Part shown: positions 1 through 64,000 of the stretch, in pieces
Layout: each line of letters starts with the position of its first letter
How positions within the stretch are numbered: the stretch's first letter is position 1
Source: Sulfurovum sp.
GTDB taxonomy: Bacteria; Campylobacterota; Campylobacteria; Campylobacterales; Sulfurovaceae
Direction: 5' to 3'
DNA: 64,000 nt
Assembly: GCA_027082955.1 (NCBI GenBank)
Contig: JALWTA010000020.1
Coordinates: 1 to 64,000, forward strand
Position numbers and translations under genes: made by a program
Notes under the pieces: model-generated
Told to the model about the DNA's origin: nothing
Seen by the model: the letters and a program-made list of their open reading frames with translations, nothing else
Database searches by the model: none

Positions 1-120
1 TACTTTCACTCCTTGGGGAAAGAGTGCACCCGATGGGTGAAAGAATCAAGTGCACTTTTTTCTCTGGTTTCTTCGTATTTTACGACACTCCCGCTTATTT
101 ACATTTTTTCTATTTCGATT

Positions 121-1035
121 TTAGGGGTAGAGTGGTATCACCCAGACGGTAAAAACAAAAAGCACAGGCACAAAAAGCAGCGTACTGAGCAAAATCAAAG
201 CTGTGACATCCTGCGGACGGCAGTCGTAGAGTGAAGCGAGGTTGATGTTGGCAACGGCAAGCGGGGTTGTCATTTCCATAAGGATGACCGCCTGTACAAA
301 CAGTGGCAGGTCAGTCAGTGAGAGAATGAGTGCGCTGAAAAAGGGCACAAAAACAAACTTTTGGCTGAGTGTGCCGGTAAAGAGTTTGGGGTGTACCTCA
401 CGTATCTTGATGCCATAAAGAAAGGTACCCAGCAAAAAGAGCTGCAGTACAATCCCGGCATAGGCACCCATCTTGAAAAATTCCAAAATCTGCTCAGGCA
501 GTGTGACATGTGAGAGGTTGAGCACCATGGCAACGGCTGAAGCAGGGATGATGGGGATTTTGACGATGTTAAGCAGTGAGGTTTTGACATCGAAACTGCC
601 GCGTGAATAGATGTAGGCTCCCAACACATAGACCACCACCACATTGGCAATGTTGATGAGGGTAGTGTAGATGACACTCTGTTCTCCAAAGAGGGCGATG
701 CCAAGGGGGATTCCGATGTTGCCTGTGTTGCCCACAAAGCCCGCGATGGAGAAGATGGAACGTTTTTTGGGGTCGTCAAAGATGATCTTAGCGATATAGA
801 TAGAAGGGATAAGCAAAATAAAGATAATCCCAAAATAGATACCCACAACGCTAAAGTGCTCCCAGTGCAGTTTTGCAGTACTAAACCCCCAGACACTTAC
901 AAAAGGCTGCATGAAATAGACCGACATGAGTGTCAGCGTCTTGGGATCCATCTGCGCTTTGAAGATCCGTTTGGCAAGGTAGCCAAGTGCAATGAAAACA
1001 TAAACGAAAAGGATGGAAAGCAGTGTTGTTGTCAT
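121..1035 (-). CDS. AEC-family (auxin efflux carrier-like) transporter
   Basis: A 304-residue integral membrane protein, hydrophobic almost throughout, with about ten predicted membrane segments. The early GYLAKR segment and the NTGNIGIPLG stretch at about residue 105 are typical of the AEC (auxin efflux carrier/malonate transporter) family. Such proteins move organic acids or similar solutes across the inner membrane; the substrate cannot be read from the sequence. The ATG at 1035 lies only about six bases after a perfect TATAAT on the minus strand (1047-1042), so the mRNA may be leaderless or nearly so; no Shine-Dalgarno sequence is visible. It is transcribed away from the copper ATPase gene at 1132. 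Family assignment is fairly sure, substrate unknown. Confidence 0.85.
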   Translation of the reverse strand: MTTTLLSILFVYVFIALGYLAKRIFKAQMDPKTLTLMSVYFMQPFVSVWGFSTAKLHWEHFSVVGIYFGIIFILLIPSIYIAKIIFDDPKKRSIFSIAGFVGNTGNIGIPLGIALFGEQSVIYTTLINIANVVVVYVLGAYIYSRGSFDVKTSLLNIVKIPIIPASAVAMVLNLSHVTLPEQILEFFKMGAYAGIVLQLFLLGTFLYGIKIREVHPKLFTGTLSQKFVFVPFFSALILSLTDLPLFVQAVILMEMTTPLAVANINLASLYDCRPQDVTALILLSTLLFVPVLFVFTVWVIPLYP

Positions 1036-1070
1036 GGCGGCATTATAGCGTATTTGGCATGGATATTATC

Positions 1071-1102
1071 TGCACATACTATGCACACTCTCTGATTATA
1101 AT
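1071..1102 (+). promoter_or_regulatory. Promoter of the copper ATPase gene with 11-bp-spaced direct repeat
   Basis: A TATAAT box is seen at 1097-1102, about 30 bases before the ATPase start. No good -35 box accompanies it. In that place TGCACA occurs at 1071-1076 and again at 1082-1087, exactly one helical turn apart. That geometry is typical of OmpR-class response-regulator half sites. The regulator gene at 3536 is an obvious candidate binder; this link is inferred. Confidence 0.5.
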
Positions 1103-1131
1103 GGTATAAATGCCTATAGAAGGAGGCTATG

Positions 1132-3495
1132 ATGCAGTATGTTATCAAAGATCCGGTTTGCGGTATGGATGTGTCGGAGTTTTCCGAATTTCATACGATG
1201 TTCGATGGAAAAGAGTACTTCTTTTGTTCCGAAAAATGTCAGCAAACGTTTCTGGAGACCCCGCAAAAATATGCGGCTCAAAAAGAGGCGTCATGTACGC
1301 AGTGTGAGCCGATAATTCCAAATGTCAGTCATGAACACCTGCATACCCACAAAGCAGAAGTTGCTGAAGACAAGGATGCAGTCTATACCTGTCCTATGCA
1401 TCCGGAAGTACGGCAAATCGGTCCGGGAACCTGCCCCAAGTGCGGCATGGCGCTCGAACCGCTTGTCAGCAAAGCAGCAGGAGTGGAGTCAGATACTGAA
1501 CTTAAAGATATGACACGCCGCTTCAAGATCAGTACACTGCTGGCTGTTCCGGTTTTCCTGCTTGCGATGGTAGCAGACCTTGCACCACAGTGGCTGCCGC
1601 AATGGTTCTCCATGTCAATGGTGCAGTGGATAGAGTTTCTCCTGGCTACACCGGTTGTACTGTGGGGCGGATGGCCTTTCTTTGTACGGGGTGTCCAGTC
1701 TGTAAAGAGATGGAACCTCAATATGTTCACTCTGATTTCTCTGGGTGTCGGTGCCGCATGGCTCTACAGTATGATAGCCCTTCTTTTCCCGCATATCTTT
1801 CCGCCGAAAATGCAGCTCGAAGGCGGACTGGTACATGTTTACTTTGAAGCGGCAGCGGTGATTGTCGCATTGGTACTGTTTGGACAGGTATTGGAACTTA
1901 GAGCGCGTTCACAGACCAACACTGCCATTGAAGCACTGCTTAGTCTTGCACCCAATACAGCACGTATTGTACGAGAGAACGGCACTGAAGAGGATATTGG
2001 TATTGAACTGGTTAAGGTTGGAGACCGACTTCGTATCAGACCCGGAGAGAAGATCCCTGTTGACGGAGTGGTGATCGAGGGGCAGAGTTATGTCGATGAG
2101 TCTATGGTGACAGGAGAACCGGTCGCTGTTGTCAAACGCATAGGTGATGAGGTGATCGGTGCGACGGTCAATACTACAGGTTCTTTACTGATTGAAGCGC
2201 AAAAGATAGGTGCGGATACACTGCTGTCACAGATCGTTGAGATGGTCGCCAACGCACAGCGTTCACGCGCACCCATACAGAAACTGGCCGATGTCGTATC
2301 GGGCTATTTTGTACCGGCTGTTGTGATCGTTGCCATCATCGCATTTATCGGATGGTTTTTCTGGGGACCTGAGCCGCGGCTGGCGTATGCTGTGGTGTCG
2401 GCTGTAGCAGTGCTGATCATTGCATGTCCGTGTGCGCTTGGTTTGGCGACACCCGTTTCCATCATGGTTGGTACGGGCAAAGGAGCAACTGTCGGTGTGC
2501 TGATAAAAAATGCAGAAGCGCTGGAGATCCTTGAAAAGGTCGATACACTTGTGGTGGACAAGACCGGTACTTTGACTGAAGGGAGTCCAAAGCTTGTGAG
2601 CATTGTCTCTCTGGATGAGACTGATGAAGCGCGTATGCTTTCCCTTGCAGCCAGTCTTGAGCGGGCGAGCGAACATCCGCTTGCCGAGGCAGTTGTCAAG
2701 GAGGCTCAGCAGCGGGAGTTGCCGCTGCATCAGACAGAGGCGTTTGAGTCTGTCACAGGCGAAGGTGTCAAAGGCACTGTGGATGGTGTAGAAGTCGCGA
2801 TTGGCAACAGAAAGATGCTTGAACATCTGGGTATTAAGACAGAATCGGCACAGGCAGCTGCAAAAGAGTTGCGTCAGGAAGGAGAGACGGTTATGTTCGT
2901 TGCCATTGACGGTAAGGTATCAGGACTGCTCGGTGTGACAGATCCTGTCAAGGCATCGACACCGGAGGCGATCCGTGCGTTGCATGAGCAGGGTATAGAG
3001 GTGGTGATGCTTACTGGTGACAATGCAGACACGGCAGCAGTGGTTGCCCAAAAACTCGGCATCGATCGTGTTGAAGCAGAAGTCTCACCCTCTCGCAAAG
3101 CGGAGGTGATAGAGGAACTGCAGAAGGAAGGTAAAACGGTAGCGATGGCGGGTGATGGTGTCAATGATGCCCCGGCACTTGCCAATGCGCATGTGGGTAT
3201 TGCGATGGGAACAGGGACGGATGTCGCGATGGAGAGTGCCGGTGTGACACTGATAAAAGGTGATCTTACGGGGATCGTGAGAGCGATCAGACTCAGCCGT
3301 GCAACGATGAGAAACATCCGTCAGAATCTCTTTTTCGCCTTTATCTACAATGCACTCGGTGTACCGGTAGCAGCCGGTGTGCTCTATCCTGTATTTGGCA
3401 TATTGCTCTCCCCGGTCATTGCCGCAGCGGCGATGAGCTTTTCTTCTGTGTCAGTGATCAGCAATTCGCTGCGGTTGAGAAACCTGAAGCTTTAA
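1132..3495 (+). CDS. copA: Copper-type P1B heavy-metal ATPase with YHS and metal-binding zinc-ribbon N-terminus
   Basis: Inner-membrane P1B ATPase that exports a soft metal, probably Cu(I), using ATP. The N-terminus has no classical CxxC ferredoxin-like domain. It has instead a YHS domain (about residues 4-45, with DPVCGM and FCSEKCQ) and a small heavy-metal-binding domain (about 85-112, CPMHPEV and CPKCGMAL). The core follows: CPC ion-site motif near residue 432, DKTGTLT phosphorylation site near 476, SEHPLAEA nucleotide-binding motif, [10 protein letters not shown] hinge, and C-terminal membrane helices with an MSFSSVSV-type motif expected of copper pumps. There are two ATGs, 1129 and 1132. 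AGGAGG at 1121-1126 is five bases from the second, so 1132 is preferred. A response regulator and kinase follow on the same strand. Silver or another metal cannot be excluded. Confidence 0.92.
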
Positions 3496-3535
3496 GGGCA
3501 TACAATAAGCATAGAGAATGACAGGAGTATAAAGA

Positions 3536-4189
3536 ATGAGAATATTGCTGATGGAGGATGATCCGGTACTGGGTGAGATCATTACCGATTATCTGAACGG
3601 ATACTACAGTGTAGATCATGTCTTCGATTCACAGGAAGCACAGGAGATGCTCGATGCCCAAAAGTATGATCTTCTGATCTTCGATGTCAATGTCCCCGGG
3701 ATAAGCGGTATAGAACTGATCAGGGAGCTTCGTAGTTTTAACGACACAACTCCCGCCATTATCATTACTGCCTATGACGATACGGAACATCTTCGAAAAA
3801 GTTTCGATGCCGGTGCACATGACTACATCAAAAAGCCCTTTGAACTTGAGGAGCTGAGACTGCGTATCGACAAGAGCAAAGCACTTTTTCACATCGAACA
3901 GGAAGAGAAGATGACATTGGGAGAAGATTTGATGTACTACCCTTCCAGACGCATGGTGCGTAAAAACGGCAAGGAAATACTGCTCAAACCAAAAGAACAT
4001 GAGATCCTCTCCTATTTTGTTGCACACCCGCACAGACTCATCTCTACAGAGGAGCTTGTGCAGAACATTTGGGAGTTTGAACAAATACCCAGCGATGCGA
4101 CCCTGCGCTCCTATATCAGAAATCTCAGAGAGATCATAGGCAGCGAAAAGATCACAACGCAAAGAGGGGCAGGCTACCGCTATGAATGA
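3536..4189 (+). CDS. OmpR-family response regulator
   Basis: A 217-residue two-domain regulator. The receiver domain (1-120) has acidic residues E7-D8-D9, phospho-acceptor D50 in LLIFDVN, a TAYDD segment with the conserved Thr, and the Lys of KKPFE. The C-terminal winged helix (about 125-217) has the QRGAGYRYE ending typical of OmpR/PhoB proteins. It lies 40 bases after the copper ATPase gene and overlaps the start of the kinase gene by 8 bases, so the three genes are probably one operon. By analogy with CusRS/CopRS it may sense metal and control the ATPase promoter. That role is inferred from position only. Confidence 0.93.
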   Translation: MRILLMEDDPVLGEIITDYLNGYYSVDHVFDSQEAQEMLDAQKYDLLIFDVNVPGISGIELIRELRSFNDTTPAIIITAYDDTEHLRKSFDAGAHDYIKKPFELEELRLRIDKSKALFHIEQEEKMTLGEDLMYYPSRRMVRKNGKEILLKPKEHEILSYFVAHPHRLISTEELVQNIWEFEQIPSDATLRSYIRNLREIIGSEKITTQRGAGYRYE

Positions 4190-5339
4190 GTTGGAGAAAA
4201 AGTCGTTCTACTCCTTCCTTGGGCTCTACATTATCTCCTCCTTGTTCTTCATACTTCTGGTCGGATACTGGTACTACATCGCTCAAAAGAGTGCGCTGGA
4301 GAATGAGACCTATTATAAACTGATACACTATGCAGATACAACTTCAGGAGAGATTATTGCGGCACATATGCAGCAAAAACCTTTGCAGCAAACCCCGCTT
4401 CCGGAAGGTATTGGTATTGTCATGATCAACACAAATGGAAAAGTAGTGCAAGGAAATCTGATCGATCAGTCTATGGCATTGAAACCCGGTTATTATTACC
4501 GTCATGGATACCATATATTGATATCGGATGCACCAAGAGACCATTTAAATATCCGATATGTGGTACTTCAGACGACCATGCCATCAAAAGAGATTGACGC
4601 TCTGAAAGCCCTTGTCCTTGAAGTGATGCTGCTTATCTTTTTGTTGGTGGTGATCGTCGCATGGATCCTTTCCAAGATATTCATGCGTCCTTTGCATCAG
4701 CGTGTGACACAGATAGAGCATTTTATTAACGACATTACCCATGAGCTCAACACCCCCATCTCCGCACTGAGTATGGCGACCGAACAGGCGCTCAAGCAGG
4801 AGGAGTGTACACCCAAAACACTCAAAAACATCTCTATCAGTACCCGTCAGCTTTACGACATCTACCGTTCGCTGACCTATCTGAACTTTTCTGAACAGAA
4901 GGAGGTCGATGAGGTGATCGATGTAGGGGAGAGTGTAGAGAAGAGTATCGCCTACTACCGTCCGCTTGCGGAGGTGAAGCAGATAGGTTTTGAAACTGAT
5001 GTTGAGTCGTATATGTACCGCATGCCACAACCCCAGCTTCAGCTGCTGCTTGGCAATCTTATTGGCAATGCCATCAAGTACTCACCAAGACGCTCGACGA
5101 TTACAATCCATTTCCATGACGGGATACTGCATATCAAAGATGAAGGCATCGGCATTGCTCCTGAAAAACAGAAAGAGGTGTTTGAAAAGTTCCGCCGGGG
5201 TACCGACTACTCCGGTGGGTTTGGTGTGGGACTGAGTATTGTCAAGAGTATCTGTGACAAATATGGGATTGATATAACGCTTACTTCAGCGTTGGAAAAA
5301 GGGACAGAATTTAGGCTTTGTTTTCATGAAAAAGTATAA
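4182..5339 (+). CDS. Membrane sensor histidine kinase
   Basis: A 385-residue kinase and the partner of the preceding regulator, whose gene it overlaps by 8 bases. Two membrane helices (about 8-32 and 140-166) frame a sensor segment of roughly 105 residues outside the cytoplasm. The HisKA box is THELNTPIS with phospho-acceptor H187. The ATPase domain has N box GNLIGNAIKYSP, G1 box DEGIGIAP, F box FEKFRRG and G2 box GFGVGLSIV. No HAMP domain is obvious between helix 2 and the H box. The sensor segment has no Met/His-rich cluster that would by itself mark it as a copper sensor, so the signal is unassigned; the copper link rests on gene order. Confidence 0.92.
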   Translation: MNELEKKSFYSFLGLYIISSLFFILLVGYWYYIAQKSALENETYYKLIHYADTTSGEIIAAHMQQKPLQQTPLPEGIGIVMINTNGKVVQGNLIDQSMALKPGYYYRHGYHILISDAPRDHLNIRYVVLQTTMPSKEIDALKALVLEVMLLIFLLVVIVAWILSKIFMRPLHQRVTQIEHFINDITHELNTPISALSMATEQALKQEECTPKTLKNISISTRQLYDIYRSLTYLNFSEQKEVDEVIDVGESVEKSIAYYRPLAEVKQIGFETDVESYMYRMPQPQLQLLLGNLIGNAIKYSPRRSTITIHFHDGILHIKDEGIGIAPEKQKEVFEKFRRGTDYSGGFGVGLSIVKSICDKYGIDITLTSALEKGTEFRLCFHEKV

Positions 5340-5374
5340 AATGTAGAAAAAACCAATAAAATCTATTGATTTAC

Positions 5375-5403
5375 TTGACAAAGAAGAAAAAATAGAGTAT
5401 ACT
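5375..5403 (+). promoter_or_regulatory. Consensus sigma-70 promoter of the structured RNA
   Basis: TTGACA at 5375-5380 and TATACT at 5398-5403 are separated by exactly 17 bases. This is the strongest promoter match in the window. Transcription would begin near 5410, just before the long inverted repeat of the RNA below. Confidence 0.85.
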
Positions 5404-5409
5404 GGCAAC

Positions 5410-5562
5410 ATAAATTGAAAAGGCACTTGTAAAAACCCTATCGCATCACGATGGACAAGGGCATTTGGTTTCTAAGATTGTTGTAGTCTCCCCTTTATAT
5501 TGTTAGATCTTGAGAAGGAAACCGGATGTTGTGATGCGATAGGGTATTTAGAGGTGCTTTTA
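5410..5562 (+). ncRNA. ssrS: Probable 6S-like structured small RNA
   Basis: A roughly 150-base transcript that can fold into one long rod. The outer arm is a perfect 14-bp pairing of CCCTATCGCATCAC (5436-5449) with its complement at 5531-5544. It extends outward imperfectly through AAAAGGCAC (from about 5418) and GTGCTTTT (to about 5562). Inside is an asymmetric bubble, 12 bases on the 5' side (5450-5461) against 2 on the 3' side (5529-5530). An 11-bp helix 5462-5472/5518-5528 (two G-U pairs) follows, then an apical region. A long hairpin broken by a central bubble is the architecture of 6S RNA, the RNA polymerase-sequestering RNA. No clear terminator follows, so it could instead be a structured leader of the gene at 5583. 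The symbol is tentative and rests on shape, length and promoter strength. Confidence 0.5.
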
Positions 5563-5582
5563 GTTTCTGCAAAGGACATATT

Positions 5583-6038
5583 ATGTCTCCATCATGCCCC
5601 ATCTCCCAAAGACGTATCGATACAAATCTTGTTCGGGTCATCTCGTTTCAGGTTTTCTTGTTTACTGTACTTTTTTCGGTCACGCACAGCTTGCTGTTCG
5701 TTGTTATTATCCTTTTCGATTTTGTCATGCGTATTATGAGACAGGAGAAATTGAGTCCGTTTTATCTTACAGCATCGTTCATTTTGAAACAGTGGCAGGC
5801 TGCACCCAAATATGCAGATGAATCACCAAAGCGGTTCGCTCTTTATCTTGGATTGATCACAGCTTCGATGATCTTGCTCTTTGCTGTGGCAGGATTGGTA
5901 AAAACAGCGATTTTTGTGTCACTGATCCTTATTATTTGTACATTTCTTGAAGTTTTATTCGATTTTTGTATAGGTTGTAAGATATACTACGTTTTACAAT
6001 TAGTGAAGGTAATGAAACATGATAGGAATTTCAACTAA
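5583..6038 (+). CDS. DUF4395-type membrane protein
   Basis: A 151-residue protein with two hydrophobic hairpins (about 18-50 and 88-140). It matches the DUF4395 pattern: an N-terminal Cys-Pro (SCPIS), a central SPKRFA motif, and a C-terminal FCIGCKIYY motif with a Cys pair. The function of this family is not known; the paired cysteines suggest thiol or redox chemistry at the inner membrane. The ATG follows AAAGGA at a good distance. Its 3' end overlaps the start of the Rrf2 regulator gene by 20 bases, so the two are probably co-translated, and a sulfur-amino-acid enzyme follows. Confidence 0.75.
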   Translation: MSPSCPISQRRIDTNLVRVISFQVFLFTVLFSVTHSLLFVVIILFDFVMRIMRQEKLSPFYLTASFILKQWQAAPKYADESPKRFALYLGLITASMILLFAVAGLVKTAIFVSLILIICTFLEVLFDFCIGCKIYYVLQLVKVMKHDRNFN

Positions 6039-6432
6039 AACGGTTTATGCCGTTGCCGCACTGCATGAACTTGGTGCTATGCATGAAAATGAGGTACTGA
6101 AGATCAAAGAAATCGCTTTGCGTGCTTCTATCCCGCAGAGTTTCCTTGAACAGATACTGCTTGAGCTGAAAAAACAGGGTGTATTGACCAGTATCAAAGG
6201 GGCACACGGCGGATATAAGCTGGCAAAGGATCTGAAAGATATTACCCTAAGAGAGGTGATAAGTATCCTTGAGACTGACGCATTTTCAGACATTTGCCGT
6301 ACGGAGAATATGGCGTTGAAACTTTTTTGGGAAGATATCCAAAAAGAATTGATGGACGTGTTTGAAATGCCGCTTTCAGAGCTGAAAAACTACCAGATGA
6401 AAGCCAACTACGCACTCAATTATTCAATATAA
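6019..6432 (+). CDS. Rrf2-family transcriptional regulator
   Basis: A 137-residue regulator with the Rrf2 winged helix: start MIGISTKTVYAVAALHELG, recognition region IPQSFLEQILLELKKQG, and wing KGAHGGYKLA. The usual iron-sulfur Rrf2 proteins (IscR, NsrR) carry three closely spaced Cys in the C-terminal half; here only one Cys is seen (in DICRTE). It is therefore more likely a cluster-free regulator of the CymR type, which controls cysteine metabolism. The neighbouring Cys/Met PLP enzyme, 31 bases downstream, supports that idea. Family call is firm, regulatory target inferred. Confidence 0.88.
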   Translation: MIGISTKTVYAVAALHELGAMHENEVLKIKEIALRASIPQSFLEQILLELKKQGVLTSIKGAHGGYKLAKDLKDITLREVISILETDAFSDICRTENMALKLFWEDIQKELMDVFEMPLSELKNYQMKANYALNYSI

Positions 6433-6463
6433 GTAAAAAATTATCTATAATTAGGGAACAGGA

Positions 6464-7717
6464 ATGAACCACGATTTCGAATACTACAATACCCTGCTGG
6501 TACAGAGTGTCGGCGGGAAAGTCGGGCCGATCGCACCGACCATCACACCCTCTGCAGCATACGGATATGCCGATGCTCAGGAAGCAGAAGGGATCTTTTC
6601 AGGAGAGGTGAACAAGCCGCTCTATGCACGGGTAGGAAACCCGACCAATGCCAAGCTTGAGGGCATTGTGGCAAAGATAGAGGGCGGCTTTGGTGCCATC
6701 GCAACCGCTTCGGGTATGGGGGCGCTCTCCATGGTAACCACGGCACTGCTTAAAAGCAGTGATGAGATACTTTGTGTGGGCGGATTTTTCGGCGGTACCT
6801 ACACACTGGTAAACGAAACCCTCAAACGGTTTGGCATCAGCAACAGCTTCTGTACTATCAATGACTTCGACTATATGGAGCAGAAACTCTCCGAAGGGGT
6901 TAAGATGGTACTGCTTGAGAGTGTAGGTAATCCGAGTCTCAGACTGCCTGACCTCAAAGCTATCGCCGACCTGTGTAACAGGTATGAAACCCTGATGGTC
7001 GTGGATAACACTGCCACACCGCTGCTGGTACGTCCGCTTGACCTTGGTGCGGACATTGTGGTGCACTCGACGACCAAAAATATGTCTGGCAACTCGACCG
7101 CACTGGGCGGCATTGCTGTCTTTAGGGCGGTAAAAGAGGAGGGTGACAAACTCTTGAACGAGAAGTATGCCGACGTGCACAAATTTGTCAAAAAAGCGGG
7201 CAAAAAAGCCTTCATTCCCATCTGTAAAAAACGTGCCATTCGTGATATGGGGATGACAGCAAACGCCTTTGGTTCTTTCCTGACCATGCTTGGGCTTGAG
7301 ACACTGGCACTGCGTGTAGAGCGCATCAACAATTCTGTCGCAAAAGTAGCGGCGATCCTTGAGGAGTCACTGCCGGAAGGCATCGAGGTAAACCACCCCT
7401 CCTTGGCAAAAAGCGAAGACCATGCACGCTACCTCTCAGACTTCTCCAACGGCTGCGGTCCGCTGTTGACACTCGAGTGCGGTACCCCTGAACGTGCCTT
7501 CAGACTGCTCAACAACCTCAAACTTGCCACACTCACCGCCAACATCGGTGACAACCGTACTTTGGCACTCCATATGCAAAGTACCATCTACAGCGACTTT
7601 GACGAGGAGGCACGCCGTTTCAACGGTGTGACAGAGGGGCTTATCCGTGTATCAATAGGGCTTGAAGATCCCGAAGCCATCGCAGAAGATTTCCTGCAGG
7701 CAGCAGAAGCGGTTTAA
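6464..7717 (+). CDS. Cys/Met metabolism PLP-dependent enzyme (trans-sulfuration family)
   Basis: A 417-residue member of the cystathionine gamma-synthase/O-acetylhomoserine sulfhydrylase/methionine gamma-lyase family. Visible features are the YARVGNPT motif near residue 50, the ASGMGALS turn, the VVDNTATP segment with the PLP-binding Asp, and the PLP lysine in HSTTKNMSG. The C-terminal domain ends with the usual VTEGLIRVSIGLED motif, where the Arg binds substrate carboxylate. Members cannot be told apart by eye, so the substrate (O-acetylhomoserine with sulfide or cysteine, or methionine) is left open. The Rrf2 gene just upstream probably controls it. Confidence 0.88.
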   Translation: MNHDFEYYNTLLVQSVGGKVGPIAPTITPSAAYGYADAQEAEGIFSGEVNKPLYARVGNPTNAKLEGIVAKIEGGFGAIATASGMGALSMVTTALLKSSDEILCVGGFFGGTYTLVNETLKRFGISNSFCTINDFDYMEQKLSEGVKMVLLESVGNPSLRLPDLKAIADLCNRYETLMVVDNTATPLLVRPLDLGADIVVHSTTKNMSGNSTALGGIAVFRAVKEEGDKLLNEKYADVHKFVKKAGKKAFIPICKKRAIRDMGMTANAFGSFLTMLGLETLALRVERINNSVAKVAAILEESLPEGIEVNHPSLAKSEDHARYLSDFSNGCGPLLTLECGTPERAFRLLNNLKLATLTANIGDNRTLALHMQSTIYSDFDEEARRFNGVTEGLIRVSIGLEDPEAIAEDFLQAAEAV

Positions 7718-8574
7718 TACTGCAGTTCCGCCTTCAATCCGTAAAAATAGCTCTGCATCTGAAACATCGCTTGAGATGTGAGCTTCTGCATAAACGACTC
7801 CAGTTTATCCTTTTGCTTCCAGACAGCTTTTTTGACACCAGCGGTTTTTTCCAGTTCTTTTTTTGCATCGCTGAGGGTACCCACCGCATCGATGAGTCCA
7901 ACTGCTTTGGCACGTGAGGCAAGGAAGATGTGGGCGTTGGCATAGTTTTCTGAAGCGTTGATGTCGAGGTGGCGCGCTTTGGCAACATCACTGACGAAAA
8001 GCTTGTAGGTATCTTTTGTCAGGCGTTCGAGTTCGGCGCGCTCTTCGGGTGTCCATTTGCGTGTGGGTGTTCCTGCCTCTTTGTATTTCCCCTCTTTGAC
8101 GATCTGCGGTTTAACACCTATTTTGTTAAGCAGTTCCTCGATGTCCGCACTCTCCATGATCACCCCGATGGAACCGACGATCGCACCGGGGTTGGCAATG
8201 ATCTTGTTGGCAAAGATGGAGCTGTAGTAGCTGCCGCTTGCCATGATGCCTGAAGCGTAGGCAATGACAGGTTTCTTTTTTTGCAGGTTACGGATCGCAT
8301 AGCTTATTTCAATGGAGGGTGGTACGGCACCGCCGGGAGAGTTGACGTTGAGCAGTACCCCTTTGATACTTGGGTCTTTGCTTGCATCCTCTATCTGTTT
8401 GACGATCTTCTCCGCATTCATGATCGGACCAAAGAGTTTGATCTCCTGAAGGTTCGGTTTTTTCAGCGGTGCTTCGGCTGAGGGCATCAGGACAACAAAA
8501 AGGATGAGCAAAAAGAGCAGTCCCTTGAAGTGCTCACCGATCCATTTGATAGCGTTGCTAAGTCTCTTAAACAT
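7714..8574 (-). CDS. sppA: Signal peptide peptidase SppA (S49 family, short form)
   Basis: A 286-residue membrane-anchored serine protease that degrades cleaved signal peptides. An N-terminal anchor (about residues 16-35) is followed by one S49 domain. The oxyanion region is NSPGGAV, the nucleophile Ser lies in IMASGSYY, and the general-base Lys is probably that of GKYKEAG; SIGVI is also conserved. This is the single-domain Bacillus-like form, not the duplicated E. coli one. The start at 8574 is chosen because a good Shine-Dalgarno (GAAGGAG) precedes it; a longer frame begins at 8691 inside mqnF with no such support. It overlaps the mqnF 3' end by 8 bases, so the two are coupled. Confidence 0.92.
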   Translation of the reverse strand: MFKRLSNAIKWIGEHFKGLLFLLILFVVLMPSAEAPLKKPNLQEIKLFGPIMNAEKIVKQIEDASKDPSIKGVLLNVNSPGGAVPPSIEISYAIRNLQKKKPVIAYASGIMASGSYYSSIFANKIIANPGAIVGSIGVIMESADIEELLNKIGVKPQIVKEGKYKEAGTPTRKWTPEERAELERLTKDTYKLFVSDVAKARHLDINASENYANAHIFLASRAKAVGLIDAVGTLSDAKKELEKTAGVKKAVWKQKDKLESFMQKLTSQAMFQMQSYFYGLKAELQY

Positions 8575-9790
8575 ACTGTTCTCCTTCAATATATACGGCA
8601 TCCGCCTCTTTGGTATGCAGCAGTGTCCAGAGGGCGATCTCTTCAGGACGTTTGGGCAGTTCAGGCAGGGTGACGAGGGCAAAGTCGGCATCTTTGCCTA
8701 CCTTGAGCGAGCCGTTGTTGAGCCTCAGTGCTTTGGCGGCATCTTCGGTTGAGGCTTTGATGAGTTTGCGTGCAAGCAGGTCAACCGGGGCTTTGTGGTG
8801 CAACATCAGCGCCGCTCTAAACTCGTCAAAGATGTTGAGTGAGTCGTTGGAGCTGAGCCCGTCTGTGGCAACGGTGTAGGGAAGCTCCAACGCTTCAAGA
8901 CTCTCCAGTGCCAGCCGTCCGCAGCCAAGGTAGCGGTTGGAGCGCGGGCAGTGGGCTACGGTGTGCCCTTTGGCTTTGAGGTGGGCAAGCTCCGCTTCGT
9001 TTGCCTGTACACAGTGGACAAAGTGGGCAGGGTAGGTGTCGAAAGCGTGAAGAAACTCCTCAATGTTTGTTACCGGGGTGGAGGTGTTGAAGAACTTTTC
9101 AAAGAACGCTTTGAACTCTCCGCTGCCTTTTTCAAGCCACTCTCGCTCTGCCTGAGACTCCAGAAAGTGTGTCGTCAGCGGCATGGCATGCTGTTTTGCA
9201 AGCGTCACTGCACGCTGCAAAATGACAGGGTGTACCGAGTAGGGGGAGTGGATGGCGATGCCGGGGGTAATGCGGCTTTGGTTATCGCAGCTCTGAGAGG
9301 CTTTGACACGTTCGAGAAAGTCGTTGTAGAGCATGTCCGCATACTGGGCATTGGAGCCGATGAGCTCATTGAAAAAGACCACACGCTGGGGAGTGTTTTC
9401 ACACACTTCAAGCTCGGTACCGAAGCTGGAGATGGCACCAAAGCAGGTGATACCCGAACGGAGCATCTGGTTACACTCTTGGCTCATCATCTCATTGTCA
9501 CATGCCTGCAGCAGATCGTCACGGTGTTCGATGACCGAGTCAAGCCAAGGCATAAAATCACCGTATTTGAGCGAAGTACGGTTGGCGGAGAACTCCAGAT
9601 GGACATGGGTGTTGATAAATCCGGGGTAAATAACCGTGTAGGGTTTGGCACGGATCAGCTCTGCCTCGGGGTAGCGGGCAATGAGGTTTTCGGGCAGATC
9701 GACCGCTTCGATGCGGCTCTCAAAAGCAATGGCGAGGTTTTCGACGAAGTTTCCGTCTATGTACAAATAATCGGCGATAATGATTTTCAT
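8567..9790 (-). CDS. mqnF: Aminofutalosine deaminase-type amidohydrolase (menaquinone pathway)
   Basis: A 407-residue metal-dependent amidohydrolase of the TRZ/ATZ-MtaD group. Metal and substrate motifs seen are THVHLEF (first two His), HSPYSVHP, THFLES with a following Glu, VHCVQ, HCPRSNRYLG and the catalytic Asp of ATDGLSSND. In Helicobacter and Campylobacter the homologous gene in this neighbourhood encodes the deaminase acting on 6-amino-6-deoxyfutalosine in the alternative menaquinone route. This fits an organism with a menaquinone-linked fumarate reductase (57.3-61.0 kb). Other members deaminate S-adenosylhomocysteine or methylthioadenosine; the neighbouring sppA and aroQ favour the futalosine role. 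It is transcribed divergently from aroQ. Confidence 0.83.
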   Translation of the reverse strand: MKIIIADYLYIDGNFVENLAIAFESRIEAVDLPENLIARYPEAELIRAKPYTVIYPGFINTHVHLEFSANRTSLKYGDFMPWLDSVIEHRDDLLQACDNEMMSQECNQMLRSGITCFGAISSFGTELEVCENTPQRVVFFNELIGSNAQYADMLYNDFLERVKASQSCDNQSRITPGIAIHSPYSVHPVILQRAVTLAKQHAMPLTTHFLESQAEREWLEKGSGEFKAFFEKFFNTSTPVTNIEEFLHAFDTYPAHFVHCVQANEAELAHLKAKGHTVAHCPRSNRYLGCGRLALESLEALELPYTVATDGLSSNDSLNIFDEFRAALMLHHKAPVDLLARKLIKASTEDAAKALRLNNGSLKVGKDADFALVTLPELPKRPEEIALWTLLHTKEADAVYIEGEQYV

Positions 9791-9818
9791 CTATAACGTT
9801 CCTTGGGTTTAAACCTAT

Positions 9819-9847
9819 TTGGATAAAATAATACCCTAAATTATACA
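9819..9847 (+). promoter_or_regulatory. aroQ promoter
   Basis: TTGGAT at 9819-9824 and TATACA at 9842-9847 are separated by 17 bases in the 73-base gap between divergent mqnF and aroQ. A transcript would begin near 9854 and reach the aroQ ATG at 9864 after a very short leader carrying GAAGG. Confidence 0.6.
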
Positions 9848-9863
9848 TGAAGAAGGTAGTAAA

Positions 9864-10349
9864 ATGAAAATAGTCGTTATTCAAGGGCCAAATCTCAACA
9901 TGCTCGGTGTTCGTGACCAGAATATCTACGGTCCTATGAAACTTGAGGATATCCATGCACAGATGAAGGCGTTTGCAGAGCAGAACAATCTGGAGATCGA
10001 ATTTTTCCAGAGCAACCTCGAAGGTGAGATCGTAGACCGTATTCAGGAGTGTATGGGCGATGCGGACGGTATCATCATCAACCCGGCTGCATACACACAC
10101 ACTTCCATCGCGATCCGTGATGCACTTGCGGCAGTGAAGATCCCTGCGATCGAAGTACACCTGAGCAACATCCATGCCAGAGAAGAGTTCAGACACACCT
10201 CTCTGACCGCACCGGTATGTGCAGGGCAGATCGTGGGTATGGGACCGTTTGGATACCACCTTGCTATGGTTGGTATGGCACAGATCCTCAATGAGGTTGC
10301 TGCTATGAAAAAAGCACAGGAAGCTGCACAACAGGCTGCTCAGAAGTAA
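9864..10349 (+). CDS. aroQ: 3-dehydroquinate dehydratase, type II
   Basis: A 161-residue dodecameric type II dehydroquinase, which converts 3-dehydroquinate to 3-dehydroshikimate in the shikimate pathway. The start QGPNLNMLG, the [12 protein letters not shown] segment, the [10 protein letters not shown] motif and the catalytic/binding segment [15 protein letters not shown] are all present. Length fits the family. It heads the run aroQ-pepQ-folK-flhF, an order also found in other Campylobacterota. Confidence 0.96.
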
Positions 10350-10368
10350 CATTTTCCCCTGAAACGCA

Positions 10369-10387
10369 GGTGCACTCTCTGTGCACC
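10369..10387 (+). terminator. Hairpin between aroQ and pepQ
   Basis: GGTGCAC (10369-10375) pairs with GTGCACC (10381-10387) around a 5-base loop. No T-run follows, so it is more likely an attenuating or processing hairpin, or a degenerate copy of the REP-like family, than a strong terminator. Confidence 0.4.
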
Positions 10388-10422
10388 GTCCGTCCCAATA
10401 CCCCAATCTGAAAAGGTTAGCC

Positions 10423-11442
10423 ATGAACTATATGCTCAAAGATGAAAACGCTATCTATTACGAATGCGGCTACAGCTGTGACAATGCACTCTATCTGCAG
10501 TTTGGAAACGAAGCATATTTTATTACGGACGGACGTTACACGGTCGATGCCAAAGCGCATGTCAAAGGTGCCAAGGTGGTCATTGCTGCCGATCTCTACG
10601 GCGAGGGGGCAAAGTTGATCAAAAAGCACAAGATCAAAAAGATTGTCTATGACCCCAAAGAGTGGACGGTGTTTGGTTTTGAACGCATTGCATCAGCGGT
10701 AAAGTGCAAGCTCTCACCCGAGCCTGACTTTTCACACAAAAAGCGCATCATCAAAAGTGATGCAGAGCTCAAGATACTTGCCAAAGCGGCAAAGCTTGGA
10801 CGCAAAGCCTTCAAACAGCTTGCCAAAGAGATCACTGCCAACGGGTTTGGCAAAGATGAATACGCGCTGACCTACATGGCAAAGGGGGTATTGAGCGACT
10901 ACGGCAGGTACGACCTTAGTTTCGATCCGATCGTTGCCATCAATGCCAACGCTGCCAAGCCCCATGCCACACCGACAAAGAGTGTGCTACAAACGCATGA
11001 CCTGCTGCTTATCGATGCGGGGCTGAAGTACAAGCGCTACTGTTCTGACAGAACGCGCACGGTTTATGCAGACAAGCAGTTTGCCTTTGGTACTGCACAG
11101 CAGTTTGGCAAAAAGAAGATACAAAAGGCGTACGATACCGTGCTCAAAGCCCACGACCGCGCCATTGCCAAAGCGCGCAGCGGCATGAAGGCAAAAGAGG
11201 TTGATGCGCTGACGCGTGACCTCATTGAAAAAGCGGGGTTTGGAAAGTACTACGTCCACTCGACCGGGCACGGTGTGGGGCTTGACATCCATGAGATGCC
11301 CTACATCGCTTCCAAATCCGACACGATCATCGAGGACGGCATGGTCTTTACCATTGAGCCGGGCATTTATATTCCCGGAGAGTTTGGTATCCGCATTGAA
11401 GATATGGTTGCGATGGTAGACGGAAGAGCGGAAGTCCTGTGA
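10423..11442 (+). CDS. pepQ: M24-family Xaa-Pro peptidase
   Basis: A 339-residue cytoplasmic aminopeptidase P/prolidase-type metallopeptidase. The C-terminal pita-bread fold shows the five metal ligands: two Asp in LLIDAGLKYKRYCSDRTRT, His in STGHGVGLDIHE, Glu in TIEPGIYIPG and Glu in GIRIEDM. The N-terminal third is the creatinase-like domain. The start is placed at ATG 10423 (MNYMLKDENA), preceded by AAAGG. A frame from GTG 10381 would begin inside the hairpin described above and lacks a ribosome site. It lies 73 bases after aroQ. The symbol is used for the family; exact dipeptide versus longer-peptide preference is not visible. Confidence 0.88.
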   Translation: MNYMLKDENAIYYECGYSCDNALYLQFGNEAYFITDGRYTVDAKAHVKGAKVVIAADLYGEGAKLIKKHKIKKIVYDPKEWTVFGFERIASAVKCKLSPEPDFSHKKRIIKSDAELKILAKAAKLGRKAFKQLAKEITANGFGKDEYALTYMAKGVLSDYGRYDLSFDPIVAINANAAKPHATPTKSVLQTHDLLLIDAGLKYKRYCSDRTRTVYADKQFAFGTAQQFGKKKIQKAYDTVLKAHDRAIAKARSGMKAKEVDALTRDLIEKAGFGKYYVHSTGHGVGLDIHEMPYIASKSDTIIEDGMVFTIEPGIYIPGEFGIRIEDMVAMVDGRAEVL

Positions 11443-11469
11443 CAGGGAGCAGGTTTTAGGTTTTAGGTA

Positions 11470-11491
11470 GTAGGGTGCGTAACCACGCACC
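11470..11491 (+). repeat. REP-like palindrome, copy 1
   Basis: Head GTAG followed by a 7-bp hairpin: GGTGCGT (11474-11480), 4-base loop AACC, ACGCACC (11485-11491). The same arms occur at 34493-34510 and 62083-62100 with other loop bases. It lies between pepQ and folK. Confidence 0.8.
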
Positions 11492-11516
11492 AAATAAATA
11501 AATAAAGCAGGGAAAT

Positions 11517-12011
11517 ATGGTAAAAAGAAAAAAGCTAAATGATGCATTGACATTGATTTTTACCCCGCATTTTCCCTATAATGCAAAAAAAGAGTCTAAA
11601 AAGCGTCACAAGGTGCTTTTGGGCATTGGCGGAAACATCGGTGATGTAGTACGTCGTTTTGAGCATCTCTTTGTCTTTTGGCAAAAGAGCGGGTTTGTGG
11701 AGCTGCTTGAAACGTCGCCCATACTGCGCAATCCGCCATTTGGCTATACCCAGCAGCCAGACTTTTACAACGCGGTGGTGCTGGTAGCGACAGACCTGAC
11801 ACCGGCACAAATGTTGGCGTATGCACTGCGTACGGAGAAGCGTTTTGGCAGAAAGCGGCTCTTTAAAGATGCTCCAAGAACACTCGATATTGATTTGATA
11901 TTTTATGATGATATAACCATGCAGAGCAAACGACTGACGCTGCCGCATCCGGGATGGCATGTGCGCAGTTCGGTACTCATACCGCTCTCGATGATGAAAA
12001 AGGCAGGATGA
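11517..12011 (+). CDS. folK: HPPK (folate pathway pyrophosphokinase)
   Basis: Transfers pyrophosphate from ATP to 6-hydroxymethyl-7,8-dihydropterin in folate synthesis. Motifs seen are LLGIGGNIGD at about residue 35, QPDFYNAVV, the active-site stretch RFGRKRLFKDAPRTLDIDL with the two magnesium-binding Asp, and LPHP near the C-terminus. The protein is 164 residues, with an N-terminal extension of about 30 residues before the family core, so a later start is possible. The ATG at 11517 follows AGGGAAAT. Its stop overlaps the flhF start region. Confidence 0.92.
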   Translation: MVKRKKLNDALTLIFTPHFPYNAKKESKKRHKVLLGIGGNIGDVVRRFEHLFVFWQKSGFVELLETSPILRNPPFGYTQQPDFYNAVVLVATDLTPAQMLAYALRTEKRFGRKRLFKDAPRTLDIDLIFYDDITMQSKRLTLPHPGWHVRSSVLIPLSMMKKAG

Positions 12012-13102
12012 TGATCAACGAAACATTTGTAGCTTCAAGTCCCAAAGAGGCATTTGCACAGGCAGTAGAGAAGTACGGAACAGATGATCTTGAGATCGTT
12101 TCGGCAAAACAGCTTAGGTATGATGACGGACAGATCCGTGCCGAAGTGGTTATTGCAGTGGACAAAGCGCTCTTTCGGGAAAAGTCGTTCGGCATAGAGA
12201 ATTTCCGTCCGAAAAAGAGTACCGAAGAGGCACAAATGCTTGACGAGATAGGTGCCTTGAAAACCGAGATCGACCGTATGAAGGAGAATCTGACTGAAGA
12301 TCTCATCAAAGAGGAGAGTGTTGCGCAAAAGATCAAAGATCTGTTTGTCAAAAAGGGTATTGCCCCCAAATGGATTGACACTATCTTCGCGACACTCATC
12401 GGTACGCCCATTATTGCAGATGAGTCGCTGCTTGTCTCTTATCTGCTCGAAGAGATAGACGAGACCCTTCAGACGAAAGAGGAGGATCTCTCTTCACCGA
12501 AGATCATGATGCTGGTCGGTCCTACAGGGGTAGGAAAGAGTACCACCATCGCCAAACTCGCCGCACGCTTTGCATATCTGCTCGAACGCCCCTACAAAGT
12601 AGCGCTCATCAACCTTGACAGTTACAAGGTAGGTGCCATAGAACAGCTCTCACATTATGCTGAGATCATGCAGATAGAGCACTTTGCCGTACCGACCCCG
12701 GAAGCGTTTCAGGAGCGTTTGGAAGCACTGGAATCATACGATATTGTACTGGTCGATACCGCAGGTATGTCACCGTACGATACCAACAAGTTTGTCAAAA
12801 CCGTATCGTTCGTTACCTCTGAAACACCGAGAAAGCTGGAGGTCAACCTTGTACTTCCCGCGACGGTCAAATATGAAGATATGGATGATATCTATCAGAA
12901 CTTTTCGTTTCTCAACCTTGACTCGGTGATCATCAGCAAGTTTGATGAAACACGCCATTTTGGTACGCTGCTGAACTTTATGCTGCTCTACAAGCTTCCT
13001 ATGAGCTACTTCTGTATCGGGCAGGAGGTACCCGATGATTTGATGGTGGCGAACAAAGAGTATCTGCTTGAACGTTTCATTGGGGATGTGCATGAAGGGT
13101 GA
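12011..13102 (+). CDS. flhF: Flagellar SRP-type GTPase FlhF
   Basis: A 363-residue SIMIBI-class GTPase of the SRP54/FtsY/FlhF group. FlhF places polar flagella and in Campylobacterota also influences flagellar gene expression. The basic/coiled N-terminal region is followed by the NG domain: P-loop GPTGVGKSTT, LINLDSYKVGAIEQL, G3 DTAGM, G4 SKFDE, and closing IGQEVPDDL. ATGs at 12008 and 12011 overlap the folK stop; 12011 is better spaced from GGCAGG. In flagellated relatives flhG and then fliA, fliM and fliY normally follow; here flhG is absent and the next gene is a small SpoA-like protein. Confidence 0.94.
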   Translation: MINETFVASSPKEAFAQAVEKYGTDDLEIVSAKQLRYDDGQIRAEVVIAVDKALFREKSFGIENFRPKKSTEEAQMLDEIGALKTEIDRMKENLTEDLIKEESVAQKIKDLFVKKGIAPKWIDTIFATLIGTPIIADESLLVSYLLEEIDETLQTKEEDLSSPKIMMLVGPTGVGKSTTIAKLAARFAYLLERPYKVALINLDSYKVGAIEQLSHYAEIMQIEHFAVPTPEAFQERLEALESYDIVLVDTAGMSPYDTNKFVKTVSFVTSETPRKLEVNLVLPATVKYEDMDDIYQNFSFLNLDSVIISKFDETRHFGTLLNFMLLYKLPMSYFCIGQEVPDDLMVANKEYLLERFIGDVHEG

Positions 13103-13562
13103 CACCCAGCTCAAGCGCCTTGAAGAGATGATGCTGCGGCAGGATCTCTTGAGGGACTACATGCTTGGATTGCCCCGTGTACAGATAAAGCACGCAGCGC
13201 TGAAGCGTCTAAAAGAAGGTGATGTCATACTGCTGCATCAAAATCGTTTACGGCTTCAAGTGTACGATAATGGCATTGCCGTAGCTGAAGGGTTGCCTGT
13301 TCGGTGTGCCTCTAAACTGATGCTGCCGATTTCGCTCAAAAAGCCATCGGCACAACAGCGTGCAAAAGGGAAAAAGAAGGCTATGCTGATTTGTGCGCTT
13401 GGAAGTATCCGAAGCAAACGTTTAAGTGCAGAGGAGTCGTTGGATATTTCCGACATCGACCTCTCTGACGCCATCCTTGTCCATGATCGCAAAGAGATTG
13501 CCAGAGGTATACTGGTCAATGTAAACAATGAAATCGCAGTGAAGATTACAAAGGTATATTGA
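13092..13562 (+). CDS. Small protein with a possible SpoA (FliN/FliM C-terminal) domain
   Basis: A protein of about 156 residues overlapping the flhF end by 11 bases (ATG 13092; an in-frame ATG at 13068 is also possible). It ends immediately before mnmA. The C-terminal segment, [17 protein letters not shown] followed by [17 protein letters not shown], resembles the end of FliN/SpoA domains, where a hydrophobic-Asp-xx-ARG pattern is followed by a beta-rich VxIT ending. The first half ([15 protein letters not shown]) could be a second, weaker copy. If correct it is a flagellar-switch-like relic or a regulator kept beside flhF. A homology search could change this call; the coding status is solid because of tight spacing on both sides. 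Confidence 0.55.
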
Positions 13563-13563
13563 A

Positions 13564-14586
13564 ATGAAAAAGAAAGTATTGGTAGGGATGAGCGGCGGGG
13601 TCGATTCGACAGTCACCTCGGTACTGCTGCAAAAAGAGGGTTACGAGGTCGAAGGTGTTTACATGAAACTTCACAACAAGCCCGGATACCACGAAGAGAA
13701 CTGGCGAAAGGTACAGAAGGTTGCAGACTATCTGGGTATCAAAGTACACTTTTATGATTTGAGCGAAGCCTTCAACCAAAATGTCTATGAGTATTTTGTA
13801 GAAAGCTACAAACAGGGACTTACACCAAACCCCTGTGTGATGTGTAACCGTACCATCAAGTTTGGCAAGATGATAGAGTTTGCCGACAAAGTGGGTGCGG
13901 AGTATGTTGCAACAGGTCACTACATACAGTGTGACGGCGAGTTTATCTACGCGGCGGATGATCCCAACAAAGATCAGAGCTATTTTTTGTGTGAGGTTAA
14001 AAAAGAGGTACTGCCACGGCTGATCTTCCCGCTTGGGACATGGAAAAAACCCGATGTCAAAGCCTATGCGGCAAATATTGATGTACTTCAAGAGTTTGCG
14101 ACACAGCCAGAAAGCAGCGAGATATGCTTTGTGGAAAACACCTACGATGAAGTACTGGCACGCCATATGAACATCGACCAGCTTGGTGAAACGGTCGATA
14201 CAGAGGGGAATGTGGTAGGTACCCACAAAGGGTACATGCACTACACCATCGGCAAGCGCCGCGGCTTTTTTGTCAACGGTGCACACGACCCGCACTTTGT
14301 GCTTGACATCAAACCCGAAAAGAACCAGATCGTCGTAGGTACACGAGAGAAGCTCGAAGCCCATGACTTTGAGGTAAAGCAGATCAATCTCTTTATCGAT
14401 GCCACAGAGAGCTTTGAGTGTAACGTCAAAGTACGCTACCGTACCAAAGCCGTTCCTTGCCATGTAGAGATGCACGGCGACCAAGCCAAAGTGACACTGC
14501 ATGAGCCGGTATTTGGACTGGCCAAAGGGCAAGTGGCTGCGTTTTACGATGGTGACAAACTGCTTGGCGGCGGGGTGATCTGTTAG
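13564..14586 (+). CDS. mnmA: tRNA-specific 2-thiouridylase MnmA
   Basis: Adds sulfur to position 2 of the wobble uridine in tRNAs for Lys, Glu and Gln. The PP-loop is MSGGVDST (residues 8-15). The first catalytic Cys lies in NPCVMCN (about 95-101), the KDQSYFL motif at about 137, and the second catalytic Cys in SSEICFV (about 182-188). The C-terminal beta-barrel begins near residue 230. At 340 residues it is slightly shorter than the E. coli enzyme. It starts one base after the previous stop, so it is translated with the flhF cluster. A long open frame on the opposite strand is only a shadow. Confidence 0.95.
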
Positions 14587-14611
14587 TCTGTAGTACAAAC
14601 ACTTTTTCCAA

Positions 14612-15091
14612 GTGGATGAATGGCAGATCGACGCATGGAAAGCACGCCATGAAGCGAAAGGGATATGGATGGGTAACGGCGAAAAGGTGACCTACTCGGT
14701 CAAACTGCCGACCAAGGTCATCTACAAGAAGCCGCCACCACCGCCACCGCCTGCACCGCGAGGAGGAGCCGGCGGAGGCAGAGGAAACGGCGGCGGGGGT
14801 GGTAGGGGTTATCCCCCAACACTCCCGTACATTAGGTTACGCTGCGGTCAGGCAAAAAACGGTTGGCAGCTAAAGTGTTTATTCTATGGAATCCCAATAG
14901 CTACCCGACATCAAGGGAAGAAATACGCAGGTTTGTTTGCGAGTCTTACTGCACCGTCCGGCGCGGCTGCTCTGACGAACTTTATTTGTGGAAGAACCTT
15001 TTCAGGTCACAAGATTCAATGCACACCGAAAATGGCGCAGCCTGTGTGGGGCAGACCATTTGCCTACGACCTTGAGGTGGTCATCAAATAG
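14612..15091 (+). CDS. Unrecognised Pro/Gly-rich protein, possibly a gene remnant
   Basis: A 159-residue open frame downstream of mnmA. Three parts are visible: a charged N-terminal part (about 1-39), a low-complexity hinge (about 40-67: a run of seven Pro, then Gly/Arg-rich), and a Cys-containing C-terminal part (about 70-159, with RLRCG, LKCLF, NFICG, IQCTP). No ATG or Shine-Dalgarno lies near the beginning; the only start is GTG 14612, and the frame stays open upstream to a TAG at 14591. It may therefore be the 3' part of a larger gene that lost its 5' end, or not be expressed. The hinge DNA is C-rich then G-rich and can fold on itself. No family recognised. Confidence 0.35.
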   Translation: MDEWQIDAWKARHEAKGIWMGNGEKVTYSVKLPTKVIYKKPPPPPPPAPRGGAGGGRGNGGGGGRGYPPTLPYIRLRCGQAKNGWQLKCLFYGIPIATRHQGKKYAGLFASLTAPSGAAALTNFICGRTFSGHKIQCTPKMAQPVWGRPFAYDLEVVIK

Positions 15092-15094
15092 GGA

Positions 15095-15736
15095 TTATTG
15101 CACGGATATAACAAGCGTCCAAAAAGCGCCATAGGTACCGCCTGACTGAGCGTACCCTTTGGCGAGTCCTATTGTTCTATTTGAAGTATCCATCAGATTC
15201 GCACAATGTCCCGGACTATTCAACCACTCATTGATAGCTCGTTCTAAACTTATATCGCTACCCGCATAAGAGGCTGCTATGTTCTCGCCATTGCCAGTTA
15301 AAGCATCCTTTGTATTGTTCTCCACTCTTTCTCCCGGATTGCTCCCTCTGCCCAAATGCAGCACCTGTGCCGTCCAGTCGCTCGCGGTACCGCTTCCGTC
15401 ATGCTCGTAGATGTTCGCAGATGCCATATCCGCGTTATGTTCCGCAGCGGCACGGTAGAGCCCGTCGCTCCACTGCACAGGAGCTGCGGGAGGGAAATAA
15501 CCGTACTCCCCGCAGGTACGACCAACCGCACGCGCGGCGTTGATCGCGTTCAGGTATCGCGCTTTGGTAGCCTCATCGATCGGAGGTGCGTCAAATGGCA
15601 CATATTGCGCGGTATAATCACCGCCATTGTTTCCGTTATTCGCGCTGTCAGAGCTTCCGCCCCCACCGCCACAGCCGGTCAGCATAAGAGCCGCAGCAGC
15701 GGCAAGGGTCAGGGTCAGTTTGGTTTGTGTTTTCAT
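15095..15736 (-). CDS. CAP/SCP-domain lipoprotein
   Basis: A 213-residue secreted lipoprotein. Residues 1-22 are a lipoprotein signal peptide with lipobox LTGC (Cys22), followed by a Gly5 tether and a Ser/Asn/Gly linker to about residue 40. The rest is a CAP (SCP/PR-1) domain: AAEHNADMA, the IYEHDGSG segment, GENIAASY and WLNSPGHCANLM carry the conserved His/Glu tetrad. Bacterial CAP proteins are cell-surface proteins of mostly unknown role. The start at 15736 has AAGGAGACC upstream; a longer frame to 15775 has none. It converges with the orphan ORF, with only three bases between the two stops. Confidence 0.9.
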   Translation of the reverse strand: MKTQTKLTLTLAAAAALMLTGCGGGGGSSDSANNGNNGGDYTAQYVPFDAPPIDEATKARYLNAINAARAVGRTCGEYGYFPPAAPVQWSDGLYRAAAEHNADMASANIYEHDGSGTASDWTAQVLHLGRGSNPGERVENNTKDALTGNGENIAASYAGSDISLERAINEWLNSPGHCANLMDTSNRTIGLAKGYAQSGGTYGAFWTLVISVQ

Positions 15737-15922
15737 GTGGTCTCCTTGTTTTTGTTGTATGTGCAATAATAACAAAAAAGATCATGAAAATAAACAGTTT
15801 TTGATGATGTGTTGACTATTTTTGGAGTATCCTCCAAATGCGGCGGCACATAATTCCAACACTTTACTATCTCTTCTGTCACAGCTTTCCGTGAAGACAA
15901 GACGTATAGAATATAATCCTAC

Positions 15923-16180
15923 ATCTCGAAATAGAAATTCATGACTTTGCATCATCATCGCATTCACGGACTTCGCATAATGTTACTCGGACGTCTGTTA
16001 TACCTTAGGTATAAACGCAGCGTCGTGCGGAGCTATAAAAGCAAAGCAGTTTGCTTTTATTTTACGCTCCTCCCCTACGGGTGCGACTCATGGAGCGAAG
16101 CGGAATCCACACTTGCACAATTTTCTACAAACCCCGTAAATACGAGCATAACGCAAATTCAAAGAATCCTATTTCGAGAT
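15923..16180. repeat. Segment bounded by 12-bp inverted repeats
   Basis: ATCTCGAAATAG (15923-15934) is repeated in perfect inverted orientation at 16169-16180 and bounds about 258 bases without a convincing gene. Inside lie short palindromes such as ATACCTTAGGTAT (about 16000) and GCAAAGCAGTTTGC (about 16041). A direct 13-base repeat of CGAGATTTGGGTT follows at 16175 and 16189. It could be a small non-autonomous mobile element or decayed insertion; no transposase is present. Confidence 0.45.
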
Positions 16181-16199
16181 TTGGGTTCCGAGATTTGGG

Positions 16200-16229
16200 T
16201 TGAAAAGTCCATTTGTTTTATGCTATAAT
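16200..16229 (+). promoter_or_regulatory. Promoter of small RNA
   Basis: TTGAAA (16200-16205) and a perfect TATAAT (16224-16229) are separated by 18 bases. A start near 16236 is expected, about 150 bases before a strong terminator. Confidence 0.75.
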
Positions 16230-16235
16230 CATGCT

Positions 16236-16391
16236 GTAAGAGGTGAGAGTGTGGAAATAATCCGTCTTGCCACCGGCGAGGACATTACGTCGTCGATATG
16301 AGAGGGTGACGGTCTCTCCGCCTTGACAAATGAGATAAACCCTTATGATTGAGGTATATCGCTTGCGTATATACTGGTATACCTCTTTTTT
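16236..16391 (+). ncRNA. Candidate intergenic small RNA with its own promoter and terminator
   Basis: About 155 bases between a good promoter and a Rho-independent terminator, with no open frame of useful length. Predicted hairpins are GTCTTGCC (16264-16271) with GGCGAGGAC (16275-16283, one bulged base, 3-base loop), GAGAG (16300-16304) with CTCTC (16314-16318), and the terminator stem. An alternative pairing of CGAGGAC with GTCGTCG (from about 16289) would compete with the first. The architecture is that of a trans-acting sRNA; the sequence does not match an RNA family I recognise (not SRP RNA, tmRNA or a riboswitch I know). Confidence 0.6.
16351..16391 (+). terminator. Rho-independent terminator of the small RNA
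   Basis: GAGGTATA (16351-16358) pairs perfectly with TATACCTC (16378-16385), directly followed by six T (16386-16391). Confidence 0.85.
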
Positions 16392-16502
16392 CCAAAAAAA
16401 GCCACAACAGCATCATCGAGAGAGCCGACTACAATACGATCTTTTGTGAGCTTCTTTTTTTCGCGTATTTGCGAAAGCATCTGTCCGATAGTCATCGTGA
16501 CA

Positions 16503-16997
16503 CTACTTTTTGCACTTCCTTTCACGCCACTCTTTGATAGCAGAACGTCTCCAGAGCCAGTTGAGCAGCAGGTAGATCAGGTATGCCACGACAGTCGAAT
16601 AGAAGGCTGTACCTACATAGAGGGGAATAACAATGTTGTCCCAGTTGTCCTTGAACCACTGCATGGTCAGTTCGACATGGTCGATGCCGTCATATCCGAG
16701 TATGAGGTTGCCGGTCAGATACTCCAGATACCACAGCGGCGGGTAGGTGACGGGGTTTGAGAGCCATACCGTCGCCAGTCCGATAGGGACGTTGAATCGC
16801 ATCAGCGGAGTGGTGATCATCACCCCCGCCATCTGCATCGGCATAGGGATGAACCCCCAAAAGAGTCCGACGAGTATCCCTTTTGTGATCATTTTGCGGT
16901 TGATGTTGAAGTACTCTCTGGGGATCTTGTATTTGTCGAGAATATGGTCGAACTTGTCTTTGTGTGTGGCGATCTTCCTGAAAAATTGTCGTATCAT
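16503..16997 (-). CDS. DUF2062 membrane protein
   Basis: A protein of about 164 residues from ATG 16997. A frame continues to a TTG at 17066, but no ribosome site supports it. The DUF2062 core is visible: ILVGLFWGFIPMPMQM, the PIGLATVWLSNPVTYPP stretch with its conserved Asn-Pro, and a last membrane segment near residue 140. DUF2062 proteins are small inner-membrane proteins of unknown function, sometimes attached to glycosyltransferases. It is divergent from prs. Confidence 0.75.
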   Translation of the reverse strand: MIRQFFRKIATHKDKFDHILDKYKIPREYFNINRKMITKGILVGLFWGFIPMPMQMAGVMITTPLMRFNVPIGLATVWLSNPVTYPPLWYLEYLTGNLILGYDGIDHVELTMQWFKDNWDNIVIPLYVGTAFYSTVVAYLIYLLLNWLWRRSAIKEWRERKCKK

Positions 16998-17113
16998 TAC
17001 TATCCATCTGTCAAATTGTTTGGCATAAGTGTAATACCCCCTTGCTTTAAATCCCCTTTTTATCAACTTTGGAGTAAAATACGCCTAATTTAAATCCCCC
17101 TAAAGGCTATGAC

Positions 17114-18049
17114 ATGAGCGGATATATGATATTTTCCGGAACTTCCAACCCGCAGTTGGCAGAAGAGATCGCTACCTATCTTGAGATGCCACTTTCCAAA
17201 GCGAACATCAACCGTTTCAGCGACGGTGAGATTTCCGTGCAGATCGCAGAGTCGGTACGCGGGAAAGATGTCTTTATTGTGCAGCCAACCTCTGCGCCTG
17301 CCAATGCCAACCTGATGGAACTGCTCATCATGACCGATGCGCTTAAACGCTCTTCTGCCAAGTCTATCACTGCCGTGGTACCCTACTACGGTTATGCAAG
17401 ACAGGACAGAAAAGCAGCACCGAGAGTGCCAATTTCAGCGAAACTTGTCGCCAACCTCATGGAGACAGCCGGTATTACACGTGTGGTAACAGTAGACCTG
17501 CACGCCTCTCAGATACAGGGGTTCTTTGACATCCCTGTCGACAACCTCTACGGTGCGATCCTTTTTATCGACTATATCAAGGCTAAAAACTTTGCCAACC
17601 CTATCATTGCTTCTCCTGACATCGGCGGTGTGGCACGTGCGCGTTACTTTGCCAACAAACTGGGACTTGATATGGTCATTGTCGACAAGCGTCGTGAACG
17701 TGCCAACGAGTCTGAAGTGATGAACATCATTGGTGATGTGGATGGTAAAGATGTCATCCTCATCGATGATATGGTCGACACTGCCGGTACCATGGTCAAG
17801 GCTGCCGCTGCACTCAAGAAGCTTGGTGCTACCTCGGTCATGGCGTGCTGTACCCACCCGGTACTCTCAGGACCGGCATATGAGCGCATTGAAGAGGGAG
17901 AGCTTGATGAACTAATCGTTGCCAATACCATTCCGATGCAAAAGCCCTCAGATAAGATCAAAATGCTCTCTACTGCACCGATGCTTGGAGAGGTGATCAG
18001 ACGTGTTTACAACAATGAGAGTGTGAATTCGCTTTTTGAGACCAATTAA
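17114..18049 (+). CDS. prs: Ribose-phosphate pyrophosphokinase
   Basis: Makes PRPP from ribose 5-phosphate and ATP for nucleotide, histidine and tryptophan synthesis. The 311-residue protein has the class I landmarks: FSDGEISVQI, the YYGYARQDRK ATP-binding loop, metal-binding VDLHASQIQGFF, the flexible-loop basic cluster VDKRRERANES, and the PRPP motif VILIDDMVDTAGT. The ATG at 17114 has AAAGG upstream. It is followed by a gap with hairpins and then lepA. Confidence 0.97.
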   Translation: MSGYMIFSGTSNPQLAEEIATYLEMPLSKANINRFSDGEISVQIAESVRGKDVFIVQPTSAPANANLMELLIMTDALKRSSAKSITAVVPYYGYARQDRKAAPRVPISAKLVANLMETAGITRVVTVDLHASQIQGFFDIPVDNLYGAILFIDYIKAKNFANPIIASPDIGGVARARYFANKLGLDMVIVDKRRERANESEVMNIIGDVDGKDVILIDDMVDTAGTMVKAAAALKKLGATSVMACCTHPVLSGPAYERIEEGELDELIVANTIPMQKPSDKIKMLSTAPMLGEVIRRVYNNESVNSLFETN

Positions 18050-18085
18050 AATGAGGTTTAAGGCTTAAGGGCTAAGGATTAAGAG

Positions 18086-18109
18086 GAAAATATCGCATGT
18101 GATATTTTC
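18086..18109 (+). terminator. Hairpin downstream of prs
   Basis: GAAAATATC (18086-18094) pairs perfectly with GATATTTTC (18101-18109) around a 6-base loop, 37 bases after the prs stop. There is no clean T-run, so termination is only possible, not certain. Confidence 0.45.
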
Positions 18110-18116
18110 AGAAGTT

Positions 18117-18166
18117 GTAGGGTGCTGTGCACCAAAGGCACTTATTTCAGTCGCCCTCACAGCACC
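18117..18166 (+). repeat. Expanded REP-like palindrome before lepA
   Basis: The head GTAGGGTG (18117-18124) begins arm GGTGCTGTG (18121-18129), which pairs with CACAGCACC (18158-18166). The arms are those of the REP-like family, but the loop is 28 bases instead of 4, as if short extra sequence had been inserted. It ends 40 bases before the lepA start. Confidence 0.6.
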
Positions 18167-18206
18167 AAAACAGTTGCATCACCAGAATATACCAAGAAGG
18201 AACCGC

Positions 18207-20018
18207 GTGACAAAGAAAGTACCGCAGAAAAATATCCGTAACTTTTCTATCATTGCCCACATTGACCATGGCAAGTCTACATTGGCTGACCGCATCATCC
18301 AGGAGTGTGGGGCGGTGAGTGACCGTCAGATGTCCGCACAGGTGATGGATACGATGGATATCGAAAAAGAGCGGGGCATTACCATCAAGGCGCAGTCGGT
18401 ACGTCTGGATTATGTCAAAGATGGGGAGCACTACATCCTCAACCTTATTGACACTCCCGGTCACGTTGATTTCTCCTATGAGGTAAGCCGCTCTCTGGCT
18501 TCGTGTGAAGGCGCACTGCTCATCGTCGATGCCGCACAGGGTGTCGAAGCACAGACCATTGCCAATGTCTACATCGCCATCGAGAATGACCTTGAGCTCA
18601 TTCCTGTTGTGAATAAAATAGACCTCCCCGCAGCTGATCCTGACAGAGTACTGACAGAACTGGAAGAGGCTATCGGCATCGACGCGACAGAGCATGCACT
18701 TGTCTCTGCCAAGACAGGGGTAGGGGTGCCCGAACTTATCGATATGATCGTCGAGAAGATTCCCGCGCCCACAGGCGATGAAGAGGCACCTACCAAAGCA
18801 CTCATCTACGACAGCTGGTTTGACAACTATCTGGGAGCTTTGGCACTGGTGCGTGTCTTTGAAGGCAGTATCGAGAAGGGGCAGCGTATCAAGATCATGG
18901 GTACCAAAGAGGAGCATCAGGTGCTTGACCTCATGTATCCTAACCCCATCGCCCCCATCAAGACCAAGCGTATCGATACAGGTGAAGTGGGCATTGTCGT
19001 CACGGGGCTTAAGAGTGTAGAAGGGCTTCAGGTAGGTGATACCGTTACTGATGCCAAAAACCCTACTCCTGAGCCCATTGGCGGTTTCGAGCCTGCCAAG
19101 CCATTTGTCTTTGCGGGTATCTACCCCATCGAGACAGACAAGTTCGAAGATCTGCGTGACGCGCTCAATAAGCTCAAGCTCAATGACTCTGCACTCAGCT
19201 TTGAACCTGAAAGCTCCATGGCACTGGGGTCAGGATTCCGTGTCGGTTTCCTTGGGATGCTGCACATGGAGGTGGTCAAGGAGCGTCTGGAGCGTGAGTT
19301 TGATCTGGAGCTTATCGCCACTGCACCGACAGTTGTGTATCGCATCAAGATGACAAACGGTGAGGAGATCACCATCCAAAACCCCTCCGAGATGCCGGAA
19401 GTGCAGAAGATCGACACCATCTACGAGCCCTATGTCAAAGCGACCATCCTCACACCCCAAGAGTATGTGGGCAACCTGATCAAGCTGCTCAATGACCGCC
19501 GCGGGGTGCAGGTGAAGATGGACTACCTCAATGAGTCGCGTGTTCTGATGGAGTATGACATCCCGATGAACGAGATCGTCATGGACTTCTACGACCGCCT
19601 CAAAACAGTGACTAAAGGGTATGCGAGTTTTGACTACGAGCCGATCGAGTTCCGTCCGGGTGATCTGGTCAAACTTGACATCCGTGTGGCGGGTGAGGTG
19701 GTGGATTCGCTCTCTATCATCGTACCGCGAGACAAGGCGCGTTCACGCGGGCTTGCCTTTGTAGAGAAGCTCAAAGAGCTCATCCCAAGACAGCTCTTTG
19801 AAGTGGCGATCCAGGCGAGCATCGGCAACACGATCATTGCCCGTACCAATGTCAAGTCGATGGGCAAGAACGTCACGGCGAAGTGTTACGGCGGAGATAT
19901 TACCCGTAAGCGTAAACTGCTTGAGAAGCAAAAAGAGGGTAAAAAGCGTATGAAAGCCATCGGTAAAGTCAATGTGCCGCAGGAAGCCTTTATGGCAGTG
20001 TTGAAACTTGATAGTTAG
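18207..20018 (+). CDS. lepA: Elongation factor 4 (LepA)
   Basis: A ribosome-associated translational GTPase that back-translocates stalled ribosomes or helps initiation. G1 AHIDHGKST, effector RGITIKAQ, G3 DTPGHVD, G4 NKIDLP and G5 SAKTG are all present. The LepA-specific C-terminus follows ([16 protein letters not shown], then VPQEAF). The start is put at GTG 18207, six bases after AAGAAGG, giving 603 residues as usual for LepA. An upstream frame from 18099 would translate the REP palindrome and is rejected. Confidence 0.96.
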
Positions 20019-20035
20019 TAAGAAAAGGTAAAATA

Positions 20036-20500
20036 TTGATCTGGGACTGGATTACAAAATGGGCTTTTCATATCCATCTGATCATGGCGATCAGTTGGAT
20101 AGGCGGCTCAGTATTTATGTTTGTACTGGGGGTATCCCTGCGTGACAAACAGGCACAAAAAGAGGTCTATCCGCACATCGGTCCCATTTTTGGCTGGTTT
20201 GAGGTTGTCTCCCTTGTGTTATTATTGAGTACGGGGATCATCATGGGAGTGGAATATCACCTCTTTGATATTCTGCTGCATCCCAATGGTACACCGATTT
20301 CCGATGCCTTACATAAAAAGGTTATCATGGTTGCTGTATTGACTGTGGCAACCGTGGTACATTTTGTCATCGCCTACAGAACAAATGGTAAAGAGCGTAC
20401 ACCGCTGCAGCAGTTTTTCTCACGCGGCTCAAGTATGCTGATTTTCTTTTTGAACCTTTTTGTGATGCATTATGCCATCGTACTGAGAAACATTCTGTAG
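20036..20500 (+). CDS. Four-helix integral membrane protein, CopD/DUF-like
   Basis: A 154-residue inner-membrane protein with four predicted helices (about 8-32, 48-70, 93-112, 128-150). Conserved-looking His at positions 12 and 14, plus others in helices 2-4, and the AISWIGGSVF segment resemble CopD-like/cytochrome b561-like small membrane proteins, which may bind heme. The start is TTG 20036 with AAAGG seven bases before; no ATG is available at the N-terminus. It follows lepA by 17 bases and precedes the acpH-like gene by 3, so co-translation is likely. Function not assigned. Confidence 0.6.
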   Translation: MIWDWITKWAFHIHLIMAISWIGGSVFMFVLGVSLRDKQAQKEVYPHIGPIFGWFEVVSLVLLLSTGIIMGVEYHLFDILLHPNGTPISDALHKKVIMVAVLTVATVVHFVIAYRTNGKERTPLQQFFSRGSSMLIFFLNLFVMHYAIVLRNIL

Positions 20501-20503
20501 TTT

Positions 20504-21115
20504 ATGAACTGGCTTGCCCACGTCTTCCTCTCTCCCAAACAGATCGAATACCAGCTTGGCAACCTCTTGGCCGATCCGCTAAAAGGTAAAGCGTGGGAAG
20601 GTGCAAGTGAAGCGTTTGTAACCGGTCTTGCACTGCATAACATCATAGACACCTATACCGACAGCCATCGGCTTGTTTCAGCGTCCAAAGCCCTTTTGAC
20701 AGAACGGGGACACTTAAAAGGGGTAGTGCTTGACATTCTCTATGACCATTTCCTCAGTGTCCATTGGCAGCGTTTCAGTGTAAGTGACAGGGCACGTTTT
20801 CTTGAGGGATTTCGCAAAAGGGCGGTGAAAGAGAGTGGCGGCTACCCGACCCATGCAAAGCAGGTGGTCATGCGTGTGGTAGAAAACAGACAGCTTGACA
20901 GCTATGTGACGATGGATGGTGTCAAAAGAGCTTTTATGCGCATAGACAACCGTCTTAGTGAACGGGCAAAAAGCAAAGATACGATGATGTATTATCTCTC
21001 GTTAATCCAGATGCACCATGCAGAGCTTGAATCGATGTTCTTGGCATTTTTCCCGGAGTTGATGGCACATGTCCGCAAGGAGATGCCGTCACTCACGTTT
21101 GAACACTGGAAGTAG
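20504..21115 (+). CDS. ACP phosphodiesterase-like protein (AcpH/DUF479 family)
   Basis: A 203-residue protein with the AcpH pattern: start MNWLAHVFLS, then GNLLADPLKG, LHNIIDTYTDSH and VLDILYDHFL, whose His and Asp residues form the expected metal site of this HD-like fold. AcpH removes the 4'-phosphopantetheine group from acyl carrier protein. The fold match is good; activity on ACP is inferred from the family and many relatives are uncharacterised. Its stop is one base before the stop of the convergent hybrid signalling gene. Confidence 0.78.
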   Translation: MNWLAHVFLSPKQIEYQLGNLLADPLKGKAWEGASEAFVTGLALHNIIDTYTDSHRLVSASKALLTERGHLKGVVLDILYDHFLSVHWQRFSVSDRARFLEGFRKRAVKESGGYPTHAKQVVMRVVENRQLDSYVTMDGVKRAFMRIDNRLSERAKSKDTMMYYLSLIQMHHAELESMFLAFFPELMAHVRKEMPSLTFEHWK

Positions 21116-21116
21116 A

Positions 21117-23099
21117 TTATACGTTTTTAGTCATATTTAAATATCTTTTAACTTCACGTTCGAGCTGGTTGACTTTTTTGAGATAGAGGAGAATATACTC
21201 ATGCAAAAAGAGATTGGTATCTCTCTCGAGCCCATGGGATAGCTCTGTAAACATATGTACCATGTCTTGTGCGCAGATATTATCATAGATCCGTTTCATT
21301 GAGGTCGAGAAACTTTTGATCTCTTCAACTTTCTCTTCTTTAATAAGCATACGCAGTTTCTCCGGTGTATGCTGTACAACATCGAGTGTTTCCTGAAGCA
21401 GCTCTCTGTACTGCATGGGATTGCCTGCATGCTCTACACCTGCTCTTACATCGAGGATATTACTGTCAAACTGTGCATAGTCTATCTGTATCTGCTTTTT
21501 GGTATGTTTACTTCTTTCTCTTTCCGGGTGCACTTCCAAAAACTTCTCAAGTGCTTCATAGATGTCCTGTGCAACGATAGGTTTGGATACAGCAGCACTG
21601 ATACCGGCTGCCTGCATTGCTTTGATCTCATGGGGAAAAACCATAGAGGATGTTGAGATAATAGGTATGTGTTGCCATTTTTGTTCAGAACGCATTCGTT
21701 TTGCCAGACTGATACCGTCAAGTACAGGCATATTGATATCAGTAAAAAGAATATCGATCGGCTCTGCTTTAAGAAGATCTATAACCTCCTGCCCATTATT
21801 GAGACAGAAGAGTTCAATACCTTCATGTGTGAGGATATTTCTGATTACTTTTTGGTCTATTTTACTGTCTTCAGCGATGGCGATACGGGCACCTCTGTAT
21901 TTTTCGAGTATCTCCTCGGTGTAGATACTGCTTCCATGCAGTGTAAAAGTTTTTGGATCAAAAATTTCAATATTGTTAATACCTTTCACCGCTTTGCTTT
22001 TCTGTATATAGATCTGATAGAGTATCTCTTCGACATCCCCAATGATCATAGGCGCATAGATCTCTGCATCTGCAATCTCTTTAGATCGGTTGATCTGTGT
22101 TTCGGGTATAAAAAGGTCGTGAATAATGATGATCTTTAGATTGTTCTTTTTATTGGAACGTATTTTTTTGAGAAATTCGATCTGTGTGGGTGTGAGATTG
22201 GCGGAGCGAAGGATTGCCATGTCGTACTTTTTGAGTTCCGGTTTTCTCTTTTCAAATGTCTCTGCAAGCATATCATCAAACTTGACACCATAGGTTTCAA
22301 AGATATATTCGGCACGTTTCATCTCATCTTTTGTTTTACCGATAAAGAGCGCTTTCTTCCCTTCAAGTATACTCCTGAGTTTACCTTGGTTTGACCGGCT
22401 CTTTGGGTCTTTGATATAAGGCATAGTGAAAATGAAGTGTGTACCGCCAAGCCTTCCGCTTTTAAGCTCAACGCTGCCTTTCATAGCAGCAGCGATCTGC
22501 TGTGCCTTGACAAATGTATCGTGTTTTTGGGCAATATATTTCTCTTTGTCTATAACAGCTTTTGGGTTACCCACATCAAAAATCAGTGCATCCCCTTTAT
22601 GTTTGCCGATTTTGAGTATGATCTCGCTCTCTGTATTGAGTTTTGCTGCCTCATCTACCAAAATCTCGAGTACCTGTTCTATATAGTCGTTGTCTCCTAC
22701 AATATAGCGTGTTACTTCTCTGTCTATTTCATAGTAAATACGGTGTTGATTGGATTTTAGTACATCTCTTACCTTGTTAGTCAGGATATGTAACATACCG
22801 CTAAGACGAAACGGTTGGTTATCCAACGGGATCTGTTGTGTTTCAATGCGATAATTTTCAAGTATCTCTTGACTCTCCACCGTTTTTTTTCGTGTTTTCT
22901 TTTTGCGTTTGTTTTTCAAAGAGAGAAGTCGTGTTTTGATCGTTTCAAAGTGTTTTTTGATCCAATAGGCACTTAACCCAAGCAACAAAAAAGTCAATGC
23001 AAGAAAGGCATAAAGGTAAAGTGCATCATCTGCAACTGTTTCATATTCTCTTCCCCAGAGATAGAGTGTCAAAACGGGTATTGCAATCAATATTTTCAT
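21117..23099 (-). CDS. Hybrid signalling protein with degenerate kinase, receiver and Hpt-like domains
   Basis: A 660-residue membrane protein. Two helices at about 1-15 and 25-46 are followed by a basic linker, an ATPase-like domain (about 90-230) and a Rec-like domain without a clear acceptor (about 245-365). A well-formed receiver domain (about 405-525) has ARIAIAED and acceptor Asp in DILFTDINMP. The last part is an Hpt-like helical bundle (about 555-650). Oddities: no H box is seen before the ATPase domain; the N box reads EILVDEAAKL instead of a NLLxNAxKY-like sequence; and the Hpt-like helix reads FSTSMKR where a His-x-x-Lys-Gly would be expected. It may be a pseudokinase that only receives phosphate. 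Its partner is unknown; the next gene upstream is the HD-GYP receptor. Confidence 0.75.
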   Translation of the reverse strand: MKILIAIPVLTLYLWGREYETVADDALYLYAFLALTFLLLGLSAYWIKKHFETIKTRLLSLKNKRKKKTRKKTVESQEILENYRIETQQIPLDNQPFRLSGMLHILTNKVRDVLKSNQHRIYYEIDREVTRYIVGDNDYIEQVLEILVDEAAKLNTESEIILKIGKHKGDALIFDVGNPKAVIDKEKYIAQKHDTFVKAQQIAAAMKGSVELKSGRLGGTHFIFTMPYIKDPKSRSNQGKLRSILEGKKALFIGKTKDEMKRAEYIFETYGVKFDDMLAETFEKRKPELKKYDMAILRSANLTPTQIEFLKKIRSNKKNNLKIIIIHDLFIPETQINRSKEIADAEIYAPMIIGDVEEILYQIYIQKSKAVKGINNIEIFDPKTFTLHGSSIYTEEILEKYRGARIAIAEDSKIDQKVIRNILTHEGIELFCLNNGQEVIDLLKAEPIDILFTDINMPVLDGISLAKRMRSEQKWQHIPIISTSSMVFPHEIKAMQAAGISAAVSKPIVAQDIYEALEKFLEVHPERERSKHTKKQIQIDYAQFDSNILDVRAGVEHAGNPMQYRELLQETLDVVQHTPEKLRMLIKEEKVEEIKSFSTSMKRIYDNICAQDMVHMFTELSHGLERDTNLFLHEYILLYLKKVNQLEREVKRYLNMTKNV

Positions 23100-23203
23100 A
23101 GTGTTCTATACTGCCTGTAGGTAGTCTATTTATGGACATGCTTCTCCATATTCAGGCGTATTATAAAATAAGATTATCTAAAATATATTATTAAATGAAA
23201 TTT

Positions 23204-25588
23204 TTAGGACAAATCGAGCAGAGATGTTTCATCTACTTCATCTATCTGTTCCTCGGACAGGTGTAGTTTGGCATAAGTAAGGTAAATCTTCTTTTTGATG
23301 AAAAGATCGAATAGATCAGGATCGATATGGTTTTCTTTTTTCATCTTGTGCATAATATGTAGTGCTTCCGAGAGTGTTTTGGCTTTTTTGTAGGGACGAT
23401 CGGAAGCGGTGAGAGCTTCGAATATGTCTGCAATGGCAAGGATGCGTGAGGGAATGGACATCTCCTCTTTCTTTTTTCTTCTTGGGTAGCCTGTACCGTC
23501 CATCTTTTCATGATGCTCTCCGGCAATGGTTGGAATGCTTTTCATAGTATCAGGGAATGGAAGACGTTCGAGCATTTTGATGGTCATAATGATATGCTCA
23601 TTGATCTTGAAGCGCTCCTCCTCAGTCAGGGTTCCTTTTTTGATGCAGAGGTTATAGCGTTCACCGCGGTTGTAGAGATATGTAGGCACTTCCATGTTGA
23701 ATCCGTCAGCTTCAAAGGCATCTTTGTCAAACCCGATGCGGGGTATTAGATGTTCTGGCCGATCTTCCAACAGGTATGCTGTTGCCGGGAGGGGCACAGT
23801 CGTGTCAGGATAGCGCTCAAGTTCCTCATCTGAGAGTCCGAGTCTGTCATCGAAGTGACGCAGCCACGTCTGTTGTGCAATCTGTTCAATACGTACTACA
23901 GCATCCTCTTCCATATACTCACTGCCGAGGTTGCATGATGCGATAAAGGCAAATTCATCAAGAAGTCTGTTGTGCTCCTGCTGCATCCACGCCGACGCAT
24001 CTGCCTGCTCTTCGCCTTCGAGTATTTTCTGATAGTATGCAATTTCAATATCACGCCAGAGCACTTCAAATCGTGTTCTGATTTCATGGATACGATTGTA
24101 GATGGTCTCAAGCTTGGTTGACTTGTCAACGACATACTCCGGTGTTATGATCTTGCCACAGTCATGCAGCCATGCAGCTCTTTTGAATGTTTCGAGTGCC
24201 TCCTGCGTATCGAAGCAGAAATCTGAAAATATCCCCTCGGAACTTTTTTGTGCTTCCTCTGCGATCATTTCGGCAATAACAGGAACCTTCTTACAGTGTG
24301 AACCTGTATAGGCGGATTTGGCATCGATGGCATCTGCGATCAAAATGATAAATGCATCAAGCAGCAGTTCCATCTCTTTTTGATAGTGCTGTATACTTTT
24401 GGACATACGTATCTGAGATGCAGAGAGCTCACAGAACTCTATAATATTGGTTTCTATCGGTTTGACAGCAGCAAAATTCCTGTTTTTAATCTGTTCGTTC
24501 TCTGCCATCAGTGCTTTAACCGGTTTGACAATCTGCCCACTTAAAAAATGGGTCAGTAGCAGAAAGATGAGCAGCAGAATAAATGCAATCCCAAGTGCAT
24601 AATAGATGGTTTTTATGTAGGGTGCATGCATTTCGGACTCTTCAACACTGATACCAAGGTAGCTTTGCTCGCCCATAGATTTTCCAAGTGGAATCAATAT
24701 GAGATAGTATGCTGTTGCGTTTTTATCTTCTGCACGTATAACAGTATCGACCTCTTTGTTTGTGAGCATTTGTTGTAATATCGTGTTGATTTTACTCTGT
24801 TTCTCTCCTGATGCAGCAATCAGCCTGCCATGTTCTCCATAGAGGTAGATCTCTCCTGTTTTAAGTACCTTTAAGGCGTTTAGCATTTTGTCAATACTCC
24901 CAAGCGTATAGTCAAGTGCCAATACCGTCTGTGTACCAGGTACTCTTTTGGCGTAGGTAATTCCCTCTCTGTCAAGATTGCTGAAACGATAGGGAGCTGT
25001 ACGGACGGGTATAGATGTTTGTAGCGCTTTTTTGTACCATGGACGCTCGTTTACATGATAGTTTGAAGGTTCTCGTTTTGTTTTCAGTGTTTTGAGTGCT
25101 TTATCAAGATAGATAAACTCTCTTATCCGCTTGCCATTTTGCAAATTGTATATTTTAATAAGCATCTATCGGGTCATTTCCGGAGCACTATAGTGGCTGT
25201 AGAGTGAGGGGTCTATATGCATATTAACTACCTCGAAAAAGTCTCCGTTTGGATACCCAAGATAGATAGCATACATCTGTTCATACCGTTCAAGTGTATG
25301 GATAAAGTTTTTGATCACGGCTGTACGAGATTTCTGAAACGATGCATCTGCTATGTCGGGATAGCTCTCGATTTGGTAGAGAATCTCCTTGGAGAGAGTA
25401 TCTTTTTCATTTAATTGGAGTGCAACCTGATGTGCCGTTTCATGAAAGAGTTTGTCTATCGCCTCTTTTGCCATTTTGATATTGAAGTAGTATTGCATAC
25501 CTATGAGTACTGCGGCAAAGGTAATGATGATCACAAAGAAGTGGAGCAGGATATTGGTACGTATCTTCATCCGTATGTTTTTAAGCAT
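23204..25588 (-). pseudogene. Cache-HAMP-HD-GYP c-di-GMP phosphodiesterase receptor interrupted by an in-frame TAG
   Basis: Two open frames (25588-25166 and 25165-23204) are in the same frame and separated only by TAG at 25168-25166, followed at once by ATG. Read through, they form one 794-codon receptor. It would have a first membrane helix near residue 12-32, a double-Cache periplasmic domain spanning the stop, a second helix (about 331-350) and HAMP region, and a large HD-GYP domain with HDCGK and, near the end, GEHHEKMDGTGYP. HD-GYP enzymes hydrolyse cyclic di-GMP. The stop falls in the sequence MTR-stop-MLIKIYN; TAG is one base from TGG (Trp), so a point nonsense mutation or sequencing error is the simplest reading. 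The distal part lacks a convincing ribosome site, though stop-start reinitiation is possible. Confidence 0.82.
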
Positions 25589-25736
25589 GACAGACCTTCG
25601 TATGGCATTGTGTAGCCTATTTTATCATAATTTTATGTTATGTTACTGTTTGAATATCTCTCTTTCTAAATTTGTATTTACATCAAATAGAAATTTTGCT
25701 ATAGTAATGTATAAAAACGATGTATAAAGGTGAGTC

Positions 25737-25961
25737 ATGCATAGAACACAAATCTATTTTGAAGAGCCGTTGTTCGAAGAGTTGAAACAGCAGGCGAATA
25801 AACTCGGTATGTCACTCTCTGCCTATATACGTGAAACGCTCAAAAAAAACCTTGAAGAGAATAGGGAAAAGCCTTCATCAGTTGACTTATCGAACTTTTC
25901 GGGTATGTGGGAAGGTAGAGAGATTACACAGGAATCACTTAGAGAAGAAGCCTGGAAATGA
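25737..25961 (+). CDS. vapB: VapB-type antitoxin
   Basis: A 74-residue protein with a ribbon-helix-helix N-terminus (RTQIYFEEPLFEELKQQA, then LGMSLSAYIRETL) and an acidic C-terminal tail that would wrap the toxin. It overlaps the downstream PIN toxin gene by 4 bases (ATGA). Such antitoxins repress their own operon. Upstream lies A+T-rich DNA with a repeated ATGTATAAA (about 25707 and 25720) that may contain the promoter. The pair marks the left edge of an accessory island. Confidence 0.82.
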   Translation: MHRTQIYFEEPLFEELKQQANKLGMSLSAYIRETLKKNLEENREKPSSVDLSNFSGMWEGREITQESLREEAWK

Positions 25962-26326
25962 TCGTACTGGATACCAATATTCTCATTGAGATACTCAAGG
26001 GTGACAGAAAAACCATTGACAGGGTAGAGTCACTTACTGAAAGATTATCTATCTCGTCTATTACGGTAATGGAACTCTACTATGGCGCTTTGAATAAAGC
26101 TGAAGTGAACAAACTGGAAAAATTCGTTTCTCTTTTTAACATTATCCATCTGAACGAAAATATTTCAAGAACGGCAACAAAACTCATCAAACAATATGCC
26201 AAAAGCCATTCACTTGATATACCTGACAGTCTGATAGCCTCTACTGCATTACATCATGATGCCATGTTGTTGACGTATAACAAGAAAGATTTCAGATATA
26301 TAGATGGGTTAAAGCTTATGTCATGA
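25958..26326 (+). CDS. vapC: VapC-type PIN-domain toxin
   Basis: A 122-residue PIN ribonuclease. The acidic metal ligands are seen at D5 (VLDTNILIE), a Glu in TVMELYYG (about 40), D92 in SLDIPDSLIA, and a final Asp in TYNKKDFRYI. VapC proteins cleave specific RNAs such as tRNA when freed from the antitoxin. The tail KKDFRYIDGL is typical of the family. Confidence 0.88.
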   Translation: MIVLDTNILIEILKGDRKTIDRVESLTERLSISSITVMELYYGALNKAEVNKLEKFVSLFNIIHLNENISRTATKLIKQYAKSHSLDIPDSLIASTALHHDAMLLTYNKKDFRYIDGLKLMS

Positions 26327-26415
26327 GAGGTCTTTGCATCTTTCTAAAAAATGCGCTTCTTATAGGTTAAAGAAGCTATAATTTAACACAAAAAGAAAGT
26401 GATGGGGCAGATGGG

Positions 26416-29412
26416 ATGTATAAGGTCAAAAATAAAGGTGCGGGGTATGTCAAAGAGAGTGATATCGAAACCGATTTTATCAAAAAGCTAACTGACTTAA
26501 AATATACCTATCGACCTGATATACGAACTAAAGAGGCACTTGAGCGAAATTTTAGAGAAAAGTTTGAAGCACTCAATCGTGTTAAATTAACTGATAGTGA
26601 GTTTAACAGACTTTTAGAACAGATAGTTACCCCCAATGTCTTTAAATCCTCCAAAATTCTAAGAGAGACAAACTACTTTGAGCGAGAAGATGGAACTCCT
26701 TTGTACTACACACTTGTCAATATCAAAGATTGGTGCAAAAATGAGTTTGAAGTGATTAACCAACTGCGTATCAATACCGACAACAGCTTCCACCGATACG
26801 ATGTTATACTGCTTATAAACGGTCTGCCTTTGGTGCAGATTGAGCTTAAAACTTTGCAGGTAAGCACAAGAAGAGCGATGGAGCAGATAGTAAAATATAA
26901 AAACGATATTGGCAATGGTTACACCACAACACTGCTAAGCTTTATGCAACTTTTCATTGTCTCTAACCGCACTTCAACTTGGTATTTTGCCAACAACAAC
27001 ACAAAGCATTTTAGCTTTGATGCCGATGAGAGATTTTTGCCTATCTATCAGTTTGCAGACAAAGAGAACAGTAAAATCACCCATCTTGATGATTTTATAG
27101 AGAAGTTTTTGACCAAATGCCATCTTGCCGAGATGATTAGCCGTTATATGGTTTTAGTGCAGAGTGAAGAGAAGCTTATGATGATGCGTCCTTATCAAAT
27201 CTATGCCGTTGAAGCGATAGTAGAGTGCATAGAAGACAACAGAGGCAACGGTTACATCTGGCATACAACAGGAAGCGGGAAGACACTAACTTCGTTTAAA
27301 GCCTCTACCCTGCTTAAAGAGAACCCAAATATCCAAAAGTGTCTCTTTGTAGTCGATAGAAAAGACCTCGACCGTCAAACCAGAGAGGAGTTTAACCGAT
27401 TTCAAGAAAATTGTGTAGAGGAGAACACAAACACTCATACTTTAGTTGAGAGATTGCTAAGTGATGACTATGAAGATAAGATTATTGTTACCACTATCCA
27501 AAAGCTAGGTTTAGCACTCGATGAGAAAAACAGAAATAATTTCAAAGAGAGGCTCAAACCGCTACAAGACAAAAGGGTAGTATTTATCTTCGATGAGTGC
27601 CACCGTTCACAATTTGGAGAGAACCATAAAGCGATTAAAAACTTTTTTCCAAAAGCTCAACTCTTTGGATTTACAGGTACACCAATTTTTGAAAAAAATG
27701 CAACCTATACACAGATAGAGGGAGAAGAGGCTACCCTAAAAACCACAGATGATATTTTTGAAAAAGAGTTACACGCCTATACTATCACCAATGCTATAGA
27801 TGATGGCAATGTGCTACGATTTCATATAGACTACTACAAACCAGATACCGATACACCAAAATCTACCACCGTTCCTAAAAAAGCGGTCATAGAAACCATT
27901 ATAGAAAAGCATGACAAAGCGACTGCCAACAGAAAGTTTAACGCTGTTTTTGCTACAAGTAGCATAGATGATGCTATAGAGTACTTTAGACTCTTTAAAG
28001 AGATACAAGAGCAAAAGCTAAAAGATGATGAAGAGTATCTCCCTCTTAATATCGCTTGTGTCTTCTCTCCTCCAGCAGAGGGCAACAAAGATGTAGCACA
28101 ACTTCAAGAGGACCTTCCTCAAGAGAAATTTGACAACACAAAAGAGCCAAACAAGAAAAAAGAGGCACTCAAAGAGATTATTGCCGATTATAATGCCAAG
28201 TATGGCACAAATCACGATATTAACAACTTTGACACCTACTACCAAGATGTCCAAACCCGTATAAAAAATCAAAAATACTCAAACAGTGATTTGCCTCACA
28301 AGCAAAAGGTAGATATTGTCATCGTTGTCGATATGCTTCTAACAGGCTTTGACTCTAAGTTTCTCAACACGCTTTATGTCGATAAAAATTTAAAATACCA
28401 TGGACTCATACAAGCCTTTTCAAGAACCAACAGAGTGCTTAACGATACTAAGCCTTATGGGAATATTCTCGATTTTCGTTCACAGCAAACAAATGTCGAT
28501 GAAGCGATAGCCCTCTTTAGCGGTAAACATACCAAAGAGCCAAAAGAGATATGGCTGGTTGATTCTGCACCGAAAGTGATAGAGCAGTTTGAAGAGGCGA
28601 CAAAAGAGCTTGAGAGATTTATGGCTTCACACGGCTTAGAGAATAAGCCTGAAGAGATAGCCAACCTCAAAGGAGACACTGCACGAATAGAGTTTATCAA
28701 AACTTTTAAAGAGGTGCAAAAGCTCAAAACCAAACTCGACCAATATACCGACTTAAATCCAGAGCAAAAAGAGCAAATAGAGCAAACCATGCCCGAAAAC
28801 ACGCTTAGAGCCTTTAGAAGTGTCTATATAGAGACAGCAAACCGCCTCAAGAAAGAGCAGGGAAAAGCAGAAGGTAAAAGTAGCCAAGAAGAGCTAGAAC
28901 AGCTTGACTTTGAGCTTGTGCTTTTTGCATCGGCGTTGATTGATTATGACTATATTATGGGGCTTATCGCAAGGTCTTCGGGAGCTAAAAGCAAAAAGCA
29001 TAAATTAACCAAAGAGCAACTTATCTCACTGCTGGAGTCCACTGCAAATCTCTCGGATGAAAAAGAGACCATGATAGCCTATATCAATACTTTGGAGATG
29101 AATACCGCTTTAGATGAAGAGGAGATTAAAAAAGGGTATGAGGCATTTAAAGCTCAAAGAGAAGAGCAAGAGATTGAGGCAATAGCACATAAGCACGGCT
29201 TAGAAACAAAAGCACTTAAAAGTTTTGTAGAAGAGATAGTTGAACGGTCAATCTTTGACGGAGAGAAGCTAACCGACCTCTTAGAGCCTTTGGAGCTTGG
29301 CTGGAGGGAGCGAAGGGTTAAAGAACTTGCACTTATGGAGGTGTTAGCACCGTTACTTAGAAAACTTGCTAATGGTAAGGAGATTTCGGGTTTGGAGGCT
29401 TATGATGAGTAG
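26416..29412 (+). CDS. hsdR: Type I restriction enzyme R subunit
   Basis: A 998-residue motor/endonuclease subunit. The N-terminal nuclease domain has the PD-(D/E)xK-like core DVILLINGLPLVQIELK (about 130-150). The SF2 helicase follows: Walker A HTTGSGKT (Lys289), motif II FDECHRSQ, motif III GFTGTP, and motif VI GLIQAFSRTNR. The C-terminal helical region (from about 740) joins the HsdM2S methylase. It is full length with no visible frameshift. It translocates DNA and cuts when unmodified sites are found. The gene is visibly A+T-richer than the core genes, which suggests horizontal transfer. Confidence 0.95.
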   Translation: MYKVKNKGAGYVKESDIETDFIKKLTDLKYTYRPDIRTKEALERNFREKFEALNRVKLTDSEFNRLLEQIVTPNVFKSSKILRETNYFEREDGTPLYYTLVNIKDWCKNEFEVINQLRINTDNSFHRYDVILLINGLPLVQIELKTLQVSTRRAMEQIVKYKNDIGNGYTTTLLSFMQLFIVSNRTSTWYFANNNTKHFSFDADERFLPIYQFADKENSKITHLDDFIEKFLTKCHLAEMISRYMVLVQSEEKLMMMRPYQIYAVEAIVECIEDNRGNGYIWHTTGSGKTLTSFKASTLLKENPNIQKCLFVVDRKDLDRQTREEFNRFQENCVEENTNTHTLVERLLSDDYEDKIIVTTIQKLGLALDEKNRNNFKERLKPLQDKRVVFIFDECHRSQFGENHKAIKNFFPKAQLFGFTGTPIFEKNATYTQIEGEEATLKTTDDIFEKELHAYTITNAIDDGNVLRFHIDYYKPDTDTPKSTTVPKKAVIETIIEKHDKATANRKFNAVFATSSIDDAIEYFRLFKEIQEQKLKDDEEYLPLNIACVFSPPAEGNKDVAQLQEDLPQEKFDNTKEPNKKKEALKEIIADYNAKYGTNHDINNFDTYYQDVQTRIKNQKYSNSDLPHKQKVDIVIVVDMLLTGFDSKFLNTLYVDKNLKYHGLIQAFSRTNRVLNDTKPYGNILDFRSQQTNVDEAIALFSGKHTKEPKEIWLVDSAPKVIEQFEEATKELERFMASHGLENKPEEIANLKGDTARIEFIKTFKEVQKLKTKLDQYTDLNPEQKEQIEQTMPENTLRAFRSVYIETANRLKKEQGKAEGKSSQEELEQLDFELVLFASALIDYDYIMGLIARSSGAKSKKHKLTKEQLISLLESTANLSDEKETMIAYINTLEMNTALDEEEIKKGYEAFKAQREEQEIEAIAHKHGLETKALKSFVEEIVERSIFDGEKLTDLLEPLELGWRERRVKELALMEVLAPLLRKLANGKEISGLEAYDE

Positions 29413-29518
29413 GAGATATTTTAAGAGTTCCTCTGCTAAAGCAGAGGTGGGTGCCACAGAGGCTAAAGATGGATACATTATAGCATAGTAGATGATAAAA
29501 ATCAATAACGAGGAAGAG

Positions 29519-30736
29519 ATGAGCGAACGAGTGCCGAAGCTAAGATTTAAAGAGTTTAGTGGGGAGTGGGAGGAGAAAAGGTTAAATGAAGTATCAGATA
29601 TTGTTAGAGGAGGATCTCCTCGACCTATTGACAAATATATGACTTCTGATCCAAAAGGTCTTAATTGGTTAAAGATAGGGGATGTTGATAAAAATTCAAA
29701 ATATGTTGTAAAGACAGAAGAGAGAGTTAAGCATTCTGCATTGACTAAAACCAGAGAGGTGCATCCAGGTGACCTGATATTGTCAAATTCGATGAGTTTT
29801 GGACGCCCTTATATCATGAAAATAAAATCTTGTATCCATGATGGATGGATAGCAATAACCAATATTGATAGCAATATAGAAACAGATTTTTTATATTACA
29901 TGATTTTATCACCATATAGTCAAAAGTTTTTTATTGATAATGCTTCCGGTGGTGGAATCAGGAACTTGAATGCAGATATAATAAAATCTTTACCTACATA
30001 TTTTCCAATAGACAAAAAAGAACAACAAAAAATCGCCAATACCCTAAGCTCTCTTGATAACCTTATAGAAGCCCAAGAGAAAAAGGTAGAAGCTCTTAAA
30101 AAGCACAAAAAAGGGTTGATGCAACAACTCTTCCCACAAGAAGGAGAGAAGACTCCAAAGCTGAGGTTTGAAGAGTTTAGTGGGGAGTGGGAGGAGAAGA
30201 GGTTAGAAGAAATAGCTAATATTACTATGGGTTCATCTCCAAAATCTCATTTTTATAATGAAAATAAAAAAGGAATACCTTTACTTCAAGGTAATGCAGA
30301 TATTAAAAATAGAAAATCTAATCCTAGAATTTATACAACTCAAGTAACAAAAGAGTGCAATAAAGAAGATATTTTATTAAGTGTTAGAGCTCCTGTTGGT
30401 GTAGTTGCAAAATCAAAACATAATGCTTGTATAGGTAGAGGTTTTGCTTCTATTCGAGTAAAAGAAAATAATTATCAAGAATGGTTATATCAATGGTTCT
30501 TACAATTTGAAGATAAATGGTCTAATATTTCGCAAGGTGGAACATTTGATTCTGTTAATAGTAGTGATATTAAAAATTTAAAAATTTATATCCCAACCCC
30601 AAAAGAACAACAAAAAATCGCTAATACCCTAAGCTCTCTCGATAACCTCATAGAAGCTGGGGAGAAAAAGGTAGAAGCTCTTAAAAAGCACAAAAAGGGC
30701 TTAATGCAACAGATGTTTGTGAGTGAGGAGAGTTAA
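29519..30736 (+). CDS. hsdS: Type I restriction enzyme specificity subunit
   Basis: A 405-residue subunit with two target-recognition domains, each followed by a conserved helical spacer. Each half begins with a KLRFxEFSGEWEEKRL-like segment (about residues 6-22 and 213-229) and ends with an EQQKIANTLSSLDNL-like helix and VEALKKHKKGLMQQ. At DNA level at least 27 bases are identical between 29551-29577 and 30172-30198, and the spacer helices are also near-identical (about 30020 and 30604). Such repeats allow half-gene exchange and a change of recognition sequence. The start is at ATG 29519 (GAGGAAG before it). The recognition sequence cannot be read. Confidence 0.93.
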   Translation: MSERVPKLRFKEFSGEWEEKRLNEVSDIVRGGSPRPIDKYMTSDPKGLNWLKIGDVDKNSKYVVKTEERVKHSALTKTREVHPGDLILSNSMSFGRPYIMKIKSCIHDGWIAITNIDSNIETDFLYYMILSPYSQKFFIDNASGGGIRNLNADIIKSLPTYFPIDKKEQQKIANTLSSLDNLIEAQEKKVEALKKHKKGLMQQLFPQEGEKTPKLRFEEFSGEWEEKRLEEIANITMGSSPKSHFYNENKKGIPLLQGNADIKNRKSNPRIYTTQVTKECNKEDILLSVRAPVGVVAKSKHNACIGRGFASIRVKENNYQEWLYQWFLQFEDKWSNISQGGTFDSVNSSDIKNLKIYIPTPKEQQKIANTLSSLDNLIEAGEKKVEALKKHKKGLMQQMFVSEES

Positions 30737-31873
30737 ATGAAGATAGAAGAGTTTAAAGCTGGAGTTTATAAAACTCAATACCAGTATAAAAGTTTTAGCC
30801 CGACATTTATCAATCAAACATTTACTTGGGAAGATGCAAAGATAAATGTTTTGTTGGAATCTGCTATGAAAGTTTTAGGCGAGCTTAATGCATTTACCAA
30901 AATCATACCTGATGTAGATATTTTTATACAAATGCATATAGCAAAAGAGGCAAATACTTCAAGTAAAATCGAAGGAACAAAAACCGAAATCGATGAGGTG
31001 CTGCTTGATAAAGAGTATTTAGAGCCTGAAAAAAAGGATGATTGGCAAGAGGTAAGAAATTATATAGAGGCGATTAATTTTGCCATAAAAGAGTTGGAAA
31101 CTTTACCACTTTGCAATAGACTCATAAGGCAAACTCATGAGATTTTACTGCAAAGTGTAAGAGGCGAGAAAAAAATTCCCGGAGAGTTTAGAAAATCACA
31201 AAATTGGATAGGGGGAACCAATTTAAATAATGCATATTTTATACCTCCACACCATAGTGAAGTAGCTGAACTTATGGATGATTTAGAAAAATTTTTAAAT
31301 AATGACGAGATATTGGTTCCACACCTTGTAAAAATTGCAATAGCACACTATCAGTTTGAAACTATCCATCCATTTTTAGATGGAAACGGCAGAGTCGGAA
31401 GGCTTTTAATAACTTTATATTTAGTTAGCAATAAAATATTGGACAAACCATCTTTGTATCTATCTGACTACATAGAAAGACACAAAACCTTATATTATGA
31501 TAAGCTAACTTTTGTTAGGGAAAAAAATGACTTAAAGGGGTGGATAGAGTTTTTCTTAGAAGCGATTATTGAAACTTCCAAAAGCTCAATCACTTCTTTC
31601 AAAAAAGTGTTAGAGTTAAAAAACAGAATGGAACAAGAGATTTTAACTTTTGGCAAAAAAGCACAAAATGCAAAAAAACTGATAGACACACTATACAAAC
31701 AACCTTTAGTTACTGTAAGTGATATTGTCGAGGAGTTGGAACTATCAAAACCTACAATAAATAATTTAGTGAAAGATTTTGAAAACAAAGGGATACTCAA
31801 AGAGATAACAGGACATAAAAGAAATAAAATATATGTTTTTGATGAATATTTGAAAATTTATAGTAAAAATTAA
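30737..31873 (+). CDS. Fic-family protein with C-terminal winged helix
   Basis: A 378-residue Fic protein starting directly after the hsdS stop. The Fic core is intact: HPFLDGNGRVGR with catalytic H211, where the Asp/Glu and Arg residues bind Mg-ATP. An inhibitory helix motif of the (S/T)xxxE(G/N) class is visible near the N-terminus (SSKIEGTK), so the protein is probably self-inhibited. The last 70 residues (VTVSDIVEELELSKPTINNL) form a winged helix-turn-helix. Fic proteins transfer AMP or other nucleotides to target proteins. Its place between hsdS and hsdM suggests it travels with the restriction system; its target is unknown. Confidence 0.9.
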   Translation: MKIEEFKAGVYKTQYQYKSFSPTFINQTFTWEDAKINVLLESAMKVLGELNAFTKIIPDVDIFIQMHIAKEANTSSKIEGTKTEIDEVLLDKEYLEPEKKDDWQEVRNYIEAINFAIKELETLPLCNRLIRQTHEILLQSVRGEKKIPGEFRKSQNWIGGTNLNNAYFIPPHHSEVAELMDDLEKFLNNDEILVPHLVKIAIAHYQFETIHPFLDGNGRVGRLLITLYLVSNKILDKPSLYLSDYIERHKTLYYDKLTFVREKNDLKGWIEFFLEAIIETSKSSITSFKKVLELKNRMEQEILTFGKKAQNAKKLIDTLYKQPLVTVSDIVEELELSKPTINNLVKDFENKGILKEITGHKRNKIYVFDEYLKIYSKN

Positions 31874-31878
31874 GAGTC

Positions 31879-31947
31879 TAACTTTAACTATAAAAATCCA
31901 TAGTAAAAGTTAGAGGTTTAACTTTAACTATAAAAATCCTTAGTAAA
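31879..31947 (+). repeat. 40-bp-period direct repeat between fic and hsdM
   Basis: A 21-base sequence beginning TAACTTTAACTATAAA at 31879 is repeated exactly at 31919. Each copy is followed by (A/T)TAGTAAA; a further TAGTAAAA lies in the fic end at 31861. The repeats are partly palindromic (CTAACTTT and AAAGTTAG). They sit just before hsdM and could be operators, perhaps for the winged helix of the Fic protein. Confidence 0.65.
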
Positions 31948-31982
31948 GTTTAAAAGAGAAAATTTAACCAAGAGGGACAATC

Positions 31983-33590
31983 ATGAGCGAAGAGAAACAA
32001 AAAGAGTTAGGTAAGATACTGTGGGATATAGCCGATGAGCTAAGAGGTTCGATGAATGCAGATGATTTTCGTGATTATATGCTTTCGTTTTTATTTTTGA
32101 AGTATCTCTCGGACAACTATGAAGCAGCAGCTAAAAAAGAGCTTGGTAGAGATTATCCACATGTAGAAGAGGGAAGCACTGTCTCACCTTTGGCTTTGTG
32201 GTATGTGCAAAACAGAGATGATATAAGTGCCTTTGAGGAGCAGATGCGTCGTAAAGTGCATTATGTCATAGAGCCTGATTTTTTATGGAGCAATATCGCA
32301 GAACTTGCAAGGGTGCAAAGTGAAGATTTGCTCAAAACACTGCAAAAAGCCTTTACATATATCGAAAACAAATCTTTCTCTTCTACATTTAGCGGACTCT
32401 TTTCAGAAATCAACCTTGACTCTGAAAAGCTGGGGAAAAGCTATAGCGACAGAAACAAAAAGCTCTGTAAAATTATTAGCGAAATTGCTAAAGGGATTGC
32501 AAAGTTTTCTACCGATAGCGATGTGCTGGGCGATGCTTATGAGTATCTTATAGGGCAGTTTGCCGCAGGAAGCGGTAAAAAGGCAGGAGAGTTTTATACA
32601 CCGCAAAAGGTTTCGACGATACTCTCTCATATCGTCTCTCTTGATAGTCAAGACCCAAGCACAGGTAAGAAAAAGAGGCTTGAGAGTGTCTTTGACTTTG
32701 CGTGCGGTTCCGGCTCTTTGCTTCTGAATGTCCGCCATCAGATGGGCAAGTATGGCATCGGTAAAATTTATGGACAAGAGAAAAACATCACTACCTACAA
32801 CCTCGCTCGTATGAATATGTTACTGCATGGAGTAAAAGATAGTGAGTTTGAGATATTTCACGGCGATTCACTTGCCAATGAGTGGGATATGCTATCAGAT
32901 GAGAATCCTGCTAATAAGAAACATTTTGATGCTGTGGTAGCCAATCCTCCTTTTTCACTTCGTTGGGACCCAAGTGATGAGATGAAAAAAGATTTTCGAT
33001 TTAAAAACTACGGCTTAGCACCTAAAAGTGCGGCGGATTTTGCCTTTTTGCTTCATGGATTTCACTATCTGGACAGAGAGGGAACGATGGCTATTATCTT
33101 GCCTCACGGTGTACTGTTTCGTGGTGGAGCAGAGGCTAAAATACGAAAGAAACTACTACAAGATGGCAACATAGATACCGTCATAGGTTTGCCCTCTAAG
33201 CTCTTTTTCTCTACAGGTATTCCTGTTTGTATTTTGGTATTAAAGAGGTGCAAAAAGAGTGATGATGTGCTATTTATCAATGCGGTAGAGCATTTTGAAA
33301 AGGGTAAACGACAAAACAGATTACTCCCTGAACATATAGATAAAATAGTAGATACCTATCAATACAGAAAAGAGGAAGAGCGATACTCAAGACGGGTAAG
33401 TATGGAGGAGATAGAGAAAAATGACTTCAATCTCAATATCTCCCGCTATGTAAGTACTGCTAAGCCTGAGCCAATTATAGATTTGGGTGAGGTATATAAC
33501 GAGTTGCAAAAGATAGAGAAAGATATTGAAAAATATGCCGCTGAGCATAATGACTATTTGCAAGAATTGGGCTTAAAATCCATTGTGTAA
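31983..33590 (+). CDS. hsdM: Type I restriction enzyme methylase subunit
   Basis: A 535-residue N6-adenine methyltransferase. The N-terminal HsdM domain (LWDIADELRGSMNADDF) is followed by the AdoMet-binding motif FDFACGSGSLLL and the catalytic NPPF motif in VVANPPFSLRW. The C-terminus has a coiled segment for HsdS contact. It methylates sites specified by HsdS and is needed for both protection and restriction. GGGACAATC lies before the ATG. The gene order hsdR-hsdS-fic-hsdM, with hsdM last and behind its own repeat region, suggests it may have a separate promoter. Confidence 0.95.
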   Translation: MSEEKQKELGKILWDIADELRGSMNADDFRDYMLSFLFLKYLSDNYEAAAKKELGRDYPHVEEGSTVSPLALWYVQNRDDISAFEEQMRRKVHYVIEPDFLWSNIAELARVQSEDLLKTLQKAFTYIENKSFSSTFSGLFSEINLDSEKLGKSYSDRNKKLCKIISEIAKGIAKFSTDSDVLGDAYEYLIGQFAAGSGKKAGEFYTPQKVSTILSHIVSLDSQDPSTGKKKRLESVFDFACGSGSLLLNVRHQMGKYGIGKIYGQEKNITTYNLARMNMLLHGVKDSEFEIFHGDSLANEWDMLSDENPANKKHFDAVVANPPFSLRWDPSDEMKKDFRFKNYGLAPKSAADFAFLLHGFHYLDREGTMAIILPHGVLFRGGAEAKIRKKLLQDGNIDTVIGLPSKLFFSTGIPVCILVLKRCKKSDDVLFINAVEHFEKGKRQNRLLPEHIDKIVDTYQYRKEEERYSRRVSMEEIEKNDFNLNISRYVSTAKPEPIIDLGEVYNELQKIEKDIEKYAAEHNDYLQELGLKSIV

Positions 33591-33619
33591 GGTTCGATGC
33601 TAAAATTGAATATGCTACA

Positions 33620-34450
33620 ATGGATACCATGCAAGAGAAAATAGAAGAAGCAAAAAAAGTTATAGCCAAAGCCGATGCACTTCTCATCACTGCCGGTGCC
33701 GGGATGGGAGTCGATAGCGGTCTGCCGGACTTTCGTGGGGTAGAGGGGTTTTGGCGTGCGTACCCCAAAGCTAAAGAATTAGGGCTTCGTTTTGAAGAGA
33801 TGGCCAACCCGCAGTGGTTTGAGAAAGATCCTGCTTTGTCATGGGCGTTTTACGGACACAGGCTGCATCTTTATCGTGATACTGTGCCGCATAGAGGTTT
33901 TGAAACACTTAAAAAGTGGGGTGATACTAAAAAATATAAATATTTTGTCTTTACGTCCAATGTTGACGGACAGTTTCAGAAAGCCGGCTTCGATGACACA
34001 TGCATTATGGAGTGTCATGGGTCGATCCACCATCTACAGTGTACCCAAAACTGCCAGGGCAAAATCTGGTCAGCAGAGGGTGTCAAGATAGAAATAGATG
34101 AAAATTTCAGAGCACAGGAGCCGCTGCCAAGGTGCCCCGACTGCGGTGCCTTGGCACGTCCGAACATTTTGATGTTTGGTGACTGGAGCTGGGAGAGCAG
34201 CCGCAGCGATGCACAGAGTAGCAGACTCCAGAGCTGGCTGGCTATGCTTGAGGAGGCTGGCGCGAAACTTGCTGTTATTGAGATAGGAGCGGGTACGGCA
34301 GTGCCGACGGTACGCATGACAAGTGAAGATGTGGCACGTCACTTTGGCGTACCGCTTATACGCATCAATCCGCGTGAAGCACATGGGGCGGAGATTGGTC
34401 TGGCGATGGGGGCGGGGGAAGCGCTTGAAAAATTAAAAATTAAAAATTAA
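33620..34450 (+). CDS. SIR2-family NAD-dependent deacylase
   Basis: A 276-residue sirtuin. NAD-binding GAGMGVDSGLPDFRG at about 25-40, FTSNVDGQF, the catalytic His of ECHGS, a zinc-ribbon with Cys pairs (CTQNC and CPDC) and the late NPREAHG segment are present. Sirtuins remove acyl groups from lysine using NAD. A substituted GMGVDSG (usual G-x-S-x-x-SG) is noted. The start may be 33620 or the ATG at 33629. The last codons run into a tandem AAAAATT heptamer array (34431-34451), so the C-terminus KLKIKN may vary between strains. Although next to a restriction system, it looks like an ordinary stand-alone sirtuin. Confidence 0.87.
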   Translation: MDTMQEKIEEAKKVIAKADALLITAGAGMGVDSGLPDFRGVEGFWRAYPKAKELGLRFEEMANPQWFEKDPALSWAFYGHRLHLYRDTVPHRGFETLKKWGDTKKYKYFVFTSNVDGQFQKAGFDDTCIMECHGSIHHLQCTQNCQGKIWSAEGVKIEIDENFRAQEPLPRCPDCGALARPNILMFGDWSWESSRSDAQSSRLQSWLAMLEEAGAKLAVIEIGAGTAVPTVRMTSEDVARHFGVPLIRINPREAHGAEIGLAMGAGEALEKLKIKN

Positions 34451-34488
34451 AATTTTGTTTTGCTTTCCTCTGGAAAGCTTCTTTTCTT

Positions 34489-34510
34489 GTAGGGTGCGTA
34501 GTCACGCACC
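34489..34510 (+). repeat. REP-like palindrome, copy 2
   Basis: GTAG head, GGTGCGT (34493-34499), loop AGTC, ACGCACC (34504-34510). The arms are identical to those at 11474-11491. It ends 13 bases before the DUF2905 gene. Confidence 0.8.
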
Positions 34511-34523
34511 GTTAGGATGAAAC

Positions 34524-34727
34524 ATGAACGGTAACTTACTGATTTATCTTGGTATTGGGCTGATCGTTGCAGGCATTGCCTACAAGTACGGTCTGCTTGA
34601 CTGGTTTGGCAATCTTCCCGGGGATATCAAGTATCAGACAGAGCATACCTTTGTTTTTATTCCGATTGTTTCGATGTTGCTTGTCTCGGCAGTTGTTTCA
34701 CTCATAATGTGGTTTTTCAATCGCTAA
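34524..34727 (+). CDS. DUF2905 small membrane protein
   Basis: A 67-residue protein with two membrane helices (about 5-22 and 44-64) and the DUF2905 signature LPGDI in the loop between them. The function of the family is not known. It has a GGATGAAAC leader and is followed 9 bases later by the ComF-like gene. Confidence 0.78.
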   Translation: MNGNLLIYLGIGLIVAGIAYKYGLLDWFGNLPGDIKYQTEHTFVFIPIVSMLLVSAVVSLIMWFFNR

Positions 34728-34736
34728 GAGGATATT

Positions 34737-35312
34737 ATGCGCTGTTACAGCTGTGGTGGTTTGAGTTTCAGGGCAGTGTGTGAAACCTGTAAAAATACCC
34801 TTTTTATCCCCACAACCCAGACACGCCGCATCGGTACGCTCGATGTGATCTCTTTTTACAGCTATACAACCCTCGAACCGCTGCTTTTGACCAAGCACAA
34901 GCCGGAGGGGTGGCGAATATACCGTGAACTTGGCAGGATGCTCTTTAGACCTTTTATGCAGGAGTTTTTGGAACATGATGACGGGGCGGTACATGTCATC
35001 GGGGTAGATGAGAATGTGCACAGCGGCTACTCGCATGTGGCGCAGCTGACCCATGCGATGAAGATGTCTGGTGTGCATGTGCAGCACGGTGTGCTTCGGG
35101 CACGCAACAGGGTAAACTATTCGGGCAAGCCGTTACAGTATCGGCTGGAAAACCCAAGAGACTTTCTTTATACCGGAAAAACAAATATCAGTGCCATACT
35201 GGTCGATGATATTGTAACCACCGGCATGACGCTTCAGGAGGCGCAGAAAACACTTGCAAACCATGGGGTTGATGTACTTTTTGCTTTGACACTGGCAAGT
35301 GCCCGTGAATGA
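34737..35312 (+). CDS. ComF-like phosphoribosyltransferase-fold protein
   Basis: A 191-residue protein with an N-terminal four-Cys zinc finger (CYSCGG and CETCKN) and a C-terminal phosphoribosyltransferase fold with motif AILVDDIVTTGMTL. This is the ComF/GntX arrangement. ComF is linked to DNA uptake in other bacteria; in this phylum the function is not established. It converges with the response regulator gene, one base apart. Confidence 0.85.
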   Translation: MRCYSCGGLSFRAVCETCKNTLFIPTTQTRRIGTLDVISFYSYTTLEPLLLTKHKPEGWRIYRELGRMLFRPFMQEFLEHDDGAVHVIGVDENVHSGYSHVAQLTHAMKMSGVHVQHGVLRARNRVNYSGKPLQYRLENPRDFLYTGKTNISAILVDDIVTTGMTLQEAQKTLANHGVDVLFALTLASARE

Positions 35313-35313
35313 G

Positions 35314-36000
35314 TTATGCGGTAAACATATATCCGCGTGAGGGGATGGTTTTGATAAATTTGTGTTTGAGTTTCTGGCGGAGTCTTTTGACAAGGGTACG
35401 GATGGTGTTTGCACTGGTTTCTTTGTCTGGCCATACATGCGCTTCGATGGTATAGAGATCAAGCAATATATTGCGGTTATGGATAAACAGTACCAGCAGC
35501 GCATGCTCTTTTCTGGTCAGAGGTATGGGCTCACTGCAACAGTAAAGCGTATCGTGCTGCGGTGTGTAGGCAAATTCGTCATCAAGTATGATATGATCTG
35601 TTTCAGGGGTGTTGGCGTGATGCTGTGAGCGTTTGTGCTGTGCTATTTTGAGAAAGACTTTGAGCTCGTCACGGTTGAAGGGTTTGGAGAGATAGGCGAC
35701 GGGATCGGTCTCAATTGCCCGGTCGACATTGTAGTTGTCCAGATGGGCGGTCAGGTAGATAATCTGAACGTCTGGGTGTGCCTGTTGAATGTGGGCGGCG
35801 GCATCGACCCCGTCAATATTGCCCTTTATGCAGATGTCCATCAAAATCAGATCGACAGAGATTTGTGCGAGGGTTTTGAATGCACAGTTGGCATCGGCAC
35901 ACATACCGGCTACATGGTAGCCGAGTGATTTGAGATAGATATCGAGTTCCATCGCGACAATGCTTTCATCTTCTACAATCAGTATATTCAGTTCTTTCAC
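35314..36000 (-). CDS. OmpR-class response regulator, partner of the 7TMR-DISM kinase
   Basis: A 228-residue regulator. The receiver domain has E10-D11-E12, acceptor D55 (LILMDIC), Thr in YLTAH and Lys in LSKPFN. After a linker (about 125-140) comes a winged helix (LTRKEHALLVLFIHN, then TIRTLVKRLRQKL, then IPSRGYMFTA). Its start overlaps the kinase stop by 4 bases, so the two form one transcript. Because the kinase promoter region is shared with the divergent exported-protein cluster, that cluster is the natural first guess for a target. Confidence 0.92.
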   Translation of the reverse strand: MKELNILIVEDESIVAMELDIYLKSLGYHVAGMCADANCAFKTLAQISVDLILMDICIKGNIDGVDAAAHIQQAHPDVQIIYLTAHLDNYNVDRAIETDPVAYLSKPFNRDELKVFLKIAQHKRSQHHANTPETDHIILDDEFAYTPQHDTLYCCSEPIPLTRKEHALLVLFIHNRNILLDLYTIEAHVWPDKETSANTIRTLVKRLRQKLKHKFIKTIPSRGYMFTA

Positions 36001-37856
36001 AGTGTAAACCTTATGGTGTATTTTGTGTGTGGGTTTGTGCCGATATTGATCTCTCCTCCAAGCTGGTTACGCGCAAGAGTCTCAACCAACTGCAGTCCAA
36101 GGGATTTGCCTGTTTTGGCACTCTCCAGTCCTCTGCCGTTATCTTCAACGGTAAGAATATAGCTTGTATTTTCCTGCAGCAGAGTGACCGTTATCGTTCC
36201 TTCGTGACTAAATGCGTATTTGTAGGCATTGGTGATCAGTTCATTGATGATCAGCCCGACATAGACAGACTGACGCAGGGGCATGACGGCATTGGTGTGC
36301 AGGTTGATATGCACTGTTTTGTCTTTTTGCAGTGATCTTTTCAGATCATGCAGCAGCGCATCGAGATACTCCTGCATGTCGATCTCCTCAAGACGCTCTT
36401 TGACAAGGAGCATATTGTAGGTCTGTGAAATGGCATTGATGCGGTTTTCAAGATCCAAAAGAGCTTCAGCCGCACTCTGTGCATCTTTTACCGTATCATT
36501 TTGCATTCTGATAATGGAGAGGATGATCTGGAGGTTGTTTTTGACACGGTGGTGTACCTCCTGAAGCAGCAGCTCTTTTGCCTTGAGTGTTTCATTGAGC
36601 TCGGCGGTCTTTGCCTCTACATCTTTCTCTACCAGTTCTGTACGCCGCCTTGACTCATCGAGTATCTGTGCATCGGCAAACGCCTTTTCCTGTTGAAGGA
36701 TACGATATCGGTCTGCAAATGCGAGGGAGAGCACAAGTGCCTCAAATGCCGTACCAAACATCAGAATGTTCTTAACATGCAGCATAAATGTGGTAATACC
36801 AACAGCATCGAGGATGATGAAAAGATAGGAGAGAAAGACGATCGCAAATCCGACGATGAAGAGACGTGCCTGCTTCTCTCCTCTACGGTAGGAGATGATG
36901 CCTGCTGCAAGGTTGAAGGTGATAAAGAGTGCACCGGTAAAGATCACGACATAGAGATTGTAGAAAAGCGGGCTGCTTAAGACGAGAATTTCAAGAAGCG
37001 ATACAGCGATAAAGAGCACATATCCGTACCACAGCCTCCCAAAACGGACTACTTTCAGAAAGTGCATGGCAAAAAGAGCGGAGGTGATCACCAGCAGGTT
37101 TATCTTGAAAACAGGGATTTTCATATCGATCGCAACAAATGCAGGCGGCAGATAGATATGTGTCAGTCCCAGATAGGTCATCTGCTGCCATACAAGCGCA
37201 AAGAGGTACATACTGTAGTAGAGATAACTCCTGTCTCCGATATAGAAAAAAATGATAAGGCTGTAGGTTGCCAGTGCAAGGATGAACCCTGCAAGCAGGA
37301 TGTTCGTAAACTGCTGCCGCCTGTCTTCTGCAAGAAAGTGTTTGCTCTCTTTAAGCATCAGTGTAAATTCGACAGGTGTGTAGGCAGAACGGACTTCAAG
37401 ATAGAATCTGCTGACTGTATGCGGCGGCAGGGTCAGCATATAGTAAGGCACAAGTGTTTCTCTGTTTTTATGCAGCTTTCCTACCCCGTTGTGGAGGGCA
37501 CCCTTTTGATCTTTTTCGGTATAGAGTGCAATGTACTCAAGCAGCGGAGAAGTGAGCACAAGTGCACGCTCTACAGGTGTGTCTGTTGGGTTTTCGAGTG
37601 CAAAGCGTATCCAGATGGTATGTGTCTGCATACCGGTATTGATATAGGTGCGCCCATAGGGTTTGAAGCAACTTCCTTGTTTGATCTCTGAAAAGGCAAG
37701 CTGGTTGCGGTCAAAGCAGACTTCGCTCTTCTTTAGCAGTGGGAGTGCGTGCTGTGCCGGTGTAACAGCGACTGGGTTCACGTCGGCATTGGCTGTTTGC
37801 AGCCATAAAAAGAGTGACAACAGCAAAGGCAGCATGGTATGGAAATATCTTGGCAT
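35997..37856 (-). CDS. 7TMR-DISM sensor histidine kinase (HisKA_2 type)
   Basis: A kinase of about 619 residues. A signal peptide (about 1-24) is followed by a periplasmic 7TMR-DISM extracellular domain (about 30-175), which often binds carbohydrate or similar ligands. Seven membrane helices (about 180-375) and a coiled linker come next. The HisKA_2 box LLQEVHHRVKNNLQII has its phospho-acceptor His at about 427, and the ATPase domain has N box INELITNAYKYA, G1 VEDNGRGLE and G2 KSLGLQLV. The start is put at ATG 37856; an upstream ATG at 37871 and a downstream one exist. The signal is unknown. It is divergent from the exported cluster, 107 bases away. Confidence 0.9.
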   Translation of the reverse strand: MPRYFHTMLPLLLSLFLWLQTANADVNPVAVTPAQHALPLLKKSEVCFDRNQLAFSEIKQGSCFKPYGRTYINTGMQTHTIWIRFALENPTDTPVERALVLTSPLLEYIALYTEKDQKGALHNGVGKLHKNRETLVPYYMLTLPPHTVSRFYLEVRSAYTPVEFTLMLKESKHFLAEDRRQQFTNILLAGFILALATYSLIIFFYIGDRSYLYYSMYLFALVWQQMTYLGLTHIYLPPAFVAIDMKIPVFKINLLVITSALFAMHFLKVVRFGRLWYGYVLFIAVSLLEILVLSSPLFYNLYVVIFTGALFITFNLAAGIISYRRGEKQARLFIVGFAIVFLSYLFIILDAVGITTFMLHVKNILMFGTAFEALVLSLAFADRYRILQQEKAFADAQILDESRRRTELVEKDVEAKTAELNETLKAKELLLQEVHHRVKNNLQIILSIIRMQNDTVKDAQSAAEALLDLENRINAISQTYNMLLVKERLEEIDMQEYLDALLHDLKRSLQKDKTVHINLHTNAVMPLRQSVYVGLIINELITNAYKYAFSHEGTITVTLLQENTSYILTVEDNGRGLESAKTGKSLGLQLVETLARNQLGGEINIGTNPHTKYTIRFTL

Positions 37857-37890
37857 AAACAATTGTATCAAAATATCACGTAAATATTAT

Positions 37891-37930
37891 TTTGTCACAT
37901 CTTTGTCACAACGCTTTGATAACATATGGT
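37891..37930 (+). promoter_or_regulatory. 11-bp-spaced direct repeat and promoter of the exported-protein cluster
   Basis: TTTGTCACA occurs at 37891-37899 and 37902-37910, exactly 11 bases apart. The second copy can serve as a -35 element (TTGTCA, 37903-37908) with a weak -10 TATGGT (37925-37930). A weak promoter overlapped by a one-turn direct repeat is what an OmpR-class activator would use. The binder is inferred to be the regulator encoded at 35314-36000. Confidence 0.55.
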
Positions 37931-37963
37931 GTGAAGCAAACAAGAACGACACAGGAGGAGAAT

Positions 37964-39067
37964 ATGAAAAAGAAGGTGCTCATAGCAGCAGTAGTGGCAG
38001 GATTCGGATATGTTCCGTCTGTATCGGCAGGAGATATGCATCTTTTCGATATCAAAAGCGGGAAGGTGACCTATGCTGTCATCGGTTCAGCCAACATGAT
38101 GGGAGTACAGATGCAGACCAAAGGGAAAAAACGGTTGGTCTTTGACAAGTATGGTGCACGGAACCTTACCGAAACGGTTACAGTGGAGAAGCGCAGCGGA
38201 ATGGGCGGCAATGAAACCACCAAAACCCATACGTTGACACTGATGGACGGAGAGAGACTGTATGTGGCAGATTTTAACCATAAGACCATTACGAAAATGC
38301 CAAATGTCGGGGCAGCGATGCTTGGCGGCGGCAATATGAAGCAAAAAGGTCTTACGATGATGAAGCAGATGGGCGGCAGGAAAACCGGTACGGACAAGGT
38401 GCTTGGCTATACCTGCGATGTCTGGGAACTGATGGGGACGAAGCAGTGTATCTACAAGGGGGTGACACTGAAAGTCGAGTCTAATGTGATGGGGGTAGTT
38501 AACAAAGAAGTTGCGACCGATGTACAGTTTGGCATTTCACTCTCTGACAGTGACTTCAAGCTGCCTGATTTTCCGGTACAGGAGGGTACAGGAGTGACGG
38601 GAAGCCCTATGGGAAGCCAAGGAGGCGGAATGGCGGTACCGCCACCCAGCGCACAGGATATGTCCAAAATGGAAGAAGCACTCAAAGCAATGGGTGCAGC
38701 GATGCAAAAGAGCAGTGGCAATGGACAGATGCCTGCAATGTCCCAAGAGGATCGGCAAAAAATGGGTGAGGCGATGGGTGCGGCTCTTGCAGGTGCCTTG
38801 ATGCCGCAGATGAAACAACAGTTGATTGAGCAGGAGCAGGCAATGAAGTTTGCCAAAACGTGTCTAACCGATGCCGATACACTTGCTCAAGCGCAAAAAT
38901 GTGCCCAAAGAGTGGATGAGATGATGGGGGAATCCGGTGAGCCTCTTGACAAATGGGATGCACAGACAAAACAACAGGCCCTGCAAGAGATAGACAGGGC
39001 GCTTGATAGTGTGGCGTGTGCCAAGCGTGCCAAAACAGCTCAGGCGATGCAGCAGTGTATGCAGTAA
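37964..39067 (+). CDS. Exported protein, DUF4412-like, Met/Gln-rich C-terminus
   Basis: A 367-residue protein with a Sec signal peptide (about 1-22, ending SVSAG). Residues 25-200 form a beta-rich domain with a recurring pattern similar to DUF4412 outer-membrane/periplasmic proteins (LMDGERLYVADFNHKT, then VLGYTCDVWELMGTKQC). Residues 215-300 are rich in Met, Gly, Ala and Gln. The last 70 residues contain four Cys in a helical region, probably disulfide-bonded in the periplasm. The ATG at 37964 has GGAGGAG before it. It is the first gene of the exported cluster. Function unknown. Confidence 0.75.
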   Translation: MKKKVLIAAVVAGFGYVPSVSAGDMHLFDIKSGKVTYAVIGSANMMGVQMQTKGKKRLVFDKYGARNLTETVTVEKRSGMGGNETTKTHTLTLMDGERLYVADFNHKTITKMPNVGAAMLGGGNMKQKGLTMMKQMGGRKTGTDKVLGYTCDVWELMGTKQCIYKGVTLKVESNVMGVVNKEVATDVQFGISLSDSDFKLPDFPVQEGTGVTGSPMGSQGGGMAVPPPSAQDMSKMEEALKAMGAAMQKSSGNGQMPAMSQEDRQKMGEAMGAALAGALMPQMKQQLIEQEQAMKFAKTCLTDADTLAQAQKCAQRVDEMMGESGEPLDKWDAQTKQQALQEIDRALDSVACAKRAKTAQAMQQCMQ

Positions 39068-39083
39068 ATCAAAAGGAGTAGAA

Positions 39084-39458
39084 ATGTTTTTGAACAAAAG
39101 TGGAGTATGGGCAATAGCTGTAGTCGTACTGGGTACATCAACCGTTTACGCAACGCAAAAGGTCGACCTTGAGAACTATCGTGTAAAGATCGTCAAAAAT
39201 GCTTCAAAAAAGACGATTGAAAGAGAGACCAAGTCGATAAAGTTCGAATTTGGAAACGATATTGAAAAGGTCATTACAGATGTGGATTTTGACTGTAAAA
39301 GTCTCGGTTTGGCAAAAACCGATACGTTTCAAAACCCTCCTATGGGGTATGTGGAGTATACCTACAAAAAAGAGATAGAGAAAGATATAGAAGCACTATG
39401 TGAGGAGAGGGTCTATGACACCGGTTCCGAGTCGATTGCCTTTTTGATCAAGTGGTAA
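39084..39458 (+). CDS. Small exported protein of unknown function
   Basis: A 124-residue protein with a signal peptide (about 1-22). The mature part is charged, with two Cys about 40 residues apart (FDCKSLG and EALCEER). The start ATG 39084 has AAAGGAG before it; a longer frame from 39003 overlaps the previous gene and is rejected. The mature start KVDLENYRVKIV resembles EVNLKYYKDITI of the protein encoded at 41231, and both have a DxDC/SxxC pattern, so the two may be distant paralogues. Confidence 0.65.
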   Translation: MFLNKSGVWAIAVVVLGTSTVYATQKVDLENYRVKIVKNASKKTIERETKSIKFEFGNDIEKVITDVDFDCKSLGLAKTDTFQNPPMGYVEYTYKKEIEKDIEALCEERVYDTGSESIAFLIKW

Positions 39459-39471
39459 CAGACAAAGTGTT

Positions 39472-40533
39472 ATGATGAAAAATCCGATTGTGACAGTACT
39501 ATTGTTGTCTGCTTGGCTTGGTGCGTCAGAGAATATCTATCCGGGGCTTTTGGGTACGGTTGTCAATCTTGCCAAAAACGATACACTCAATGTCAGAGAA
39601 GCACCGGATTATCATGCTAAAAAAACGGCTGCACTGCCTCTTGATGCCTATGTAGGTGTAGACCACTGCAAAAAAAGAGGCAAATCAACATGGTGCAACA
39701 TCTTTCACGTTGCACAGAGAGATTATGAGGGGTTTGGCTCAGATGTCAAGCGAGGATGGGTCAATGCACGCTATTTAGCGTTTTCCGACCGTGGCTATGT
39801 GATCATAGACAATAAACCAAACTGTGATTATGTACTACGATGCAAAGTGCAGCAGTGTGAAGTGGTTGATGACTATACAACAGATGAGAAAAGTGGCGAT
39901 ATCACTTCGTTAAAAACACGCTGGGTCAACAGAAAAAGGCTTAGGGCATCGAACTATTTTGATGCAATGCCTGATGACCCTGATGCATCAGGGTACTGTA
40001 CTATACACGCAAAGATCAATATCTTTTTACAAACCCAAAAAGAGAAAAAAACAGATAGTGCTTTAGAAAAAAAAGTGCGTGATGTGGTGTCAGCACTCAA
40101 CAGACTCAAAGATGGCAGCACCAATGCCTTTGCAGCGTATGTGCACCCGCTTAAAGGGGTTACCATGACATGGTACACACACTTTGGTTACAACAGACAC
40201 TTTAGCCGTACAGAGATAGAAAAGGCGCAAAAAAATCAAAACAACGCACTCTACTGGGGAACGAGGGAGAGTAACGGTGAAGCTGTCCGCATGAGTCTTT
40301 TGGACTATATGCGTATGTTGAGCCGACCTCTTTTGGATATGACCAAGATAGAGAAACTGCAAGATCTCAAAGGTTTTCAGTGTGACAAAACACAAACATG
40401 CAAAGGGTACGAGGTACGTTGGATGGTTGACCCAAAAGTCTCTAATGACTGGCTGGGATTGGTGATCATTTTTGAGAAGTATCGGGGCAAATGGTATGTG
40501 GTGGGTCTGCTCAGAGACCGCTGGACAGTATAG
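39472..40533 (+). CDS. Exported protein with N-terminal SH3-like domain
   Basis: A 353-residue protein with a signal peptide (about 1-19). Residues 25-105 look like a bacterial SH3 domain (DTLNVREAPDYHAKKTAALP, then RGWVNARYLAF), which in other proteins binds peptidoglycan. A Cys-rich stretch (CDYVLRCKVQQCEVV) follows. The rest (about 180-353) is an unassigned domain ending in a conserved-looking WLGLVIIFEKYRGKWYVVGL beta structure. It lies 13 bases after the previous gene in the same direction. Confidence 0.7.
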   Translation: MMKNPIVTVLLLSAWLGASENIYPGLLGTVVNLAKNDTLNVREAPDYHAKKTAALPLDAYVGVDHCKKRGKSTWCNIFHVAQRDYEGFGSDVKRGWVNARYLAFSDRGYVIIDNKPNCDYVLRCKVQQCEVVDDYTTDEKSGDITSLKTRWVNRKRLRASNYFDAMPDDPDASGYCTIHAKINIFLQTQKEKKTDSALEKKVRDVVSALNRLKDGSTNAFAAYVHPLKGVTMTWYTHFGYNRHFSRTEIEKAQKNQNNALYWGTRESNGEAVRMSLLDYMRMLSRPLLDMTKIEKLQDLKGFQCDKTQTCKGYEVRWMVDPKVSNDWLGLVIIFEKYRGKWYVVGLLRDRWTV

Positions 40534-40544
40534 AGGAGGAGAGA

Positions 40545-41228
40545 GTGAGACGTATAGCATTCATATTGTTGGTGGGAACGGGGGTGCTGTTGGCAACAGC
40601 ATTCCATCCTTACGGTGTGAAATCGGGAAAGATCACTTTTGAAAAACGCCGTTACGGTATCCATACGACACTGCATATCGACGCAAACACCAATGTGCAG
40701 GGAAGCCGAAGCAATCCTTACTACGTGGAGGAAGAGATTGTCTACTACTGGGACAATTACGGTGATATAGCTTTTGAGGAGGCCTACCGTGTTGCAGACT
40801 TTGGCGGTAAACCGCTGCCTAAAAAGGTCAAGAAGTATGAAAAGCTTTGGAAAGGGGCACATCGCTACTACTACAATGTAAAAAAACATCGTCTCTCGGA
40901 TGATCCATACTACATCAGAAAAGCGTGTCTTGAGGCAGAAAAGTTCTATCAGCTTGCAGGCTGGTTTGGTGTCATCTACCCACAGGCTGTCATGTTGAAC
41001 AGTGAAACGGTTGCAACAAAAATGACCAGACACTACCGTGAAAGTGCCTATAGCGATTACTATCTCTACAACGGTATCGTGTTGCGTGAAGTGAACTACG
41101 CTACAAAACAGAAAAACGGAAAAGAGGTGCGTTTTGAACCTGAAACGGAGAGAATCGCAATCAAAGTGGAGGAGAATGTTTCGGTCGATCCGGAACGTTT
41201 TCACCCCAAATGGCTAAAGGAGAAATAG
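40545..41228 (+). CDS. Exported protein of unknown function, Tyr-rich
   Basis: A 227-residue protein starting at GTG 40545 with AGGAGGAG before it. A signal peptide (about 1-18) is followed by a charged, Tyr-rich mature part. One pattern, PYGVKSGKITFEKRRYGIH, resembles the DIKSGKVTYAV opening of the first protein in the cluster, so a related beta domain is possible. One Cys is present (RKACLEA). It ends 2 bases before the next gene, whose ribosome site lies in its last codons. Confidence 0.62.
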   Translation: MRRIAFILLVGTGVLLATAFHPYGVKSGKITFEKRRYGIHTTLHIDANTNVQGSRSNPYYVEEEIVYYWDNYGDIAFEEAYRVADFGGKPLPKKVKKYEKLWKGAHRYYYNVKKHRLSDDPYYIRKACLEAEKFYQLAGWFGVIYPQAVMLNSETVATKMTRHYRESAYSDYYLYNGIVLREVNYATKQKNGKEVRFEPETERIAIKVEENVSVDPERFHPKWLKEK

Positions 41229-41230
41229 AT

Positions 41231-41674
41231 ATGAAAAAAATCATGACAGCGGTATGTATGACGGGTATGATATGGGGGTCGATATCCAATGCTTCAGAAG
41301 AGGTAAATCTGAAGTACTACAAGGATATCACGATAGACCACTACCACAATGACAAAGATTTTACGTTCATGCAGCAGTTTATGAAACAGCATCCCCAAAA
41401 GGATGTAAGGCTTATTGAAAATCCTGCTTTTAGCTGTGAAGATGCCGGGTTTACATCGAAAGAGATGTATCAGAACCTTGTACTCTACGGCAAAAAAAAC
41501 AAAGAGGGAAAAATCGTACAGAGTGAAAAGGAAGGAGACTTTAAAGCCGAGAGTACAAAAAAGTATTTTAAAAAAACGGCTCATGGCGAAGCAAGCTGTG
41601 TGGAGATAGTGCGCTATAAAGGGAGTGAGCTTTACGGTACGAAGCATTATGCCATTCTAAGAGGCAAGCGGTGA
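41231..41674 (+). CDS. Small exported protein of unknown function
   Basis: A 147-residue protein with a signal peptide (about 1-20). The mature region has two Cys (AFSCEDAG and ASCVEIV) that could form a disulfide. It may be a distant paralogue of the protein at 39084. The stop overlaps the GTG of the next gene by 4 bases (GTGA), so translation is coupled. Confidence 0.62.
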   Translation: MKKIMTAVCMTGMIWGSISNASEEVNLKYYKDITIDHYHNDKDFTFMQQFMKQHPQKDVRLIENPAFSCEDAGFTSKEMYQNLVLYGKKNKEGKIVQSEKEGDFKAESTKKYFKKTAHGEASCVEIVRYKGSELYGTKHYAILRGKR

Positions 41675-42354
41675 AACGAGTGGTAAAACAGGTTCTGTTC
41701 GTATGGATGGCATCTGCTTCCATACTTCTGTCCGGCGGACTTTTAAAGGGTGAGCATCAGTTCAGAGCACTTAAGAGCTACAGGATCCATGATTTTCATT
41801 TTGCCAAACCGATAGTCTACATGGATATCGTAACATTCGGTGCAAAAGGTGACATTGATGGAAACAGGTTTCAACTTCCCAAGAACTATATGTTTCAAAC
41901 ACTGCTGAGAGTGGGAAAACTCCCTTTTTCGCAATGGAGAAAAGAGAGAGATTTTGACTATTTGGCACATGCTATCTTGAAAAAAGAGTACTTTTGGAAA
42001 AGAGTCATACCGCTTTTATGGGAGTACTCTTTCATTACACTGCGTTTTTGGGAAGGCAATGACCATAGACTCAAAGCGATAACCCAACAGCAGGATATTC
42101 TCGACATTTTTGGTGAAATAGACACACCTGCTGAGCTGCATGTATGGTTGAAGGCTGTCTATTCTTACAGCGAACTCTATTTTCTGGTTGGCTGGAAAAA
42201 AGTCAACGGTCTTTACCGCATTCACTTTAAAGGGCTGAACAACTTCTGCATTTATGATGAACACTTTGACTATTTTGACAAACATGGAAAAAAGGTTAAA
42301 AGCACAACACTCAAACATTACCGTAAAAAGGGATGTGTTGAGGCGTTACCTTGA
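41671..42354 (+). CDS. Exported protein of unknown function
   Basis: A 227-residue protein from GTG 41671. Residues 1-24 are a signal peptide or anchor (VLFVWMASASILLSGG). The mature part is rich in aromatic residues (many Phe, Tyr, Trp), which suggests a beta-barrel-associated or surface protein, but no family is recognised. Two Cys lie near the C-terminus. Confidence 0.6.
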   Translation: MKRVVKQVLFVWMASASILLSGGLLKGEHQFRALKSYRIHDFHFAKPIVYMDIVTFGAKGDIDGNRFQLPKNYMFQTLLRVGKLPFSQWRKERDFDYLAHAILKKEYFWKRVIPLLWEYSFITLRFWEGNDHRLKAITQQQDILDIFGEIDTPAELHVWLKAVYSYSELYFLVGWKKVNGLYRIHFKGLNNFCIYDEHFDYFDKHGKKVKSTTLKHYRKKGCVEALP

Positions 42355-42368
42355 ATGAGGAACATCAA

Positions 42369-43259
42369 ATGAAAAAGATATGGATATATCTTGTCTTGAC
42401 GATCACATTACTTTACAGCAAAACGTATCCGGTGTTGCCGCTAAGTATCGATGCTGTTTTTGGCAACGGCGTAAACCGTTGGGAGGAAGAGCAGTTTGTG
42501 AACGGACTTGGACATACACTTCGGATGCGGGGTCACATCGAACTGATGTATGATGCGCCTTTTGTTCTGACTGTCAGGATAACAGACTACAAAAGACCCG
42601 ATCCACACCGCGGTACACAACACCGCTACCGGCTGAAAACAAGGATCAAGGCCTATTTTTGGGTTAAAGACCGTTGGGATTATGATGTGTATCATGGCAG
42701 TGTGGACTATTCGCTTTCGCTCGATGCCCGCACATCAGGAACAGTTGATGCCTATGACGATGCCAGAAGACGGCTTTTTCAGGGCTTGGGTGAACGTGTT
42801 GCCGAACGTCTGAACGAAAACTTTACATTTATGGTCGATTTTGAACGTCAGCAAGACCGTAACAGCAGAGTGGAGAGGGGCATGTCCGGTCATGCTGTCA
42901 TGATGCGGGGTGAGATGCTCGACTTTGAAAATGCTTCTGTAAGCAGCAGAAGAAGTACAACGGCAGATATTGGCTGGTATGGGGATGCATACAAGACTGA
43001 TATGCAGCGGATGGTTTTTCTCAACGGTACACGCTACGGCATTGCAAAAGGCGTTGGCTACAGAATGGTAGACCGTCGGTATGCCATGCATATGGGGCTG
43101 TACGGCTATGATCTTTTTGGAAGAGAAATACACAGTGGGACCGTTTTTGTGCTCAAAACGGCAGAGGGGCACTATGTCAAAATGCAAGTTGACGGTTTTG
43201 TACGTAAAAACGGTACAGAAAATGCAGGATTGCGTTTGAAGTGGCAATTTCTGGAGTAG
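42369..43259 (+). CDS. Exported protein of unknown function
   Basis: A 296-residue protein from ATG 42369, preceded by GAGGAAC. It has a signal peptide (about 1-18). The first half (residues 20-160) looks like an alternating beta-strand domain with a helical LFQGLGERVAERLNENF, reminiscent of small periplasmic LptE/LpoB-like folds. The second half has the YGIAKGVGYRMVDRRYAMHMGLYGYDLFG motif region (about 222-250). No family assigned. The giant VWA gene follows 9 bases later. Confidence 0.62.
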   Translation: MKKIWIYLVLTITLLYSKTYPVLPLSIDAVFGNGVNRWEEEQFVNGLGHTLRMRGHIELMYDAPFVLTVRITDYKRPDPHRGTQHRYRLKTRIKAYFWVKDRWDYDVYHGSVDYSLSLDARTSGTVDAYDDARRRLFQGLGERVAERLNENFTFMVDFERQQDRNSRVERGMSGHAVMMRGEMLDFENASVSSRRSTTADIGWYGDAYKTDMQRMVFLNGTRYGIAKGVGYRMVDRRYAMHMGLYGYDLFGREIHSGTVFVLKTAEGHYVKMQVDGFVRKNGTENAGLRLKWQFLE

Positions 43260-43268
43260 GGGGATAGC

Positions 43269-46200
43269 ATGAGAATGATAGGAAAATGGTTTGTTCTGTG
43301 GGCAGTGTTGTTGCAGTTGGTACACGGGTATGGAGAGAACGATACCTACCCGGCACCACCTGTTGATTTGGTAAAGGTAGACAAGATATATCATTTTTTC
43401 AGTGGATTTGATATTAGTGATACAAGCTTCTCCTACCATGACAGTAACGGTACCAAACATACCGTTGAGCTTAACGGAGCCTATTGGCAGTTCAGGGGTG
43501 AGGTTGAGAAGAAAGAGCAACCCAAGAAGATAGAGACACTCTTATCGCTGCTTCAGTCCAAAGGTGCGACAGTGCTGGAGTATAACAAAGAAAAAAGTGA
43601 TATCTCCTTGGTCTGGAACCGCCCCAAAAAAAATCAGAAGATATACATAGGCATTACCTATGGATGGTCGAGTCATTTTAGAGTCTATATCCATAAAGAG
43701 CAGTATCTTCCCCCTAATACTCCTATTGATGTTGTAGTGGATGAATCCAATGATACCATCCCCTCCGAAGTGATGTTGCGCGCACCGTTTGACGGAGAGC
43801 ACTACTACTATCTGAAGATCGATGTACTCTCCAAAAACGGGGTAGACATCAAAGCAACCTCCTATCCGGAAGGTGATGGTGTCTCCATTCAAAATGAGCA
43901 GAAGATGCGCTGTGAATCCAAATACTACCGACACTACACTATGCTTTCTCTTGACCCGTATGGAAGTATGCATGACTTTAAAATCACGAGCTTGGGAGAG
44001 AAAAAGGAAAAAGTGAGGCTGACACTTGTCAAGACAGACTTTCCTGTTGTACCCCTTGGGAAGCTTTCTGACAAAGCAGGGGTGTTTCAGCTCAAGAACG
44101 CTCTTGGCTCTCTGCCCCAGTTGAAGAGTCTCGGATATATATCGGGCAGCTACAATACTCCCCAGGGGGATTACCTGCCAAACGGAGATGCCCTCTACTG
44201 GCTGAACAACGGATACTACAATTTTGTCAAAGAGGGTTTGCGAAGCAACCTCGTACCTGTACTTGCCGAACATATTACCACAGTAACATGGCCGTCATAC
44301 TTTGTCACAATGACAAATAAAACAGTATCTCAAAAAGAGAAAGCGACAACGCAGATGGCGATTTTTGGAACAAGAAGTGAAGACAACCAAACCGTCACTG
44401 TCGATCTTTCTCTTTCCCACATGCCAAAAGAAATCACGCTGCAAAAAGAGGATTTTGAAGTCTATGAGGATGGAAACATACCGGGAAAAGTGCTTCATGT
44501 AGAACATCTGCATGAACCTATGCAGATTGTACTGCTGCTTGACTCTTCGGGCTCGATGAAGCACAGCATGCGTGCCGCACTGCAAAGTGTACGCAGGTTT
44601 ATTGAGAAGCTGCCCGAAGATGCAAAGATCACGCTGGTAGATTTCGATACAAAGGTCAAAGTACTCAAAACAGGCAGTAAGTCCGAGGTGCTGCAAAAAC
44701 TCTCCCGTATCCGTGCCAACGGTGCAACGGCACTCTACGATGCCATCATCAAAGGTACAGAACTGCTTGCGGGGAAATCGCGTGCAAGCATCATTCTCTT
44801 TACAGACGGCAAGGATGCCAACTACAACGATACACGCCGCGGCAGCAAGGCAACCTTTGATCAGATGATTGCCAAGGTTCAGGATGCGGATCTCTCCATC
44901 TACCCTATCGCCTTTGGAAAACATGCCGATACAACGACACTGAGTGCGATTGCCCGTATGACAAAAACCGCCTACTACCATGGAGAGAATATGGCACAGA
45001 TAGACCGCATATTTGAAGATATACGCCAAACGCTCTCCTCTGCCTACCGTGTCACGTACCAAAGAGGGAGAACACCGCTGCAGGGATCACAGCCGGTAGT
45101 GAACTATATGGTTGATGTGAGCGGTTCTATGGATCTTCGCTCCTCTTTTTACGGTGATTGTGAAGGGTGTGCCAACCGTTTTGAACCACTCAAATCGATG
45201 CTGGCACAGAGTATTGAGGAACTGCCAAAAGGTACTTTTGTGCAGTTGAGCACTTTTGCATCAGATGTCAAAACGGTACAGATACTCACACAAGACAAAG
45301 CCAAACTTCTTGCCGGAATTGGCGCAATCGATGTGGGTGGCGGTACCGAGATCATCAAAGCACTCAGAAAAGGGCTGGCACTGTGTAAAGTACAGCCTTC
45401 AAACAGACGCTACTTTATCTTCACTACCGATGCCGCCGCAGATGCATTCAAGTTTGACAAAGAGCAGCAAAAAGAGCTTAAAGCACTGCTGATGGCATTT
45501 AAGCACAGCGGTATCCAGACATTTTGGATTGGGATGTGGGAAGATCCCAAAACCGTTGCCCACATGCAAAAGATGGCAAAACTCAGTGGCGGTGAATCGT
45601 TTGTGAGCTCAGACATAGAGAAGATCAAGGAGAAGATTCTCGCAGTAACCCGAAAAGTCGGCAAAAGGACGAACACAGCCCAGAGTGTCTCCTCTGTCTT
45701 GGTTAAACTGAAAAAAAGAGATGCAAAAACGGGGTTGACGGTAGCAGCAGTCGGAGAGAGTACGCTCAGTCTGCCGATACTGTATGAGCAGACCCATTCC
45801 AAGAGGGTTACAGAGGTTGCCCATACTATCAGTCCGTTCAAAACGGACAGCAGCAGCTACAATACCCAAACAGCCAGAAGTATCTATGGTGACGATATGC
45901 CTGTAAAAGATGTACGCATCAGCAAGATCATACCGCTTAGAGATGATCACAACCGTACAATCTCGGCAAAGAACAGGGCGGTGAAGATCAGCGTAGGCAA
46001 AGCCTATCTGCTAAGCCGTCTTAAAGGGTTGGAGGCTGGACACGGCCATACCTATCTGGTACTCGATATGAATCTGAGCAATATCCTCCCCGTACAGCAG
46101 GTAGCGGTCGGCAAAGACGGCAGCAGTCACCCCTCAAGCTGGATTGGACAGAGCAATGAGAACTATACTTACAAAGAGGCTGTACCTTCCTACGAAATCC

Positions 46201-49200
46201 CCAACTTTGCAAACCATCTTTTCATCCGTGTAAACGGAAGCTATGAGATGCCTATAAGCCCGATGACATGGGCACTGAACGATCCGCTTTTGCCAATGGA
46301 TGCAACCTCGCTTACGATTGACGGTAACGGTACGAAGTCCGGGATGCTGCTCTTTCGCATTCCAGATGAGAGTCTAAAGTCACTTTCGCTTCATTTTTAC
46401 GATACTGCCTACGGACATATCGATCTTCCGATCATTGGAACGATGAAGCAGCTGTCTGCCCGTGTAGAGGCACTGCCAAAAGAGGCACCGCAAAAACTTG
46501 GTGATGCTTTCAGTATCAGTGTGCTCGGCAGACATTTTGACGATACTCTCGCAGGTATCAAAGCGCCTAAAGGGACACGCTATGAGACACTGATTCTTGC
46601 TATTGACAGCAAGGTCAATGCCCTGCTGGCACTCGACCCGCAAAAACGCTTCAGACTCAACATAGACTCTCCATACGGCGGCTGGATGCTCAAACCCGCA
46701 CCAATCACACGCGTCATACCGCTTGGACTGTATGATGCACTCTCTTTGGCTCCGGGATCGCATAACCGTTTTGCTCTGGTCTTTCAGGTGCCCACATTGC
46801 TTCAAGATGCTCCACAAAGTCTCATCGTTTCACTCAAAGGCAAAGACAAAGAGATAGCTGTCATCAAAAAGCCTACTTCCCAAAAGATACCAGATCCGCT
46901 TGCCAAGGGCACGGCCAAAGGGATTGACCTGGTACTCAACGGGGTGTACCGCCTCGATGGTCTTGACGGCTACAGCGGAGACTACCTGCTTGCCGATGTC
47001 ACACTGGATGAAAAAGAGGATGGAAGTACCGCAAGGTTGCGTGATATGCTGCAGCTCTTAAAAAAAGTGCCATCAAAAGAGCCTCAAGAAACCTCTAAGG
47101 AGGTATCACACAGAGGGCTTGGCAACTTCAGCAGCAAAGAGGGAGGCAGCAAGAGCTGGGAGGTACGCTCTCAGGACAGCAAAACAGTTACACGGGTACT
47201 GGGGTGTGACGGTATGGCACCGGACGGATATAAAAAACGCTGTTTGGTGCTTTTTGATCTGCACGGTCTGGATGAGAATAAACCGCTCTACCTTACCTCT
47301 TCCATCTTTAAAGACTTTACCTACACGGTTGAACCCCCAAAACTTAAACCTCTAAATGACAAAGCCGCTTCTTTGTTGTCAGAGAGGCAGGAGCTTGAGA
47401 GAAGCAGCTGGGAAGAGAGTGTGCAAAAGATACTTGAAAAAGTACGTCAAAAACGCATTGCTACAGGGAAGGGTGTGGGCGGTTCACACAAGCAGGTCAT
47501 ATCGCTTGACAGTAGCAAAGATATGCTTCAGCGCATCGCACCGTTGAGTGCCTCCTTCGCCGGGGCACAGAAGCTGCAACAGATCAAAAGTTTCAGTGAG
47601 GCGCTTGAGATGTTGAAACATATCACCTGGGTACCTGCGGCTACAGATGGTGCACTCTATTCGCCCGAAGCGATGGTGACACAGGGGTGGGGGACGGAGT
47701 ATGCCATGACAAACTACCTCTACCGCATATTGAAAATGCGTAACCTAAAAATAGAAAAGGGGTACTACTATCTGAGCAAAGAGGGCAAAAAGGCACTTGC
47801 CTCCAAAGCCGGCAGTATTCCTCTAAAATATGACAAAGTACCCTATCTTGCATGGGAAGAGGAGGGGGAGAGACATAGCATCGTCATACCGTTTTTGCAG
47901 GATGAAGCCATGCTTAGAGGGATGTTCAAAGACAAAAGCAGCAGTAGCCCTCTTGGGAGTGGAAATGCCCAGATAGAAATGAGGCTCTACTTTACAAACA
48001 AACAAACAACCCAAGCAGTACAAATGGGCGGTATGGCTGCGGCACTTGGGGGTGCAGAGGGATCGAAAGAGAAATATGAAACACTCTTTTCCAAGTCGTT
48101 CAGTCTGGACGGACTCTCCAATATGCCTGTCGATATCTTCTTTACCAAAGGTAAAAACAGAGATGGAAAGTCCATTTACACTGCGCGATGGTATGGTCTG
48201 GACGGATTGGAGGAGGAAGAGACCTATGTGGGGGGCGACATTGTTCCCAAACGTCTTGAGATCAAGTGTTACAACGGTATGGAGTATGCCGATACCTACA
48301 CTTTCCGTTTTGAAAAGGGGCAAAAACTTGAAGATCTCTTCTTTACGTTTGCGTTTGCCGTGCCTGACATCTCTGAAGATGCCATTGCCGTGATGGATAA
48401 GGAGAGAGAAAAACGGTTTAAGCATGTAGCGAAGGTGGCACCGCTGTCGCAGTTGCAGTGGGTAAACAGAAGTACACTATATCGATTTACAGCACTTCAA
48501 AGTACTTATGAAAAACGTCTTCAGAATTTACTCAAGGTGAATGTGAAACGGCATAAGAGCCCTCGAATACTGATGGCTGTTATTGAAAAACGATCCAATA
48601 AAAAAATGATACGCCACCTTGATCTTAGAAGTACTTTTGCTGATGTATATGGGGAGCAAAACGCTACAAAAGCATTTCATATTATGGATGGTATTTTCAG
48701 TTCACAGGCTGAAGCATCTGCTCTGTTAAAGGGAAAAGGTATTTTTGATATTTGGAAGAGCCACAAAGATCAAAATTTGACTCTCATGTTCCCTGAACAA
48801 AAAAAGCAAATCATCCTTTTGCTAAAAAATAAAAATGTGCCGTCATTGATAATAAAACGCTATGAAAACAGTGATAAAGTATGGCTCTATCCACTCAATG
48901 ACAAGAAAGAGATAGGTTGGCTTGAAATTGATCCTAAGACGTATCAAACAAGAACTGTATATGAAAACGGTATGTATGCAGCAATGGCAGAAAAATCCGA
49001 AGTTGATATGGCGATTGATTCTGTTTCAAACTATTTTATTGGACTCTTCTCCGGTGTAGGTATTTCTGAGTGGAGTGTAGTAATGCATATGCATATAGAA
49101 GATTATTGTGAATTATTAAAAGCATCAGAAGATACGGCAAATAACATTGCGTGTGGTGTAGCAGTTGGAGGAGGGATTGTTGGAGCCTCTGTTTTAGGGA

Positions 49201-49406
49201 TTAAATCGACTTTTCTTGGATGTACAGGATATGCAAAAAGATCTAAAATGATAGGTATTTACGGTAGTTTAAGAGGTAGCAAAAGCACAACTGCCATTGG
49301 TAAGACTTCAGAAGCCATTGCCGGTTTTGCCAACGGTTTTGGTGATGGAGTGGCTTTATATTTTCAAATAGCAAAAGAGCATGCAGAGTGTAAAAAAGGT
49401 CATTGA
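43269..49406 (+). CDS. Giant secreted double-VWA-domain protein
   Basis: A 2045-residue protein with a signal peptide (about 1-21). The region to about 390 is unassigned. The first VWA domain (about 415-600) has MIDAS D425-x-S427-x-S429, the downstream Thr of GATALYD and Asp of FTDGKD, preceded by a DFEVYEDG linker. The second VWA (about 608-800) has MIDAS D616-x-S618-x-S620, GGTEI and TTDAAAD. Both can bind divalent metal and are typical adhesion or complex-assembly modules. About 800-1740 is long, mostly beta-rich, unassigned. From about 1745 to the end the codon usage becomes much more A+T-rich, and the tail has Gly-rich hydrophobic stretches (CGVAVGGGIVGASVLG, SEAIAGFANGFGDG). GGGGGATAGC precedes the ATG. 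It is the last and largest gene of the exported cluster. Confidence 0.85.
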   Translation: MRMIGKWFVLWAVLLQLVHGYGENDTYPAPPVDLVKVDKIYHFFSGFDISDTSFSYHDSNGTKHTVELNGAYWQFRGEVEKKEQPKKIETLLSLLQSKGATVLEYNKEKSDISLVWNRPKKNQKIYIGITYGWSSHFRVYIHKEQYLPPNTPIDVVVDESNDTIPSEVMLRAPFDGEHYYYLKIDVLSKNGVDIKATSYPEGDGVSIQNEQKMRCESKYYRHYTMLSLDPYGSMHDFKITSLGEKKEKVRLTLVKTDFPVVPLGKLSDKAGVFQLKNALGSLPQLKSLGYISGSYNTPQGDYLPNGDALYWLNNGYYNFVKEGLRSNLVPVLAEHITTVTWPSYFVTMTNKTVSQKEKATTQMAIFGTRSEDNQTVTVDLSLSHMPKEITLQKEDFEVYEDGNIPGKVLHVEHLHEPMQIVLLLDSSGSMKHSMRAALQSVRRFIEKLPEDAKITLVDFDTKVKVLKTGSKSEVLQKLSRIRANGATALYDAIIKGTELLAGKSRASIILFTDGKDANYNDTRRGSKATFDQMIAKVQDADLSIYPIAFGKHADTTTLSAIARMTKTAYYHGENMAQIDRIFEDIRQTLSSAYRVTYQRGRTPLQGSQPVVNYMVDVSGSMDLRSSFYGDCEGCANRFEPLKSMLAQSIEELPKGTFVQLSTFASDVKTVQILTQDKAKLLAGIGAIDVGGGTEIIKALRKGLALCKVQPSNRRYFIFTTDAAADAFKFDKEQQKELKALLMAFKHSGIQTFWIGMWEDPKTVAHMQKMAKLSGGESFVSSDIEKIKEKILAVTRKVGKRTNTAQSVSSVLVKLKKRDAKTGLTVAAVGESTLSLPILYEQTHSKRVTEVAHTISPFKTDSSSYNTQTARSIYGDDMPVKDVRISKIIPLRDDHNRTISAKNRAVKISVGKAYLLSRLKGLEAGHGHTYLVLDMNLSNILPVQQVAVGKDGSSHPSSWIGQSNENYTYKEAVPSYEIPNFANHLFIRVNGSYEMPISPMTWALNDPLLPMDATSLTIDGNGTKSGMLLFRIPDESLKSLSLHFYDTAYGHIDLPIIGTMKQLSARVEALPKEAPQKLGDAFSISVLGRHFDDTLAGIKAPKGTRYETLILAIDSKVNALLALDPQKRFRLNIDSPYGGWMLKPAPITRVIPLGLYDALSLAPGSHNRFALVFQVPTLLQDAPQSLIVSLKGKDKEIAVIKKPTSQKIPDPLAKGTAKGIDLVLNGVYRLDGLDGYSGDYLLADVTLDEKEDGSTARLRDMLQLLKKVPSKEPQETSKEVSHRGLGNFSSKEGGSKSWEVRSQDSKTVTRVLGCDGMAPDGYKKRCLVLFDLHGLDENKPLYLTSSIFKDFTYTVEPPKLKPLNDKAASLLSERQELERSSWEESVQKILEKVRQKRIATGKGVGGSHKQVISLDSSKDMLQRIAPLSASFAGAQKLQQIKSFSEALEMLKHITWVPAATDGALYSPEAMVTQGWGTEYAMTNYLYRILKMRNLKIEKGYYYLSKEGKKALASKAGSIPLKYDKVPYLAWEEEGERHSIVIPFLQDEAMLRGMFKDKSSSSPLGSGNAQIEMRLYFTNKQTTQAVQMGGMAAALGGAEGSKEKYETLFSKSFSLDGLSNMPVDIFFTKGKNRDGKSIYTARWYGLDGLEEEETYVGGDIVPKRLEIKCYNGMEYADTYTFRFEKGQKLEDLFFTFAFAVPDISEDAIAVMDKEREKRFKHVAKVAPLSQLQWVNRSTLYRFTALQSTYEKRLQNLLKVNVKRHKSPRILMAVIEKRSNKKMIRHLDLRSTFADVYGEQNATKAFHIMDGIFSSQAEASALLKGKGIFDIWKSHKDQNLTLMFPEQKKQIILLLKNKNVPSLIIKRYENSDKVWLYPLNDKKEIGWLEIDPKTYQTRTVYENGMYAAMAEKSEVDMAIDSVSNYFIGLFSGVGISEWSVVMHMHIEDYCELLKASEDTANNIACGVAVGGGIVGASVLGIKSTFLGCTGYAKRSKMIGIYGSLRGSKSTTAIGKTSEAIAGFANGFGDGVALYFQIAKEHAECKKGH

Positions 49407-49437
49407 TATTTATTTTTAGTATGTAATAAGATGGGAG

Positions 49438-50538
49438 CTATATCTCCCCCGCCATAAAATGCTCAAATATCTGAGTGACCAGCGCAATGCGCTCCTCAAA
49501 ACTCTTTTTGCTCGCTCTCTCATGCACGGTATGGTCTCCGTCTCCGTAAGGACCCCAGCCGTCAAGCGTGGGTACGCCTTGTGAGGCAACAATGTTGGCA
49601 TCGCTCACTCCGCCGCGCTTTTCGGTAGGCAGGGTGATGTTGCAAAGTGCCTCTATCTTTTTGACAAAGGCGGCCTGCTGGGGGGTGGGTTGCATCACAT
49701 CACGCTGGATGCCGCCGCTGAGTGTTGATGTTGTTCCTTCTACATAGGCGGTATTGACGATGGTGTCGATGGCGTTGAGTACCCTGTCGCGCTCCTCTGT
49801 GGTGGTGTAGCGCAGTTCAAAGGTGAGTTTTGCTTTGGGTGAGATGGTATTGGCACCGATACCCCCTTCGATCTTGCCGACATTGACGGTGGTCTCTTTT
49901 TCAAGATCGGTCAGTGTGACCAGTTTTTGCAGTTTCATAGCCGCTTCGAGGTTGGCATCTGCTCCCTTGTCGTAGTGGTTGCCCGCATGCGCGGCGATGC
50001 CTTCAATGTCGATGAAGAAGGTACCGACCCCTTTGCGTCCTATGACCACCTCGTCATGTACCCCGGCAGCTTCAAAGACCATGCAGTAGTCGTACGCTTT
50101 GGCAAGTTTGGCAGTGAGATACTTGCTGTCGTCACTTCCGGTCTCTTCGTCACTGACGAGTAGGAAGTCGATGTTGTGGATGGCACCATGCTTTTTGTAG
50201 ATATTTCTCAGTGCCTCAAGGGCGACATAGTTTCCCCCTTTCATGTCGCATACCCCCGGTCCGTAGATCCATGCATCATCTTCTCTGAACTGTTCAAACG
50301 TACCGGGAGGGAAAACGGTATCAAGGTGTCCCAAAAGCAGCAGTTTTTTTCCCTCTTTTTGAGGTGAGGTGAGATGGAGATGATCACCAATCTCTTCTCT
50401 GGGATAACGGGTAAGCTGAAAGCCGATCTCCTCCATCCAGTAGGCGAAGATCTCACCGTTTCGGTCGACACCCTCTTTGTTTTTGGTCCATGAGTTGATC
50501 TCGATGATCTCTTTGAGTGCTTGATAGGTATCGGACAT
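49438..50538 (-). CDS. M20-family metallopeptidase
   Basis: A 366-residue cytoplasmic di-zinc hydrolase of the carboxypeptidase G2/ArgE/DapE/PepV group. Visible are LLGHLDTV (His and Asp ligands), VCDMKGG (bridging Asp), SDEETGS (catalytic Glu and Glu ligand) and a C-terminal DHTVHE His ligand; a dimerisation lid domain (about 170-290) separates them. The segment RGGVSDAN fits the CPG2-like branch, which removes C-terminal Glu from peptides or folate-like compounds. The start is ATG 50538 (AAAGGA before it). It converges with the VWA gene and is divergent from the ATP-grasp genes across the inverted-repeat element. Confidence 0.88.
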   Translation of the reverse strand: MSDTYQALKEIIEINSWTKNKEGVDRNGEIFAYWMEEIGFQLTRYPREEIGDHLHLTSPQKEGKKLLLLGHLDTVFPPGTFEQFREDDAWIYGPGVCDMKGGNYVALEALRNIYKKHGAIHNIDFLLVSDEETGSDDSKYLTAKLAKAYDYCMVFEAAGVHDEVVIGRKGVGTFFIDIEGIAAHAGNHYDKGADANLEAAMKLQKLVTLTDLEKETTVNVGKIEGGIGANTISPKAKLTFELRYTTTEERDRVLNAIDTIVNTAYVEGTTSTLSGGIQRDVMQPTPQQAAFVKKIEALCNITLPTEKRGGVSDANIVASQGVPTLDGWGPYGDGDHTVHERASKKSFEERIALVTQIFEHFMAGEI

Positions 50539-50596
50539 TTGATATCCTTTTGTTATTCTTGGCAGATATTTTAGTAAAATATTGTAGAATTGGAGG

Positions 50597-50870
50597 TTAA
50601 GGGAACCTCTAATAATAGGTGATACCCACAACATCTCTAGCTTTTCTCTAGGCTAGGCACGCTTTTGAAGTCCTAGTCGTAGCTAAGTCGAAAAAGCGTA
50701 ACAACGCATAGAGGAAAGCTAGTGATGCCCGAAGGGTGGGCTTTGCAAACGTAATCTTGCACAAGACACTTCCTTCATCTTAGCTACTGCTAGGACTCGG
50801 AAGTCTCTTGCACAATCTTACATTTGCAAAACCCATTGTGGATATTACCTATTGTTAGAGATTCCCTTAA
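50597..50870. mobile_element. 274-bp inverted-repeat element (MITE-like) with complementary hairpin loops
   Basis: TTAA-flanked ends. The first 35 bases (50597-50631, beginning TTAAGGGAA) match the reverse complement of the last 35 (50836-50870) at 31 positions. Inside are three hairpins. A: 50637-50666 with 50691-50722. A small one: GCCC 50727-50730 with GGGC 50738-50741. B: 50742-50773 with 50799-50830. The loop of A (50669-50687) is complementary to the loop of B (50779-50797) at 17 of 19 positions, in two perfect 8-base blocks. No coding potential. It is either a non-autonomous transposable element or a structured RNA; both are possible together. It fills the gap between the M20 and ATP-grasp genes. 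Confidence 0.75.
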
Positions 50871-50890
50871 TCTTTTAAAAGGAAGGTAGA

Positions 50891-51793
50891 ATGGGAAGAA
50901 AGATCGGAATGTGGATGTACCAAAACGGCGGTGGTGACAAGATCGAAGCCAAAATGGTTAAAAAATTGAAAGAAAGAGGGATAGAGACGGTCACAGGACT
51001 AAACCTTCGGCATGCCATAGCCAAAAAAGGGCATATCTACCATGGAAAGCGGAAAATGGACAAGCTTGATCTCTTTTTCTCCTATAATGCAGGGGAGCAG
51101 ACGCAGTATCAGGTCTTTTTGTATCAGGCACTGGGGCGCATTATCCCTACCGTCAACTCTTACGAAGCCTTTGCGCTGACAGAGGACAAGTTTCAGACTG
51201 CCTATATGCTTCAGCAGCATGGTATCGCGACACCGGAGTTTCAGCTCTGTCACCGGGACGATACAGAGCACCTCAAGCGCATTATGAAGAAGTGGAAGAA
51301 GATGGTTTACAAACCTACAGATGGCTGGGGCGGGGTAGGTTTGACCAAGATAGAGAGCGAAGAGTCGCTCAACATGCTGCTGCCGTTTCTCAATCAGGCG
51401 GACTTGCGCTTTTTCTATGTGGAGAAGTTCGTCAAGTATGATAACACAGACTACCGTGTCGATATTGTCGATGGGCAGTTTGTGGGCTGCTACGGCAGAA
51501 AGGCAAGCAAACGTGACTGGCGCACCAACGTAACCAGCGGCGGTTCGGTCTTCCTCAGGGAGCCCAATGACGAGGTGATCGAGCTGGCGATCAAGGCAGC
51601 AAAGGTGTGCGGTACGGATATTGCCGGGGTGGACATCATTTACGATCTGGAGCGTGAGGAGTATGTGGTGCTTGAGGTGAATGGTATTCCTGCCTTTGCG
51701 ACACCTGAACAGGAGAAGATGGGACTGGACTTCAATGACCGAAAAATAGACCTGATCGTTGATCTGATTGACCGCACAACAAAAAACAAATAG
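50891..51793 (+). CDS. RimK-like ATP-grasp ligase
   Basis: A 300-residue ATP-grasp enzyme of the RimK/glutathione-synthetase type. These enzymes activate a carboxylate as acyl phosphate and join it to an amine. The N-terminal Rossmann-like domain (1-100) is followed by the ATP-grasp core: Lys in MVYKPTDGWGGVGLTK, FFYVEKFV, the nucleotide/metal region GTDIAGVDIIYD, and VLEVNGIPAF with the Glu/Asn metal ligands. RimK adds glutamate to ribosomal protein S6; other members make peptides or tags. It is followed by a second ATP-grasp gene and an M14 carboxypeptidase, which suggests a common peptide-type substrate. GGAAGG precedes the ATG. Confidence 0.87.
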   Translation: MGRKIGMWMYQNGGGDKIEAKMVKKLKERGIETVTGLNLRHAIAKKGHIYHGKRKMDKLDLFFSYNAGEQTQYQVFLYQALGRIIPTVNSYEAFALTEDKFQTAYMLQQHGIATPEFQLCHRDDTEHLKRIMKKWKKMVYKPTDGWGGVGLTKIESEESLNMLLPFLNQADLRFFYVEKFVKYDNTDYRVDIVDGQFVGCYGRKASKRDWRTNVTSGGSVFLREPNDEVIELAIKAAKVCGTDIAGVDIIYDLEREEYVVLEVNGIPAFATPEQEKMGLDFNDRKIDLIVDLIDRTTKNK

Positions 51794-51843
51794 GAACCGA
51801 AGGCTTTAGCCTTGTTATATGCGGGACTAAAGTCTCCGATTCC
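51793..51843 (+). repeat. Double-hairpin repeat, copy 1
   Basis: A 51-base unit: GGAACCGA, then hairpin AGGCT-TT-AGCCT, a variable 8-base spacer, GCGGGACTAAAGTCTCC (a second hairpin), ending GATTCC. It overlaps the stop codon of the first ATP-grasp gene. The second copy lies at 51926. Confidence 0.75.
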
Positions 51844-51925
51844 AAAATGTTGCAAAAGCATAAACAAAGATCAAACTGATCGTTGATATGATTGGCTGAA
51901 AAATAAAAAATAGTGCAAAGAGATA

Positions 51926-51975
51926 GGAACCGATGGTTTTAGCCTCGCTTGTGCGGGACTGAAGTCTCCGATTCC
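51926..51975 (+). repeat. Double-hairpin repeat, copy 2
   Basis: The same plan as copy 1, with GGAACCGA, GGTTTTAGCC, GCGGGACTGAAGTCTCC and GATTCC. It lies in the same orientation 83 bases later and just before the second ATP-grasp gene. The pair occupies most of the 220-base gap. Confidence 0.75.
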
Positions 51976-52013
51976 GGTATCTTTGAAAAAATTTAAATAA
52001 CAAGGAGTATTAT

Positions 52014-53444
52014 ATGGCAAAAAAGAATAAAAAACAGAAACTACCGAAACTCGGATTGCTCTACTTAGATCACGTCCTGAGATTTTTTGATAAGAGCAAC
52101 TTCAGAGGCTGGCCGGATAAGATTGAAACAGTTGTCTACCACTGGAAAAATGACAAAGAGCGTTTCATCAAAGAGGTGAAGCGCAAGAAGATCGATGTGC
52201 TCATTGGGAACATTCCTGCAACGGCGTATGAGACTTTCCGTGAAATTGCAAGAGAGCTGCCGCATGTGCAGTTTATTCCTTCGCTCGATACACAGTTTGC
52301 CAACAAGTCCAAAGAGAATGTGACCCGTTTTGCATGGAAGTATGATATTCCTGTACCCAAAACCTATATCTTTTACGATCACAAAAAAGCGGAACGTTTC
52401 ATCGATACGACGACCTTTCCAAAGATCATCAAAAAGAGCTATGGTCCTTCCAACTACGGCGGCTACTTTGTCCATAAAGTGGACTCTGCACAGGAGGCGC
52501 ACAACTTGCTGGCACAGAAGAAGTACCACCCGGTCTATATGCAGGATTTTGTCCCGATGGAAGCAGATGTGCGTGTGATGCTCATTGGGCACAAGCCTGT
52601 GTGTGCCTTCTGGAGACGACCGCCCAAGGGTGAGTGGCTTACCAACACAAGCCAGGGCGGAAGCATGGATTACATGGATGTGCCCAAAGAGCTGCTCGAT
52701 CTGGCTGTCAAAGTCTCCAAAGCTGCCAATGCCGAATATTGGGCATGTGATGTGGCTGTAGGAGAAGACGGCAAGTACCGCATCCTTGAGTGTGCGACAG
52801 CCTTTGCGGCATTCCCGTATATTCGTGACTGGATAGGGCAGTACCTGATGTGGAAATTCTCAGACGGACGTTTCCCTCTGCCCAATATTCCGCTCTACAA
52901 CTGGGAAGAGCTTGGCAAGATGGACTCCAGTGTCCTCAGAACTTTGCGTTACATCACGTTTGGACGCTACACACCAAGCTATGACGGCGCATTCTTCCTT
53001 GATAAGAAGACCAAAGAGACCGAAAAAGGAGAAATGTATCTGCATGAACTCGATGCCCTCTATCCGATGCTCAATACCTACACCAGAACCAAAGAGGAGT
53101 GGCCAAGCGAAAAGTGGAACTTTCAGGACAACTACGGTCATACAGTAAGAAAGGTACACGCAAAGAGCAACCCGACATACAAAGATGACGATGAAGTTGC
53201 CGAAACTGCTGCAGCTCCAAAAGTGGATGCACTCTCCAAAAAGAAGATCAAAAAACTGCTTACCTCTGTCGAAGGTATCGGGGAGAAGAAAGCAGAAAAG
53301 ATCATGAAAAAGTTCGATACCACAGAGCTGGTGCATACACTCGAAACGGCTCCTGAGAAGATCAGTGAAGAGTTTGGCTGGTTCAAGGACAAGTTCCTTA
53401 AAAGACTTAAAAAAGAGTGGAAGGCACTAAAAGAGAAGCTGTAG
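52014..53444 (+). CDS. ATP-grasp ligase fused to a helix-hairpin-helix C-terminus
   Basis: A 476-residue protein. Residues about 15-120 form the pre-ATP-grasp domain. About 120-300 is the ATP-grasp core with KIIKKSYGPSNYGGY (ATP Lys and glycine loop), VYMQDFV, SQGGSMDYM and ILECATAF, where a Glu but not the usual Glu-x-Asn is seen. About 300-395 is an unassigned domain. About 405-476 is a Lys-rich tail holding a helix-hairpin-helix (VEGIGEKKAEKIMKKF), a motif that normally binds DNA or RNA. The fusion suggests a ligase acting on a nucleic-acid-bound or ribosomal substrate. AAGGAG precedes the ATG. It is co-directional with the other ligase and the M14 gene. Confidence 0.8.
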   Translation: MAKKNKKQKLPKLGLLYLDHVLRFFDKSNFRGWPDKIETVVYHWKNDKERFIKEVKRKKIDVLIGNIPATAYETFREIARELPHVQFIPSLDTQFANKSKENVTRFAWKYDIPVPKTYIFYDHKKAERFIDTTTFPKIIKKSYGPSNYGGYFVHKVDSAQEAHNLLAQKKYHPVYMQDFVPMEADVRVMLIGHKPVCAFWRRPPKGEWLTNTSQGGSMDYMDVPKELLDLAVKVSKAANAEYWACDVAVGEDGKYRILECATAFAAFPYIRDWIGQYLMWKFSDGRFPLPNIPLYNWEELGKMDSSVLRTLRYITFGRYTPSYDGAFFLDKKTKETEKGEMYLHELDALYPMLNTYTRTKEEWPSEKWNFQDNYGHTVRKVHAKSNPTYKDDDEVAETAAAPKVDALSKKKIKKLLTSVEGIGEKKAEKIMKKFDTTELVHTLETAPEKISEEFGWFKDKFLKRLKKEWKALKEKL

Positions 53445-53493
53445 AGAGATTTGGATATAATCCCGCTCCAATTTGCCAACAAAGGTTGCACGC

Positions 53494-56073
53494 ATGAAAA
53501 ACCAATACAGGTCTTATGAAGAGAGTCTCGCTTTTTTACATAAGATGGAAAAGGCGTACCCCGATCTGATAGAGATCGTCAAGATCGGTACAACCTATGA
53601 GGGGCGTGATATTGTCCTTGCCAAGATCTCTGCAGATGTTGTACACGCCGATGAAAAGCCCGCGCTGCTTTATACTGGTACGATCCATGCGCGTGAGTGG
53701 ATAGGGCATGAGCTTGCTTTGGCGTTCATTGAACATGCTGCCAAGAACCGTCATACCGACCCGGTACTTGAAAAGGCGCTTGCAGAGTCCACACTCTACA
53801 TGGTACCATGTCTAAATCCCGATGGCTATGAATACTCCCGTAAACACTTCTCCTTCTGGCGAAAAAACCGCAGAAAGAACCATGACGGTACTTACGGGGT
53901 TGATCTCAACCGCAACTTCTCCATAGGCTTTAAGAAGATCAGCAACACCACCTCCAATGTCTATGGCGGGGAAGCACCTTTCAGTGAAGCGGAAACACGT
54001 GCCATCAAAGAATTTGTCGATGCCCACCCCAATATTACCATTGCGCTTGACTACCACTCACAGGGGAATGTTTTTTTCCCTGCACACAAGTTCAAGCACG
54101 AAGCGGAGCTTGACGGTACTGACATGAATGTCATTGCAGCCAATATGAATGATGAGATCGAAAAGATCACAGGCAGACGCTACGGTATCCACCGCGGTAA
54201 ACCGCCCGCAGCACTCATTAGCGGCAGTGGACGGGAGTACTACTACTCACGCGGTATCAAAGCGCTTGTGGTGGAAGTGGGTACGAAGAACATTCCTGAT
54301 TATATGAAGAGTATGAGCAGCAGTATCCATGAAAACATCCCGGCACTCATCCGTACCTTTTCAGAAGTGGTAAACTTCTCCGAGTATGCACCGCGCCGTG
54401 TGGAAGAGTTCAAGGTTGAAAGTGTCAGTGATACAAGCGTGACACTGGTATGGAAGTACGAAAAACGCGATGATATCTTTTTTGAGATCTACCGCAGCAC
54501 CAAAGACAAAGATGCCTGCAACGAGCGTACACGCATCGGGATTGCCGGAGAGCACATCTTTACCGATACCGATCTTGAGAGTTCGACAAACTACCACTAC
54601 ACCATTCGCGCAGTCAGCAAAAAGACCGGCTACAAGTCCGCCTTTGCACCGGTAGTCAAGGCACGTACAGCGTTGGCAGAAGATGAGTTTTTCCGTTTCC
54701 TCTTTGCAACCAAAGAGGGTACGGGCTATGTGGGGCAGTACACACAGGAGACCAACCGTTCCCACTTTGGACTCAACTCACTGTTTGTCGGCATCAACAA
54801 ATCCAAAGGCATCTGCGATGCAGTAGTAAGCTTCGATCTAAGCTCCATCCCTGACAATGCGGTGATCAAATCGGCACGTTTTTACCTCTACCCGATGAAC
54901 CGTGTGGGTGCAAAGATCGAAAAGTTCGGGCAGTGGGACTTGAGCCTGCTTGAACCGGACAGCTTTAGTGAGATCAGCGATTTTGAAGAGATAGAAAATG
55001 CCAAAGCCAAGGGGATCATCGGACAGGCGATCAAATCGCGTCAGCTGACACAGGGCATCTGGAATTTCTGGGAGTTCTCACAGCGTGAGTGTCAGCTGCT
55101 TCAGGAGGAGATCGAAAACAAACAGGCTGTATTCCGCATAGATGGACCAAAGTATCTGCCTGACGGTGAAGACAGCCAGATGATGCAGTTTGACATCGGG
55201 TATGGGAAATTTGGCGGCGGCATCCACTACCGTCCGATGCTTGACATCAAGTACACCATCGAAAACGAGAAGATCAAGCTGCCGACACAGGAGAGGGCGA
55301 CCATCGCTAAAGAGGGGGTAGAGGAGCAGGTACTCAAAAGCGGGTTTGATGCCAACGGTGAGAAGGTGTATGGTTATCTGAACTTTGACCTTTCTCAGCT
55401 TCCAGAACACGACAAGACGATGATCACCCAGTGTGCACTGCGCATCCGAAACACAAATGTCTTCAAAAAGAAATCTGATGTACGTTTCTATGTGGAACTG
55501 GTGGAACTTGATGAAGTAGGTACCTATGAAGATATCAAGAATCGTGAGAAGATCGAATATATCGGTTATGAAGTGGCCGAGAGTGATCTGGGTGCCAAAG
55601 AGTATCAGTATTTCAACTTTGATACACTCTCCAAGAACGCACTTGATCAGATGCATCAGGAAGGCAAAACCCTCAAACTTGTCATCAAACCCACTTCTGC
55701 ACTGGGAGCAAAAAACCGCATCATCGAGTGGGCGGATGATGCAGAACTGGTGGTCAAGTACATTCCAAAACGCCGCCATCCTGTCGCACCTGTGAACAAT
55801 CTGCGTATCAGCAAAGAGAACCGAATGATCAAGCTGATATGGGACAAGGTCGATGACAGTGCACTCAAGGGGTATTATGTGGTGCGCAACAGCTTCCATC
55901 CACCAAGACACTTTATGGACGGTGTCAAGCTTTATGGCGGGAAAGATACATGGACATACGACAATTTCGGATCGTTTGACAAAGAGAAGTTCTATGCCGT
56001 CTTTGCCTACGATGATGTGCCAAACTTCTCCGAAGCAACAGTTGTACGCTACGATCCGTTAGAGAAGTATTGA
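53494..56073 (+). CDS. Multidomain M14 zinc carboxypeptidase
   Basis: An 859-residue protein. The M14 catalytic domain (about 1-295) has zinc ligands H65 and E68 (HAREW), the Asn-Arg pair in DLNRNFS, H188 in DYHSQGN and catalytic E261 in LVVEVGT. A fibronectin type III domain (about 308-392) follows, then two related beta domains (about 400-590 and 600-755, each with FDLSxxP and DNRLRE-like features), then a second FN3-like domain at the C-terminus. No signal peptide is present although FN3 and DNRLRE modules are usually extracellular, so the enzyme may act in the cytoplasm or leave by an unknown route. ATG 53494 has AAAGG eight bases before; the frame extends to TTG 53473. It is 49 bases after the ATP-grasp-HhH gene and probably in the same operon. 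Confidence 0.88.
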   Translation: MKNQYRSYEESLAFLHKMEKAYPDLIEIVKIGTTYEGRDIVLAKISADVVHADEKPALLYTGTIHAREWIGHELALAFIEHAAKNRHTDPVLEKALAESTLYMVPCLNPDGYEYSRKHFSFWRKNRRKNHDGTYGVDLNRNFSIGFKKISNTTSNVYGGEAPFSEAETRAIKEFVDAHPNITIALDYHSQGNVFFPAHKFKHEAELDGTDMNVIAANMNDEIEKITGRRYGIHRGKPPAALISGSGREYYYSRGIKALVVEVGTKNIPDYMKSMSSSIHENIPALIRTFSEVVNFSEYAPRRVEEFKVESVSDTSVTLVWKYEKRDDIFFEIYRSTKDKDACNERTRIGIAGEHIFTDTDLESSTNYHYTIRAVSKKTGYKSAFAPVVKARTALAEDEFFRFLFATKEGTGYVGQYTQETNRSHFGLNSLFVGINKSKGICDAVVSFDLSSIPDNAVIKSARFYLYPMNRVGAKIEKFGQWDLSLLEPDSFSEISDFEEIENAKAKGIIGQAIKSRQLTQGIWNFWEFSQRECQLLQEEIENKQAVFRIDGPKYLPDGEDSQMMQFDIGYGKFGGGIHYRPMLDIKYTIENEKIKLPTQERATIAKEGVEEQVLKSGFDANGEKVYGYLNFDLSQLPEHDKTMITQCALRIRNTNVFKKKSDVRFYVELVELDEVGTYEDIKNREKIEYIGYEVAESDLGAKEYQYFNFDTLSKNALDQMHQEGKTLKLVIKPTSALGAKNRIIEWADDAELVVKYIPKRRHPVAPVNNLRISKENRMIKLIWDKVDDSALKGYYVVRNSFHPPRHFMDGVKLYGGKDTWTYDNFGSFDKEKFYAVFAYDDVPNFSEATVVRYDPLEKY

Positions 56074-56095
56074 TGCTTCCCCTGTGACAGGCATC
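56072..56095 (+). terminator. Hairpin at the M14 gene end
   Basis: GATGC (56072-56076) overlapping the stop codon pairs with GCATC (56091-56095), and CCTGT with ACAGG inside. It is followed by pyrimidine-rich DNA but not a clean T-run. Confidence 0.4.
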
Positions 56096-56202
56096 TCTTC
56101 TCCTTAAAAATTTCTACCAAACTATCATAAAAAATAAATTAATCTTATTTTAAAGCACTCGGCTGTAGACTGAAGTATCGCACAACGCTAAAGGCGGTAC
56201 TT

Positions 56203-57249
56203 ATGCAGAGAGAAAACTATGAAACACTTTTGGAAGAGAACCGAAAGCTCAAACATCTGATCAGTCAGTTCAAAACCCTGCTTGACTCCATCCCAGATCC
56301 TGTCTTTATGAAAGACGAGAATCTTCGGTGGATCTACGGCAATCCAGTCATTTTAAACCTCTACAGCATTGATCCGGACAACTATGTGGGCAAAACAGAA
56401 GACCAGCTTCTGCCCGAAGAGTTTGCCCAGTCATGTATCGAGAGTGACAGACAGGCGGTTGCCAAAGGGAGCATCAGCAAATCAGAGGAGCGTGCACGTG
56501 ACCCAGAAGGGAACCTCCATTTTTACGAAGTCTTTAAGGTACCCTCCTATGATAAGCATGGTACATTCAGTGGTCTAATCGGTGTAGGGAGGGACATTAC
56601 CGAACGCAAAGAGGTGCAGGAGGCACTTGAGGCTGAGAACAAAAAGCGCAGAGAGAATGAGATACAGCTTGCCCATCTTGCCAAAACCCTTGAAGATCAG
56701 GTACGCAAGCGTACCGCCGAACTGGAAGAGGAAAAAGAAAGTGCCATGAGCCTCTCCTATGTGGACACTCTAACAGGGCTGAACAACCGTCGTGCTTTTT
56801 TTGAAAAGAGCCATGTTATCGACATCAACGCACGCAACAGAGACTGTGGTTATGCGGTGATCATACTCGATATAGACTATTTTAAGCATGTCAACGATAC
56901 ATACGGACATGCTGAAGGAGACATTGTCCTTAAAGAGTGTGCCGCGATTGTTAAAGAGAATCTTCGTGCGACAGACATTGAAGGACGTATAGGTGGTGAA
57001 GAGTTTGCCGTGACACTGGTGGATACTTCATTGGATCAAGCCATTACGATCGCAGAAAAACTGTGTGATAAAATAGCAATGATACCCATGGGAACACACG
57101 CAATAAACCTTACATGCAGTTGTGGTGTATCTGTTTATCAGCCAATGGCTTCAAGCTTTGAAATGGTACTTGGAAAGGCAGATGAAGCGCTCTACGCAGC
57201 TAAAGCCTCTGGCAGAAAATGTGTGATAGGGTGTGAGTTTACAGCGTAA
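56203..57249 (+). CDS. PAS-GGDEF diguanylate cyclase
   Basis: A 348-residue soluble protein. The PAS/PAC sensor domain (about 20-140) ends in GVGRDITERKEVQ. A coiled-coil signalling helix follows (about 140-180), then the GGDEF domain (about 185-345) with DTLTGLNNRRAFFE, LDIDYFKHVNDTYGH and the active-site motif GGEEF. It should make cyclic di-GMP. An RxxD inhibitory site is not evident before GGEEF (RATDIEGR stands there, which could serve). The HD-GYP receptor at 23-25 kb would be an opposing activity. No membrane segment. Confidence 0.92.
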   Translation: MQRENYETLLEENRKLKHLISQFKTLLDSIPDPVFMKDENLRWIYGNPVILNLYSIDPDNYVGKTEDQLLPEEFAQSCIESDRQAVAKGSISKSEERARDPEGNLHFYEVFKVPSYDKHGTFSGLIGVGRDITERKEVQEALEAENKKRRENEIQLAHLAKTLEDQVRKRTAELEEEKESAMSLSYVDTLTGLNNRRAFFEKSHVIDINARNRDCGYAVIILDIDYFKHVNDTYGHAEGDIVLKECAAIVKENLRATDIEGRIGGEEFAVTLVDTSLDQAITIAEKLCDKIAMIPMGTHAINLTCSCGVSVYQPMASSFEMVLGKADEALYAAKASGRKCVIGCEFTA

Positions 57250-57292
57250 GTTTTTTACTTGTTATAGAAGATTTTTAATAACAAGGCAGAGA

Positions 57293-57311
57293 TCCCGCTT
57301 TAAAAGCGGGA
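57293..57311. terminator. Hairpin between convergent genes
   Basis: TCCCGCTTT (57293-57301) pairs with AAAGCGGGA (57303-57311) between the GGDEF gene and the sdh operon, which converge here. No T-run on either side, so probably a bidirectional weak terminator. Confidence 0.5.
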
Positions 57312-57328
57312 ATGTCAAAGCAGATAGG

Positions 57329-58225
57329 TTATACTGCTTCTGTATAGAGCTGTGTCGCTTTCTGAACGTGGAAATTGAGTCCAATCTCTTTTGGCGTACA
57401 GCCAAGTGCGAGTGCGACCATTTGCGGCATGTGTAGTACCGGCAGTTCGATGTCACGCCCGATGACCTTGCCCACATCATCTTGATAGGTATCCATCTTG
57501 AGGTGACAAAGAGGACATGGAGTAACCATGAGATCTGCGTTGTTATCAATGGCATCTACCATTGCATTACCTGCAAGTACCTCTGAAGTGTGGTTTGCCT
57601 GAAGCTCGACGTGGAAACCACAGCATTTGTTTTTGTGGCTGTAGTCAACCGGATGACCTTCGAGTGCATCGATGAGTTGGTCGAGTGAAGTTGGGTTATA
57701 CGGATTTTCACCGCCGTTTGCATCGTGGTGCAGTTCGGACGGGCGAATGTTGTGGCAGCCGTAGAACGGTGCAATGTTAAAATTACTTAACGGTACTTCT
57801 ACCTTGTCTTTGATATTTTCCAGACCATAGTCTTCAATGAGTGCATAGAGGAAGTGTTTGATCTCTGAAGTTCCTTTATATTCCAATCCTACCTCTGCAA
57901 GCTTTTCATTGACTCGTGCTTTCAGATCCGGATCGGTATCAAGTGCATGTTTGGTCATCGCAGAGTTGAGCTGACAGGTGTTACAGATGGTGATCATCGT
58001 AAGACCAAGCTTCTCTGCATAGCAGATGTTACGTGCATTGAGTACATGTGCGAGGAATTCGTCGAAGTCCTGCAGGTGGCTTGCACCACAGCAGCTTGCT
58101 TCTTCAAGAATAGTGATCTTGATGCCCAGTTTGTCCGCTACTGCAAGGGTAGAGGAGAGCAGTTCAGGTGTGGACTGTTTGGCAGTACATCCGGTAAATA
58201 GTGCATAGTGTAGTTGGCTCATCAT
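57329..58225 (-). CDS. mfrE: Fumarate reductase/succinate dehydrogenase third subunit, CCG (HdrB-like) type
   Basis: A 298-residue protein with two CCG domains (SCCGASH at about 45 and KCCGFHV at about 205), each supported by upstream Cys (FTGCTAK, TICNTCQ, FYGCHNI, TPCPLCH). In the non-classical (type E) enzymes this subunit binds an iron-sulfur cluster and replaces the usual heme-containing anchor; it works with quinone or thiol donors. The gene follows the iron-sulfur subunit by 6 bases. The symbol follows Campylobacter methylmenaquinol:fumarate reductase; sdhE is an alternative name. Confidence 0.87.
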   Translation of the reverse strand: MMSQLHYALFTGCTAKQSTPELLSSTLAVADKLGIKITILEEASCCGASHLQDFDEFLAHVLNARNICYAEKLGLTMITICNTCQLNSAMTKHALDTDPDLKARVNEKLAEVGLEYKGTSEIKHFLYALIEDYGLENIKDKVEVPLSNFNIAPFYGCHNIRPSELHHDANGGENPYNPTSLDQLIDALEGHPVDYSHKNKCCGFHVELQANHTSEVLAGNAMVDAIDNNADLMVTPCPLCHLKMDTYQDDVGKVIGRDIELPVLHMPQMVALALGCTPKEIGLNFHVQKATQLYTEAV

Positions 58226-58231
58226 TTCTCC

Positions 58232-59278
58232 TTACAGTGTGTTCGTTTGTGAAATTTCAATCAGTTTCTGGACTTCGTCGAGATTCTTGATCTTCGGTAC
58301 GCTGTCAATGAACGGAATGCCTGAATGCCAGTGGATTTTGCCAGCTTTCATCATCTTCATGGCAGTCTTGAGGTGCTTGTACATACCAAGATACCCTTCT
58401 GAATAGGAGACAATATCGGCTTCATCAAGATAACCGTACTTCTTCATACCGCGCAGGAAACCTTCGGCATGTTTGGTCGCAACGTTTGGCTTGGCAACAC
58501 CCTGCTCAAACTGCATATTATGTAACTTTGTGATTTTCTCGATAGGGTTGATCTCTTTTGGACAGGCTTCTGCACACTCGAAACATTTGACACAGTCCCA
58601 TACTCCTGGACCGATCTGTGAAGTAAGCTCAAGACGCTCTTTACCGGCTTCATCACGTGTATCAACGGTAAAGCGGTAGGCAGCATTGAATGCCGCAGGC
58701 CCAAGGTAGTCCTCATTCACTTCTACGACAGGGCAGGCGTAGTGGCAGTTACCACACTGAATACAAAGGTCAGAGTCGAGGAATTTATGGAAATCGTCTA
58801 TACTCTGTTTTGTCTCATGCTCAGGATGCGGATCGACATCGGCAACGACATACGGTGTGACCGCTGCGTGTTTTTCCCAGAAGTCTTTCTTGTCGATGAT
58901 CATATCTTTGACTGCGCGTTTTTTGTTTTGCGGCTCTATAAGAAGTTCATTGCCAAAGAGTTTTACCAATTCCAGTGCATTCTGCTTGCAGGCAAGGGTT
59001 GCTCTGCCGTTGACTTTGATCCCGCATGCACCGCAAATACCGTGTCGGCATGAACGACGGTAGGAGAATGATCCGTCATGTTCCCACTTAATGCGGTTAA
59101 GAAGATCGAGTATCAATTCATCTTTACCCACTTCCATGGTGTAGTGTTTGTAGTGGGGCAGGTAGTCTGTTTCGGCATTGAAACGGAAGGTCTTCAGTGT
59201 AACAGTGACGGTGTCCGGACGTGTCACTTCTGCTTCATCTGTTTTGAACGGCTCAAATTCTTCTGCTTGTGTACTCAT
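58232..59278 (-). CDS. mfrB: Succinate dehydrogenase/fumarate reductase iron-sulfur subunit
   Basis: A 348-residue electron-transfer subunit. The [2Fe-2S] domain has CRHGICGACG and a later Cys (LACK) at about 75-100. The dicluster C-terminal domain has CIQCGNCHYACP (about 172-183) and CVKCFECAEACPKE (about 233-247). A C-terminal extension (about 260-348) goes beyond the E. coli size and fits the type that pairs with a CCG subunit. It passes electrons between the flavoprotein (gene 9 bases upstream) and MfrE. Confidence 0.92.
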   Translation of the reverse strand: MSTQAEEFEPFKTDEAEVTRPDTVTVTLKTFRFNAETDYLPHYKHYTMEVGKDELILDLLNRIKWEHDGSFSYRRSCRHGICGACGIKVNGRATLACKQNALELVKLFGNELLIEPQNKKRAVKDMIIDKKDFWEKHAAVTPYVVADVDPHPEHETKQSIDDFHKFLDSDLCIQCGNCHYACPVVEVNEDYLGPAAFNAAYRFTVDTRDEAGKERLELTSQIGPGVWDCVKCFECAEACPKEINPIEKITKLHNMQFEQGVAKPNVATKHAEGFLRGMKKYGYLDEADIVSYSEGYLGMYKHLKTAMKMMKAGKIHWHSGIPFIDSVPKIKNLDEVQKLIEISQTNTL

Positions 59279-59287
59279 CTTGATCTC

Positions 59288-61006
59288 CTAGTATGATCTT
59301 TCTTTTGGTTCGAACATGCCCAGTGTCACTTCTCCCCACTCAGTGGTGATGTTGAAGTTCTCATCCATATAGGCATAGGTATGTTTAAGGAATCGTTCGT
59401 CATCACGTTTTGGGAAATCTTCACGGTAGTGCCCCCCGCGGCTCTCTTCTCTCTTCAACGCACCGACAACAATAAACTTGCTGAACTCCAGCATATGTCC
59501 AAGTTCCAATGCTTCCTGAAGGTCGGTATTGAAGGTATTTGACTTGTCATCTATACGGATGTTTTTGTAACGCTCAAGCAACTCATCTATAAGTTTGAGC
59601 TGTTTTTCGAGTGACTCTTTGCTTCTAAAGACACCTGCATTGGCAGTCATACCGTTTTGCAACTCTTCACGCAGACCCGGAACACTCTCGGTACCGTTTG
59701 AGGTTTTAACGCGTGTCAGCTCTTCAAGCATTCTGTCTGCATCTGCCTTGGTCGCTTTTTTAAGCTCGACACCCTCATCGAGTGCTTTGACCATATTCTC
59801 CCCTGCATGGCGTCCAAAGAGGAGCGCTTCAAGGACGGAGTTGGCTCCAAGACGGTTGGCACCGTGTACAGATACACAACTGCATTCACCAGCAGCATAG
59901 AAGCCCTCTACGAGGTCACCTTTGGCGTTTTTCTTAACCTGACAGTTGATATTGGTCGGAATTCCACCCATAGAGTAGTGTGCGGTCGCAGAGATGTGGA
60001 TAGGCTCTTTGAGCATATCTTGTCCCTGGAATGCGATGGCAAGCTCACGCAGTTCCGGCAGACGTTCTAGGATGATCTCTTTAGGCAAGTGTGTCAGGTC
60101 GAGGTTGACTGACTGTCCATCTTTACCGACACCGCGCCCCTGACGTACCTCTTCCATAATGGCACGGCTGACAACGTCACGTGACGCAAGCTCAAGTGCA
60201 TTGGGTGCATACTTCTCCATGAAACGCTCACCTTTGGAGTTATACAGGCGTCCACCTTCCCCACGTGCAGCTTCGGAGATCAGGATACCTGAACCGCCAA
60301 GCCCGCTTGGGTGGAACTGTACGAACTCCATATCTTCCAAAGGAAGTCCATGACGTGCAACGATAGAAAGAGAATCTCCTGTATTGGCATGTGCATTGGA
60401 GTTGAAACGGAATGCTCTTGCATGACCGCCTGTAGCGAACATGACCAGTTTTGCATTGAAGATTGCCGGCTCAGAGTTGCGGATATTGTATGCCGCTACA
60501 CCGTAGGCTTTACCGTTCTCATAGAGCAGGTCGGCACAGTACCACTCATCAAATACTTCAATACCGGCGCGATACGCCTGCTCGTAAATTGCCTGAAGAA
60601 CCGCAAGTCCGGTTCTGTCTTTGGCATAGCAGGCTCTGGGTTTGCTTTGTCCCCCAAACGGTCTGATAGCAATGTTCCCCTCTTCATCTCTTGAAAATAC
60701 TGCACCCATACGTTCAGCCCAGCGGATGGTCTCCGGTGCTTTGGTACACATGAGTTCTACTGCATCCTGATCGGCGAGATAGTCGGAACCTTTTACTGTG
60801 TCAAACATATGCAGTTCAACTGAGTCGTCTTTGCCCAGAGCGGCGTTGATGCCTCCCTGTGCGGCTCCGGAGTGGCTTCGTAGCGGGTGAAGTTTGGTGA
60901 TGACAGCTGTTTTCTTTCCTGCTTCGGTCAGTTCCTTGGCAGCGGCAAGACCGGCAAGGCCGGCACCGACGATCACAGCATCATATTCGTAGATTTTAAC
61001 ATCCAT
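59288..61006 (-). CDS. mfrA: Succinate dehydrogenase/fumarate reductase flavoprotein subunit
   Basis: A 572-residue subunit that interconverts succinate and fumarate. FAD-binding [13 protein letters not shown] is at residues 11-23; the covalent-FAD His lies in [10 protein letters not shown] (about 44-53). Active-site segments are [10 protein letters not shown] (about 345) and [19 protein letters not shown] (about 382-400). The N-terminus has no twin-arginine signal, so the enzyme should face the cytoplasm, unlike the periplasmic Campylobacter MfrA. This would suit succinate/fumarate turnover in a carbon-fixing reductive TCA cycle; that role is inferred. First gene of the operon. Confidence 0.93.
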
Positions 61007-61169
61007 AACGCTTGCGTCCTTTTTGTCAGATTTGCTTCGATTATAGCGTCTGCTTGATATTAAACGGATTAATTAAAACCGTAGGTTGGCTATTTTTCGC
61101 TGCTATTGTTACGCATTTTCCATATTAAGAAGCAATACTATTTTATGTTATGATATGAAAAATAATTTA

Positions 61170-61199
61170 TTGTAATACTTTACTTATCTATGGTACAAT
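61170..61199 (+). promoter_or_regulatory. thiL promoter
   Basis: TTGTAA (61170-61175) and TACAAT (61194-61199) are 18 bases apart, in the A+T-rich gap between divergent mfrA and thiL. A start near 61206 fits the ATG at 61238. Confidence 0.5.
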
Positions 61200-61237
61200 G
61201 TATGGATAGAAGATAGAACTTGACGGATAGTGTATAA

Positions 61238-62056
61238 ATGGACAAGGAAGCCTACCTCATTAGCAAACTGCAATCAAAATATGTCGGTGACGATGCGGCA
61301 GTGGTCGGAAAGATGCTCTACAGCATGGATGCCTTTTTTGAAGGGACGCACTTCAAGCGCGAATGGATGAGCATGGCACAGATTGGGCGCAAAGCGATGC
61401 TGGTCAACCTCTCCGATGCCATCGCCATGAATGCCAGGCCCAAGTATGCTCTGGTGACTGTCTCCATTCCCAAATCGATGACCACTGATGAGATAGATGC
61501 CCTGATGCAAAGCATGGAACGTACTGCTGCCGAGTATGGGTGTGAGATCATCGGAGGTGATACCATCGGGAGTGACAAGCTTCACATCAGCATCGCGCTC
61601 ATTTCTGAGAGTGAGTATCCGCTGCTGCGAAAGGGGTTGCAAATGGGTGACCTGCTTGCCTATACGGGATTGCTTGGAGAGAGTAAAAGAGACCTTGAAA
61701 GCCTCTTTAACGGAAAGTCTATCGCCCCAAACTCCCGCTTTTATGAACCGGTACTCAGAGCCGAGTTTATCTACAACGCCCGTCCATTGTTGCATGCGGG
61801 GATGGATATCTCCGACGGGCTCTACTGCGATGTTAACAAATTGCTTGACATGAACAATGCCGGCATGGAGATACTGGCTAAGATTGATGATGCACAGGGA
61901 TTTAGCGGTGAAGAGTATGAGATGCTTGTTGCGTTTCCCAAAGAACATTTTCAAGAGATAGAGAAGATTGCAAGGGAGTCAGAGACAACCGTCAGTGTCT
62001 TTGCCAAAGTTGCCAAGAATGATACTCGGTTTCCTTGTAAAAGCCATCATTTTTGA
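61238..62056 (+). CDS. thiL: Thiamine-monophosphate kinase
   Basis: A 272-residue enzyme that phosphorylates thiamine phosphate to the diphosphate cofactor. The GDDAAVV start, MDAFFEGTHF, AMLVNLSDAIAMNARPKYALV, IIGGDTIGSD and MDISDGLYCDVNKL segments are the expected ATP/metal sites of the PurM-like fold. It is shorter than the E. coli enzyme (about 325 residues), as is common in this phylum, and the C-terminal domain appears reduced. The opposite-strand frame here is a shadow. Confidence 0.9.
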   Translation: MDKEAYLISKLQSKYVGDDAAVVGKMLYSMDAFFEGTHFKREWMSMAQIGRKAMLVNLSDAIAMNARPKYALVTVSIPKSMTTDEIDALMQSMERTAAEYGCEIIGGDTIGSDKLHISIALISESEYPLLRKGLQMGDLLAYTGLLGESKRDLESLFNGKSIAPNSRFYEPVLRAEFIYNARPLLHAGMDISDGLYCDVNKLLDMNNAGMEILAKIDDAQGFSGEEYEMLVAFPKEHFQEIEKIARESETTVSVFAKVAKNDTRFPCKSHHF

Positions 62057-62078
62057 TTGGTAATGGTGTCAATTTCAC

Positions 62079-62100
62079 GTAGGGTGCGTAATCACGCACC
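62079..62100 (+). repeat. REP-like palindrome, copy 3
   Basis: GTAG head, GGTGCGT (62083-62089), loop AATC, ACGCACC (62094-62100). The arms are identical to those at 11474 and 34493. It lies 23 bases after the thiL stop. Confidence 0.8.
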
Positions 62101-62165
62101 TTCAAACCGTCAGGTGACAATTGGAATATGTTTTGCATTCTATCATCCCTGATGGGAATTTTCGT

Positions 62166-62280
62166 GTAGGGTGTTGTGCCCTCACAACACCTTCTTTGTT
62201 CCAATGCTTTAATGTGTATGGGGTGATTGGCGTTATGTTGTTGTTTGATGTTTCGGTGTTGTCGGGGGACAACACCCTAC
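62166..62280. repeat. Pair of opposed REP-like palindromes (BIME-like)
   Basis: Two GTAGGGTG-headed hairpins face each other. The first is on + (62166-62191: GGTGTTGTG, loop CCCT, CACAACACC). The second is on - (62255-62280: GGTGTTGTC, loop GGGG, GACAACACC, then CCTAC). Together with the copy at 62079 they fill most of the 235-base gap between convergent thiL and magIII. Such pairs can terminate or stabilise both transcripts. Confidence 0.75.
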
Positions 62281-62291
62281 GAATCGGGTAA

Positions 62292-62942
62292 CTACTTTAT
62301 CTTATCAGGTGGGGATAATTTACATTTATTATACTCCACGATCATCCCGTGAAAACGGGCGTAGTGCAGGGCGAGTTCCTCTTGATGGTAATGCGGTTGC
62401 AAACCTTCTTGCAAATAGGCTTTGTAGGCACCGTAGTTTTTGAGTATGATGCCATAGGTTGCCAGCAGGCGTTTGGTGTAGGTGTCTATCACCATCTCCG
62501 CTCTGAAACAGCTGTAGTTGAGGATGCTGTCGGCGGTCTCTTCTCCTATGCCTTTCTGTTTTAGAAGCCAGCTGCGTGATACCTCTTTCTGAAACGTTTC
62601 AAAGGTGCCGAACTCCGATTTAATATTTTTTGCTATGGCTCGTAATCTTGGTGCTTTTTGGTTGTAAAAGCCGCTGGGGCGTATGCGCTCTTTCAGGCTT
62701 GCTTCATCGAGCTTCAAAAAAGTTTCAAGGGTGGTGTGTCCCTGAAGATGGGCAAGAGATTTTTTCACATTTTTCCATGTGGTATTTTGTGTCAGTACTG
62801 CACCAATGACTACTTCAAACGTGCCTGCATTGGGCCACCACCACTCGGGTCTGTGTGTGAGCAGATTGTGCTGTTGGAGTATTTGGTAGAGGGTGTGGCT
62901 GTCAGTAAGCGTTTCTATTGAAGTGCTGCGCTCTTTTTCCAT
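62292..62942 (-). CDS. magIII: MagIII-type 3-methyladenine DNA glycosylase (HhH-GPD)
   Basis: A 216-residue DNA glycosylase of the endonuclease III superfamily. The helix-hairpin-helix LLKQKGIGEETADSIL (about 130-145) is followed by the catalytic Asp in EMVIDTYTKRLL; the early motif GTFEVVIGAVLTQNTTW is the EndoIII-like substrate pocket. There is no C-terminal four-Cys iron-sulfur loop, and the likely opposing Lys is absent, so a monofunctional 3-methyladenine glycosylase like Helicobacter MagIII is the best fit. It overlaps the upstream exported-protein gene by 28 bases. Confidence 0.85.
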   Translation of the reverse strand: MEKERSTSIETLTDSHTLYQILQQHNLLTHRPEWWWPNAGTFEVVIGAVLTQNTTWKNVKKSLAHLQGHTTLETFLKLDEASLKERIRPSGFYNQKAPRLRAIAKNIKSEFGTFETFQKEVSRSWLLKQKGIGEETADSILNYSCFRAEMVIDTYTKRLLATYGIILKNYGAYKAYLQEGLQPHYHQEELALHYARFHGMIVEYNKCKLSPPDKIK

Positions 62943-63541
62943 ACCGATTTTATTTTCCTGTTGAGTGCTGCTTTAACCTCTTTGATGAGCGCTTTTGCTT
63001 CATCTCCAAAGACAAACGTCCCCTTGTACTGGCGTTCTACACTGTCAATATAGGCCTTGAACTGGGCTTTCTCTTCAGCAGTTTTGGGTGTTTGCCACAA
63101 AAAGCGCATGCCGCTCTCTCTATCAAAACTTTTTCTTGCTGTTTCTATATAAAGTTTGCTTGAGAGGAGTTTGAGATTGCCACTCTTTTCTATCTGGTAA
63201 CGCGTAATGCGCACACCGTAGGGAACATCGTAGGCATGTCCCTGTCTGTCCCACATGGTGTAGAGTGTGATTTTGTTTCCATTTCGTTCAAAATAGCCAT
63301 CTTCAAGACTGCGTGCCCCACAGGTACCGGTCTTGTCATGCAGGGTGAAGTTAAAGAGATTGGTCAGGTCGTAGTTTTGCTCATCTCTGTAGAGCTTCAT
63401 CACCCTGCCTTTACTGTCATAGACTTCGTAATCTTCGGTAATGATAGTAAAGTCGTTGTATCCTACCGTGAAGTGTTCAATGGTCGCTTTTGAGAAAAGC
63501 AAGCTTAGTGTCAATGTAAGTAAAAGCAGCGTTTTTTGCAT
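62915..63541 (-). CDS. Exported protein of unknown function
   Basis: A 208-residue protein with a short signal peptide (about 1-18, LLLLTLTLSLLFSKA). The mature region is beta-rich (YNDFTIITEDYEVYDSKGRV) and then helical with a basic end (KIKSVWKKSA). A single Cys is seen (TGTCGAR). The start is ATG 63541; a frame reaching 63670 would include the palindromic repeat upstream and is rejected. It overlaps the start of magIII. Confidence 0.65.
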   Translation of the reverse strand: MQKTLLLLTLTLSLLFSKATIEHFTVGYNDFTIITEDYEVYDSKGRVMKLYRDEQNYDLTNLFNFTLHDKTGTCGARSLEDGYFERNGNKITLYTMWDRQGHAYDVPYGVRITRYQIEKSGNLKLLSSKLYIETARKSFDRESGMRFLWQTPKTAEEKAQFKAYIDSVERQYKGTFVFGDEAKALIKEVKAALNRKIKSVWKKSAALQ

Positions 63542-63621
63542 GCGTATGCCTTTTGGAAAATATCTGTGTAATGATAGCAAAAAGTTTGTGTATTGTACGT
63601 GAAATAGATATTGCGGTTGTT

Positions 63622-63662
63622 GGTTACGCTCGTTCCCACGCTCTGCGTGTGAACGCATACCC
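63622..63662. repeat. Palindromic repeat of the GTTACGCTCGTTCCCACGC type
   Basis: TTCCCACGC (63633-63641) can pair with GCGTGTGAA (63644-63652) with one mismatch. The sequence GTTACGCTCGTTCCCACGCT recalls a palindromic repeat seen in intergenic DNA of many proteobacteria; no second copy is in the window. Confidence 0.5.
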
Positions 63663-63711
63663 AGACACAAAATATAAATTATATTTATCTATGGAAAAAA
63701 GATGCTGTATA

Positions 63712-63737
63712 CATTCCCACTTGGGAGAGTGGGAATG
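63712..63737 (-). terminator. Hairpin after the edge gene
   Basis: CATTCCCACT (63712-63721) pairs perfectly with AGTGGGAATG (63728-63737). On the minus strand it comes 8 bases after the stop of the edge gene, with six T further on (63700-63695). A possible terminator. Confidence 0.5.
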
Positions 63738-63745
63738 AGTTAATA

Positions 63746-64000
63746 TTATACTTTGGGCACACAAAGATGCGCAAGCTCGGTTGGGTAGTCTCTCTCGAGG
63801 CAGAGGGTTTCTGCCTGAGAGGTGACGGTCTCTTCTTCGACAGGGGGTATCTGCTCTAACAGAGTCTGCATTGGCATGGTGGCTGTGTAGAGCTTCTCTT
63901 TGGCAAGATCGTCCAGTATCGCTTCTGCCATGTCAATCACAGAGGAGACTTTGACGATCTCGCAGCGTGCGTAGCATGATGTGGGGAAGGCGACTTCCGC
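63746..64000 (-). CDS. 3' end of an unrecognised gene cut by the window edge
   Basis: The frame ending at 63746 stays open to the last base of the window, so only the C-terminal 84 residues are visible. They contain two Cys near the edge (TSCYARCEIV) and an acidic helical tail ending LAHLCVPKV. The GTG at 63940 is internal and not a likely start. Too little remains to name a family. Confidence 0.6.
   Translation of the reverse strand, partial: AEVAFPTSCYARCEIVKVSSVIDMAEAILDDLAKEKLYTATMPMQTLLEQIPPVEEETVTSQAETLCLERDYPTELAHLCVPKV

Follow-up and report, generated by a model that had tools for sequence, protein, structure and literature searches.

An operon for eight putatively exported proteins, ending in a double-VWA protein, as a putative cell-envelope or surface-attachment system in Sulfurovum

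Eight open reading frames, g1 to g8, lie consecutively on the plus strand at positions 37964-49406 of the window, the 64,000-nucleotide stretch of Sulfurovum sp. DNA analysed here, which lies on contig 20 of a 2.1 Mb assembly. They are spaced by -4 to +16 bp, the gaps in order from g1 to g8 being 16, 13, 11, 2, -4, 14 and 9 bp, and g4 and g6 have GTG start codons. As read from the sequence, the N-terminus of all eight products is signal-like, with positive charge followed by a hydrophobic stretch. The sequence-only reading had described these as consecutive, tightly spaced or overlapping genes for exported proteins, and that description holds. Comparison with the nearest relative, genome G115, gave dN/dS values of 0.09-0.24 for g1-g7 and residues 1-1477 of g8, a sign of purifying selection. 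Because they are conserved in G115 at these ratios, g1-g8 are real, constrained genes, and chance ORFs are ruled out. Vents and vent animals are commonly colonised by sulfur-oxidising Sulfurovaceae, and little is known of their attachment and envelope building.

The operon's first gene, g1 (37964-39067), encodes a predicted exported protein of 367 aa from a Sulfurovaceae family. Three family labels had been proposed from the sequence, and one of them was confirmed by the profile searches. The DUF4412 label of g1 was not supported, as g1 had no DUF4412 match in Pfam at E up to 1 and three members of its family had none at E up to 0.5. The SH3-like label of g3 (39472-40533, 353 aa) refers to an N-terminal domain with weak likeness to Pfam SH3_3, below the cut-off (19.5 bits against 27, E 0.0012). 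The two VWA domains of g8 are the confirmed label. No Pfam or NCBIfam match was obtained with g4 (40545-41228, 227 aa), and those of g2 (39084-39458, 124 aa), g5 (41231-41674, 147 aa), g6 (41671-42354, 227 aa) and g7 (42369-43259, 296 aa) were all sub-threshold. Matches of g2 to glycosyl hydrolases or phosphatases fell below the cut-off, as did those of g7 to LptE or HmuY, and g7 has no accepted family. g2 and g5 are paralogues, with 97.4% between their profiles in hhalign; g1 and g4, at 63%, are possibly distant paralogues. PDB sequence searches returned nothing for g3, g7 and the g8 core, an insignificant ribosomal match for g1, and one VWA match for the N-terminal part of g8.

The last gene, g8 (43269-49406), encodes a predicted exported protein of 2045 aa. 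Both of its VWA domains lie above the Pfam cut-off (VWA_2 92.7 bits vs 27), and the MIDAS motif (DxSxS...T...D) noted in the sequence-only reading is complete in each (D425/T487/D512 and D616/T693/D719). The best NCBIfam match of the VWA1 region is TIGR03436 acidobact_VWFA, at 63.7 bits against a cut-off of 81.25, and covers only ~210 of the 2045 residues. The protein starts with an N-terminal domain, followed by VWA1 (~419-590), VWA2 (~610-800), three DUF4352-like sandwiches (~881-1364), a cysteine-less NAT/transglutaminase-like domain (~1430-1563), a mixed alpha/beta part and a hydrophobic helical C-terminus. The model of residues 881-2045 has a mean pLDDT of 72.6 and a pTM of 0.47, that of residues 1420-2045 a pLDDT of 77.4 and a pTM of 0.75, and the fold comparison bore mainly on residues up to ~1563. 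In the predicted structure, the three tandem sandwiches matched ycdA, 4les, YxkC, MPT63 and 3qfg with Z scores of 8.5-11.7; by sequence, two of 14 g8 relatives matched DUF4352 (best E 6e-06). The model agrees with an immunoglobulin-like sandwich fold of the DUF4352/MPT63 kind at ~881-1364. The extracytoplasmic proteins ycdA, YxkC and MPT63 share this fold with the three core domains, but they are much smaller and have no VWA domains. For residues ~1430-1563, arylamine N-acetyltransferases were mostly the top structural matches (Z 5.0-5.6 over ~120 residues; best Foldseek E 0.03), which is suggestive only of a NAT/transglutaminase-like (papain-like) fold. This region differs from arylamine N-acetyltransferases and transglutaminases at the catalytic cysteine position, located by our alignment to the motif, where none of the 14 aligned g8-family members has a cysteine; a TQGW-x motif is nearly invariant in the same alignment. 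Since the cysteine is absent in 14 members, the domain, if of that fold, is probably non-catalytic. A viral fold search with the C-terminal part of g8 gave nothing significant.

Upstream of g1, two genes of a two-component system are found on the minus strand. The response regulator (35314-36000) has Response_reg and OmpR/PhoB-type Trans_reg_C domains (Pfam, 77.6 and 57.0 bits). The sensor histidine kinase (35997-37871), divergent from g1, has 7TMR-DISMED2, 7TM, HisKA_2 and HATPase_c domains (Pfam). Between the kinase and g1, in their shared promoter region, positions 37891-37910 of the plus strand carry an operator-like tandem direct repeat, TTTGTCACA-TC-TTTGTCACA. This sequence, TTTGTCACATCTTTGTCACA, consists of two identical 9-mers with an 11-bp period, a geometry which fits an OmpR/PhoB-type regulator and makes it a candidate binding site. 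The repeat also resembles a Pho box, and the site might therefore serve a different regulator. A whole-genome search showed that the repeat at 37891-37910 is the sole site within one mismatch of TTTGNCACANNTTTGNCACA. The same pattern had 74 matches in 175 Sulfurovaceae genomes, vs 15 for the reversed control. The exact 9-mer pair occurred elsewhere only in the G115 cluster and twice in the cluster of G066, where one copy precedes the kinase. Variant repeats precede lead or later cluster genes in G112 (g8), G123 and G033 (small VWA gene, see below), G130 (g1) and G086; in G082 another separates the small VWA gene from the kinase, and one lies before a kinase homologue in G088. Fifteen of the 73 listed repeat sites have a cluster gene or kinase no more than 3 kb away; some of the gene positions in this count, a small number, were entered manually. 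The clusters from which the pattern was partly derived are not independent tests of it.

The two-component genes recur together with relatives of the cluster. A kinase 88% identical is next to the same cluster in G115. Orthologues with 44-54% identity adjoin VWA clusters in G022, G066, G172 and G082, and in G074, G112 and G124 the orthologue is divergent from a g1 paralogue. Homologues of the response regulator are beside the clusters of G115, G172 and G170. The divergent arrangement, the genome-unique repeat and the orthologous kinases agree with the earlier suggestion of a self-contained, regulated unit. Together they strongly support regulation of the cluster, and this two-component system looks dedicated to g1-g8, with binding of the regulator to the repeat as the putative link. 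In G124 (C57, 171930-173093), pieces of a kinase orthologue, interrupted by stops and spread over several frames, are located immediately upstream of a small VWA gene, and an intact orthologue is elsewhere on the same contig. Unrelated two-component pairs are near the clusters at L073, L086 and L044 (genomes G086, G117 and G122), which suggests that the regulator may be swapped too.

All eight genes together with both two-component genes were found in one relative, G115. Apart from the window, G115 is also the only genome that retains the exact order of the eight genes, while subsets of the families lie within 10 kb of one another, reshuffled, in many Sulfurovaceae. Recurrence of the locus in the family, for which the sequence-only reading had proposed a search, is thus real for the gene set and its subsets, and limited to these two genomes for the exact order. 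In G158 the order is g3-g4-g6-g5-g2, in G124 small VWA-x-x-g5-x-g7-g6-x-g3, and in G162 small VWA-x-g4-g3-g6; the cluster of G112 seems to be divided between contigs 37 and 64. Among 175 family genomes, g1-type genes are carried by 110 (a weaker paralogue being common), g3 by 53 and g6 by 37. The rarer families are g4 (7 genomes), g2 (7) and g7 (16, with only five strong matches). g4 occurs at 8 places in its 7 genomes, all beside other cluster genes, and four of the five strong g7 matches adjoin other cluster genes on one contig.

With the window and G115 set aside, we counted how often each family has another cluster family within 10 kb. The counts were 18/25 for g1, 19/37 for small VWA proteins, 14/26 for g3, 6/6 for g4, 6/6 for g2, 9/18 for g6, 2/3 for g7 and 3/5 for g8, from coordinates copied by hand from the search tables and with score thresholds set by us. 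The expected chance co-localisation within 10 kb is 1.5-5%, and the observed values are far above it, in a binomial test that treats related genomes as independent. In G066 (L070, L071), ~30 kb of cluster-related genes include two tandem copies of g3/g4/g5/g2. Literature on Sulfurovum with VWA proteins or adhesins, and on DUF4412, yielded nothing about this cluster.

The VWA protein beside these clusters is not always g8. In 15 genomes a strong g1 match has, no more than 10 kb away, an exported VWA protein, here called small VWA, whose length is mostly ~500-1000 aa. Other clusters have a PPC/F5-8C/double-VWA protein with a separate g8 C-terminal protein (four genomes) or the fused g8. A small VWA protein and a g8-type protein were found in the same cluster in none of the genomes. 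The numbers are small, but they suggest that different proteins occupy a single VWA slot.

The C-terminal core of g8 (residues ~900-2045) was found in 7 of the 175 Sulfurovaceae genomes (G000, G115, G112, G074, G122, G170 and G172). It is fused to two VWA domains in the window and in G112. G115 has the same architecture, with residues 1-1477 on one contig and a further C-terminal piece on another. In G170, G074 and G122 the core is a separate protein directly behind a protein of 1650-1770 aa, and in G172 this pair is split over two contig ends. Pfam assigns an F5/8C domain and VWA domains to the partner, in which PPC-like repeats and a second VWA with a MIDAS were read by eye. A few genes further on from the split g8-core gene of G122, L044 (84-2648) encodes one protein that is papain-like and one that is caspase-like, both judged by sequence only. 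In G081, where the g8 core was not found in the genome, a divergent PPC/F5-8C/VWA relative immediately follows a g6 relative and a tandem repeat site (L126). A FastTree phylogeny of the core grouped the Sulfurovaceae forms together with support of 1.0, the split forms with 0.999, and the fused forms of the window and G112 with 0.944. The outgroups are fused where complete. From this tree, the fused form is likely older and the split form derived.

In a sample of the class the g8 core was found in 3 of 397 genomes, all three from the genus of the window. Distant relatives, mostly ~2000 aa and standalone, occur in Thermodesulfatator, Halanaerobiales, Desulfobacteraceae and several Clostridia; those at L050, L056 and L057 are incomplete at contig ends. 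The N-terminus of the clostridial relatives has a lipoprotein-like or membrane-anchor segment. The g8 family is rare and has no Pfam or NCBIfam entry of its own, and a plasmid search gave generic VWA matches only. As the g8 family is found without g1-g7 in other phyla, g8 is independent of those seven there. This would suit a co-regulated neighbourhood rather than one machine, with g8 as an independent binding protein and g1-g7 as separate accessory or structural proteins under one promoter. The recurrence of g1-g7 subsets without g8, and the retention of all eight in two genomes only, point in the same direction. But the same families cluster with one or other VWA protein far above chance, and a single unique operator-like site would govern the unit. 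We regard this explanation as unlikely.

The size, patchy occurrence and multi-domain build of g8, its hydrophobic helical C-terminus and its variable N-terminal partners would also be expected of an effector, delivered or displayed in contact-dependent antagonism or host interaction. No toxin or immunity family was accepted, however, and the match of g8 to Ntox8 was insignificant (13.3 bits vs 25). The C-terminal part of g8 is conserved, not polymorphic, and the absence of the cysteine from the NAT/transglutaminase-like domain in all 14 members argues against an effector as well. PADLOC defence models matched neither g1-g8 nor the PPC/VWA partner, and a defence or toxin system was rejected. 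An effector function is very improbable.

The main rival to an adhesive role is periplasmic envelope maintenance or assembly. The VWA proteins would keep envelope proteins or peptidoglycan in place under stress, as scaffolds or chaperones that depend on metal, with nothing exposed at the surface. VWA domains serve in chaperones and periplasmic assembly too, which counts against adhesion, and the adhesion or surface-assembly role is inferred only from the MIDAS-bearing VWA domains. The signal-like N-termini throughout are compatible with maintenance. No outer-membrane exporter or sorting signal was identified within the cluster, so a surface location is putative. The SH3-like domain of g3 would suit peptidoglycan binding, given a match below the cut-off, and two-component induction through a Pho-box-like site would suit stress. 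The cluster of G066 adjoins genes that resemble, by sequence, a MoxR/BatA/BatB-type set, which also fits. On the other hand, a set as patchy as this, with the g8 core in so few genomes of family and class, is unlike core maintenance. The large multi-domain binding architecture, with F5/8C in the sister forms, points outward. We consider envelope maintenance somewhat unlikely.

The cluster is probably an undescribed cell-envelope or surface-attachment system, with this function being putative. The best explanation, which we hold tentatively and at a little under even confidence, is that g1-g8 form one dedicated, inducible, envelope-anchored VWA system for binding or adhesion. The sensor kinase, whose 7TMR-DISMED2 domain is of the carbohydrate type, would phosphorylate the OmpR-type regulator. 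The regulator would then bind the repeat at 37891-37910 and activate the operon g1-g8 along with its own genes. The Sec route would take the eight proteins out of the cytoplasm. g8 would be the working part, its two metal-dependent VWA domains gripping a protein or polymer ligand. Its sandwiches and the catalytically dead NAT/transglutaminase-like domain may serve as arms or extra binding surfaces, and its conserved helical C-terminus may hold it to the membrane or to a partner. g1-g7, of which g2/g5 are clearly and g1/g4 perhaps duplicated, may help to anchor, fold or present g8, possibly in a complex with it.

Such a g8 would work in the manner of VWA adhesins such as CglB or PilY1. CglB is a VWA surface adhesin of Myxococcus gliding (PMC12282271). 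It is likewise an exported MIDAS VWA protein, and the small VWA proteins match its model weakly (best E 3.6e-05). Against the cut-off of 200 bits of NF033757, however, a small VWA member reached 18 bits and g8 had no match. The cluster lacks gliding machinery, and g8 differs in having two VWAs and a long C-terminal part that is unrelated to CglB. Pilus adhesins of the PilY1 type, which carry a VWA, are regulated by a phosphorelay in Myxococcus (PMC9109919), and the likeness lies in a VWA binding protein that has its expression controlled through phosphotransfer. Unlike PilY1, g8 has no PilY1/PilC C-terminal domain (Pfam, E up to 1) and the cluster has no pilin genes. A resemblance to these adhesins in working is plausible, with g8 a member of neither family by the profile searches made. 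MoxR-vWA ternary conflict systems are vWA gene clusters based on a MoxR ATPase (PMC7159879); by Pfam, no ATPase is present among the eight proteins, which differ also by their signal-like N-termini.

A wider form of the adhesion proposal is an undescribed envelope apparatus in Sulfurovaceae, modular and integrin-like. Under the control of a single operator and a dedicated two-component system, exported accessory proteins would offer surfaces or partners a MIDAS VWA protein that can be exchanged, whether a small VWA, a PPC/F5-8C double VWA plus g8 core, or the giant fused g8, and the g8 family reaches distant phyla. We put this forward as a possibility, with some doubt. If the main reading of g1-g8 is right, a complete surface or envelope system is under the control of one kinase and a single operator site. 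A solved function of g8 would annotate a large orphan protein class spanning several phyla.

The gene downstream of g8 is convergent and encodes an M20 peptidase (49438-50634, minus strand). The region behind the cluster (49438-56073) also encodes two RimK-like ATP-grasp proteins and an M14 carboxypeptidase, and together with the M20 gene these may be a set for modifying peptides. In G115, too, g8 has the M20 gene and the first ATP-grasp gene as neighbours.
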